This document shows, piece by piece, positions 1 through 33,258 of a DNA stretch of 33,258 nucleotides (position 1 is the first letter of the stretch; every line of letters begins with the position of its first letter). A program made the position numbers and the translations under genes. The notes below the pieces were generated by a model. The model ran no database searches and was not told where the DNA came from. It saw nothing but the letters and a program-made list of their open reading frames with translations. The DNA lies in IMG/VR virus record IMGVR_UViG_3300032282_001695, positions 1 through 33,258 of that record; one strand, 5' to 3'. This DNA is from a virus.

Positions 1-780
1 AAGATCTTTACCGATTTTGATTTCCAGTCGGTCTCAAAAGTCATCAACCTGCCGACGCCTAGCAGCAACGGTGATGCGGCTACCAAGTCCTATGTGGACT
101 CGCTGGTTGAGGGCCTGGCGTGGAAAGATTCCTGCCGAGTCGCAACCCAGAGCAACCTGAACCTAAGCAGCCCTGGCGCCACGATTGATGGGGTCACGAT
201 GGCCTCGCAAGATCGTGTGTTGGTGCGGTCGCAGACCACCACAGCCGACAACGGCATCTACGTCTGGAACGGCGCAGCGGTCGCTATGACCCGCTCACTG
301 GATGCCAACACTTTTGCCGAGCTGGAACAAGCCGTCACCACGACTGAGGAAGGCACCAGTGCCGGGACAAGTTATCGGCAGGATCAAGTCAACGGCACAC
401 TGGGTAGCAGCACGATCAGCTGGGTCACATTTGGTACTTCTGCTCCAGCGGCCAGCGAAACTACTGCAGGTATTGCCGAAATCGCAACCCAAGCCGAAAC
501 CGATGCTGGCACTGATGACCTGCGCATTGTCACCCCGCTAAAACTTGCCACCTGGTCGGGCAGGATCAAGAAATACTCGACCAGCATTGGAGATGGCAGC
601 AACACTAGCTATACAGTTACTCACAACCTTGCAAGCCGCGACGTTCAAGTGACCGTCTACAACAACAGCACCTACGACGAGGTGATCACAGACGTGACCC
701 ACGCCACCACCAACACCCTGACCATTGTGTTTGCATCAGCCCCAGCGTCTAACGCTTACCGCGTGGTGGTGATTGGCTGA
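1..780 (+). CDS. Tail fibre protein, 5' end missing
   Basis: The reading frame is open from the first base, so the N-terminus lies outside the window. A GTG at 94 is internal to the frame and not a credible start. The visible 259 residues begin with a KVINLPTP...DAATKSYVDS segment, which is typical of phage tail fibre and tail collar proteins. It is followed by AWKDS-type beta repeats and a TTAGIAEIATQAETDAGTDD segment common in tail fibre repeats. The C-terminal 70 residues form a beta-rich tip-like domain. It should act at the distal tail in host recognition. The stop overlaps the next start (TGATG), so the two fibre genes are translationally coupled. Confidence 0.85.
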   Translation, partial: KIFTDFDFQSVSKVINLPTPSSNGDAATKSYVDSLVEGLAWKDSCRVATQSNLNLSSPGATIDGVTMASQDRVLVRSQTTTADNGIYVWNGAAVAMTRSLDANTFAELEQAVTTTEEGTSAGTSYRQDQVNGTLGSSTISWVTFGTSAPAASETTAGIAEIATQAETDAGTDDLRIVTPLKLATWSGRIKKYSTSIGDGSNTSYTVTHNLASRDVQVTVYNNSTYDEVITDVTHATTNTLTIVFASAPASNAYRVVVIG

Positions 781-1748
781 TGGCCCAACGGATAGAAAAC
801 GGCGCTGATTTTCGCGGACCGCTGCTTGCTGCTGGATCTGCCGGCACGAGTGGGCAAGTGCTCACGTCTGCGGGCGCTGGTGCTTCCCCGACATGGGGTA
901 CTGGTGCTTCTTCATCTGGCACCTATCAAGAGTTCACCAGTAGCGGCACATGGACAAAACCCAGTGGCGTAACGATGCTTTACATCGAATGTGTAGGTGG
1001 TGGCGCTGGTGGTGGTAGCGGGCGTCGTGGAGCTGCCGGAACTGTGCGATGTGGCGGTGGCGGTGGTACGTCAGGTAAGTTCACAAGCCGTTGGATGCCC
1101 GCATCATTGGCTGGTGCCACTGAAACAGTCACAGTCGGTTCTGGCGGGACAGGTGGAGCTGCAATAACAGTAGACAGTACAAGTGGTGCAGGTGGTAATA
1201 ACGGTGGGTCATCTTCGTTTGGCAGTTTGTTGATTTCTACTTCATCTCCCAACGGCACTGGAGGTACAACGAGTGGCGGAGTTGGTGGTACCAACGTTTA
1301 TTACGGCAACTCTAATGGTGCGGGTATTTTTGGCGGTGCAACAGGCGGCGATGCTTCTGCTACTGGAGGTGCTGGTGCTGCTGGTACTAGGGTTTCACAT
1401 GGCCCGGGTGCTGGTGCTGCTGGCGCTGGAATAACTTCTGCAAATGTCACTTCCGCTGCCGGCATCGGTGGTCAAGGATTTGCTGAAGAAAAAAATAGTG
1501 GGGCAGGTCTTCAAACTACCGGTGGTGGCGGTGCGGCAGGTTCATCAGGAACGCCTGGCGGTGATGGTCCCACTAGAGGTGACGGCGGAGGCGGAGGAAG
1601 TGCAAGCAACACAGCAGCAGCAGGCGCTGGCGGTAACGGTGCAGTTCCTGGCGGTGGTGGCGGTGGAGGTGGCGCTAGCTTGAACGGGTTCAATTCCGGC
1701 GCCGGTGGCAATGGCGTCGCCGGTTACGTGAGGATCTGGGCATGGTGA
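780..1748 (+). CDS. Glycine-rich tail fibre or tip protein
   Basis: This 322-residue protein has a short N-terminal region (about residues 1-45), a beta domain with YQEFTSSGTWTKPSGVTMLY (about 50-70), and then about 240 residues dominated by Gly, Ala, Ser and Thr with many GGGG runs. This arrangement is that of the glycine-rich domain found at the ends of phage fibres and adhesins, where polyglycine strands pack into a sandwich that displays variable loops. The role in host recognition is inferred from that architecture and from position after the other fibre gene. The repeated GGT/GGC codons make this stretch prone to slippage and recombination. Confidence 0.75.
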   Translation: MAQRIENGADFRGPLLAAGSAGTSGQVLTSAGAGASPTWGTGASSSGTYQEFTSSGTWTKPSGVTMLYIECVGGGAGGGSGRRGAAGTVRCGGGGGTSGKFTSRWMPASLAGATETVTVGSGGTGGAAITVDSTSGAGGNNGGSSSFGSLLISTSSPNGTGGTTSGGVGGTNVYYGNSNGAGIFGGATGGDASATGGAGAAGTRVSHGPGAGAAGAGITSANVTSAAGIGGQGFAEEKNSGAGLQTTGGGGAAGSSGTPGGDGPTRGDGGGGGSASNTAAAGAGGNGAVPGGGGGGGGASLNGFNSGAGGNGVAGYVRIWAW

Positions 1749-1972
1749 TTCAATACGCCATTCTTAACAGCGAAGGCCGCTGCATCAACCGTTGCGAATG
1801 GGACGGCATCACTGAATGGCAACCACCTGAAGGCTGCACGGCAATTCCTGACCCCGACAACCTCCACCCGATCTACACAGAGCCGCAGCCAGAGCCCGAA
1901 GCCAAGGCTGATCCACTTGCTGATTTGACAGCGGAGCAGAAGGCTGCGCTGATTGAACTGTTGCTAAAATAA
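1742..1972 (+). CDS. Small fibre-associated protein, unknown
   Basis: A 76-residue protein whose ATG overlaps the end of the glycine-rich fibre gene by 7 bases, so it belongs to the fibre operon. The N-terminal half (YAILNSEGRCINRCEWDG) resembles small proteins I remember next to cyanophage fibre genes. The middle is acidic and proline-rich, and the end (LTAEQKAALIELLLK) is an amphipathic helix. A fibre assembly chaperone is possible from context only. No catalytic motif is visible. Confidence 0.7.
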   Translation: MVIQYAILNSEGRCINRCEWDGITEWQPPEGCTAIPDPDNLHPIYTEPQPEPEAKADPLADLTAEQKAALIELLLK

Positions 1973-1991
1973 GAGCACCTCAAGGTTCGCC

Positions 1992-2240
1992 GTGTCAACC
2001 CCTGAACTACAACCAGGGTTTTGGCGCGGCGTCAAACAAGACATTGTTGCAGGCTTGGCAGTTTTAGCTGTTGGATCAGCCGCTGCTGGCATTTTTTACC
2101 TCGTCTATACAGTTCCAACCAAACTCGATAACCTCCTAAGCAACCAGGAGATCATCCAAAAAAAGATTGGTGAGATAGACGGTACGGTTAGAGACCATGA
2201 CGTGCGTATCATAAAGTTAGAAATGTCTCGCTACCGATGA
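1992..2240 (+). CDS. Single-pass membrane protein of the lysis cassette
   Basis: An 82-residue protein starting at GTG (the reading frame has no nearby ATG). Residues about 18-40 form one hydrophobic transmembrane segment (IVAGLAVLAVGSAAAGIFYLVY). It is preceded by a short N-terminus and followed by about 40 polar residues with coiled-coil character (LLSNQEIIQKKIGEIDGTVRDHDVRIIKLE). Its place just before the endolysin suggests a lysis role such as holin or spanin-like factor. That is inferred from topology and position, because no family was recognised. Confidence 0.7.
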   Translation: MSTPELQPGFWRGVKQDIVAGLAVLAVGSAAAGIFYLVYTVPTKLDNLLSNQEIIQKKIGEIDGTVRDHDVRIIKLEMSRYR

Positions 2241-2383
2241 CCATGGATGCTCAAAATGCCGCTGCAGTTGCCATTGTTGTTGCTGCTGGCAGTGAATTGA
2301 TTGCAATCAGCCCACTAAAATCAAACAGCTGGATTCAACTGCTGCTTCAAGCTGCACGTCTGGCTTTTCCTAAGCGTCGTTAA
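2237..2383 (+). CDS. 48-residue hydrophobic lysis-region protein
   Basis: ATG at 2237 overlaps the previous stop (ATGA) and the frame runs to TAA at 2381-2383. The protein has an alanine/valine-rich hydrophobic stretch at residues 8-25, a central SPLKSNSWIQ motif, and a basic amphipathic C-terminus ending KRR. I remember similar short proteins from marine cyanobacterial phages but know no function for them. Coupling to the membrane protein before it and the endolysin 3 bases after it makes a lysis-associated role plausible. Confidence 0.65.
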   Translation: MTMDAQNAAAVAIVVAAGSELIAISPLKSNSWIQLLLQAARLAFPKRR

Positions 2384-2386
2384 TCC

Positions 2387-3466
2387 ATGGTCAATGCAGT
2401 ACCGATCACGCTGGAACAGCTGTTTCGGTTCTATAGAGGCTTGCCTCATCAAGCAGCAGCAATTGCAACGCTTGAACAGGATCTAGCTGTCAATGGATAC
2501 GCAGCAGCTATGCGGCGTGATCGTGCATGGTTTAACACGTGGAGTCAGGATGGTAAGCAGGTGGATTTGACAGCTGCTTTGAAATTGATCAAGCAGTTTG
2601 AAGGTTGCCATCTTGAGGCTTATCCAGATCCAGCCACCGGCGCTGAACCATGGACCATTGGTTTTGGTACAACGCGTTATCAAGACGGTCGCTCTGTGCT
2701 TCACGGTGACAAGATCAATGCAATTGAGGCTGACACGCTTTTACGCGCGGATGTTGATCGCATTGTTGCAAAACTGCGCCAAACGATCCCTTACTGGGGT
2801 GAAATGGCAGATCACCAACAATGTGCACTTGTAAGTTTTGCTTACAACCTTGGCAGTGGTTTTTACGGTGCCATTGGTTTTGAAACGATCAGTTCTAAGT
2901 TGCGTGATCGCGAATGGGCAAAAATACCTGATGCAATGTTGCTTTATCGCAATCCCGGCAGCAATGTAGAAGCAGGTCTAAAGCGACGTCGTATTGCAGA
3001 AGGCGATTTATGGAGTAATCGCAAATTGGTGCAAGAACTGCCTTATAAGGTAAAACCAACCGATCCGTTTGGCACTAAATTATCTGCGCATTTTACTCTT
3101 GGTGAATTTGCATTGGGTGATCCAGCTCGACGTTTTGTACAGCAGTATCAGGTTGACACAGCAGCTGAACTAGCAGCCTTTCTTGAGCGAGTGCGTACAG
3201 CATTTGGTGGCAAGCGCATCACTATTACAAGTGGTTACAGACCTGCTGCCATTAACCGTGCTGTAGGCGGTGCTTCTGGCAGTGAGCATTTATATGATGC
3301 ACCTGGCGTTGGCGCTGTTGATTTTTATGTCGATGGAGTAGATATTTACAAGGTTCAAGCATGGGTTGATAAGGAATGGTCATACAGTGTTGGTTATGGT
3401 GCTCCAAAAGGCTTTGTGCACTTGGGAATTCGCCAAGGACGTCCTAAGGTACGTTGGGTTTATTGA
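2387..3466 (+). CDS. Two-domain endolysin: GH24 lysozyme plus M15 peptidase
   Basis: A 359-residue cell-wall hydrolase. Residues 1-60 form a helical N-terminal region. Residues about 61-210 form a T4-type lysozyme (glycoside hydrolase 24) with the FEG motif (catalytic Glu72), Asp81, and WTIGFG at 89-94, cutting the glycan chain. Residues about 230-355 form a DD-peptidase-like M15 domain with SGYRP (282-286), likely zinc ligands His301 and Asp312, and His345 in VHLG, cutting peptide stems. No signal peptide is visible, so it should need a holin; the two upstream membrane proteins are candidates. It starts 3 bases after the preceding stop. Confidence 0.9.
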   Translation: MVNAVPITLEQLFRFYRGLPHQAAAIATLEQDLAVNGYAAAMRRDRAWFNTWSQDGKQVDLTAALKLIKQFEGCHLEAYPDPATGAEPWTIGFGTTRYQDGRSVLHGDKINAIEADTLLRADVDRIVAKLRQTIPYWGEMADHQQCALVSFAYNLGSGFYGAIGFETISSKLRDREWAKIPDAMLLYRNPGSNVEAGLKRRRIAEGDLWSNRKLVQELPYKVKPTDPFGTKLSAHFTLGEFALGDPARRFVQQYQVDTAAELAAFLERVRTAFGGKRITITSGYRPAAINRAVGGASGSEHLYDAPGVGAVDFYVDGVDIYKVQAWVDKEWSYSVGYGAPKGFVHLGIRQGRPKVRWVY

Positions 3467-3472
3467 TTTGAC

Positions 3473-3988
3473 GTGCCACTAGCAGATTTTGAGATTCATC
3501 GTCTTTGCGATAAGCACAAGATGGTGGTTCCTTTTGTACCTGATTTGATCAATCCAGCCAGCATTGACGTGCTACTTGGTGATCGCCTGATGATTGAAGT
3601 TCCCGAACGGCCTGAACTTCAAATCCTAGGTATTGATCATTGCACGCAAGTTGATCCTTACTGGCTTGCGCCTGGTGAGTTTTGTCTTGCCGAAACTCGT
3701 GAGATTTTTAATCTGCCAGATTTTATCTCCGCGCAATTTGTTCTTAAATCAAGTCGTGCACGCGAGGGTCTTGAACACTTATTGGCGGGTTTTTGTGATC
3801 CGGGATGGAATGGCAGCAGGTTGACACTTGAATTGCATAACAGCAGACGTTTTCATAACATTGCAATTTGGCCTGGGATGAGAATTGGTCAGATGGTATT
3901 TCAGCGAATGGATGCCATCCCGTCTCGCAGTTATGCCATCACTGGTCGTTACAACGGCGATTTAGGTGTTACGGCAAGTAAGGGTTGA
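3473..3988 (+). CDS. dcd: dCTP deaminase (Dcd/dUTPase family)
   Basis: A 171-residue protein of the trimeric dCTP deaminase/dUTPase fold. Family features are INPASIDV (26-33), the SSRAREGLE segment (93-101), DPGWNGSRLTLELHN (109-123, with Glu120 at the position of the catalytic glutamate) and a C-terminal GVTASKG tail of the kind that closes over the active site. It converts dCTP to dUTP and ammonia and so supplies dTMP precursors. It starts at GTG six bases after the endolysin and is the last rightward gene of this block. The last 40 bases overlap a leftward gene end to end. Confidence 0.85.
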   Translation: MPLADFEIHRLCDKHKMVVPFVPDLINPASIDVLLGDRLMIEVPERPELQILGIDHCTQVDPYWLAPGEFCLAETREIFNLPDFISAQFVLKSSRAREGLEHLLAGFCDPGWNGSRLTLELHNSRRFHNIAIWPGMRIGQMVFQRMDAIPSRSYAITGRYNGDLGVTASKG

Positions 3989-4164
3989 CGTGATCTAGCA
4001 ATCATTCCCGGCGCTTCTGCTGGGTCATATAGCTTGATCATGGTGTAATCATCTAATCCGTTTTGCTCTGCAAATGCGGTAGCTGCTATGTGAGTTGAGA
4101 ATGCTCCAACTGTGATATCTAGCGACTTTGAGTTTTTGTCATGGATTTGCAGTGCGTAGTTCAT
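3949..4164 (-). CDS. Small protein, unknown
   Basis: A 71-residue protein and the last gene of the short leftward operon. Its ATG overlaps the stop of the gene before it (ATGA), and its final 40 bases overlap the 3' end of the dCTP deaminase gene on the other strand. The sequence is a mixed alpha/beta type (YALQIHD...THIAATAFAEQNGLDDYTMIKLYDP) with no signal or membrane segment. I recognise no family. Confidence 0.65.
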   Translation of the reverse strand: MNYALQIHDKNSKSLDITVGAFSTHIAATAFAEQNGLDDYTMIKLYDPAEAPGMIARSRQPLLAVTPKSPL

Positions 4165-4355
4165 GATTTAACGCAATAATTTCCATTGGTATACCAACCA
4201 AGTGGACATTGTTTGTCGTAACGCTCCAGAACTGGTCGTGGATTGATTTGGCTGGGAATGCAGTAACTGCCTTGGCTGTAATAACCAAGTGGACACGAAC
4301 CAAGTTTTTTAACTGGTTCGGCAGCAATGAAAACACTGGCAAGAATTGTAAGCAT
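4161..4355 (-). CDS. Small secreted Cys-repeat protein
   Basis: A 64-residue protein with a short hydrophobic N-terminus (MLTILASVFIAAEPV) that looks like a signal peptide, followed by two copies of a CPLGxYxxGxYC unit (CPLGYYSQGSYC and CPLGWYTNGNYC) separated by a basic linker. Each copy could form one disulphide, so export is likely. ATGA overlaps link it to both neighbours. I remember similar motifs in cyanobacterial and cyanophage proteins of unknown function. A cell-surface or periplasmic role is inferred. Confidence 0.65.
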   Translation of the reverse strand: MLTILASVFIAAEPVKKLGSCPLGYYSQGSYCIPSQINPRPVLERYDKQCPLGWYTNGNYCVKS

Positions 4356-4534
4356 CAGTCAATCCAATTGCTGATTGATTTAACCATGGACAGACCAGCC
4401 CATGCGCCTTTGTCGGAGATCAAATCAACAAGACGTTGAAAGTCATCATCACTGATTCTGTCCCAACCAACCTTGGGTGCGATGTAATGGTTGAGCAGGT
4501 CTTCTGCGAGACACTGGCAGCGGTAGTAAGTCAT
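4355..4534 (-). CDS. Small protein, unknown
   Basis: A 59-residue protein from the ATG at 4534. A GTG nine codons upstream falls inside a terminator stem-loop and is therefore less likely to be the start. The protein is helical and acidic (LAEDLLNHYIAPKVGWDRISDDDFQRLVDLISDKGAWAG). It is coupled to the secreted Cys-repeat protein by an overlap of one base. No family was recognised. Confidence 0.6.
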   Translation of the reverse strand: MTYYRCQCLAEDLLNHYIAPKVGWDRISDDDFQRLVDLISDKGAWAGLSMVKSISNWID

Positions 4535-4550
4535 TTGATTAGGTGGCAAT

Positions 4551-4571
4551 GAAAAGGGCACCGAAGTGCCC
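4551..4571 (-). terminator. Leftward intrinsic terminator with UUCG loop
   Basis: Read on the minus strand, GGGCAC-TTCG-GTGCCC is followed directly by TTTTC. The stem is 6 bp and GC-rich, and the loop is a C(UUCG)G tetraloop, the most stable kind. It lies between the 52-residue membrane protein gene and the next gene, so it should end or attenuate the transcript started at the 4.8 kb promoter. The U-run is short (4), so some read-through into the next three genes is expected. Confidence 0.7.
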
Positions 4572-4579
4572 CGTGGAAG

Positions 4580-4738
4580 TTAAGCGCCGAATGCAAGCAG
4601 CACGGTGAGGATGCCAACGATGGTCCAGAGGATCAGTTGGCGTTCCCTGAGGTCGTTAATCTGCTCGGCTTGGGTGTCGATCACCTCGCAGGATGCGTCG
4701 ATGATGTCGGCCTTGGTGGAAGCGTGTGTGATGTTCAT
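4580..4738 (-). CDS. 52-residue membrane protein
   Basis: The frame continues upstream for 80 more codons, but those run through the promoter and stem-loop, so I take the ATG at 4738. The first 34 residues are polar and acidic with coiled-coil potential (IDASCEVIDTQAEQINDLRERQ). Residues 35-52 form a C-terminal transmembrane helix (LILWTIVGILTVLLAFGA). The gene sits between its own promoter module and a terminator, so it is probably made as a short, abundant, early transcript. Its function is unknown. A membrane-acting host-takeover or superinfection-exclusion protein is possible. Confidence 0.65.
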   Translation of the reverse strand: MNITHASTKADIIDASCEVIDTQAEQINDLRERQLILWTIVGILTVLLAFGA

Positions 4739-4755
4739 TGGATTTGATTTGATTG

Positions 4756-4829
4756 CGGGAGTCGCCTCCCGTGCACTAATCATACACCACAGTGCACGAT
4801 CTGGCAACTGCTGTGACAAAAGTTTACGG
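4756..4829 (-). promoter_or_regulatory. Leftward promoter module 1 with 5' stem-loop
   Basis: On the minus strand: a dyad-like element CCGTAAA-N5-GTCACAG (4829-4811), -35 TTGCCA (4807-4802), a 17-base spacer, -10 TATGAT (4784-4779), then TAGTGCA and the stem-loop CGGGAG-GCGA-CTCCCG (4771-4756), which starts at the expected +1. A CAAATCAAATC leader then leads to the ATG at 4738. The same layout recurs near 9.1 and 11.9 kb with identical spacing. The near-consensus -35 and -10 point to host sigma-70-type RNA polymerase and early transcription. Confidence 0.8.
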
Positions 4830-4873
4830 TGGCGTTCCCGAGCTATCCTGTAGGCAGCCGTTGGCTCTGACAG

Positions 4874-5104
4874 ATGCGAGCCTACGTCATGCAGGTTTCT
4901 GCCAAGGTCATTATCCGCTCGGAAATCGACGTGGATGATCTTGCTGCGAATCTGTATAGCCAAATATCGGAATTTATTCATTCCGAAGAAGATCTGATGG
5001 ATATGGAACTAGAGCTGTTCCCTTTGCCAGACAACCTCAGTGGATCATCAGATCGACGGCACGGAACTGATACCGAGGAAGGAGGCGAAACGGCGCTGGC
5101 GTGA
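4874..5104 (+). CDS. Small acidic protein upstream of HNH gene, unknown
   Basis: A 76-residue rightward gene facing away from promoter module 1. Residues 1-50 have a beta/alpha pattern (VSAKVIIRSEIDVDDLAANLYSQISEFIHSEED) and the last 25 are low-complexity and acidic. A second ATG at 4889 is an alternative start. It overlaps the HNH endonuclease gene by 65 bases in another frame, so one of the two annotated ends could be wrong. No family was recognised. Confidence 0.55.
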   Translation: MRAYVMQVSAKVIIRSEIDVDDLAANLYSQISEFIHSEEDLMDMELELFPLPDNLSGSSDRRHGTDTEEGGETALA

Positions 5105-5354
5105 TTCTGTATTACTACGCAGTGATTACCGTTGTGCCTATTGCAATGAGCAACTAGGACCCCGCAGCGCAACGCTCGATCACATCATTCCGAAGGTTCT
5201 TGGTGGCTTAACGGTGCCAGAGAATTTATGCGGTGCGTGCATCACCTGCAATGGCAGCAAGGGGCACCGTGATTGGCGTGAATGGTTTCGTGCTCAGGAG
5301 TTTTACAGCTTGACTCGTGAAGAAGTCATTGACTCCTGGCAGCATCTCCCCTAG
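5040..5354 (+). CDS. HNH endonuclease
   Basis: A 104-residue HNH/McrA-type nuclease. CxxC (Cys32, Cys35) and CxxC (Cys67, Cys70) bind a structural zinc. The catalytic DH pair is Asp47-His48 in the LDHIIPKVLGG motif, followed by Asn62 and Asn71. It starts at GTG, the first start codon in its frame, and no clear ribosome site is visible. Such small phage HNH enzymes nick or cut DNA in packaging, homing or host-DNA attack. Here it is isolated from the terminase, so a packaging role is less obvious. It overlaps the next leftward gene by 4 bases. Confidence 0.8.
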   Translation: MDHQIDGTELIPRKEAKRRWRDSVLLRSDYRCAYCNEQLGPRSATLDHIIPKVLGGLTVPENLCGACITCNGSKGHRDWREWFRAQEFYSLTREEVIDSWQHLP

Positions 5355-5521
5355 TAATACTGCACGTAAATTTCAGCTTGCCATAGATCGTTGGTGTACC
5401 GGCAAATAGCACCATTTTGACCACAGGCGCGATACAAGGGCTCTTCGCCAAAACTGTGATCTAGCAATTCAATCCAACGACCTTCACCGCGATCCATCCG
5501 TTCCAGGACTTTCCGTTCCAT
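5351..5521 (-). CDS. Small protein, unknown
   Basis: A 56-residue protein at the end of the fourteen-gene leftward operon, taken from the ATG at 5521. A longer frame to 5584 would overlap the preceding gene by 100 bases and is less likely. It is charged and aromatic-rich (MERKVLERMDRGEGRWIELLDHSFGEEPLYRACGQNG), ending QAEIYVQYY. No family was recognised. Confidence 0.5.
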   Translation of the reverse strand: MERKVLERMDRGEGRWIELLDHSFGEEPLYRACGQNGAICRYTNDLWQAEIYVQYY

Positions 5522-5849
5522 TTTCGTAAAGGCCACACCTGGCCGCGAACCGTCCCCTATTCTGACGTGCCTCAGGGAAACCAAAGCTGCATTCGTCTTT
5601 TCTTGGTAACCAATGGATGCAAGACCAGCACTTGACTTGACCTTTTAATTCTTCTTCAACTTGTTCAACAGGTTGGTTTTGATGTAAGGCTAAGTAATGG
5701 TATTGGGCGCGGATATATGCCTCCCTTATGTCTGGTGTGCAAAGATCAATCGTCAACTCTGGTCTTTTTGGCACCTTGAATTTGGCACTCCAATTTTCAG
5801 ACAGCTTGCGCCGTTCAATGATGACACGACCGCTGTAAAGATTGATCAT
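5484..5849 (-). CDS. Protein with C-terminal four-Cys zinc-binding-like motif
   Basis: A 121-residue protein. The N-terminal half is beta-rich and the middle is helical. Residues about 74-110 carry CWSC, then DECSFGFPEA, then FAARCGLY, i.e. four cysteines spaced like a small zinc-binding knuckle. I remember similar CxxC...C..GxPE...C.YY motifs in cyanophage small proteins. A DNA- or protein-binding role is a guess. It is joined to the upstream gene by ATGA. Confidence 0.65.
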   Translation of the reverse strand: MINLYSGRVIIERRKLSENWSAKFKVPKRPELTIDLCTPDIREAYIRAQYHYLALHQNQPVEQVEEELKGQVKCWSCIHWLPRKDECSFGFPEARQNRGRFAARCGLYENGTESPGTDGSR

Positions 5850-6109
5850 TCATTTTCGCCGTATGCCGGCTCGTGATACAGCCTTTCAAGTTGCATTGAT
5901 AATGGCTCTACAGGTTCACACAATTCTTGCATGATTGAATCAACTTGTGGATCAGAGGCATCTTGCATCACGTACATGTGATTGAAACTATGACGTTTGA
6001 TTGCGATAAAACCTACCCGAGGGCTAGACATCAAGAAACGCATCGCACAATTTTCTAGCCAATTCAGAAATGGTGCTGTCATGGGTTTGCGGTTCAGGTA
6101 ATACATCAT
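5846..6109 (-). CDS. Small protein, unknown
   Basis: An 87-residue protein. The N-terminal half (YLNRKPMTAPFLNWLENCAMRFLMSSPRVGFIAIKRHSF) is basic and aromatic and the C-terminal half is acidic with helical repeats (VDSIMQELCEPVEPLSMQLERLYHE). ATGA overlaps join it to both neighbours. No family was recognised. Confidence 0.6.
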   Translation of the reverse strand: MMYYLNRKPMTAPFLNWLENCAMRFLMSSPRVGFIAIKRHSFNHMYVMQDASDPQVDSIMQELCEPVEPLSMQLERLYHEPAYGENE

Positions 6110-6273
6110 TCAACCTCAGCCCATTGCTGTCTGCTAACGATCCGCATCACATGATTTCGGCTGATGCCAAACTGTTGTGCAATGACCTGAGCACTCATGC
6201 CGTCTTGCCGCAATTGGCGTATATGACGCACGTTATCTTCGGTCAGAAATGAGTTGCGGCGTTGTGATTTCAT
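6106..6273 (-). CDS. Small helix-turn-helix DNA-binding protein
   Basis: A 55-residue protein from the ATG at 6273, which overlaps the preceding stop as ATGA. Residues about 10-50 read as a homeodomain-like HTH of the resolvase/transposase type: TEDNVRHIRQLRQDG, then MSAQVIAQQFGISRNHVMRIV as helix-turn-helix and recognition helix. No catalytic domain is attached, so it is either a regulator or a DNA-binding accessory factor. A role in turning off the shared promoters is possible but untested. Confidence 0.7.
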   Translation of the reverse strand: MKSQRRNSFLTEDNVRHIRQLRQDGMSAQVIAQQFGISRNHVMRIVSRQQWAEVE

Positions 6274-6482
6274 TTTGTTTTCCAACTCAAGCGATCCAGA
6301 TACCATTCGGCTTTGGCAAGTGAAACTTCTTGTCCTTTGTGCTGTTCACGCCAAATGTATTTCATGGCATTGCCTTTGCAAAAACCGCGAAATTCCTCTG
6401 GCGTCAAGGCAGATTCAATGGCATCAATACATTCAATCCTGCCTTGGTTGTAGTGTTCTGGCTGGTTCACTGCATCAGACAT
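6270..6482 (-). CDS. DUF3310 family protein
   Basis: A 70-residue protein starting MSDAVNQPEHYNQG and carrying the DUF3310 pattern: PxHY, ECIDAIE, F.G(N)AMKYIWR, then a KG..SLAKAEWYL end. This family is common in phages, sometimes labelled nucleotide kinase without evidence. I take the ATG at 6482, which overlaps the preceding stop by 8 bases. The biochemical role is unknown. Confidence 0.8.
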   Translation of the reverse strand: MSDAVNQPEHYNQGRIECIDAIESALTPEEFRGFCKGNAMKYIWREQHKGQEVSLAKAEWYLDRLSWKTK

Positions 6483-6723
6483 CTGTCGAAAGCTCCAGCT
6501 TGATTGCGGCTTGGAAATAGCCTGCAACTTTCATGCGGGCATACACTGGGCCAGCCTCAACTGCATTTTTGTCTTCAATCTTGCTGTATTGATACCTGGC
6601 GTCTTCCAAAGCAGCCATGGTTTCAATGTTTAGCGTGTTCAAGTCTGAATCGTTCAAATCCTTGATTTCATCTAGTACAAAATTGCGCCCAAGCAAATAG
6701 GACTTGAAAAAAGGTTCGGTCAT
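6475..6723 (-). CDS. Small helical protein, unknown
   Basis: An 82-residue protein, largely helical (VLDEIKDLNDSDLNTLNIETMAALEDARYQYSKIEDK). The last 25 residues (VYARMKVAGYFQAAIKLEL) may form an amphipathic helix. It overlaps the gene before it by ATGA and the DUF3310 gene by 8 bases. No family was recognised. Confidence 0.6.
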   Translation of the reverse strand: MTEPFFKSYLLGRNFVLDEIKDLNDSDLNTLNIETMAALEDARYQYSKIEDKNAVEAGPVYARMKVAGYFQAAIKLELSTDV

Positions 6724-6971
6724 GTGTTTTTTGCGGGTGCACCACGTTTAGGTAATGATTCAAGATCAGCAGCCATTTCTGCTGCTGCTCGAAGTAGTGT
6801 ACTTAATGGGATCGGAGTTGCTTTGCGGCCTGTTGCAACGCGAAGCGCCATTCTGTAACCATGTGAAGCATTGCCATTGCCGAAATTTCTTGCGGCTGCA
6901 ACTTCTTCTTCTGTTACGCGAATGTTTAGCGTCAGGTTGCGGTTGCGTTTAGATGCTGGTCCTACACCCAT
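6720..6971 (-). CDS. Possible ribbon-helix-helix protein
   Basis: An 83-residue basic protein. Residues about 8-45 (KRNRNLTLNIRVTEEEVAAARNFGNGN) look like the beta-strand plus helix start of a CopG/Arc-type ribbon-helix-helix fold, followed by a second helix. A tail with KRGAPAKNT follows. DNA binding is plausible but the match is from pattern only. It overlaps the preceding gene by 10 bases. Confidence 0.55.
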   Translation of the reverse strand: MGVGPASKRNRNLTLNIRVTEEEVAAARNFGNGNASHGYRMALRVATGRKATPIPLSTLLRAAAEMAADLESLPKRGAPAKNT

Positions 6972-7225
6972 TTTCCTAGCAAGAAACGACGTGTGACCTC
7001 AATAGCCTGTTGTGCATGTTTTTCGATGACAACTGATTTGGTGTTGCCCATCGCAAGACATACTGCGTCAAATAGTTCTTGATAGTCGGTATCACGAAAA
7101 TTTGAACCAATATCTTGGCAAAATTCTTGCCAGAGTCCTGTGTAGGTCCCGCAAGTGCGTCCGCTTGCTGCATAAAGCGCGTTCATCATGTCAGCGCGTC
7201 GTTGATCCAGGCTGGTTTGATTCAT
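6962..7225 (-). CDS. Small protein, unknown
   Basis: An 87-residue protein taken from the ATG at 7225, which overlaps the preceding stop as ATGA. A longer frame exists upstream but would run through that gene. The sequence is helical with an aromatic, cysteine-containing middle (SGRTCGTYTGLWQEFCQDIGSNFRDTDYQELFDAVCLAMG). No family was recognised. Confidence 0.6.
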   Translation of the reverse strand: MNQTSLDQRRADMMNALYAASGRTCGTYTGLWQEFCQDIGSNFRDTDYQELFDAVCLAMGNTKSVVIEKHAQQAIEVTRRFLLGKWV

Positions 7226-7428
7226 GGATGATTGTTTAATGCTTGTCGAATGTTGAGCAGTTCTTCTCGGCGTGCCGAGATGTGTGGGTGGCTGCATAGT
7301 TTACGCAAGTCATCAAGTCGAATGTCGATTAACTGGCAAAGCCGCAATTTTTCTTCCTGTTGACCTGCATGGAACATGCTTGAGTCACTGATTAGCGTCT
7401 GTAACTTGGCTCGTATGTCTTCAGTCAT
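7222..7428 (-). CDS. Small helical protein, unknown
   Basis: A 68-residue, mostly helical and charged protein (IRAKLQTLISDSSMFHAGQQEEKLRLCQLIDIRLDDLRKL). The ATG shares one base with the upstream stop (TAATG). It could form a two-helix hairpin. No family was recognised. Confidence 0.6.
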   Translation of the reverse strand: MTEDIRAKLQTLISDSSMFHAGQQEEKLRLCQLIDIRLDDLRKLCSHPHISARREELLNIRQALNNHP

Positions 7429-7655
7429 TACGCGGCTTCAACAGTTGCGCTTGGCCAGCGATTTTGTGCGTATTTGATCGCTGCTGTTTTGTTTTCAGCT
7501 CGCATTGTGACTGTCATTGGCATTGCACCAGGCTTATAGACAATCACAACAAATGGACGGGCACGAACAGATGCCTTGGGACGGCTGATGCCATCCCCAT
7601 AGCGTCCATTGTCTTCTTCGCGCCAATGAAGCAAGGCCCCTTGAATTTCAGACAT
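7428..7655 (-). CDS. Small basic protein, unknown
   Basis: A 75-residue basic protein with beta-strand-rich core (ARPFVVIVYKPGAMPMTVTMRAENKTAAIKYAQNRWPSA). The alternation of strands and a terminal helix suggests a compact alpha/beta fold. Its start overlaps the preceding gene by 8 bases. No family was recognised. Confidence 0.6.
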   Translation of the reverse strand: MSEIQGALLHWREEDNGRYGDGISRPKASVRARPFVVIVYKPGAMPMTVTMRAENKTAAIKYAQNRWPSATVEAA

Positions 7656-7818
7656 TGGGAAGTTTGACTTGTTCGTGTGTGGTTGGTGTTAGCCATTCAA
7701 TTTGGTTCCAATATGGCAACCATTCTTGAGCAGCAATTGATTTTGCTTCGGTCCAGCTAGTGGCACTGATGCACTCGTAAACGTTTGCATCTTTGATGCG
7801 AAAGTAAAAGCGGTTCAT
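7648..7818 (-). CDS. 56-residue protein, unknown
   Basis: ATG at 7818 overlaps the preceding stop (ATGA) and the frame ends with TGA at 7648-7650, 8 bases into the next gene. The protein (MNRFYFRIKDANVYECISAT, then SWTEAKSIAAQEWLPYWNQIEWL) has a strand-helix-strand pattern rich in tryptophan. Its tight coupling on both sides supports it as a gene despite its length. Confidence 0.65.
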   Translation of the reverse strand: MNRFYFRIKDANVYECISATSWTEAKSIAAQEWLPYWNQIEWLTPTTHEQVKLPNV

Positions 7819-8120
7819 GAGTACTTGGTTTCAATAGTTTTGCTTGAAAGATTTAGTTGCGACATGATCCATGAATTGCCGTAAATGTCCTTAAGGAGGT
7901 AATGCGGCCATGCCATGTTTTCCATGCGTTCAACCACGATCAAACCAGTACCAAATGGCCAGCCACGAGCGTACACGGTTTGCCCGTCGTAGAAACGCCA
8001 TACAGGACGTTCCTTGCGATTACCGTTGCGATCAGGTGTCATCAAATAAGTTTCTTTTTTGATTGACAGGATCGGCACTGCGTTAGTGAAATAGCAGTTT
8101 TTGATTGGAAAAGTTTTCAT
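7815..8120 (-). CDS. Small protein, unknown
   Basis: A 101-residue protein. The start at 8120 overlaps the upstream stop (ATGA); an internal ATG at codon 27 (MTPDRNGN) is an alternative. The body is beta-rich (PVWRFYDGQTVYARGWPFGTGLIVVERMENMAW), as in a small SH3-like barrel. No family was recognised. Confidence 0.6.
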   Translation of the reverse strand: MKTFPIKNCYFTNAVPILSIKKETYLMTPDRNGNRKERPVWRFYDGQTVYARGWPFGTGLIVVERMENMAWPHYLLKDIYGNSWIMSQLNLSSKTIETKYS

Positions 8121-8875
8121 TTGTTTTGGGAAAGTTTGGAACGCATTACTTCGGTCAGTTCATAATGATGCGAAGTACCCTTAATTCGCTGGATTGAACC
8201 ATAGTCTATGAGCAAAACCAATGCTCTAGCTATTGCGGCTTTCCAGCGTGGACCTTTCTTTAAGACGATAGTATCGCCTGGCCAGAAATCATGAAAGGTA
8301 GATTCAATGTAAGCATTTAACATGATGGCAGAAAACGCCTTGTGAAATGCTGGCACTGTTAGCAGAATCGTTTCAATAATATTTGCCCAGTCTTGCTGAG
8401 TTCTGTATTTAAGATCAGGCTTTTGTGTTTCAGTCTGACTGTTTTGTGCAATTTTACCAGTAAGTTGCTCAATCAAGTCGGCTGCTCGCCGCAACAGTTC
8501 TGGCAGTGTTACCAATGGATCTGATGGTGCTGGTGTCAGTTCCTGCTGTTGTGCAAGACGCAACGCATCACCTTTCAGGTCACCTGGGAAATCAGGATGC
8601 TTGCCGGGTTCAATGCGCTTGGCTTTAATAACAGTTCCCGGTATTAAAGTTTCGAACCAGTCCTCGTTGTCAGGACTAAAGATGATGCCTGGATACTCGC
8701 GGTTGTTGTACAAATACGAGCACTTTGCCTGGTAATTACCAGCCTTGGTTTTTGATTTGCAAACATAGTGAATCCTGGCTGGCAACTCACTGGGAAGCTG
8801 CTGGTCTGGCTTCATTGAACTAAAAATCATTTGTTGTTTTGAAATTGCACCAGAATGAAATTGTTCAGATTTCAT
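8117..8875 (-). CDS. 252-residue protein, unknown, possible winged-helix end
   Basis: The largest gene of the leftward operon. I take the ATG at 8875, inside ATGAAATCTGA where the preceding gene ends; a longer frame to 8899 is less likely. Residues about 35-105 form a beta-rich domain (ARIHYVCKSKTKAGNYQAKC, then FETLIPGTVIKAKRI), which could be an OB-like barrel. The centre is a Gln/Pro linker. The C-terminal 100 residues are helical, ending with a segment that resembles a winged helix (RALVLLIDYGSIQRIKGTSHHYELT). A DNA-binding early protein is a guess. Confidence 0.6.
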   Translation of the reverse strand: MKSEQFHSGAISKQQMIFSSMKPDQQLPSELPARIHYVCKSKTKAGNYQAKCSYLYNNREYPGIIFSPDNEDWFETLIPGTVIKAKRIEPGKHPDFPGDLKGDALRLAQQQELTPAPSDPLVTLPELLRRAADLIEQLTGKIAQNSQTETQKPDLKYRTQQDWANIIETILLTVPAFHKAFSAIMLNAYIESTFHDFWPGDTIVLKKGPRWKAAIARALVLLIDYGSIQRIKGTSHHYELTEVMRSKLSQNK

Positions 8876-9029
8876 CCTCGTCTTCTGGCAAGTAATCACG
8901 GATGATGTCCATCAAATGTTCCGGCAGTTGCCCGTAAAGCATCAGCGGTGAAACATCCTCTGGATTACATACAAGTGCTTCTGCTAGTGCATTGATGGCA
9001 TCTAGCGTTTCATAGCTGAGGTCTTGCAT
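8865..9029 (-). CDS. 54-residue acidic protein, first gene of the large early operon
   Basis: ATG at 9029 directly follows promoter module 2 and its CAAATCAAATC leader. The frame ends with TGA at 8865-8867. The protein is strongly acidic and helical (MQDLSYETLDAINALAEALV, ending DYLPEDEDEI), a composition seen in phage anti-host and DNA-mimic proteins. That role is an inference from charge and position only. Confidence 0.65.
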   Translation of the reverse strand: MQDLSYETLDAINALAEALVCNPEDVSPLMLYGQLPEHLMDIIRDYLPEDEDEI

Positions 9030-9047
9030 GTGATTTGATTTGATTTG

Positions 9048-9120
9048 TGGGGGTGTGCCCCATGCAGCAACTATACATCATTGTGCATTGATGTTGCATG
9101 GTAGTGACAAAAATTAACAG
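9048..9120 (-). promoter_or_regulatory. Leftward promoter module 2 with 5' stem-loop
   Basis: On the minus strand: CTGTTAA-N5-GTCACTA (9120-9102), -35-like TGCAAC (9098-9093), 17-base spacer, -10 TATAGT (9075-9070), TGCTGCA at the start site, then the stem-loop TGGGG-CACAC-CCCCA (9062-9048). A CAAATCAAATC leader precedes the ATG at 9029, as in module 1. It should drive the fourteen-gene operon down to 5351. Confidence 0.75.
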
Positions 9121-9155
9121 AGTGGTTAGTGTTGGGCATCAGCACCTGAATTGCC

Positions 9156-9362
9156 ATGAACTTTGGTCAATGGATGCAGATCACGATTCCACCTGAACGA
9201 TCATTTGAATTGGAAGCCAAATGCCGACAGCTTGAAAAAACCAAGGATGTCGGCAAATTGGCTGCCTTGCTGTTACGTCAGACTTACTTGCAGCAAGAGT
9301 ATCTACAAGCAGCAGTTAACGAAATTGCAAGGCTGGAACTACAGCTGATGAGAGATCCTTAA
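9156..9362 (+). CDS. Small helical protein, unknown
   Basis: A 68-residue rightward gene set between two leftward operons, starting 36 bases beyond promoter module 2. Residues 1-15 include a strand (QWMQITIPPE) and the rest is one long helix region with coiled-coil character (LEAKCRQLEKTKDVGKLAALLLRQTYLQQEYLQAAVNEIARLE). This resembles small regulators, but no HTH is clear. Its end overlaps the SSB gene by 4 bases, convergently. Confidence 0.6.
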   Translation: MNFGQWMQITIPPERSFELEAKCRQLEKTKDVGKLAALLLRQTYLQQEYLQAAVNEIARLELQLMRDP

Positions 9363-9685
9363 AAGGGCGTATCAGTTTGACCACCTTTGGGAGGTAGAGC
9401 AAAGTCGTTTACGCGTAAAACAATTTTTGCTCCAGAGGAACCATTGTTTCGTTCATAAACCTCGACATGACCTTCACCAGATACGGTCACCTGTGAACCC
9501 TTGGAAAGGTAATTAGCTGCCACAGCTGCACGCTTGCCCCAGACAGAGCAATCAACAGCAGTCGTAACGTCTTCGCCTTTAATTTTTTTGTTGCAAAGGA
9601 TTGTGAAATTTGCAACCTCGTTATCGCCAACAGTAGCGGTACGAGGGTCTGAAGCCAGATTGCCTACGGCAGTGATTTGAAGCAT
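9359..9685 (-). CDS. ssb: Single-stranded DNA-binding protein
   Basis: A 108-residue SSB with an OB fold: MLQITAVGNLASDPRTATVG, VANFTILCNKK, DCSVWGKRAA, YLSKGSQVTVSGEG and a beta end. The C-terminus is DTPF, a short version of the acidic tip that SSBs use to recruit partner proteins. It is the last gene of the recombination operon, downstream of the annealing protein and RusA, and should coat ssDNA during replication and recombination. Confidence 0.9.
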   Translation of the reverse strand: MLQITAVGNLASDPRTATVGDNEVANFTILCNKKIKGEDVTTAVDCSVWGKRAAVAANYLSKGSQVTVSGEGHVEVYERNNGSSGAKIVLRVNDFALPPKGGQTDTPF

Positions 9686-9721
9686 GGTTGTGTAGCGGTT
9701 GGTTGTGCGATCTGACAGCGG

Positions 9722-10438
9722 TTAGCTGGCCAAGAACGCATTGATGAATTGAACGTGTGCTTGCGTCTTGATCTGTTTGGACAAAGCGGCATCGCCAGGC
9801 AGCTTGTACTCCTTACGGAATGCAGCCGATAGTTCTTTGATGCGTTCTGGTGCTTTGCTGTGCAGATCAGTTAATGAACGAATCACAATTTCGTACTCAC
9901 CTTCGTCAATAGGTGCGGCAAGATCAGCGACTGGTGCTGCTGATGCAGCTTGTTTCTTCGTGACAGGTTTTGTCTTTGCTTCTGGTGCTTGTGCTGTTGC
10001 TGTTGCTGTTGCAGTTTCAGCGGGCGTCACACCGGCTTCTGCCACTTCTTGCTTGGCCCACAATTCGTAACCCAATGACAGGCTGAAAGCTGCACAGGCA
10101 CATAAGGCGCGTCGGTGAGCATCTGTCAACGCTCTGGCGCTGATCTTGTCATACTGCACCGGGTTGTTCCGATTATCCATTACTGGGAATGGAAAATCAG
10201 CCGTAGCTTGATCTTCTGGCCCAGTGAAATAACCAATCAAATAGCCAGTGCCATCTGGTGCTTTCCAGAGGTGTGCACCGTCTTGTGCGGGTTTTAGATG
10301 GAATTCCCAACCGGGTGCATGAGTGTGCAGATGATTGGCAATTCGTGCCCATGCAACGTATGAAGCCGCATAACTGCCAGTCCCTTTGGTGTAAACATCA
10401 TCTTTGGTGATGATGCCAGCGAGATTCGGATAGATCAT
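9722..10438 (-). CDS. ssDNA annealing protein, DUF1071 (Sak3-type)
   Basis: A 238-residue protein from the ATG at 10438 (ATGA overlap). Residues about 20-135 match the DUF1071 pattern: YVAWARIANHL, WEFHL, FPFPVMDNRNNPV, then ISARALTDAHRRALCACAAFSLSLGYELWA. This family forms phage single-strand annealing recombinases. Then come an Ala/Thr-rich low-complexity linker (about 145-175) and a helical C-terminal domain (EYEIVIRSLTDLHSKAPERIKELSAAFRKEYKLPG). Association with SSB and RusA supports homologous recombination of phage DNA. Confidence 0.75.
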   Translation of the reverse strand: MIYPNLAGIITKDDVYTKGTGSYAASYVAWARIANHLHTHAPGWEFHLKPAQDGAHLWKAPDGTGYLIGYFTGPEDQATADFPFPVMDNRNNPVQYDKISARALTDAHRRALCACAAFSLSLGYELWAKQEVAEAGVTPAETATATATAQAPEAKTKPVTKKQAASAAPVADLAAPIDEGEYEIVIRSLTDLHSKAPERIKELSAAFRKEYKLPGDAALSKQIKTQAHVQFINAFLAS

Positions 10439-10863
10439 GAAACAGGTGTACAGGTGATGGTTGCGCCTGGTCGTTCGTTTGGAACGCAATAGCGCTTGTA
10501 TGCGTCGATTTTGATGACTTGTGAATCGTCATCAAACAGGACTTCGGTTAAGGCATCGAGGATGCCTCGCATGAGTTTGTCAATATCACCGATGCTTTTG
10601 CTGGTGCAGAGAATTGGTGCATTGCGAGTAAGTTCTCCTTTTGTTGTGTAGTGTGATTTTGGTCTTTGAAAAGTAAAAACCACGGAAACAGACATGGGTC
10701 CATTTGTGTGCCAGTCAACCGGTCTGTACTGCTGAGCAACAAATCTTACAGTCTGTCGCCATGGTTTCAGATGTCGGCTGGCTTCTATCATTCGTCCATT
10801 GCCAAGTGCACGTTTGCTGCCTTGTGGGCGGCTAGTGCCCTCAACAAAGAACGTAACGTTCAT
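10435..10863 (-). CDS. rusA: RusA-type Holliday junction resolvase
   Basis: A 142-residue protein with the RusA pattern: RPQGSKRAL (12-20), a central strand region, then GDIDKLMRGILDALTEVLF (92-110) followed by DDDSQV (111-116). Asp93, Asp95 and the DDD at 111-113 match the acidic catalytic residues of RusA. It cuts Holliday junctions made by the annealing protein, or debranches DNA for packaging. ATGA overlaps link it to both neighbours. Confidence 0.85.
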   Translation of the reverse strand: MNVTFFVEGTSRPQGSKRALGNGRMIEASRHLKPWRQTVRFVAQQYRPVDWHTNGPMSVSVVFTFQRPKSHYTTKGELTRNAPILCTSKSIGDIDKLMRGILDALTEVLFDDDSQVIKIDAYKRYCVPNERPGATITCTPVS

Positions 10864-11165
10864 TTGGTTTTATGTGGTGCAATGCAATAGTAAATGGTCT
10901 TTTTACAAGTGGCTTTACCTGTGTGACGCTCTTGTTCTTGAGCTTCTTTGATGGCTGGTGAATAGACCCAAGTTTCACGCTGCCGGCGTTCAACCCTGAT
11001 TTGATCAAAAACTACATGTCCTTTGTCGTCAACAAAATTATCAAGATCACCAACTGACCACGCCAGTGAGATGTCGGTAAGTAGATTCTTCTTTTCTTCC
11101 TCTAGTTCTTTCATGATGTTCGAAATTTCAGCAAGGCGTTCGGCAATAGTTTTGAATTCATTCAT
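10860..11165 (-). CDS. Small coiled-coil protein, unknown
   Basis: A 101-residue protein with an N-terminal coiled coil (IAERLAEISNIMKELEEEKKNLLTDI) and a basic C-terminal half (VFDQIRVERRQRETWVYSPAIKEAQEQERHTGKATCKK). It sits directly before RusA in a recombination operon, so it may accompany nucleases or recombinases. No family was recognised. Confidence 0.65.
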   Translation of the reverse strand: MNEFKTIAERLAEISNIMKELEEEKKNLLTDISLAWSVGDLDNFVDDKGHVVFDQIRVERRQRETWVYSPAIKEAQEQERHTGKATCKKTIYYCIAPHKTK

Positions 11166-11287
11166 TTTTTTAGTGTTGCTCCAATTGCAAGACCACTGAT
11201 CACAAAAACTGCTGCCAGTGGAAGACTGGCGGTTGATGTGGCAAGAGCCAGCAAGGTAAAAGCAGATCCAAGCTTGATGATTTCCAT
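11162..11287 (-). CDS. 41-residue membrane protein
   Basis: ATG at 11287 and TGA at 11162-11164, overlapping the next start as ATGA. The sequence after MEIIKLGS is almost wholly hydrophobic (AFTLLALATSTASLPLAAVF, then VISGLAIGATLKK) and would span the membrane once or twice as a short hairpin, with a KK end. It is an early small membrane protein of unknown role. Confidence 0.6.
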   Translation of the reverse strand: MEIIKLGSAFTLLALATSTASLPLAAVFVISGLAIGATLKK

Positions 11288-11308
11288 TGTTTTAGGTGTG
11301 TGGTGTGT

Positions 11309-11503
11309 TTAGTCTTTTTCGTATCCATAGAACCATGGACCGGAGCCCCATCGTTCAATCAATACAGGACTTTGCGATGTTTGGCTGCTTGTGTGCGGAA
11401 GTTTGCAGATCCATTGGACAGTTTCAAGAGACAAATTGCTTTTCAGTAAAACCGGCTCCTTGTCAGGTCGAAAACAATAGAGAGAGTAGGTCATGATTGT
11501 CAT
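11309..11503 (-). CDS. Small protein, unknown
   Basis: A 64-residue protein with ATGA overlap to the gene before it. A second ATG three codons in is an alternative start. The sequence is beta-rich and aromatic (YSLYCFRPDKEPVLLKSNLSLETVQWICKL, ending GSGPWFYGYEKD). No family was recognised. Confidence 0.55.
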   Translation of the reverse strand: MTIMTYSLYCFRPDKEPVLLKSNLSLETVQWICKLPHTSSQTSQSPVLIERWGSGPWFYGYEKD

Positions 11504-11682
11504 CGAATTGCTTGATGGCGCTTGTGAAAAGATTTTGTCAGCTTACTGTCAAGTGCATAAATGGAATGTGCGTAACTGTTTGGCTCTGGTTGCCAACAGG
11601 GTTCATTTTGATTCAGGTGAATTGATTCAAGACGAACAAGCCGATAAATAAGATCAAGTTCAGTAGAAGTGAATTCCATCAA
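11500..11682 (-). CDS. Small protein, unknown
   Basis: A 60-residue protein with ATGA overlaps on both sides. Its N-terminus is helical (FTSTELDLIYRLVRLESIHLNQ) and its C-terminus basic (SKLTKSFHKRHQAIR). No family was recognised. Confidence 0.55.
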   Translation of the reverse strand: MMEFTSTELDLIYRLVRLESIHLNQNEPCWQPEPNSYAHSIYALDSKLTKSFHKRHQAIR

Positions 11683-11861
11683 ATTGCCATGCCCATTTTT
11701 TGCTTAAGCAGCTTGCCAAAGATGTTGCGCTGCCTTGCGAGCTGGCGTTTTGATTGCATCATCTCTTGCATACGACCTGCTGCAAGATGATGCTGGTATT
11801 CAGTCTCGAACTGATTGATCAGCTGCTTTGTGAATGAAATTTGATCTTGAAGTGTCTGCAT
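11679..11861 (-). CDS. Small coiled-coil protein, unknown
   Basis: A 60-residue protein from the ATG at 11861, the first gene after promoter module 3. It is a helical, Gln- and Met-rich protein (TLQDQISFTKQLINQFETEY, then AAGRMQEMMQSKRQLARQRN) and may form a helical hairpin. A TTG further upstream would fall in the promoter and is not used. Confidence 0.6.
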   Translation of the reverse strand: MQTLQDQISFTKQLINQFETEYQHHLAAGRMQEMMQSKRQLARQRNIFGKLLKQKMGMAI

Positions 11862-11880
11862 GATGTGTAGCGTCTGGTTG

Positions 11881-11953
11881 ATCGGGTGATCCCGATGCAA
11901 CAACTATACACCACTTGACACAGCCTGTACACCACTGTTAAAAAAGTTAACAG
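11881..11953 (-). promoter_or_regulatory. Leftward promoter module 3 with perfect dyad and 5' stem-loop
   Basis: On the minus strand: the perfect dyad CTGTTAA-N5-TTAACAG (11953-11935), -35-like TGTACA (11931-11926), 17-base spacer, -10 TATAGT (11908-11903), TGTTGCA, then the stem-loop ATCGGG-ATCA-CCCGAT (11896-11881). Most of it lies inside the end of the upstream epimerase gene, whose TAG stop is part of the -10 box. It gives the recombination genes their own transcript. Confidence 0.75.
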
Positions 11954-12851
11954 TTGCTGCCAGGCCGTCGTCCAGGCAGACCGTTGGATTCCATCCAAGT
12001 TCCTGTTGGGCCAACGTGATCACCGGTTTCCGTTGCAATGGATCGTCTTGCGGCAACGGCAAAAAGACTGCATCACTAGAACTCCTGGTCTGTTCAATGA
12101 CCTTAGCGGCAAGTTCAATGACTGAAAGTTCGTTTGGGTTGCCAAGGTTGATTGGTCCAGTGCAGCTTGATTCCATCAACAGCACGAGGCCATCAATCAA
12201 GTCATCCACATAGCAAAAAGATCTGGTCTGTGATCCATCGCCATAAATCGTCAATGGTTCATCTCTTAAAGCTTTAACGATGAAATTGCTGACGACTCGA
12301 CCATCGTCCTCACGCATCCTTGGACCGTAGGTATTGAAGATTCGCGCCACACGGATCTCGGTGCCGTGCATACGCCAGTAGTCAAAACACAATGTTTCAG
12401 CGATGCGCTTCCCCTCGTCGTAACAGCTGCGAATGCCAATCGTATTGACACACCCCCGATAACTCTCGGGCTGGGGGTGGACTTCAGGATCGCCATACAC
12501 TTCGCTGGTGCTGGCCAGTAGCAGCCGTGCTCCAACGCGACGCGCCAGGCCCAGCATGTTGTAGGTGCCAAGGAAGCTGGTTTTGGCGGTTTTGATCGGG
12601 TTGTGCTGGTAATGCACCGGTGAGGCGGGGCATGCCAAATGCCAGATGCGATCCACCTCGAGCTTGATCGGCTCGGTCACATCGTGGCGGATCAGCTCAA
12701 AACGCGGATGGCCGATCCACTGGGCAATGTTGGCCTTACGACCCGTGAAGTAGTTGTCAAGGCAGATCACTTCCTCGCCGGCCTGCATCAGCCGATCCAC
12801 TAGGTGAGAACCAACAAAACCGGCACCGCCGGTGATCAGATTTCGTGTCAT
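11904..12851 (-). CDS. UDP-glucuronate decarboxylase-like SDR (UDP-xylose synthase)
   Basis: A 315-residue extended short-chain dehydrogenase. GGAGFVG (8-14) binds NAD and Asp32 is at the end of the second strand. The active site is S/T at 114-116 in [10 protein letters not shown] plus Tyr144-x3-Lys148 in the RSCYDEGKR segment, typical of UDP-glucuronate decarboxylases, which make UDP-xylose. NTYGPRM and RSFCYVDDL are also family motifs. It is full length. The N-terminal coding half looks more GC-rich than its neighbours, which suggests capture from a cyanobacterial host. ATGA coupling upstream shows it is integrated in the operon. Product could serve surface polysaccharide change or DNA glycosylation. 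Confidence 0.8.
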
Positions 12852-13033
12852 TTGTTTGCCTTGTAGTCCATGCGGGCCACTTTCTTGGTTTTGGTTGAAT
12901 TGGTGCCTTTAGCGCGTTTTCGACCTTGTTCTGCATAACGTTCGGCTATTGCAAGTTCGGTTAAAGCAATAGCAAGATTTCGGCCTGGTGATTCAGGGAT
13001 CCCAGCATCAGCAAGAATTCTTGTCCAATCCAT
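12848..13033 (-). CDS. Small basic protein, unknown
   Basis: A 61-residue protein from the ATG at 13033 (one-base overlap with the preceding stop). The N-terminal 35 residues are helical ([33 protein letters not shown]) and the C-terminus is strongly basic ([23 protein letters not shown]), so nucleic acid binding is likely. It lies between the nuclease and the epimerase. Confidence 0.6.
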
Positions 13034-13647
13034 CAGAAAGGAAGTTCGGTTTTTGCTTTGTGAGTCATTAAACAGCCTTCCCACGCAGAGAAGCATTTAT
13101 CTGGTTCTTCACTGATGACCCTTGTGATGCCAGGTCCAACCACGAGCGTGCAACATTTGTCAACAACGATGGATGGATAGTTCAAATTTAATCCATGAAG
13201 ATACCCGCCAAGCTGGGCCGTAGCTGGTTTCCTGGATTCAACGGCTTGCTCGGTTTGAACCGTCTTGAAATCAAGCAGCACTACCTTGCCGTCAGCATCG
13301 CGTATAAGCCCGTCAAACATGCCCGCCACATCGTGATGCGGTATCACCACGCCAAGCTCGACAGCCATCGTCTCAGCGCCTTTTAGCAGCCAGCAGCTAC
13401 GTAACGCATCTACCCACGCCTTGTATTCACCTTCAACCGGTTCCAGTCCAAGCAGCAATGCTTCGCCTGCGGTGTGAACGTGGTTGCCGCGTGGTTCCCA
13501 GATGTGTCGCGTCTCTTCAAACCGCTGCCGCATTTCTGGTGTTGATGGTTGAGCGATGCGACTGACACTGCTTCGAACCCACTCGCCTTTGTACTTGTAC
13601 CTGTGAATGTCTGAAAAAAATTCCAGACCTGGCACTGGTTTGAGCAT
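13033..13647 (-). CDS. PD-(D/E)XK nuclease-like protein
   Basis: A 204-residue protein from the ATG at 13647, chosen because the promoter -10 at 13675-13670 puts the transcript start downstream of the two earlier possible starts. Around residues 105-160 it shows the core: AGMFDGLIRD (first Asp), VVLLDFKTVQ (D-x-K), and ATAQLGGYLHG (Gln/Tyr helix) as in RecB/Cas4-like and phage exonucleases. It should process DNA ends, giving ssDNA for the annealing protein. It heads the leftward operon. Confidence 0.75.
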   Translation of the reverse strand: MLKPVPGLEFFSDIHRYKYKGEWVRSSVSRIAQPSTPEMRQRFEETRHIWEPRGNHVHTAGEALLLGLEPVEGEYKAWVDALRSCWLLKGAETMAVELGVVIPHHDVAGMFDGLIRDADGKVVLLDFKTVQTEQAVESRKPATAQLGGYLHGLNLNYPSIVVDKCCTLVVGPGITRVISEEPDKCFSAWEGCLMTHKAKTELPF

Positions 13648-13650
13648 GGT

Positions 13651-13700
13651 CTGGATCAGCTGTGCAACCATGATACAATACCATGGCACACCTTTGCAAA
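13651..13700. promoter_or_regulatory. Back-to-back overlapping promoters
   Basis: Leftward: TGCAAA as -35 (17 bases) or TTGCAA (18 bases), then -10 TATCAT (13675-13670) and GGTTGCA, which matches the NNNTGCA after the -10 of the three leftward modules. Rightward: extended -10 TGATACAAT (13671-13679) for the regulator and replication genes, with no good -35. The two -10 boxes share two bases, so the two directions must exclude each other. Confidence 0.55.
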
Positions 13701-13703
13701 ATC

Positions 13704-13865
13704 ATGCCACGAGTTGTTGTTGATGTCAGCCAAGAAGCCTGTGCTTGGCTTAATTCACAGTGTGGAAACTGGAAGCCACGCACAGCTGTATTGCGTGAAC
13801 TGATCGAAGATGCCATGCGCCGCGATGGCAAAATGGACAATGCGGAGCCAGCAAAAACCGCATAA
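13704..13865 (+). CDS. Small ribbon-helix-helix regulator
   Basis: A 53-residue protein from the ATG at 13704; an in-frame ATG at 13683 lies at the expected transcript start. MPRVVVDVSQEACAWLNSQC gives the strand and first helix and PRTAVLRELIEDAMRRDGK the second helix of an Arc/CopG-type ribbon-helix-helix. It is next to the overlapping promoters, so it may repress one or both, a compact switch. A cyanobacterial antitoxin-like origin is possible, but no toxin neighbour is present. Confidence 0.65.
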   Translation: MPRVVVDVSQEACAWLNSQCGNWKPRTAVLRELIEDAMRRDGKMDNAEPAKTA

Positions 13866-13894
13866 AAAAAGCCGGTGGCCACGACACCACCGGC
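13864..13894 (-). terminator. Leftward intrinsic terminator before the replication gene
   Basis: On the minus strand, an 8-bp perfect stem GCCGGTGG...CCACCGGC with an 8-base loop is followed by TTTTTTT. On the plus strand no U-run follows, so it works leftward only. No leftward gene lies just to the right, so it ends either an antisense RNA from the replication gene or stray leftward transcription. The T-run overlaps the stop codon of the regulator gene. Confidence 0.75.
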
Positions 13895-13919
13895 AGCACC
13901 CATCATTTCCGCATCAAGT

Positions 13920-14684
13920 ATGCCACGAATCCGATCAGCCGGGTTTTCCATCTGTCCACACGCCTTAATGGACCAGATGGCAGAACCAGGCGGAAAGCAA
14001 CGCGTCTGCGTCTACCTGCTGCTACACCGCTATGGCAACGGCAGCGATCAAGGCTGCTACGCATCCGTCACCACCATGTCCAAGCAATTGGGCATGAAAC
14101 GCCATGACGTCATGACAGCCATCAACTGGCTGCTCGCTAACGGTTGGGCTGTTTACAGCACTGCCTCAGATGGCCGTCGCAGGCATATTTATCTCAATGT
14201 TGACCAGCAAAAAATCGGTGTCCAAAAGGGCACCGGTGTCCAAAAAGGCACCAATCAGATCGGTGTCCAAAAGGGCATCGATATCGGTGTCCAAAAGGGC
14301 ACCCTAACTAAATCCCATAAACAAGATCCCTCTTCATCTTTCATAAGAGCTAAAGCTCTTATTCCAGATGAAGATCCGGTTCTCAGTTCAAAAACGATCA
14401 AAACCAAAGCCAAGGCACTGTCAGCTGATCTGGCACAGCACGCGGATCTGATCCACTCGTTCTGGAAGATCAAGAAAGGTTCCAAAGGCGACATCGCTTG
14501 GAAACTGCTGTGCACAGAGCTGACAAAATTCCATGACAACCTCGGTCCAGCAGCTGTCGAGGAGCAGCTCACGCAAGCCATCAATGGCAAGTGGGCTGGC
14601 ATCAGCTACAGCCGCCACCTCCAGTTCAACCCGCACCTAGTCACCGCCACCACATCCACCACACCGCAGTACGACATTCGCTGA
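13920..14684 (+). CDS. Replication initiator-like protein with internal repeats
   Basis: A 254-residue protein from the ATG at 13920; ATG at 13968 is an alternative, and a GTG at 13875 lies in the terminator stem. Residues about 18-85 form a winged-helix domain (KQRVCVYLLLHRYGNG, SVTTMSKQLGMKRHDVMTAINWLLANGW), as in phage replication organisers. Residues about 100-130 hold four GVQKG repeats encoded by the iteron-like DNA. The C-terminal 80 residues are a helical domain (LIHSFWKIKKGSKGDIAWKLLCTELTKF) ending GKWAGISYSRHLQFNPHL. With no polymerase or helicase in view, it probably loads the host replisome. Confidence 0.75.
   Translation: MPRIRSAGFSICPHALMDQMAEPGGKQRVCVYLLLHRYGNGSDQGCYASVTTMSKQLGMKRHDVMTAINWLLANGWAVYSTASDGRRRHIYLNVDQQKIGVQKGTGVQKGTNQIGVQKGIDIGVQKGTLTKSHKQDPSSSFIRAKALIPDEDPVLSSKTIKTKAKALSADLAQHADLIHSFWKIKKGSKGDIAWKLLCTELTKFHDNLGPAAVEEQLTQAINGKWAGISYSRHLQFNPHLVTATTSTTPQYDIR
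14216..14362 (+). other. Candidate replication origin: four iterons and AT-rich inverted repeat
   Basis: Four copies of CGGTGTCCAAAAgGGCAyC start at 14216, 14234, 14261 and 14285, spaced 18, 27 and 24 bases. They encode GVQKG repeats but use almost the same codons every time. They are followed by an A+T-rich stretch (14304-14345) and a perfect 8-bp inverted repeat ATAAGAGC-TAAA-GCTCTTAT (14343-14362). Lambda has the same plan, with origin iterons inside its initiator gene O. Confidence 0.65.
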
Positions 14685-14977
14685 TGGAACTCTTTGAACC
14701 ACGCCTTGCCAACGCTTACGTCTGGGCCTGCACCGACAAGAAAGAAAAATCGTTTTCGCCAAAGATGCTTTACCGCGCCACGTCGGACCCGACCTTCGAC
14801 AAGCTGGCAATTGACCACGTACAGGTCTCAGAATCGCCTGTAGGGCGCTTTGACGAGCTTGGACGATGGTGCACCTACTGTCCGCCGATCAGCGGCATCT
14901 ACGGCGGTCTGGCGCGTTATGTGCTGCATCCGCATGCAGAGGCCGCTCGTCAACGCATCCTTCAACCCACACGCTGA
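14684..14977 (+). CDS. Small protein, unknown
   Basis: A 97-residue protein from the ATG at 14684, which shares a base with the initiator stop (TGATG); a longer upstream frame runs inside the initiator gene. Features are FSPKMLYRATSDPTFDKLAIDHVQV and a WCTYCPP motif (Cys-x2-Cys), then GGLARYVLHPHAEAARQRIL. The CxxC might bind metal. Translational coupling suggests a replication accessory. Confidence 0.65.
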   Translation: MELFEPRLANAYVWACTDKKEKSFSPKMLYRATSDPTFDKLAIDHVQVSESPVGRFDELGRWCTYCPPISGIYGGLARYVLHPHAEAARQRILQPTR

Positions 14978-15246
14978 TGGCACTTACACCACTCGGAACT
15001 TTCTCGGGCACCGGCGAAACCCTCGCGCACATGGCTGCCAAAGGTCTTTGCACCATTGATGACCTTGATCACCGTCCACCAGGATCAGATCCAAAATTCC
15101 AACCGCAAAACTTGCTTCGCAACTGGATTCAAGGCAATCAAGCCAAGTGGGCCGAAATCCGCGCACAGCACAACATGCCAGACGAAATAGCCGTCGAAGC
15201 TGGACCGTCCCCTAGAGATTTTGTTCCAAATGATCTACCATTTTAA
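14977..15246 (+). CDS. Small replication-region protein, unknown
   Basis: An 89-residue protein from the ATG at 14977 (TGATG overlap). It has a helical N-terminal half (GTFSGTGETLAHMAAKGLCTIDDLD), a polar middle (FQPQNLLRNWIQGNQAKWAEIRAQHNM), and ends DFVPNDLPF. The short acidic-aromatic tail resembles the C-terminal tip of SSB-type proteins, so it may bind a host replication factor, but that is speculation. Confidence 0.65.
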   Translation: MALTPLGTFSGTGETLAHMAAKGLCTIDDLDHRPPGSDPKFQPQNLLRNWIQGNQAKWAEIRAQHNMPDEIAVEAGPSPRDFVPNDLPF

Positions 15247-15267
15247 AAATTCCAACTTTCAATTGCC

Positions 15268-15480
15268 TTGTCAGAGCAATTCTTTGTTGTCACAGTTGAC
15301 TCATCCCCATATACGTTCAGTTATGGTTCCGACAACAATCTGCTCTACCTAATTCAATGGCCAGATGGAACCAAAGCAAAACGACTCATCAGCGGGGGTT
15401 ATCTGATAAATTTTGACGCAGCGCACAAACATGCTAAAAATTACGCAAACTACATCCACACAATCTCAAGCAATCATTAA
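15268..15480 (+). CDS. Small beta-rich protein, unknown
   Basis: A 70-residue protein; the only usable start in frame is TTG at 15268. It is beta-rich (FFVVTVDSSPYTFSYGSDNNLLYLIQWPDGTKAKRLISGGYLINFD), then a helix. The WPDG turn suggests a small barrel. No family was recognised, and the unusual start lowers confidence. Confidence 0.5.
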   Translation: MSEQFFVVTVDSSPYTFSYGSDNNLLYLIQWPDGTKAKRLISGGYLINFDAAHKHAKNYANYIHTISSNH

Positions 15481-15487
15481 CCCGACA

Positions 15488-16306
15488 ATGCCAGCCACCA
15501 AAACTTTTCCATTTGATGAAGTGGAAATTACTCCAACCGCAACCTCGATCAAGGACTTAAAGCACGATCACAAGAATGCAAGGCGTCGTACTGATCGCAG
15601 TAGCAAGTTAATCGCTGAATCCTTAAAGCAATTTGGTGCCGCTAGATCAATCGTCATTGACGAAGACAATCGAATCCTTGCCGGCAATGGCACCATTGAA
15701 GGTGCAAAAGCGGCTGGCATCAAAAATTTACGTGTCATCGAAACAGATGGCACTGAGATCATTGCTGTTAAACGCACTGGTCTTTCAGAAGATCAAAAAA
15801 TTGGTCTTGCACTCGCAGACAACAGAACCAGTGATCTCAGTGAATGGGATGCAGCAATGTTGCATCAGCTCAGCGAAGAACACGACATCACAACTTGGTT
15901 TGATCAAAATGAATTAGACGAGTTATTTGGCGTTGAAGATGCAATAGATGAAGACAGCCCGTACACAAATAAAACAACTGCGCCAATCTATGAACCAAGC
16001 GGCACTCAGCACAAACCTGATCACCTTTACGATGCAGCAAAAACAAAACAGCTGATTGCGGAAATAGAACTTGCTGATGTCCCAGATGATGTCAAAACAT
16101 TTTTGATCTCAGCAGCACATCGACACACGGCTTTTAACTACAGCAAAATTGCAGACTATTACGCCACCGCACCAAAGGAAATTCAATCGCTTTTTGAAGA
16201 CTCTGCTCTTGTAATTATTGACTTTGAACAGGCAATTCAAAATGGATTCGTAAAACTTGATGAACGCGTTGAACAAGCCTTCAAGCAGGACCATCCCAAT
16301 GCGTAA
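15488..16306 (+). CDS. ParB-domain protein paired with a glycosyltransferase
   Basis: A 272-residue protein from the ATG at 15488, 7 bases after the preceding stop. Residues about 15-110 form a ParB/Srx N-terminal domain: KDLKHDHKNARRRTDRSSKL, then FGAARSIVIDEDNRILAGNGTIEGAKAAGIKNLRV and LALADNRTSDLSEWD. No ParA or partition-site repeats are nearby. The C-terminal half is helical and unassigned. The next gene, a glycosyltransferase, overlaps it by 8 bases. From memory, ParB-fold proteins recur in phage DNA base-modification cassettes, in some cases as kinases; here either DNA binding or an enzymatic role fits. Confidence 0.75.
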   Translation: MPATKTFPFDEVEITPTATSIKDLKHDHKNARRRTDRSSKLIAESLKQFGAARSIVIDEDNRILAGNGTIEGAKAAGIKNLRVIETDGTEIIAVKRTGLSEDQKIGLALADNRTSDLSEWDAAMLHQLSEEHDITTWFDQNELDELFGVEDAIDEDSPYTNKTTAPIYEPSGTQHKPDHLYDAAKTKQLIAEIELADVPDDVKTFLISAAHRHTAFNYSKIADYYATAPKEIQSLFEDSALVIIDFEQAIQNGFVKLDERVEQAFKQDHPNA

Positions 16307-17159
16307 TGACTTCTGTGTTTTCATCCTGTCCAACCGCCGACCGGATAACGTAAAAACACTTGAAACCCTGCAAAGATCTGGCTACACCGGCAAATGGTTC
16401 ATTGTCATTGATGACGAAGATCCAACCGGTGAACAATACAAAAAGAATTTTGGTGGTCAAGTATTAGTCTTCTCAAAAGCAAAAATTGCTGAAACAACAG
16501 ATTCATGTGATACCTCTAAAGATCGACGCACTCCACTCTGGGCACGGAATGCCTGTTGGGATTTAGCAAAACAGGTCAACTGTCGCTTCTTCTGTCAGCT
16601 TGATGATGATTACACTTGGTTCTCTTACCGGCGCATTGGCAAAAAAGAAATTGGCCAAAAACCTAAATACTCAAACTTCAAGGCAGAAAGTCTTGATGTC
16701 GTATTTGATGGAATGGTTGAATTCCTAGAAAACAATCAATCTGTCTCGAGTTTGGCATTCTCGCAAGGTGGTGACTACAACGTCAGTTCTGAAAAGGCTA
16801 GACGTGTTCTGCGCAAAGCAATGAACTCTTTCTTTTGCGACACCCAACGTCCATTCAAATTTATTGGCAAATTCAACGATGACGTCAATACATACATTGC
16901 CCATGGGGCAACCGGCAAACTCTTCTTTACATACTGCCCAATCCAACTAACACAAGGCGTAACACAGCAAAACAAAGGTGGCATCACTGAAGCCTATAAA
17001 GAAAATGGCACCTATGTAAAATCCTTCTACACAGTCATGATTTCACCCTCGTCAACCTGGATTGAGTTGATGGGTCACACCAACCCACGTCTCCATCACA
17101 CCCATGACTGGAATAAAGTCTGTCCTAAAATCTTGCACGAAAAGTATCGAAGGCAATAA
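16299..17159 (+). CDS. GT-A glycosyltransferase, probable DNA-modification (TET-associated) type
   Basis: A 286-residue protein from the ATG at 16299. CVFILSNRRPDN (6-17) and GKWFIVIDDEDPTGEQY (31-47) give the nucleotide-binding start of a GT-A fold. FFCQLDDDYTWF (97-108) holds the DxD metal motif (Asp102-104). SFSQGG-like AFSQGGDY (153-160), RKAMNSFFC and FNDDVNTY (192-199) follow, then QNKGG. These match, from memory, the TET/JBP-associated glycosyltransferases of phages, which put sugars on hydroxymethylated bases. It is coupled to the ParB-domain gene and lies just before the terminase. Alternative: a surface glycosyltransferase. Confidence 0.7.
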   Translation: MRNDFCVFILSNRRPDNVKTLETLQRSGYTGKWFIVIDDEDPTGEQYKKNFGGQVLVFSKAKIAETTDSCDTSKDRRTPLWARNACWDLAKQVNCRFFCQLDDDYTWFSYRRIGKKEIGQKPKYSNFKAESLDVVFDGMVEFLENNQSVSSLAFSQGGDYNVSSEKARRVLRKAMNSFFCDTQRPFKFIGKFNDDVNTYIAHGATGKLFFTYCPIQLTQGVTQQNKGGITEAYKENGTYVKSFYTVMISPSSTWIELMGHTNPRLHHTHDWNKVCPKILHEKYRRQ

Positions 17160-17211
17160 CTACGGTTACAATGTGCACAGCAATGCAATCCTGAATATCG
17201 TTTGTTGACAA

Positions 17212-17535
17212 ATGGCACCTAAACGTGGTCCAAAACAAGAAACCCTTGAACGTGCCGAACGCTTTGCACGCATCATTGCTAATGGTGGACGACGTTCAGA
17301 TTGCATCCGCTATGCCAGGGAAAATTGGGGGGTAAAAGATGATGCCTGTGATCTTTACCTGCGTCATGCGCGCGAAAAACTAAAAGCTGACTGGGATGTT
17401 GAACGCCCGCAAATGGTCGCTGATCTGTTATCGCAGTGCAGCACCTTACAGATGGAAGCTCGTCGGGCTGGTCAATATCACATTGCTCTAGGCGCTATCA
17501 ATACCGCAGCCAAACTGGCGCAGCTTTGCTCATGA
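17212..17535 (+). CDS. terS: Terminase small subunit
   Basis: A 107-residue protein with ATG at 17212. Its N-terminal half has helices with HTH character (LERAERFARIIANGGRRSDCIRYARENWGVKDDACDLYLRHAREKL) and its C-terminal half is a long helix (MVADLLSQCSTLQMEARRAGQYHIALGAINTAAKLAQL), as in small terminases that recognise the packaging site. It is coupled to the large subunit by ATGA. The 52 bases upstream hold TACAAT (17167-17172) and a GTGCAC but no convincing promoter. Confidence 0.8.
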   Translation: MAPKRGPKQETLERAERFARIIANGGRRSDCIRYARENWGVKDDACDLYLRHAREKLKADWDVERPQMVADLLSQCSTLQMEARRAGQYHIALGAINTAAKLAQLCS

Positions 17536-18881
17536 GCATCCTTGCTTCCGTGCGTGATGGTCACGTACTGCAAAAGCTTGGTGACAATGGCAATGACCTA
17601 GATACGGAAGACGCTTTGCGGCGAATCCGTGATGACCTCCACCCAGGACAACTGGCATTTGTTGAAGATCAATCGTCAAGCATCCTTGGTGTGTCAGCTG
17701 GTTATGGCGCTGGAAAAACCAGAGGCCTATGCGCTAAAGCTGTGCACCTTGCTATGGCCAACCAAGGTTTCATTGGCGTGGTCATGGAACCAACCGGCCC
17801 GTTGATCCGCGACATTTGGCAAAGCGATTTTGATGACTTCTTAGAGGCATATCACATCCCATACAGCTTCCGTGCTTCACCTCTTCCCGAATACACTTTG
17901 CATCTGCCGTTAGGTGATACAAAGATTCTCTGCCGCAGTTTTGAGAATTGGCAGCGCATCATCGGTATTAACGCTGCCTGGATTTTGTCGGACGAGATTG
18001 ACACCGTTGCGCCAAGCATTGCAAATAAAGCATTCCCTAAAATCCTTGGTCGTTTGCGAGCAGGCAACGTCAGACAATTTGCTGCTGCATCAACGCCTGA
18101 AGGATTCCGATGGATGTGGCAAACATTTGCAAGTGAGGATGCGAAAGGTCGTGAAGACAGAAAACTTATTCGGATGCGCACGCAGGACAACCCACACCTG
18201 CCGCCTGATTTCATCGAACGGATGCAGGCCAACTATGACCCGCAACTGCTACGTGCCTATCTAGATGGTGAGTTTGTAAACCTCACAACTGGTCAGGTCT
18301 ATGACCGCTTTGATCGCGCCAAACATGTGTCCGTACATTGTCCGGACATCAACCGGGAACCATTGCGTATTGGTGTGGACTTTAACGTCGGCAATATGTC
18401 TGCCGTGATTGCCATCCGTGTTGGCAAAAGTCTTTACGTCGTGGACGAGATCAGCGGTGCACACGACACAGACACGCTTGCCAAAAAAATCAAGGCGAAT
18501 TACCCAGACAACAAGATCTACATTTATCCAGACGCCAGCGGTGGCAACCGCAGTACCAATGCCACACAGACCGACATTGCCATCCTCGAAAGCTATGGCA
18601 TGTCCAACCAATCACCAAAGGCAAACCCTCCCGTTCGTGATCGTGTGGCTGCTGTTCAGGCTTTGCTAGAGAACGGCAAAGGCGAAGTCAGACTCAAAAT
18701 TGCGTCATCGTGCGTGAAATTGATCGAATGCCTTGAGCTTCAGAGTTACACCGAGAAAGGCGATCCCGATAAAGATGCTGGCTACGACCACATGAACGAC
18801 GCACTTGGTTATCTAATCTGGCGTGAGTTCAACCCACTGCACGCTGGTGCTGGTCGCGGCACAGGCATTAGATTGTATTGA
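17532..18881 (+). CDS. terL: Terminase large subunit
   Basis: A 449-residue packaging motor. Residues 56-63 (AGYGAGKT) are Walker A with Lys62 and Thr63, and 151-155 (ILSDE) are Walker B. Coupling motif AAASTPEG follows. The C-terminal RNase H-like nuclease has GVDFNVGNMSAV, YIYPDASGG and DHMNDALGY, each with a metal-binding Asp. It starts at ATG 17532, overlapping the small subunit stop. Confidence 0.9.
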   Translation: MSILASVRDGHVLQKLGDNGNDLDTEDALRRIRDDLHPGQLAFVEDQSSSILGVSAGYGAGKTRGLCAKAVHLAMANQGFIGVVMEPTGPLIRDIWQSDFDDFLEAYHIPYSFRASPLPEYTLHLPLGDTKILCRSFENWQRIIGINAAWILSDEIDTVAPSIANKAFPKILGRLRAGNVRQFAAASTPEGFRWMWQTFASEDAKGREDRKLIRMRTQDNPHLPPDFIERMQANYDPQLLRAYLDGEFVNLTTGQVYDRFDRAKHVSVHCPDINREPLRIGVDFNVGNMSAVIAIRVGKSLYVVDEISGAHDTDTLAKKIKANYPDNKIYIYPDASGGNRSTNATQTDIAILESYGMSNQSPKANPPVRDRVAAVQALLENGKGEVRLKIASSCVKLIECLELQSYTEKGDPDKDAGYDHMNDALGYLIWREFNPLHAGAGRGTGIRLY

Positions 18882-18899
18882 TACAGAGGCCGTACAGTC

Positions 18900-20357
18900 G
18901 TGTACACAGGGTTTAACAACTACGACCGGATGCTCACTCGTAAGGTGGCAACGGTTAGTGACCCCAACAGCGCTTGGACCAACATGGAGCCGCATTGGAT
19001 CCTGATCGAGGATCTTATGCAGGGCACCTATGGAATGCGTCGCAAGCATCGCCGTTACCTGCCTCAAGAACCACGCGAGCAAGACGAGTCATACGACAAC
19101 CGTCTGGCACGCAGTGTGGTGCCGCCGTATTATCAGCGTCTTGAACGGATGCTTGCTGGCATGTTGACCCGTAAGCCAGTCCGTCTTGAGGACGTATCAG
19201 ACATTGTCCGCGAACAGTTGTTTGATGTTGATTTGCAAGGCAATGATCTAAACATTTGGACTTATGAAACAGCACGCAAAATGGTCCGCTATGGCCATGT
19301 CGGCGTCCTAGTTGATGCGCCTGCTACTGGTGAAAATGGCCGTCCCTACTGGGTGACCTATACACCACGTGACATCCTTGGATGGCGCACAGAAACCAAT
19401 GAAGGTGCACAAAAGTTGACTCAACTTCGCCTTATGGAACGAATCATTGTTCCTGATGGTGAATATGGCGAAAAAGAAATTGAACAAATCCGTGTGTTGA
19501 CGCCTGGTGCATTTGAATTGCATCAACGTGATGAAAAGTCAAGTTGGAAAATTGTTGACCAAGGGAATACAAGTCTGAGTGAAATCCCATTTAGTGTTGC
19601 TTATGCCAATCGGGTTGGTCTACTTGAATCAAGGCCACCAATGGAAGATATTGCAGAGCTGAACCTTAAGTGTTATCAGGTGCAAAGTGATTTAGACAAT
19701 CAGCTGCACATTAGTGCTGTACCAATGCTGGCGTTCTATGGCTTCCCAACGGCAGCTGAAGAGGTCAGTGCTGGCCCTGGTGAAGCAATTGCATTCCCTT
19801 CTGATGGCCGCGCTGAATACATTGAACCAGCTGGCCGTAGTTTTGAGGCGCAATTCAAACGCTTAGAACAACTTGCTGTACAAATCAACGAACTTGGCTT
19901 GTCTGCTGTACTTGGGCAAAAGTTGTCAGCTGAAACAGCTGAAGCCAAACGCATTGATCGCAGTCAAGGCGACAGCACCATGATGGTTGTTGCTCAGCAA
20001 ATGCAAGATACGATTGATAACAGTTTGCGATTTCATGCTGAATACCTGAACATCACCCAGGTTGGTAACAGCATTGTTAATCGTGACTTTGTTGGTGCAC
20101 GTCTTGAACCAGCTGATCAGCTTGCCTTACTTCAGACTTACACCGCTGGCGTAATTAGTCAGAAGACGTTGCTAGAGCAACTGGCCAACGGTGATGTGCT
20201 TGGTGATGACTTTGAAGTTGAGGAAGAACTGATGGCTACACAAAATGGTGGTCTAATCGAGATGGCTGGTGGTCAGCAGCAGCAACCAGATCAACCACAG
20301 CCAGATCAACAAATTGAAGACACCATTCCAGAAGATATCAGCACTGAAGGGCAATGA
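18900..20357 (+). CDS. Portal protein (DUF4055-type)
   Basis: A 485-residue portal of the DUF4055 group, starting at GTG 18900. SYDNRLARSVVPPYYQRLERMLAGMLTRKP is typical of the clip and stem region, followed by a long domain and a helical crown (QFKRLEQLAVQINELGLSAVLG). The last 60 residues are acidic and Gln/Pro-rich low complexity. It forms the dodecameric ring at the vertex through which the terminase packages DNA. It is coupled to the next gene by ATGA. Confidence 0.85.
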   Translation: MYTGFNNYDRMLTRKVATVSDPNSAWTNMEPHWILIEDLMQGTYGMRRKHRRYLPQEPREQDESYDNRLARSVVPPYYQRLERMLAGMLTRKPVRLEDVSDIVREQLFDVDLQGNDLNIWTYETARKMVRYGHVGVLVDAPATGENGRPYWVTYTPRDILGWRTETNEGAQKLTQLRLMERIIVPDGEYGEKEIEQIRVLTPGAFELHQRDEKSSWKIVDQGNTSLSEIPFSVAYANRVGLLESRPPMEDIAELNLKCYQVQSDLDNQLHISAVPMLAFYGFPTAAEEVSAGPGEAIAFPSDGRAEYIEPAGRSFEAQFKRLEQLAVQINELGLSAVLGQKLSAETAEAKRIDRSQGDSTMMVVAQQMQDTIDNSLRFHAEYLNITQVGNSIVNRDFVGARLEPADQLALLQTYTAGVISQKTLLEQLANGDVLGDDFEVEEELMATQNGGLIEMAGGQQQQPDQPQPDQQIEDTIPEDISTEGQ

Positions 20358-21664
20358 CCTATAGCGGCGGCGGCACCCAGCGGCTGCTTGACATTGATCA
20401 GTTCAAGCGGCGGATCAACCGCAACGATCCTGTTGCGAACATTTACCGCAATGCGATTGACCTGAACCGCTACAGCAACGCGGTTGCCAATCAAGTGGTG
20501 ACGGCATACAACGACGTGATCCTCAGCGCAGTGGATGACCTGCGGCGTATCGACATGGGCGTTGCTACAGCAGGTGGTGGCATCGTCTCTCCAGCCAGTT
20601 ACCAGGCGCAGCGTTTACGCGTCATCATTGCTCAATTAAAAGAATCACTAGATACCTGGGCTGGATCAAGCACCGCTCTGGTATCTCAGGAGCTACAAGG
20701 CTTGGCCGAATTACAGACACAATTTGTTACAGAACAAATTCGACTTGCCATTCGTGGTGGTGTAACCAGCGCTCGTGAACTGCTGCCATCTCAGATTGAT
20801 GCTTTACAGATGGTGCAGACCGTGCAGGTGGCACCTAACTTTGCCGCAACCGTTGTCAGTGTTGACCCAACTGCAATCAATTTCACGCTGCCTGGCACTG
20901 GCGCTTTCAATCTGACTGCTGGTCAAGGTGCAGCAATCACACTGCCAAACGGCCAAATTGTCGAAAAAGCATTTCGTGGTCTAGCTGAATCACAGGCGCA
21001 GATGTTCAACACCGTTGTGCGAAACGGTTTGTTGACAGGTGAATCAGCATCGCAGATCACAAGGCGCTTAATAGGCAGCCTTGATTTTGGCCAGAAAGCC
21101 ATGTCAGTCAGGCAACGTGCCCAAGCAGGTGGCGAACTCACAAAAATGGCCAACAATCAAGTGTTGACCATCGTTAGGACCAGTATTCAGGACGTCAGCA
21201 ACCAAGCCAGTCAGCAGGTCTACAAAGCCAATCAGGACATCACAAGAAAATACCGTTACGTCGCCACGCTTGATGGTCGCACGTCTGCCATCTGCCGATC
21301 ACTTGATGGCCGCGAGTTCAAATACGGCGAAGGTCCAACACCGCCAGTGCATTTCAATTGCCGTAGCACAACAATCCCAATCATTGATTACAAAGCGTTG
21401 GGTATACCAGCACCAGACTGGGGCACTGGACCAGACAAGCGTGCTTCAGTAGATGGTCCGGTGTCTGGCAATTTGAACTATGGCGAATGGTTGAAGCAAC
21501 AACCCAAGGCATATCAAGATCAAGTTCTTGGTCCAACCCGTGCCGCATACTTCAACAAGATCGCTGAAAAGGTTGGCCCGCGTGATGCCTTGGCACGCAT
21601 GGTGCGTGAAGATGGCAGCGAAGTAACGTTGGAACAACTTCAGCAGCGATATGGAAACCCCTAG
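20354..21664 (+). CDS. Head morphogenesis protein (Mu F/SPP1 gp7-like)
   Basis: A 436-residue minor head protein. The N-terminal two thirds are helical. At about residues 295-350 is the Mu-F-type domain, with RYVATLDGRTSAICRSLDG and PPVHFNCRSTTIP, a Cys/His pattern seen in this family. A C-terminal extension (YGEWLKQQPKAYQDQVLG and RAAYFNKIAEKVGP) is also common. It probably sits at or near the portal and may be ejected with DNA. Starts by ATGA overlap with the portal gene. Confidence 0.85.
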   Translation: MTYSGGGTQRLLDIDQFKRRINRNDPVANIYRNAIDLNRYSNAVANQVVTAYNDVILSAVDDLRRIDMGVATAGGGIVSPASYQAQRLRVIIAQLKESLDTWAGSSTALVSQELQGLAELQTQFVTEQIRLAIRGGVTSARELLPSQIDALQMVQTVQVAPNFAATVVSVDPTAINFTLPGTGAFNLTAGQGAAITLPNGQIVEKAFRGLAESQAQMFNTVVRNGLLTGESASQITRRLIGSLDFGQKAMSVRQRAQAGGELTKMANNQVLTIVRTSIQDVSNQASQQVYKANQDITRKYRYVATLDGRTSAICRSLDGREFKYGEGPTPPVHFNCRSTTIPIIDYKALGIPAPDWGTGPDKRASVDGPVSGNLNYGEWLKQQPKAYQDQVLGPTRAAYFNKIAEKVGPRDALARMVREDGSEVTLEQLQQRYGNP

Positions 21665-21944
21665 GCTCCGTTACTACCTTGATGGCCGTGTTCAATCCGA
21701 TTGGGTTGAAGTCGTTGTTGGCGAGGCTGTTGTAGTCGCAAGGCTACAGAAAGTGGAAGACGGCACTATCCAATGGGTTGATCAGTCAGGCCTACCATTA
21801 GGACATACGGAATCTCTTACCCATGGCCAAGAAACCGACGAAAGCCGACAAGAAAGTGGCAAAGGTGATGGGGGAATTCAAGCGGGGAACACTGCAAAGC
21901 GGCAAACCCGGTCCAGGCAAAGGCCCCAAAGTAAAAAGCCGTAA
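21651..21944 (+). CDS. Small head-region protein, unknown
   Basis: A 97-residue protein whose ATG overlaps the previous gene by 14 bases. Residues 1-50 are beta-rich (RLRYYLDGRVQSDWVEVVVGEAVVVARLQKVEDGTIQWVD). The last 45 residues, polar and basic, overlap the next gene (21823) in another frame by 122 bases. Either the overlap is real or the true product is shorter through a sequencing frameshift. No family was recognised. Confidence 0.55.
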   Translation: METPRLRYYLDGRVQSDWVEVVVGEAVVVARLQKVEDGTIQWVDQSGLPLGHTESLTHGQETDESRQESGKGDGGIQAGNTAKRQTRSRQRPQSKKP

Positions 21945-22011
21945 ACAGGCAATCGCCATCGCACTAAGCGAAGCAGGCAAGACCCAGAAGCCCGCCAAGA
22001 AGAAAAAGTGA
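21823..22011 (+). CDS. Small basic protein, DUF6496-like
   Basis: A 62-residue Lys-rich protein (about 18 lysines) whose core KVMGEFKRGTLQSGKPGPGKGPKVKSRKQAIAIALSEAG resembles the DUF6496 pattern found in small phage proteins. It probably binds DNA or RNA, or is packaged with the genome. It starts at an ATG and overlaps the next gene by 4 bases. Confidence 0.7.
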   Translation: MAKKPTKADKKVAKVMGEFKRGTLQSGKPGPGKGPKVKSRKQAIAIALSEAGKTQKPAKKKK

Positions 22012-22283
22012 TCACCTATCGCGGCGAGCAATTTGACGGGTACAACAAACCCAAACGGACGCCAAAGCATCCAAACAAGTCCCATGCCGTATTGGCAAAG
22101 GATGGCGAAACCGTCAAGTTGATCCGCTTCGGTCAGCAAGGCGTGAGTGGCAGTCCACCGCGCAAGACCGAATCAGACGCTGACAAAGCACGGCGCGAGG
22201 CATTCAAAAGCCGCCACGCAAAGAACATTGCCAAGGGCAAACTGTCAGCAGCATTTTGGGCGGACAAGCAGAAATGGAGTTAA
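22008..22283 (+). CDS. Small basic head-region protein, unknown
   Basis: A 91-residue protein starting at GTG 22008 within GTGATC, overlapping the previous stop. Its sequence (YRGEQFDGYNKPKRTPKHPNKSHAVLAKDG and RREAFKSRHAKNIAKGKLSAAFWADKQKW) matches a widespread small phage protein in my memory, with a conserved RxxFKxRHxKNIxKGKxSxAxW core. Its function is unknown. Its end overlaps the start of a leftward gene by 4 bases. Confidence 0.7.
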   Translation: MITYRGEQFDGYNKPKRTPKHPNKSHAVLAKDGETVKLIRFGQQGVSGSPPRKTESDADKARREAFKSRHAKNIAKGKLSAAFWADKQKWS

Positions 22284-22474
22284 CCGCGTTCCTGCCGGTT
22301 GATCCATTCTTTCAGCGCCACCACATAGCCACGCAATAGATCCGCCTGCTTCAGGTGCCACACTTCACCAGTGGCTAGATACAGCCGTACATGATGATCC
22401 ACGCCTTGTAACGCCTGCTTGATTACAGGATTCCATGGCTCCCGAACAGGCGTATTCCACTCGCGATTGGCCAC
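22280..22474 (-). CDS. Lone leftward small protein in the head module
   Basis: A 64-residue protein starting at GTG 22474. The sequence (REPWNPVIKQALQGVDHHVRLYLATGEVWHLKQADLLRGYVVALKEWI) is helical, with HHVRLYLATG and WHLKQADLLRGYV that I remember from phage proteins, so it appears to be a real gene rather than a shadow. It is the only leftward gene between 13.7 and 33.3 kb and ends convergently with the gene before it. No leftward promoter was identified near its start. Confidence 0.65.
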   Translation of the reverse strand: MANREWNTPVREPWNPVIKQALQGVDHHVRLYLATGEVWHLKQADLLRGYVVALKEWINRQERG

Positions 22475-22495
22475 GACTGAAAAGCGTCATACACT
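22467..22495 (+). promoter_or_regulatory. Possible rightward promoter for the capsid genes
   Basis: TTGGCC (22467-22472), a 17-base spacer, then TACACT (22490-22495), each matching 4 of 6 consensus bases, 25 bases upstream of the scaffold start. It fits a place where capsid genes need a separate strong transcript, but weak matches like this are common by chance. Confidence 0.35.
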
Positions 22496-22520
22496 ATCTA
22501 TGTAACCCTACGGGCTATTC

Positions 22521-23201
22521 ATGACTGACGATGTGATCCAGGAACCTACGGCGACTGGTGGTGACGACACAGAAATGCTCAAACGCAGCATTGAAGCGTT
22601 GGAACGCAAAAATTATGAGTTGATTGCCAAACTCAAGGAAAACAAAGCCAAAACACCAGCTTTGCCTGATGGCATCAATATCGAAGAACTGCTGGAGTTC
22701 AAACGAAATCACGAACAACAGCAGCTCGAACAACAAGGCAAGTACAGCGAAGCGCGGCAGGCTTTGGAGCAACAGTTCCGTGAAGCAACTGCACAAAAAG
22801 ACCAACGCATTGCTGAACTTGAAATCAAAGTTCGTGAACTTGAACTGATGACGCCAGCAATGACGGCATTGGCTGAAATTGTTCATGATCCCGATCTGGT
22901 ACTTAAATCAAAACTGTCGCCAGACAAGATTGAACGCGAATCCGACGGAACGGTGGTCGTGGTAGATGGTTACCAGCGCACACCCGTTCAAGAATGGGCA
23001 AAAACCTTGCCATCGTGGATGCAGAAAGCACCCAAGCCACAAGGCAGTGGTGCGCCAGCAGCCAGGAATGTATCTGGCGACGTAATGCTCAGCAGCAAAA
23101 ACCCTTTCAGCCAGGAACATTTCAACCTAACTGAACAGTCACGGTTGTATAAAACAGACCGCGATATGTATGATCGATTGAAAGCAGCAGCTAACCGTTA
23201 A
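22521..23201 (+). CDS. Capsid scaffolding protein
   Basis: A 226-residue acidic, highly helical protein directly before the major capsid gene. A long coiled coil spans about residues 15-115 (SIEALERKNYELIAKLKENK, FKRNHEQQQLEQQGKYSEARQALEQQFREATAQKDQRIAELEIKVREL). A short C-terminal domain (NPFSQEHFNLTEQSRLYKTDRDMYDRLKAAANR) likely binds the coat protein. No protease was found between portal and capsid genes, so the scaffold is probably released rather than cut. Confidence 0.75.
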   Translation: MTDDVIQEPTATGGDDTEMLKRSIEALERKNYELIAKLKENKAKTPALPDGINIEELLEFKRNHEQQQLEQQGKYSEARQALEQQFREATAQKDQRIAELEIKVRELELMTPAMTALAEIVHDPDLVLKSKLSPDKIERESDGTVVVVDGYQRTPVQEWAKTLPSWMQKAPKPQGSGAPAARNVSGDVMLSSKNPFSQEHFNLTEQSRLYKTDRDMYDRLKAAANR

Positions 23202-23212
23202 GCTGTATGCAC

Positions 23213-23248
23213 GAGCTGCAAGGCTACGCCGAGCTGCTGGGTTACGCC
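23213..23248 (+). repeat. 18-bp tandem repeat in the capsid leader
   Basis: GAGCTGCAAGGCTACGCC (23213-23230) and GAGCTGCTGGGTTACGCC (23231-23248) match at 15 of 18 bases. They lie in the 79-base gap before the capsid gene. An ATG at 23207 opens a 42-codon frame through them (ELQGYA and ELLGYA), overlapping the capsid start. Confidence 0.5.
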
Positions 23249-23280
23249 CAAACCTGTAAACACCCTTCTGGAGAAACATC

Positions 23281-24285
23281 GTGGCGACTCTTCGCTCTGA
23301 TGTCATCATCCCCGAGGTATTTACTCCCTATGTGATTGAACAAACCACGGTGCGGAACCAGTTTCTGCAAAGTGGCGTAGTTCAACCCATGGCGGAATTG
23401 AATGCCACCGAGGGCGGTGACTTTGTAAAAGTTCCTTTCTGGAAAGCCAACCTCAGTGGCGACGCTGAAGTGTTGACTGATTCCAGCAGCCTGACTCCCG
23501 GCAAAATCACTGCTGATACTCAAATCGGCGTGATCCTGCACCGTGGTCGTGCTTTTGAATCTCGTGACCTAGCAGCTTTGGCTGCTGGTTCTGATCCGAT
23601 GGCTGCCATCGGTGCCAAGGTTGGCGAATACATTGCCAACCAACAGCAAAAAGACCTGTACAAGTGTCTTGAAGGTGTATTCGGCAGCCTGACCGGCTCC
23701 GATTCGCCTGCCTTTGATGCACTTCGTTTTGACACCAGCGGCATGACCGCACTGGGTCCTAAACAGGTTGCTATGGCCCGCGCCAAACTTGGCGATCAAG
23801 GCGACAAGCTGGCTGCTGTTGCTATGCACAGCGCCTGCTACTACGACCTGGTCGAGCGCAAGGCAATTGATTATGTTGCCAGCACGGATGCTCGTGGCAC
23901 TTCCACCACTCAATCTGGTGGTTCACTGGTTTCCGCTTATGGCAGCGACTACACCGTTCCCACCTACATGGGTCTGCGTGTAATCGTTTCTGATGACATC
24001 ACCAACAGTGGTGGCAACTACGCTTGTTACTTCTTCACCGATGGCGCTATCGCCACTGGTGAACAGCAAGCACTGCGTACCGAGACTGACCGGGACATCC
24101 TGGCCAAATCTGACGCCATGGCTGTTGACTGGCACAACGTGTTCCACCCCGTTGGCGCTAAGTGGGCGGTGACCACCACCAACCCCACCCAGGCACAACT
24201 GGCAACCGTTGGCAACTGGTCGAAAGTGTACGAAACCAAGAACATTGGTATCGTCCGCGCGACCATCACGTCCAACTACGACTGA
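23281..24285 (+). CDS. Major capsid protein (Gp13-like, HK97 fold expected)
   Basis: A 334-residue coat protein starting at GTG 23281 behind a GGAG ribosome site, the clearest in the window. The pattern ATLRSDVIIPEVFTPYVIEQ, GDFVKVPFWKANLSGDAEVL and GKITADTQIGVILHRGRAFESRDLAALAAG resembles the Gp13-like major capsid group, from memory. It follows a scaffold gene and precedes a decoration-like gene. No cleavage delta domain is seen. It forms the icosahedral head. Confidence 0.85.
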   Translation: MATLRSDVIIPEVFTPYVIEQTTVRNQFLQSGVVQPMAELNATEGGDFVKVPFWKANLSGDAEVLTDSSSLTPGKITADTQIGVILHRGRAFESRDLAALAAGSDPMAAIGAKVGEYIANQQQKDLYKCLEGVFGSLTGSDSPAFDALRFDTSGMTALGPKQVAMARAKLGDQGDKLAAVAMHSACYYDLVERKAIDYVASTDARGTSTTQSGGSLVSAYGSDYTVPTYMGLRVIVSDDITNSGGNYACYFFTDGAIATGEQQALRTETDRDILAKSDAMAVDWHNVFHPVGAKWAVTTTNPTQAQLATVGNWSKVYETKNIGIVRATITSNYD

Positions 24286-24300
24286 TAGGAGGACCTAACC

Positions 24301-24714
24301 ATGGCTTCGATTTTTGAACTCGGTGACATTCCTGGCGGCCTTCTGCCAGGTCAGTGCACCTTGGCGAATGTTACCAACACCGCCACTCTGACCGCTGCAC
24401 AGTCGTATAACGCGATTGTGCGTGGTATTCCTACCAGCACTGCCACCTATACGACAGAAAGTGCTGCCAACATTATTGCCGCCATTGGTGGTGATTGTGC
24501 TGTTGGCACTTGCTTCCGTCTGGTTGTGCTGAACGCTGCAGCTAGCGCCATCACCATCACCGTTGGCGGTGGTTCTGGCGTGACTGTTTCTGGTGTTGCC
24601 ACCATTGTGCAGAACGCTTCCAAGGAGTTCATTGGTTACGTTTCTAACGTGACTGCTGGTTCCCAAGCGATTACCCTGTATGGTCTTGGCTCTACTGGAT
24701 CTGCTGTTGCCTAA
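24301..24714 (+). CDS. Probable capsid decoration protein
   Basis: A 137-residue Thr/Ala/Gly-rich beta protein (TITVGGGSGVTVSGVATIVQNASKEFIGYVSNVTAG) with a strong AGGAGG ribosome site 8 bases before its ATG. Position directly after the major capsid gene and likely high expression suggest a head decoration or stabilising protein. Low-complexity beta makeup prevents a family call. Confidence 0.6.
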   Translation: MASIFELGDIPGGLLPGQCTLANVTNTATLTAAQSYNAIVRGIPTSTATYTTESAANIIAAIGGDCAVGTCFRLVVLNAAASAITITVGGGSGVTVSGVATIVQNASKEFIGYVSNVTAGSQAITLYGLGSTGSAVA

Positions 24715-24902
24715 TGGGTCTGTTCGCTTTTAGGCGACTGCGTGAACGGGAGGCTGCCTCAAATGAGGCGGCCTCTTTTCCCGTTGAAAAGCCAGCTACT
24801 GTAGAAGTAGCACCAGAAGAAATTACCGAGTCAGTCAATGGCAATCAGCCTCGACGCAACAGTGGGCGGCGCAAACGCCAACTCCTACCTGACGCTGGCT
24901 GA
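24714..24902 (+). CDS. Small charged protein overlapping a terminator
   Basis: A 62-residue frame starting by TAATG overlap and ending 65 bases inside the next gene. It starts MGLFAFRRLREREAASNEAASF and then runs acidic, ending in a basic tail. The terminator at 24751-24779 lies within it, so it is either a real gene read through that terminator or a by-chance frame. Similar short MGLF...RRxRE frames follow capsid genes in some phages as I recall. Confidence 0.45.
   Translation: MGLFAFRRLREREAASNEAASFPVEKPATVEVAPEEITESVNGNQPRRNSGRRKRQLLPDAG
24751..24779 (+). terminator. Rightward intrinsic terminator after the capsid genes
   Basis: AGGCTGCCTC-AAAT-GAGGCGGCCT (24751-24774) is a 10-bp stem with one G.U pair, followed by CTTTTC. 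It lies 37 bases after the decoration gene stop. It should limit transcription of the tail genes relative to the capsid genes. The stem may also extend with flanking AACGGG/CCCGTT. Confidence 0.65.
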
Positions 24903-25392
24903 TGCCCAGGCGATTGTTGATGGGATGGTGCAAGATGCCGACGTGACGGCATGGGGCTCTGCCACAACAGATGCCAAGAATCGGGCACTCTATACCGCTG
25001 CACAGAGGTTGGATCGTGAACGTTTTCTTGGTGCTCGCGCTACTGACACCCAGTCAATGCAATGGCCACGAACTGGTGTTCGCAAACCAGACACCTACAT
25101 CAACACATACGCTGTCGGTTTCCCGTTTCGCATTACCACTGACTATTACACCGACACTGAAATCCCAGACCAGATCAAACGCGCCCAGGTGGTGCTGGCC
25201 ATTTATCTCAACAACAATACGGATGGACTAGGCCTTACTGGCCTTGAGGATTACAAAAACGTCAAGATCGGCAGCCTTGACGTGACGCCAGCACAAAGTA
25301 TGGGTGTCGATAAGGTGCCACCATTGATGGAACGTTATCTGACTGGCCTTAGAATCAGTGGACCAGGCAACATTGCAATTCGTCGGAGCTGA
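24838..25392 (+). CDS. Head-tail connector (DnaT-like family)
   Basis: A 184-residue protein. The N-terminus (TVGGANANSYLTLADAQAIVDG), the QRLDRERFLGARATDTQSMQWPRTGV motif and the QIKRAQVVLAIYL helix match the so-called DnaT-like ssDNA-binding family, which in phages sits at the head-tail connector position (gp6-like adaptor). Its place after the capsid genes and before the head closure gene agrees. Despite the family name it probably has no replication role. Confidence 0.75.
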   Translation: MAISLDATVGGANANSYLTLADAQAIVDGMVQDADVTAWGSATTDAKNRALYTAAQRLDRERFLGARATDTQSMQWPRTGVRKPDTYINTYAVGFPFRITTDYYTDTEIPDQIKRAQVVLAIYLNNNTDGLGLTGLEDYKNVKIGSLDVTPAQSMGVDKVPPLMERYLTGLRISGPGNIAIRRS

Positions 25393-25394
25393 CC

Positions 25395-25622
25395 ATGTCT
25401 GAATACGCAATTGGTTTTGAATACATCAGTGACACGGCTGCTCATACGGGTCGCTTTTATGAGCTGGTGGCATTTGAAGATTCTGTAATTGCAAGCGCAG
25501 TTGCTCAAAACATTACTGGCAACACCTTTACGAGTGTGCCACTGAAAGCTGGTCAGTCTGTTGAGGCTGTCTTCACTAGCGTCACTCTGGCATCTGGCAA
25601 AATTGCCGCATACAAGATTTGA
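25395..25622 (+). CDS. Small virion protein, first of a tandem pair
   Basis: A 75-residue beta-rich protein (FEYISDTAAHTGRFYELVAFEDSVIASAVAQNITGNTFTSVPLKAG), starting two bases after the connector. It shares HTGR, a VFTS motif and a G(K/H)xxAYx end with the next protein, so the two are paralogues. Small decoration or connector accessory is inferred. Confidence 0.65.
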   Translation: MSEYAIGFEYISDTAAHTGRFYELVAFEDSVIASAVAQNITGNTFTSVPLKAGQSVEAVFTSVTLASGKIAAYKI

Positions 25623-25624
25623 TC

Positions 25625-25873
25625 ATGAGCGACACCAATCTTTTAGGTATTGATTACGCCAAGGGCGCGACCTTTATTGGTAACACCGCAACGCATACTG
25701 GGCGATGGTGTGCAATTCATTTCACAACCAACTGTATTGTTGACACGCTTGTTCCACTGAACTGGGACGGTGAAACTATTTCCGGACAGTCATTTTCGGC
25801 AAACTCCACGCTGTATGGAGTCTTTACCAGCATCAAACTACAAAACGGCCACTGCGTTGCTTACAGGCTCTGA
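25625..25873 (+). CDS. Small virion protein, second of a tandem pair
   Basis: An 82-residue protein from the ATG at 25625 (a TTG two codons upstream is less likely). It aligns with the preceding protein over HTGRWCAIHFTTNCIVDTLVPLN and LYGVFTSIKLQNGHCVAYRL, at perhaps 30% identity. The pair arose by duplication. It overlaps the next start by one base (TGATG). Confidence 0.65.
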   Translation: MSDTNLLGIDYAKGATFIGNTATHTGRWCAIHFTTNCIVDTLVPLNWDGETISGQSFSANSTLYGVFTSIKLQNGHCVAYRL

Positions 25874-26229
25874 TGGCACTTGCAACTTCGCTACGCAAAA
25901 CAGCCTCAAAGTTAATGGCCAAATTTGGTGGTAGCGTCACCTATCGCCAGGTCAGCAGTGGCACGTATAACGCCACGACTGGTGCCATCACAGAAACTGC
26001 AACTGACTACTCAATAAAAGGCGTGCTGGAGGATGTTAATAAAAGCGAAGTGAATGAATTGGTACAGGCAAACGACAAGCGACTAATCATTGCCGCTGCT
26101 GACCTGAGCATCACTCCCAGCACTGCTGATCGTATTGTCATCAGTTCTGTATCCCATCAAATCATTCGGGTACAGACAATCGAGCAAGACAATACGCCAA
26201 TCACCTATGAATTGATTCTCAGGGCATAA
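25873..26229 (+). CDS. Head closure / head-tail joining protein
   Basis: A 118-residue beta protein (FGGSVTYRQVSSGTYNATTGAITET, VLEDVNKSEVNELVQANDKRLIIAAADL and ITYELILRA) with the pattern of head-tail joining proteins such as HK97 gp7-like or phage adaptor family members. It sits between the connector and the gp10-like gene, the expected place. Confidence 0.65.
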   Translation: MALATSLRKTASKLMAKFGGSVTYRQVSSGTYNATTGAITETATDYSIKGVLEDVNKSEVNELVQANDKRLIIAAADLSITPSTADRIVISSVSHQIIRVQTIEQDNTPITYELILRA

Positions 26230-26231
26230 CC

Positions 26232-26627
26232 ATGGCACGCCGCATCAACATTGGGGATATTGGTCGCTACAGCGAAGAGAAATTGAACACCCTGATGCGT
26301 GTGGTTGTGCTGGAAACAGATCAAAGAGTTAAGTCAGAAAGCCCGGTGGATACTGGTCGTTTTCGTGCCAGCTGGATCATTGGCGAAAATCAGATCGGCA
26401 ATTATGACGGTGGAGCAGGCGGATCAACTGAACCAAAAGGTCTGAACTATACCATTGGCACTGAACGCATAGAAAATACATACAACATACACAATTCATT
26501 GCCATACGCTGAACCGCTTGCCAATGGTCGCAGCCAGCAGGCACCAGCAGGATGGGTTGACATCATTGCTAGGCAGATGACAAACCGTGCCAAGCAGCTT
26601 GCTGATGCCATTGGAGGGCAAGACTGA
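26232..26627 (+). CDS. Tail completion protein (HK97 gp10-like)
   Basis: A 131-residue protein with ESPVDTGRFRASW followed by YAEPLANGRSQQAPAGWVD, the signature of HK97 gp10-type neck or tail completion proteins. It stands immediately before the tail terminator gene, as usual in these phages. The overlap with the next start is TGATG. Confidence 0.8.
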   Translation: MARRINIGDIGRYSEEKLNTLMRVVVLETDQRVKSESPVDTGRFRASWIIGENQIGNYDGGAGGSTEPKGLNYTIGTERIENTYNIHNSLPYAEPLANGRSQQAPAGWVDIIARQMTNRAKQLADAIGGQD

Positions 26628-27052
26628 TGACCGCATTAAATCTCAACACTGTTCGCGCCACGATTGAAGGCCGTCTTGCAACTGAATTGGCAGCATCGCC
26701 AGTTATTCCAGTTGTGTTTCACAACATGGCGTACACGCCAACACCAGGCAGTACCTGGGTTCAATGTTTAATTAGCTTTGGCACCAATCGTTATATGACA
26801 ATGGGCAGCACTGCTGGTGCAAGCAATAGTGTCGTTGGTGTTGTTGTGATCAATATCTTTTCCGCTAAAGGTGTCGGATCTGGTGCCAATTTGACCGTTG
26901 GTAAAAGAGTGCGAGACCTTTACAATAGAATCGACGTATCAGGGGTTCATTTTGATCCCCCAACGGGCCCAGAGGTGGTGGCCACGCCGTCTCCCGAAGG
27001 GTACTTCCAAACTCAGGTCAGAATGACCTTTGAAACCTTCGAGGATCTCTAA
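26627..27052 (+). CDS. Tail terminator protein
   Basis: A 141-residue alpha/beta protein (LNTVRATIEGRLATELAASPVIPVVFHNMAYTPTPGSTWVQCLI, VGVVVINIFSAKGVGSGANLTVGKRVRDLYNRI) similar to DUF4128/gpU-like tail terminators from memory. It caps the tail tube at its defined length and joins it to the head. Position right before the tube genes agrees. Confidence 0.7.
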   Translation: MTALNLNTVRATIEGRLATELAASPVIPVVFHNMAYTPTPGSTWVQCLISFGTNRYMTMGSTAGASNSVVGVVVINIFSAKGVGSGANLTVGKRVRDLYNRIDVSGVHFDPPTGPEVVATPSPEGYFQTQVRMTFETFEDL

Positions 27053-27054
27053 CC

Positions 27055-27471
27055 ATGGCTTTTTATCGCGGCGAACAAGGCTCCGTCAAATTTGACGATG
27101 CCGGTTCTGCTAACACCACCATTGCATCCACCCGTTCGTGGTCGATGACCATTGAAAAAGATGTGCTGGAAACCACCGCTCTGGGTGCTACCTACAAGAG
27201 CAACATCGGTGGATTGATCGCCGGTTCTGGCAGCGTTGAGCTAATGTACACCGCCAGCAGCGCTGACGAAACCAACACTTTTATCAAGGCAGCCAACACT
27301 GCTACTGATGGTGGAACGGCAACCTTTGAGTTGTTCTTGGACACCACTGGCACCAAAAAAATCAGCTTTGCTGGGCTGATTACTTCGGCCGAATACAGCG
27401 CTACCGTTGGTGAGTTGGAAGTTATTACTTGTAACTTCGTGACCAGCGGCACCATCACCACTTCCATCTGA
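27055..27471 (+). CDS. Major tail tube protein, copy 1
   Basis: A 138-residue protein (MAFYRGEQGSVKFDD, SMTIEKDVLETTALGATYKS, SATVGELEVITCNF) of the tail tube type, a beta sandwich with one helix. It is followed by a close paralogue. The terminator before and chaperone after support the call. It forms stacked hexameric rings around the tape measure. Confidence 0.8.
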   Translation: MAFYRGEQGSVKFDDAGSANTTIASTRSWSMTIEKDVLETTALGATYKSNIGGLIAGSGSVELMYTASSADETNTFIKAANTATDGGTATFELFLDTTGTKKISFAGLITSAEYSATVGELEVITCNFVTSGTITTSI

Positions 27472-27473
27472 TC

Positions 27474-27893
27474 ATGGCTTTCTATCGCGGCGAACAAGGT
27501 ACGGTCTTCTTTGATAAAGACAGCAGTGGTGGCATCTCTGAGATTGCCGCTGTGCGTTCTTGGTCATTGACCGTAGAAAAAGACGTGCTTGAGACCACCG
27601 CTCAAGGCGCGACTTACAAAGCAAACATCGGCGGCCTGATTTCAGGTAGCGGCAGTATGGAGGTCATGTATGACGCTCCTGGCGCTGGCGACAAACTTGA
27701 TCTGATCAAGGATGTCAACACTACAACCGATGAAGGCAACGCCTCTGTCGAGCTGTACCTTGACGAAACCGGCGGCAAGAAGATCACCGGCAGCATCGTG
27801 ATCACATCCACTGATTACAGTGCTACGGTTGGTGAACTGGAAGTGGTGACGGTTAACTTCACCATGAACGGTGCCATTACTACCTCGATCTAA
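27474..27893 (+). CDS. Major tail tube protein, copy 2
   Basis: A 139-residue protein about 60% identical to the preceding one by eye, starting with the same MAFYRGEQG and sharing RSWS, EKDVLETTA, NIGGLI and YSATVGELEV. It has a two-residue insertion near residue 17. Its stop overlaps the chaperone gene start (TAATG). The two copies may form a mixed tube or have different roles, e.g. one as a tail completion or initiation ring. Confidence 0.8.
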   Translation: MAFYRGEQGTVFFDKDSSGGISEIAAVRSWSLTVEKDVLETTAQGATYKANIGGLISGSGSMEVMYDAPGAGDKLDLIKDVNTTTDEGNASVELYLDETGGKKITGSIVITSTDYSATVGELEVVTVNFTMNGAITTSI

Positions 27894-28249
27894 TGCCTGC
27901 CACACCACGCCCCGTTGATCTACTCACCGGGGCTTTTGACCTAAACCAGCGGCGTCAATTCAACATCAAGAAGGAAGATGGCACCGTAGTGCTGTCGCTG
28001 TACTTCAAGCCGATAACCCGCGCTGACCGCAAGCGTGCGTCTGGTCTTGCTGGATCAGAGGAAGCCTTGGACATCAGCACCCAAATGCTGTGCCACATGG
28101 CCGAGCTGGAAGACGGCACCAAAGCATTTGCATCAGCCGATGCAGCCAAGCTGCAACGCGAGCTGCCTGAGTCGGTGCTGAACGAACTGGAACTGTTCTT
28201 GTTTGGTCTTGGTGCGCCTGAGTCGCTGGAAGAAGCAAAAAACGACTAG
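27893..28249 (+). CDS. Tail assembly chaperone, gpG-like
   Basis: A 118-residue acidic, helical protein (FNIKKEDGTVVLSLYFKPITRADRKRASGL, QRELPESVLNELELFLFG) between tail tube and tape measure genes. It is the zero-frame product that ends at TAG 28247-28249 just past the slippery heptamer. As in lambda it should coat the tape measure protein during tail assembly. Confidence 0.8.
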   Translation: MPATPRPVDLLTGAFDLNQRRQFNIKKEDGTVVLSLYFKPITRADRKRASGLAGSEEALDISTQMLCHMAELEDGTKAFASADAAKLQRELPESVLNELELFLFGLGAPESLEEAKND

Positions 28250-28422
28250 AGGCCGATAGCTGGCTTTACTTTGAAATGTTCCTGGCCACCGAGCTAGGCA
28301 TGACGGTGAGTCGGCTTCGGCAGGAACTGACGGATGCGGAGTTCATCCACTTTGCCGCTTACTACGAATTGAAAGGCAAGCGCGAGCGTGAGGAAATGGA
28401 AAAGGCCAAGCGACGTAGCTAG
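27893..28422 (+). CDS. Tail assembly chaperone, gpGT-like, by -1 frameshift
   Basis: A shift of -1 at 28237-28243 continues in a second frame from CGA at 28243 to TAG at 28420-28422. This adds 59 residues (RLEADSWLYFEMFLATELGM, then LTDAEFIHFAAYYELKGKR, ending in a Lys/Arg-rich tail) to give about 176 residues. The T part has no start codon of its own at its head. In lambda the GT fusion links the tape measure to the tube protein. Confidence 0.8.
28237..28243 (+). promoter_or_regulatory. A AAA AAC slippery heptamer
   Basis: In the G reading frame the codons read gcA AAA AAC, a canonical X XXY YYZ site four bases before the zero-frame stop. After a -1 slip the second frame stays open for 59 codons. 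This is the expected position of the programmed frameshift in siphovirus tail chaperone genes. Confidence 0.85.
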
Positions 28423-28451
28423 TAGACTGACGCAATAGCAGTGGTCGATTC

Positions 28452-31172
28452 GTGGCAGTAGCAACCGTTGATATTCAGATCAACAGCCAAGGTGCTGTAC
28501 GGAGCCTGAATCAGGTTGACGTAGCTTCCAAAAACACTCAATCAGCACTGCAAAAGCTAGATGGTGTAGTCGGGTCGTTGGCCGCAAGCTTTGCGGCAGG
28601 TTTTGCAATTAATAGAATTATCAGCGATGTCAAAGAACTGGATACAAATATCCGCCGCCTTGGCACGGTTGGCGTAAATGTTGCAAAAATCAATCCAGCA
28701 CTTTCCGCGTTAAGCGACCGCCTTGGTGGCGTGGCCAACAAAGCAGAACTTGCGGCAGCTAGCTACCAGGCAGCATCCGCTGGATTTAGCGACACCGCTG
28801 GGAATATCAGGATTCTTGAGGCCGCAACAAAGGCAGCAACAGGTGGCTTGGCTGACAACCAAGGAGTTACCGAAGTTCTTGTTAAAACGCTGAATGCTTA
28901 CGGCATGAGCGGAACTGAAGCCTACAAAGTTACCGACAGCATTTCAAAAGCGGTTGAACTAGGTAACCAGGAATGGAGCGATTACGTTTCCCAGCTTGGC
29001 CGCGTGGCAAGTATGGCGGCATTGTCAGGCGTCAGTCTTGACGAGATGAATGCGTTTATCGCATCTGCCACCAAGAATGGCGCCACGGCAGAGGTGGCAT
29101 TTACTGGCCTCAGCGCTGTATTAACACAACTGCTGCAACCTACCAAGGAAAGTCAAACTGCCGCCGCACAACTTGGCATTCAATGGAACCTGATGGGCCT
29201 TCAGACCAAGGGTCTTGGCGGCTTGATGAAAGAGTTGGCAGTTGCCATTGACAGAGACAAAGAAGCGGCAGCGCGGATGGTTGGACCTACGGAAGCAATG
29301 CGTGGTGCGTTTGCTGCTGCATCGAAAGACGGTAAAGACTTTGGCGATATTCTTGGTCAAATTGGCAACGCATCTGGCAAGACGGACGCTGACTTTCAAA
29401 CAATGAAAGGTAGCGTTGAAAATACATTTAAGGCGCTGGATACATCGTTTAAGAATTTAAGTGAAGCACTGGGCAAAGCGTTTGGTCCGACAATTGTCAT
29501 TGTGATCCAAGACATAACCAAAGGCGTGAATGGCTTTGCGTCGGCCATGAACACAGTGCCGCAACCTGTGATGAATGCAGTTGGAACACTGGCCAAGGCA
29601 GTAGTTCAATTGATTTTGGTACAAAAAGCAATACAAGGTGTAATTGCTCTTCGCGTAGGTTTTACAGCAGCAATGACTGCTTTTGCAGTCACTACAGCTG
29701 CATCAGGCACTGCCGCTGCTACAAGTTCATCAGCTTTTGCACTTTACACAGCAAACACACGGACAGTTGCATTGGCTGCTGCTGCCGCAACTCCACAAGT
29801 TACAGCATTGGGGACTGCATTAAGAGGGCTAGCTCAGATTGGCATAATCACAATCGCTGTGAACATTGCAGTATACGGTGTTCAAGCATTGATGCAAGCA
29901 AGAGCCGAATTAGATCGCTTGCGTGGTGCCAACAAGCAAAAAGGTGGCGCAGCCGCTTCATTTGGTGGATCAGCAACTAAAGAACAAAAGGCCGTGCAAC
30001 AAAAAGTTAAACAACAGATTCAAGAAGAACGCAAACTTCTTCAGGCAACGCAAGCGTTTGGCATAGGAAGAGCACTTGGCAATACAAGGGAAAAGATACT
30101 AAGTGAAAGAGAAAAGTCAGCAAATGCTATATTGGGGCTTCCAGACAGAGTTGCCCCGCGTGTAACCAATAATCCTCCCAATACACAAACATCTGTGCCA
30201 TCAGCGCCTAGCACAGGAACAGGTCGCGCAAAGAAAACACCTAAACCAAAAGATTTTACCGAACAAATTGCCAATTCAAAAACTGCATTAAATTTAGCAA
30301 ATTTGCAATTTGCTGCTGAAGGCAAAATACTTGAAGCACGGCGCTTAGCAAATGAACCGCTTGCGCTTGCATTGACAGCACAAAAAGAAATATACAAAAT
30401 CAACGCAGACGTTGCAAAAATAAAAGCTGATAAGGATATGCCAAATGCTCAAAAACTTAATGAAATTGCAGCACTTGAAATCCAAAGAAAAACCATTATG
30501 AGGCAATTGACTTATGATATTGCTACCGCCGAGCAAACTGCTGGGCAAACAAGGCTGGAAGCAATCACGGCTTACCTTGAAAAACAATATGAGCTAAACA
30601 CTGCCATTCAGCAGCAAAAAGCATTGGCCGAGAGTGTTTCAACCACGCTTGGTCAAGGCATGACGGCTGTATTTGATACCTTGATTCAAGGTTCTGACAA
30701 CTGGGGCAAGAGTCTTCAGCAGATTGCATCTAAAGTTTTGGTTGATATTGCAAATCAGTTGATTCGCATCTATGTGATTGAACAAGCTGTGAGCGCAATC
30801 AAATCATTCCTAAGTCCAGCACTGCCATTTGGTGGTGGCGGTGGCCAGATCGGTGGCGTAGGCACGCTGGGCCCCAATTACGGCATCAAACAGTTTGCCA
30901 ACGGTGGTGTTCCACCAGTCGGTAAACCATCACTGGTAGGCGAACGCGGCCCCGAGTTATTCATGCCGGGCATCCGTGGCACTGTTATTCCAAATGGCGG
31001 CTTTGGCGGCAGCACCAGCGTGGTGGTCAACGTGGACGCAAGCGGCAATTCCAACATCCAAGGTGATCAGGCACAAGCCAAGCAGCTTGGTGTTGCAGTT
31101 TCCGCCGCAGTGCAGGCAGAATTGGTCAAGCAACAACGCCCAGGCGGTCTCTTGGCCGGTACACGACGCTAA
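28452..31172 (+). CDS. Tail tape measure protein (TP901-type core)
   Basis: A 906-residue protein starting at GTG 28452. Residues about 95-260 match the TP901 core (QAASAGFSDTAGNIRILEAA, LVKTLNAYGMSGTEAYKVTD). Hydrophobic helices at about 385-480 may act in membrane entry, then coiled coils fill 515-760. The C-terminus has VGERGPELFMPG, a common tape measure end. The length sets the tail length; at about 0.15 nm per residue this would be about 135 nm. Confidence 0.9.
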   Translation: MAVATVDIQINSQGAVRSLNQVDVASKNTQSALQKLDGVVGSLAASFAAGFAINRIISDVKELDTNIRRLGTVGVNVAKINPALSALSDRLGGVANKAELAAASYQAASAGFSDTAGNIRILEAATKAATGGLADNQGVTEVLVKTLNAYGMSGTEAYKVTDSISKAVELGNQEWSDYVSQLGRVASMAALSGVSLDEMNAFIASATKNGATAEVAFTGLSAVLTQLLQPTKESQTAAAQLGIQWNLMGLQTKGLGGLMKELAVAIDRDKEAAARMVGPTEAMRGAFAAASKDGKDFGDILGQIGNASGKTDADFQTMKGSVENTFKALDTSFKNLSEALGKAFGPTIVIVIQDITKGVNGFASAMNTVPQPVMNAVGTLAKAVVQLILVQKAIQGVIALRVGFTAAMTAFAVTTAASGTAAATSSSAFALYTANTRTVALAAAAATPQVTALGTALRGLAQIGIITIAVNIAVYGVQALMQARAELDRLRGANKQKGGAAASFGGSATKEQKAVQQKVKQQIQEERKLLQATQAFGIGRALGNTREKILSEREKSANAILGLPDRVAPRVTNNPPNTQTSVPSAPSTGTGRAKKTPKPKDFTEQIANSKTALNLANLQFAAEGKILEARRLANEPLALALTAQKEIYKINADVAKIKADKDMPNAQKLNEIAALEIQRKTIMRQLTYDIATAEQTAGQTRLEAITAYLEKQYELNTAIQQQKALAESVSTTLGQGMTAVFDTLIQGSDNWGKSLQQIASKVLVDIANQLIRIYVIEQAVSAIKSFLSPALPFGGGGGQIGGVGTLGPNYGIKQFANGGVPPVGKPSLVGERGPELFMPGIRGTVIPNGGFGGSTSVVVNVDASGNSNIQGDQAQAKQLGVAVSAAVQAELVKQQRPGGLLAGTRR

Positions 31173-31513
31173 TGGCCACCTTTCCAAGCATCGCGCCAAC
31201 CTACGGCGCCCAAAAAACCAGCCAACCAAAGGTGCGGCAGGTGCAGTTCGGTGACGGCTACGCCCAGCGGCTAACGTTCGGCTTGAATCAAAACCCCAAG
31301 CAGTGGAGTTTGACCTGGGAAGTAACTGAAACTAACGCTGACACAATTGAAGTGTTCCTCGACGCTCGTGCAGCTGATGGAGCTTCTTTTGACTGGACGC
31401 CACCCGATAGCGCCACAAGCTACAAGTGGATCTGCTATCAATGGAATAAAACTGTTCCTTACTACAATCGTGGAACAATTACAGCAACTTTTACACAAGT
31501 ATTTGAGCCGTGA
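31172..31513 (+). CDS. Minor tail protein, lambda gpM-like
   Basis: A 113-residue protein (FPSIAPTYGAQKTSQPKVRQVQFGDGYAQRLTFGLN, then SLTWEVTET and FDWTPP) with the PF05939-type minor tail pattern. It starts with a one-base overlap to the tape measure and joins the next gene by GTGA. It belongs to the tail tip assembled before gpL. Confidence 0.85.
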   Translation: MATFPSIAPTYGAQKTSQPKVRQVQFGDGYAQRLTFGLNQNPKQWSLTWEVTETNADTIEVFLDARAADGASFDWTPPDSATSYKWICYQWNKTVPYYNRGTITATFTQVFEP

Positions 31514-32412
31514 CGCTTGCCGCTTGGTCATCAAGTTATCCCTATGCGGTCGGGGCAATTGTTGCCCCCACTGGGGGGACAGCAGCAGGGCTTGCATTCC
31601 GTTGCACAGTTGCCGGCACTTCAGCAGCCACACAACCCAGCTGGAACACCAGCATCGGCAACACCACAACAGATAACACGATCACTTGGCTGGCCATCTC
31701 GGCCATGTCCGCCGAGCTTCAGCTCACAGCTCCATCAGCTGTCATTGAGCTTTATGAGTTGCAACTCAATACAGCCCAACATGGCGTCAACACGCTTTAT
31801 CGGTTCCACGCTGGCACCAGTTTGAACGCCAACGGTGAAGTCGTATTTGGCGGGAATAGCTTTATGCGCCTGCCGTTGGAAGCTGAAGGTTTTGAGTGGA
31901 GTGGAAGCGGTCAACTGCCTAGGCCCAAGCTCAGGGTTAGCAACATCATGGGCACCATCACAGCCCTCCTATTGAGTCTGCCAAACGGGCTTGAGGGGGC
32001 CAAAGTGACACGGCGAAGGACACAGGCTCGCTATCTCGATGCTGTGAACTGGCCTGGCAGCGTCAGCCCTTACACACCAGATCCCCTGGCTGAATGGCCA
32101 AGAGAGGTTTATTTTATAGATCGCCGTTCAACTGAAAATCGCGATGTAGTGGAGTTTGAACTCGCTTGTAGTTTTGACCTTGCGGGCGTCAGAGCACCGA
32201 AACGTCAATGTGTCAACCTTTGCCAATGGGTTTATCGAGGCGCTGAATGTAGTTATAGCGGTACTGCCTATTTCAATGCAAATGACGAGCCTGTTTTCAC
32301 CGCTACTGATGACGTATGCGGTAAACGTCTTGATAGTTGCAAGGCACGGTTTGGAGCAAATAATAATCTTAACTTTGGTGGTTATAGTGGGATCGGTAGT
32401 TGGTACGCATGA
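31510..32412 (+). CDS. Minor tail protein, lambda gpL-like, with extra N-terminal domain
   Basis: A 300-residue protein starting at GTG 31510. Residues 1-62 ([32 protein letters not shown]) look like a small carbohydrate-binding-type beta module also seen in fibres. The remainder is gpL-like. The C-terminal part has Cys-x8-Cys-x22-Cys-x6-Cys ([10 protein letters not shown]...CGKRLDSC), which I recall as the spacing of the four cysteines binding a 4Fe-4S cluster in lambda gpL. It forms the tail tip hub. Confidence 0.85.
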
Positions 32413-33122
32413 GCTGGAAAGCTGCTGCACTGGCTCATGCCAAGAAGGACGACCCACGCGAGGCTTGCGGGCTACTGGTCGTTATCAAAGGCCGTAAGGT
32501 CTATGTCCCCTGTCGCAACCTGGCTGAGGGGGCAGAACAATTCATCCTGGATCCCAGCGATTTTGCTAACGCTGAGGACCGAGGCGAAGTGATCGCGGTT
32601 GTGCATTCTCACCCGTTGACACCACCACAACCCACTCAGGCTGATCTGGTATCCATCGAAAAAAGCGGTTTGCAATGGTGGATCGTCAATCCCAAGACTG
32701 AAGCGTGGGGAGGCCCGTTTGAACCCTGCGGGTACAAAGCCCCGTTGATAGGTCGAACTTGGACATGGGGCTCTACCGATTGCTGGAGTTTGGCCCGCGA
32801 TTGGTGGAAGCAAGAGTGGAATTTGGACTTACCGGATTGGGAACGCCCGACAACGCCAGAGCAGTTCTTAGCTGATCCTTTGTTTGATCGGTATTGGCGT
32901 GAAGCTGGCTTTCGTGAGCTACATGAGGATGAGCAGCTTCAGCGCGGTGATGCGTTGCTGATGTCGATCAACTGCCGTGGCCTAAATCACGTGGCCATTT
33001 ATCTTGATGAAGATCAGCAAATCCTTCATCACCTACAGGGTCGATTGAGTAGTCGTGATTTGTATGGTGGATGGTTCTACGATGTGACGGGGAGGAGGTT
33101 GCGCCATGCTTCGAACGATTAG
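32409..33122 (+). CDS. Tail tip peptidase, lambda gpK-like (JAMM plus NlpC/P60)
   Basis: A 237-residue protein from the ATG at 32409 (ATGA overlap). The N-terminal JAMM/MPN domain has Glu18 in EACGLL, the zinc ligands His66 and His68 (HSHP) and Asp79 in TQAD. The C-terminal NlpC/P60 domain has Cys125 in STDCWSLA and His194 in LNHVAIYLD. In lambda gpK is needed for tail tip assembly and probably for cell-wall passage. Confidence 0.9.
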
Positions 33123-33258
33123 GCTTTATGGCCAGCTTGCCAAATTCATTGGCCGTCGTGTGTTGCGTGCAGATGTTGCCAGCGCGGCTGAGGCTGTGCG
33201 CTTTCTGGTGGCCAATTGGCCTGAAGTTGAAAAGCACATTGTTGACCAGCATTACCGG
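33106..33258 (+). CDS. Tail assembly protein, lambda gpI-like, 3' end missing
   Basis: The first 51 residues ([20 protein letters not shown], then [28 protein letters not shown]) match lambda gpI-type tail assembly proteins. It starts at ATG 33106 behind GGAGG and overlaps the gpK-like gene by 17 bases. The window ends inside it. gpJ should follow outside. Confidence 0.85.

Follow-up and report, generated by a model that had tools for sequence, protein, structure and literature searches.

Origins within initiator genes

The replication origin of phage lambda has been defined as a set of iterons plus a 38-40 bp A+T-rich segment that is opened by the O protein (PMC5043065; PMC3349717), dimers of which bind a 19-bp dyad (PMC5043065; PMC7466680). 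In the annotated genome, the iterons (39034-39118) lie in O and are followed by an A-rich segment and then by a 28-bp palindrome, GTCAGAGAATTC-TGGC-GAATCCTCTGAC, a hairpin element that is missing from the ori-lambda definitions in PMC5043065 and PMC3349717. Phage P22 has an annotated ori inside its O-like gene 18, with iterons and an A-rich segment, as well as its own DnaB-like helicase (gene 12). PAJU2-type O genes, the products of which are winged-helix proteins of the Pfam family Phage_rep_O, contain dyad repeats and an A-rich segment encoding a KD-rich linker, and a P-like gene adjoins O. Outside the phages, the ssiA and ssiB sites of RSF1010 oriV are strand-specific DNA hairpins for initiation, comparable to the present case only in how they work (PMC4434180).

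The window analyzed here is a virus record of 33,258 bases, a siphovirus-like contig with terminase, major head, and tape-measure matches, of which the closest isolate by initiator protein in the phage collection searched is the Synechococcus cyanophage KBS-S-2A (34% identity). A phage replication origin embedded in its own initiator gene is predicted there with high confidence, and comprises the following features.

13920-14684, + strand: replication initiator gene, 254 aa from the ATG at 13920, with HTH_36 and phrog_678 matches
13992-14195, + strand: predicted winged-helix DNA-binding domain (AlphaFold model, Foldseek)
14217-14234, + strand: iteron 1, GGTGTCCAAAAGGGCACC
14235-14252, + strand: iteron 2, GGTGTCCAAAAAGGCACC
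14262-14279, + strand: iteron 3, GGTGTCCAAAAGGGCATC
14286-14303, + strand: iteron 4, GGTGTCCAAAAGGGCACC
14304-14330, no strand assigned: spacer, candidate unwinding element from sequence and composition
14331-14374, + strand: hairpin of 20+4+20 nt (covariation, recoding test, DNA fold)
14430-14681, + strand: helical C-terminal domain (conservation; helices in a low-confidence model)

The ATG at 13920 (MPRIRSAGFSICPH..., MPRIRS) is most likely the start codon, because the MPRIRS start is conserved in five relatives (L003, L004, L010, L014, and L020). The N-terminal part of the protein matches HTH_36 (PF13730, 2.9e-8), the only Pfam family above the cut-off, and the protein as a whole matches several PHROG families of replication initiators from phages, the best being phrog_678, "replication initiation O-like" (4.3e-8), over residues 17-215, which span the winged helix and the C-terminal part. 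Lambda O also matches phrog_678 (1.7e-35), whereas PF04492 (Phage_rep_O), matched by both lambda O and PAJU2 O, gave no match to the window initiator; these profiles thus mark the window initiator as a remote O-like relative from a different Pfam subfamily, which would work as lambda O does. AlphaFold places helices and strands in residues 9-76 (numbered from 13968), with pLDDT of about 70-79 over residues 31-70, and Foldseek returned generic MarR/ArsR-type winged helices (best E 0.015, none below 0.001). Residues 79-162 have pLDDT below 50, consistent with the unstructured linker proposed in the first-pass annotation. The C-terminal domain, which is the most conserved part apart from the winged helix, probably contacts a helicase or its loader, by analogy with lambda O.

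The likeness to lambda O and ori that had been proposed from the letters alone is supported. In both systems, the gene contains four repeats, each an 18-19 bp dyad centered on an A-run, at spacings of 18/27/24 in the window and 20/24/23 in lambda, and iterons, A-rich segment, and palindrome with a 4-nt loop follow one another in the same order at matching distances. The window differs in having an HTH_36 rather than a Phage_rep_O N-terminus, a spacer that is less A+T-rich, and no recognized P-type loader, and some of its relatives have five iterons, one inverted and one in the other frame. P22 gene 18 contributes a further likeness, a CCCCC-TAAA-GGGGG hairpin with a loop identical to that of the window, but has a short G+C stem and another iteron sequence in addition to the phage helicase mentioned above. 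The PAJU2-type genes, despite their different Pfam family, adjoining P-like gene, and other iterons, share the winged-helix protein, the in-gene dyads, the linker, and a covarying hairpin with a C(TNRC)G or C(TNC)G loop. In KBS-S-2A, the initiator gene (CPKG_00028) occupies the same position in the gene order and contains in-gene CCCCAAAAGGTGG repeats, but their sequence and reading frame are different and only a weak hairpin of 5-6 bp with a different loop is present. RSF1010, unlike the window, in which no primase and a single hairpin were found, has its own RepB' primase.

A covarying hairpin beside the iterons

The first-pass annotation had placed a perfect 8-bp inverted repeat after the iterons; it is present but belongs to a larger structure, in which ATAAGAGCT/AGCTCTTAT (14343-14351/14354-14362) pair perfectly over 9 bp inside 20-nt arms (14331-14350 and 14355-14374) that enclose a TAAA loop (14351-14354) closed by C-G. 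Its hairpin score of 11 was reached by none of 1000 synonymous recodings, and the single-stranded DNA folds at -12.1 kcal/mol (z = -5.7). Among 10 distinct cyanophage relatives, which represent few independent lineages, 87.5% of cells in the 20-nt arms are paired, against 32-42% in controls with the arms slid by 1-3 columns, and the covariation score of 0.464 compares with no more than 0.142 in these controls. Double changes occur at 11 of the 20 pairs (38 double-change cells), with one outer and one inner position showing all four Watson-Crick pairs. In this family, the hairpin lies at a fixed distance from the last iteron, and its loop is always one of the 4-nt sequences TAAA, TGAC, and TAAC, with C-G as the closing pair. 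The comparison demonstrates, at the sequence level, selection for base pairing in a stem whose sequence is free to change; the idea that the hairpin is a recombination boundary at a module junction fails to explain these compensatory changes.

Hairpins in the corresponding place were found in other phage families. In genes about 40-100% identical to PAJU2 O, a perfect hairpin directly follows the A-rich linker. Those with tetraloops pair in 98% of cells, compared with no more than 65% in slid controls (score 0.795, controls up to 0.208), and those with triloops score 0.723 (controls up to 0.236). The PAJU2-like loops are TAAC, TGAC, TGGC, TTAC, TAGC, and TATA, or TTC, TAC, and CTC, almost always closed by C-G. 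P22-like genes have CCCCC-TAAA/TAAC-GGGGG, ACCCCC-TAGC-GGGGGT, or GTCATC-TTGC/TGGC-GATGAC, Mannheimia-like genes have TAAC, TGAC, or TATC loops, and the HK225 and lambda loops are TGAC and TGGC, respectively. The window, with its covarying stem, C-G closure, and TAAA loop of the form T-N-R-M, falls into the resulting C(TNRM)G class. When unique perfect stem-loops with a 4-nt loop are counted, this class accounts for 20 of 33 in the zone after the A-rich segment and for 5 of 82 in other parts of these genes (Fisher 1.3e-9). The figure is indicative only, as the loop class was defined after part of the data had been seen, related sequences were treated as independent, and the rule that delimits the zone assigned most cyanophage hairpins wrongly. 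Several PAJU2-like genes (within L057-L077) have a second hairpin-like stretch, TCGACGC-TGCC-GCNTCGA, about 15-20 nt past the first. In L044 and L055-L079, the C-terminal domains of the O proteins are swapped right after the hairpin, which would place the hairpin at the edge of the origin module.

The data do not support a universal occurrence of the hairpin. No clear hairpin was found in the Bacillus, Psychrobacillus, Paenibacillus, and Lactococcus initiator genes tested, nor in those of Vibrio K66, Proteus V3, Klebsiella RCIP0034, and Enterobacter MII_001. Some lambdoids, as well as the Gram-positive phages tested, have no such hairpin or only a weak one. A primase trinucleotide (CTG) as a general rule was rejected, since phages within one host group have loops with CTA, CTG, or CTT.

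The strongest competing explanation is a role of the hairpin at the RNA level, within the initiator mRNA, for example as an attenuator, a stability element, or a protein-binding stem-loop whose UNR loop is like a U-turn. Transcription of the gene includes this region, and the TNRM/TNC loop is fixed on the coding strand, which has the sense of the mRNA, and is similar to UNR U-turn or UNAC tetraloops. Against this, no G-U pair occurs among 175 paired cells in the cyanophage family, which has six A-C mismatches and no G-T, and the PAJU2 tetraloop set has three G-T and two A-C; as G-U is not in excess over A-C, a DNA role is favored. Furthermore, no T-run and no terminator-like match on the + strand accompany the hairpin, an Rfam search with it returned nothing, and its set place beside the iterons is kept among relatives despite the swaps of C-terminal domains. 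An RNA role is thus unlikely, and we read the hairpin as a single-stranded-DNA structural element of the predicted origin.

It is tempting to go further and regard the C(TNRM)G or C(TNC)G hairpin as an unrecognized conserved element of in-gene O-type phage origins, common to cyanophages and to phages of Pseudomonas, Salmonella (P22), and Pasteurellaceae, that has the lambda palindrome as its counterpart and serves after unwinding as a helicase or primase loading signal or as a boundary; this generalization is tentative, with the chances somewhat against it. The palindrome in lambda ori is an old observation, on which a limited literature search returned nothing, and what is new is the conservation of the hairpin with covariation and a constrained loop, not the existence of the palindrome.

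Iterons selected as DNA

The four 18-bp iterons (GGTGTCCAAAARGGCACC; 14217-14303) are imperfect dyads, and a repeat search located them, together with the inverted repeat, exactly where the first reading of the sequence had put them. In the 27-nt register, the repeats begin at 14214, 14232, 14259, and 14283, and the core occurs nowhere else in the window at zero or one mismatch. Repeated dyad sites thus lie within the coding sequence of the initiator, as in origins of the lambda type.

Such sites could also form an operator array for transcription regulation by the winged-helix protein, with the origin elsewhere: dyad sites resemble operators, the fold is MarR/ArsR-like, and the gene adjoins the point at which gene orientation switches. 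This is nevertheless very improbable, given that the array is located some 300 bp into the coding sequence and not at a promoter, that no promoter-like match on the + strand was found near it, that the profile matches are to phage replication initiators, and that the lambda O, P22 18, and PAJU2 O genes share the layout.

The near-identical codon choice of the repeats, held in the first-pass annotation to exceed what the protein requires, was confirmed by synonymous recoding: with core motifs counted at up to one mismatch, 0.2% of 1000 recodings of the gene reached the observed four cores (mean 0.62). In the same test, most relatives gave 0-0.4%, with up to 2.6% for L010, the exception being the truncated L006, which has one copy. 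In each of the six possible pairings of four close relatives, codons 83-133 have accumulated proportionally fewer synonymous changes than the remaining codons of the gene, a difference that is significant in five pairings (p 0.0001-0.04; p 0.10 in the other); between L001 and the window, for instance, they number 1/44 in these codons and 44/164 elsewhere.

Conserved GVQKG peptides with diverged codons would have spoken against DNA sites, and relatives at 57-67% protein identity display the opposite, as the DNA motif is kept and the peptide is not, the same 13-16 nt appearing in another frame. In L010, L011, L012, L015, L016, and L020 (57-63% identical to the window protein by tblastn), a single gene has CCAAAARGGCACC or a closely similar sequence in two frames, read as IQKGT in one and as YPKRH or APKRH in the other. 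In five of these six (all but L016), a copy on the opposite strand encodes SALLGT, SALLD, or SAFLD, and the frame-shifted and inverted copies lie at about gene nt 285 and 327. In L016 (4015-4124), three iteron copies have changed in concert to AAAAGTGCAC, which suggests co-evolution with the winged helix. Because the DNA is kept while peptide, frame, and strand change, these comparisons demonstrate that the iterons are selected as DNA rather than as peptide, and the frame-shifted and strand-inverted copies amount to a natural proof, as far as sequence can give one, of DNA-level selection within a coding region. That the repeats are instead selected as GVQKG peptide repeats, their DNA likeness being a by-product of recent duplication or codon bias, is rejected as wholly implausible: although QKG(T) is the most frequent translation (38 of 49 counted copies share one phase) and QKGT is encoded at least once in all relatives, one and the same DNA sequence yields two peptides within a gene, the inverted copy (one per gene) yields a third, the residue before QKG varies even in same-frame copies (V, T, A, S, I, D, or G) where synonymous change is low, and KBS-S-2A has PPKGG with a similar CCCAAAAGG core.

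The predicted origin and its setting

In the mechanism that we propose for the predicted origin, dimers of the winged-helix N-terminal domain would bind each imperfect 18-bp dyad and bend the array, upon which the adjacent G-poor, A/C-rich spacer would open. The first-pass annotation had described an A+T-rich stretch here; A+T content is indeed elevated (about 63%, against 50.5% for the genome), though only modestly, and the unwinding-element label is thus weaker than in lambda. More striking is the near absence of G from the + strand of 14300-14339 (one G, 15 C; GC skew -0.875). The C-terminal domain would then bring the host DnaB-type helicase, and at the distal end of the spacer the hairpin would form in the now single-stranded DNA, or be extruded. 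Its position, fixed loop, and free stem fit a barrier or a loading/priming role, from which we infer that it most likely either keeps the melted region from extending uncontrolled or closing again, or marks the first loading site of helicase or primase.

The genomic surroundings were also surveyed. No P-like helicase loader or phage DnaB adjoining the O-like gene was recognized in this 33-kb, possibly partial, contig, no phage helicase, primase, or polymerase was recognized among the 30 window ORFs scanned, and the two ORFs downstream of the initiator (14684-14974 and 14980-15243) have no significant family match. Searches for relatives in bacterial genomes and for the origin region in plasmids returned none. 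Cumulative GC skew turns 2.3-2.4 kb off the array in both genomes, at 11.9 kb in the window and at 14.2 kb in KBS-S-2A, where the array lies near 16.7 kb; skew follows gene orientation in both, all coding strands being C-biased at fourfold sites, and so provides no evidence for or against the origin site. Neighboring genes include a ParB-like gene (15413-16306; phrog_620, 1e-37) shortly downstream of the initiator gene and, amid recombination and replication genes, a nucleotide-sugar epimerase gene (phrog_540; 11904-12851, minus strand). A gene matching phrog_842 (beta-glucosyl-HMC-alpha-glucosyltransferase; 16257-17159) and a dCTP deaminase-like gene (3473-3988) possibly reflect DNA modification or nucleotide metabolism.

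In summary, a precise origin is predicted for a group of cyanosiphoviruses about whose replication hardly anything has been described. The frame-shifted and strand-inverted iteron copies separate selection on DNA from selection on protein, and the covarying hairpin may be relevant to what delimits the opened region and to where the first helicase or primase is placed.

Follow-up and report, generated by a model that had tools for sequence, protein, structure and literature searches.

Two adjacent genes ahead of the terminase genes in a linear virus record of 33,258 bases, called the window here, probably form a phage DNA-modification cassette in which glycosylation would be addressed by a ParB domain, would depend on a helical domain (HD) and would need neither a TET enzyme nor a nucleotide hydroxymethylase. 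This reading comes from the pairing of the genes, the constancy of HD, the lack of any recognised hydroxylase, the exchange of the cassette for others and the sugar-nucleotide enzymes beside some of its copies; that the substrate would be DNA is suggested by the exchange and by the enzyme family. In the division of labour that we propose, the ParB/Srx domain would bring the complex to phage DNA and HD, as a constant subunit of the glycosyltransferase (a TAGT), would enable it to act. The TAGT would move sugar from a nucleotide sugar onto phage DNA, around replication or packaging, and the likely benefit would be that the sugar shields this DNA from host nucleases. If a cassette free of TET and hydroxymethylase can replace a methyltransferase while keeping almost the same ParB domain, either the sugar–base linkage or an activating partner should be new, and part of the orphan TAGTs already reported would be explained.

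Table 1. Features of the window and of two related phages. For the two genes of the pair, coordinates run from the ATG to the end of the stop codon; L numbers denote loci retrieved in the searches.
Feature	Position	Strand	Basis
ParB-HD partner protein, 272 aa, two domains	15488..16306	+	ORF; PHROG ParB families
ParB/Srx domain, residues 19-148	15542..15931	+	ParB domain match of L165, L183, L204 ends here
HD (helical domain), residues 154-268	15947..16291	+	HD profile; constant TAGT partner
TAGT glycosyltransferase, 286 aa, GT-A fold	16299..17159	+	PF20691, PHROG 842, AF2
Probable small terminase subunit, 107 aa	17212..17535	+	Suggested by position
Large terminase subunit	17436..18881	+	phrog_2, 8.2e-44
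UDP-glucuronate decarboxylase (UDP-xylose synthase) homologue	11904..12851	-	PDB 2b69 match, 7.6e-129
Broken pair remnants in LL-Ku and Ld17	L287 90-938 and L286 75-833		

The layout agrees with a preliminary description of this DNA, which had the two genes overlapping by eight bases and preceding the terminase (Table 1). The 107-residue ORF that separates the pair from the gene for the large terminase subunit matched a PHROG of no known function, and the true start of the large subunit is probably near 17535, later than the 17436 of the ORF. Compared with five near relatives the pair gives pN of 0.06-0.14 and pS of 0.56-0.80, a pattern of purifying selection; since relatives also occur in diverse viruses, the pair is conserved beyond chance. 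Elsewhere in the window, positions 3473-3988 (+ strand) hold a dCTP deaminase-like gene (PF22769, 5.2e-30).

The second gene product matched the Pfam TAGT family PF20691 at 7e-30 (score 104.9 bits, cut-off 27.5) and no other Pfam family, as well as PHROG 842 at 2.7e-66. The LDDDY and FNDDV motifs pointed out in the preliminary description are indeed present, at residues 101 and 192. The corresponding DDD and N-x-D motifs are conserved in TAGT and, among 50 sequences, D103 and D104 of the Asp-rich metal site are invariant and D102 is retained in at least 90%. The AF2 model is a confident GT-A fold (pLDDT 88.7); the top structural neighbour of this predicted model is 1foa (Z 14.2, rmsd 4.0 over 203 residues). 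Searching PDB sequences with the glycosyltransferase profile gave a best E of 1.6, taken as chance. The GT-A fold is common to ordinary polysaccharide or lipopolysaccharide glycosyltransferases, as in seroconversion, and the enzyme could on that ground be one of them. However, the profile search places it in the TAGT family and not in a polysaccharide family, the match lying far over the Pfam cut-off with no other family matched, and its cassette context, with a constant ParB-HD partner and exchange with DNA-modifying genes, also disfavours such a role, which we consider very improbable.

The first gene product has two parts. Its ParB half falls below every Pfam model and is matched by PHROG ParB families (7.6e-38), in keeping with the earlier suggestion that a TAGT-type enzyme is here paired with a ParB protein. 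Structure prediction bore out the assignment, the N-terminal domain taking the ParB-CTPase/Srx fold (Z 10.1, rmsd 2.1 over 77 residues to 7bnr). For the AF2 model of the whole protein the mean pLDDT is 75.1 and the pTM 0.43, so that the placement of the domains is uncertain, and the HD core (residues 171-240) is modelled with pLDDT of 86-98. We infer that the ParB/Srx domain may serve as an addressing or NTP-switch module. A plasmid partition ParB (ParABS) was also considered and rejected, no ParA family being found among the window's 50 Pfam-scanned ORFs (25 of 26 families listed).

Residues from about 146 to 272 make up the conserved section of ParB-HD, which in several phages is free-standing directly upstream of the glycosyltransferase. 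No Pfam model was found for the window's HD (best E 0.14); the end of PHROG 620 overlaps part of it (1.7e-8). Invariant residues among 33 HD sequences include Y168, R212, Y225, E237 and D245. Structure matches to the HD part reach at most Z 2.3 in a list filled mainly by the ParB half, a Foldseek comparison with viral models gave chiefly ParB proteins, two short hits among them, and the best hit of the HD profile to PDB sequences (E 0.008), a helical adhesin, was taken as chance. HD would be a new protein domain if the cassette reading is true.

The association of HD with TAGT was assessed from both sides. A TAGT-seeded set of 88 loci comprised the window, the best 80 of 285 viral matches and seven of 34 named phage records. 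With the viral loci thus limited to the best 80 of 285, the HD profile placed HD upstream of TAGT in all 86 loci with upstream sequence (the contigs of L035 and L050 start at or within the TAGT), and the gap is below 150 bases in 85 of them and 822 bases in L066. The HD-seeded set of 111 loci held 74 new viral loci, drawn from the best 80 of at least 592 matches, and 37 loci in bacterial genomes; ten of the 74 sit on contigs of the TAGT-seeded set. With the same limit on the viral part, TAGT lies downstream of HD in 110 of the 111 (73 of 74 viral and 37 of 37 genome loci), within 150 bases in 108 and mostly overlapping, L117 being the sole locus that lacks it.

The ParB domain behaves differently. 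It is present in 166 of the 198 HD ORFs from these sets (viral loci: best 80 of 285 and best 80 of at least 592) and absent from 28, four being cut by a contig end; in L037 and L064 ParB is a separate ORF ahead of a ParB-less HD ORF. ParB is dispensable for HD-TAGT pairing, and the real, constant partner of TAGT is HD, sometimes as a stand-alone protein. The earlier view of the ParB protein as the partner therefore stands as far as the pairing goes and is amended as to the component: the helical half is constant, the ParB domain diverse or absent. ParB as constant partner was rejected because its mean pairwise identity over 47 non-redundant loci is 29%, against 47% for HD and 49% for the glycosyltransferase. 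Mirror-tree correlations are 0.59 for HD with the glycosyltransferase, 0.60 for ParB with HD and 0.43 for ParB with the glycosyltransferase, with partial values of 0.46 for HD and 0.12 for ParB against the glycosyltransferase; the signal, moderate and not decisive, appears to favour HD as the link.

In a phage collection searched with tblastn, TAGT was found in 34 records and HD in 28, all of them among the 34. The six records without an HD match were two each of Porphyromonas, Ld17 and LL-Ku. In one Porphyromonas record (L088) HD was nevertheless detected by the HD profile. The other two cases proved to be broken pairs (Table 1), each looked at in one of its two records: LL-Ku lacks HD and the beginning of TAGT, the first part of its ParB gene leading straight into mid-TAGT, and Ld17 lacks HD and has an internal deletion in TAGT. 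In both, TAGT is also frameshifted with an altered end, so that where HD has gone the TAGT is broken as well. Lactobacillus phage c5, a small dairy phage of 31.8 kb, carries the pair whole; c5, with the pair intact, and its relatives LL-Ku and Ld17, likewise lactobacillus phages, which have lost it, make a natural comparison set.

The slot before the terminase was compared among relatives of the large subunit, the best 80 of at least 599 viral loci being taken, of which 57 extend 1.5 kb or more upstream; the counts that follow refer to these. ParB-HD plus TAGT fills the slot in one (L205, on the same contig as L002). Three (L165, L183 and L204) instead carry ParB fused to an N6/N4 DNA methyltransferase, recognised by Pfam in L165 (9.7e-24) and L183 (5.2e-23) and by similarity in L204. 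In six the slot contains ParB, a further protein and a TET: the middle protein is an FkbM-type methyltransferase in L174 and L229, a TAGT in L235 (PF20691, 1.4e-15) and another glycosyltransferase-like protein in L234, L236 and L237. The TETs match PF12851 at 8.9e-8 (L174) and 5e-8 (L235), under the curated cut-off, and the four others are at least 96% identical to one of these two. None of the three cassette types is found in the remaining 47. Since these lack it, and since Ld17 and LL-Ku survive with no intact copy, the pair is dispensable. The L174 operon, at 1370-3500 of that locus and ahead of the terminase, perhaps makes a methylated hydroxymethyl base.

The boundaries of the exchange are visible in protein and DNA alike. 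The ParB domains of the three methyltransferase fusions are 75-83% identical in amino acids to that of the window, the similarity ending at residue 148; for the ParB proteins that accompany TET the identity is no more than 26-32%. At the DNA level the window and L174 share 85% identity over 14000-15249, 14000 being simply where the comparison was begun. Their identity is 81% from 17622, and the cassettes lying between these two stretches are unrelated; in L204, L183 and L165 the ParB stretch is shared and the match resumes at about 17230. Such breakpoints are direct evidence of cassette exchange, and HD-TAGT sits where sister phages have a DNA methyltransferase or TET system. This exchange adds weight to a role in DNA modification.

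Comparison with these neighbours defines what is particular to the window. In the phage ParB-DNA methyltransferase fusions of the same locus the C-terminal part is the N6/N4 methyltransferase, in place of which the window has HD in cis and TAGT in trans. The PADLOC MTase_II match of the window protein spans residues 23-150, which is the ParB part only, PHROG methyltransferase models likewise match over that part only, and no methyltransferase family was found by Pfam in either ParB-HD or the glycosyltransferase. The phage TET operons, reportedly analysed together with TAGT by Iyer et al. in 2013, resemble the window in slot, in having a ParB gene and, in L235, in the PF20691 enzyme; they differ in containing a TET, for which the window was negative with a TET profile. 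HD was not found in any of the six TET-operon loci. The window TAGT also represents a distinct subfamily, the last 50 or so positions of its profile being unmatched by the two TET-type enzymes tested.

The claim that the window contains neither TET nor hydroxymethylase was upheld. A Pfam scan of the 50 ORFs mentioned above (again with 25 of 26 families listed; seven further ORFs lay outside it and 11904-12851 was scanned separately), the TET profile, PF00303 and PF00145 revealed no TET, hydroxymethylase or C5-methyltransferase in the window, a negative on which, for TET, the possible incompleteness of the record bears. PF12851 (Tet_JBP) was found in one of 50 records of the first search, the record behind L055, and in none of the 48 HD-bearing records of the second, including that of L117, which lacks TAGT; with one record common to both searches, TET/JBP is present in one of 97 distinct HD-bearing records. 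Both TET positive controls added to the second search were found (E 1.2e-10), yet below the PF12851 curated cut-off. A profile built from three phage TETs matched only L055 among 200 sources including the window. Of 46 records, one had a PF00303 (thymidylate-synthase-like) match, a Vibrio phage gene annotated as thymidylate synthase beside dihydrofolate reductase, and none matched PF00145. Many of the records searched are fragments, but c5, jlb1, HHTV-2 and NTR1 have records labelled as complete genomes. A hydroxylase hidden in unsequenced kilobases is thus unlikely, larger or complete relatives having been searched and TET having been found in only one of 97: the lack of TET and hydroxymethylase is not an artefact of missing kilobases because it holds in nearly all related records.

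To our knowledge, phage DNA glycosylation starts from a hydroxylated pyrimidine, and TAGTs of known chemistry act on hydroxylated or already glucosylated bases. In kinetoplastids, base J is made by JBP and the J-glucosyltransferase, a related glucosyltransferase acting on DNA, and requires the JBP hydroxylase, no counterpart of which was found in the window. The known chemistry of TAGTs lends weight to the idea that the TAGT does glycosylate DNA bases and that the hydroxyl is made by a phage or host enzyme of an unrecognised family. L055, indeed, has HD-TAGT plus a TET in a separate ParB-GT-TET operon, on whose products HD-TAGT could act, and in six genome loci (L262, by Pfam, and L271, L275, L276, L279 and L282, by 44-50% identity) a radical-SAM gene, capable perhaps of unusual chemistry, lies at most two genes downstream of TAGT. 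Radical SAM, however, stands beside few copies, and a hydroxylated base made by the host would have to be universal among hosts that span many bacterial groups and an archaeon. Nor was a third common gene apparent in the window and five diverse phages: TAGT is the only protein common to all six at phmmer E < 1e-3, a comparison of limited sensitivity in which c5 was whole and the other four not quite (jlb1 34.3 of 38.3 kb, HHTV-2 50 of 52.6 kb, NTR1 61 of 65.3 kb, an E. coli record 37 of 38.7 kb). By the same criterion ParB-HD and the large terminase are common to four of the six, and the HD profile detects HD in all six. On balance we think an unrecognised hydroxylase unlikely.

If DNA is modified without prior hydroxylation, as the cassette reading holds, it might be glycosylated as it is, for example on an exocyclic amine or another group already on host DNA, or HD might supply the missing activation. 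The specific form in which HD-TAGT directly glycosylates a canonical base, for instance an exocyclic amine at sites specified by ParB, is possible but tentative. If true, this would be a hydroxyl-independent DNA glycosylation that can be swapped for DNA methyltransferases, occurs widely among bacterial and archaeal phages and is also housed in prophages of E. coli.

The phage TAGT with known chemistry is the beta-glucosyl-HMC-alpha-glucosyltransferase of T6 (Ggt), which according to PMC13216743 belongs to the same Pfam family as the window TAGT and adds sugar to an already glucosylated base. Our main reading is weakened by this enzyme since it needs a prior hydroxyl; the TET of L055, the dispensability of the pair, the lack of TAGT in L117, the GT-A neighbours of the glycosyltransferase model and the moderate mirror-tree signal also count against it. 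T6 Ggt is the source of the name of PHROG 842, which the window TAGT matches, and is unmatched by the HD-TAGT profile; HD was not found in a 45-kb T6 stretch, and Ggt adjoins a dCMP hydroxymethylase, in contrast to the window, which lacks PF00303. The same source, from 2026, counts 288 of 753 phage genomes with TAGT and no alpha- or beta-GT, as potential novel transferases. The word ParB is absent from its text, and the partner and the cassette exchange come from the present analysis. Among other sources, PMC13390438 treats the T6-type TAGT, PMC12704722 surveys ParB-CTPase fusions including phage ParB-methyltransferases (in its text 'DNA modification' and 'terminase' are absent and 'glycos' occurs once) and PMC12373910 concerns GmrSD enzymes, without bearing on the pair. 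No description of an HD partner or ParB-TAGT cassette was found in literature titles and abstract starts, a search outside which most subscription papers and bioRxiv lie, and nothing useful came to light on whether the DNA of Lactobacillus phages or of HHTV-2 is restricted. Orphan TAGTs are already in print; the HD partner and the cassette exchange are described here.

Genes beside the pair offer hints as to the sugar. The neighbour survey covered up to 181 loci and 413 ORFs, of which 192 representative starts were read by eye and ten Pfam-tested; it was not exhaustive. A UDP-galactopyranose mutase gene meets the TAGT stop codon in L259 (6258-7391; PF03275, 1.2e-72) and L267 (6216-7301; 52% identical), which suggests galactofuranose as donor there. 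Epimerase/dehydratase genes follow TAGT in L257 and L074 and, in L012, lie upstream of the pair with one small ORF between. The L012 gene is 56% identical to the decarboxylase homologue of the window, which is on the opposite strand 3.4 kb from TAGT and whose product may make the donor sugar. In L068 and L270 a TAGT is followed by a cytidylyltransferase-like gene. Because such varied sugar-nucleotide genes adjoin copies of the pair, the data suggest that different phages attach different sugars.

The phyletic distribution of the pair is broad. Viruses that carry it infect E. coli, Lactobacillus, Nocardia, Vibrio and Haloarcula, with more distant relatives in viruses of Porphyromonas, and record titles point to contigs of further groups, among them Bacteroidota, Bacillota and Verrucomicrobia. 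Terminase genes are neighbours of the pair in many phages, which could mean that the sugar goes not to DNA but to a protein, such as terminase, a component of the virion or ParB-HD. The structural neighbours of the glycosyltransferase model fit this as well, being generic GT-A enzymes with many protein glycosyltransferases, the polypeptide GalNAc-transferases among the close ones, and RefSeq names the E. coli homologue GREB1-related, GREB1 being reported to be a protein O-GlcNAc transferase. Against it, sister phages hold DNA methyltransferase or TET cassettes in the same slot, and stand-alone pairs are also found in replication regions away from terminase. ParB-less HD-TAGT adjoins a helicase and an exonuclease in a Vibrio phage, with primase and SSB annotated nearby, and lies beside SSB-cluster genes in L047, L053 and L056; in L068 it is beside genes read by eye as polymerase and clamp. 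A protein target is, in our judgement, decidedly improbable.

In E. coli the pair lies between trkG and terminase genes, a location taken to be a Rac-like prophage from the names recE/recT-like, racC, kil, ydaY and trkG. At least 80% of the query pair is present in 885 of 5,426 complete E. coli genomes, a figure that does not imply intactness of each copy. Strain 7/2 and the phage record vB_EcoS-613R10 have the pair, whereas K-12 retains only a remnant of the ParB-HD gene, ynaK, with its first 212 bases.

Two loci show unusual architectures. At 13095-14390 of L047 a P-loop motif, ParB and HD follow one another in a single protein ahead of TAGT, and a second HD-TAGT pair is found about 4 kb upstream of it. 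L068, from a 115-kb phage, has at 5428-10852 HD, four tandem TAGTs, the cytidylyltransferase-like gene and a fifth TAGT, an array that perhaps serves a multi-sugar modification.
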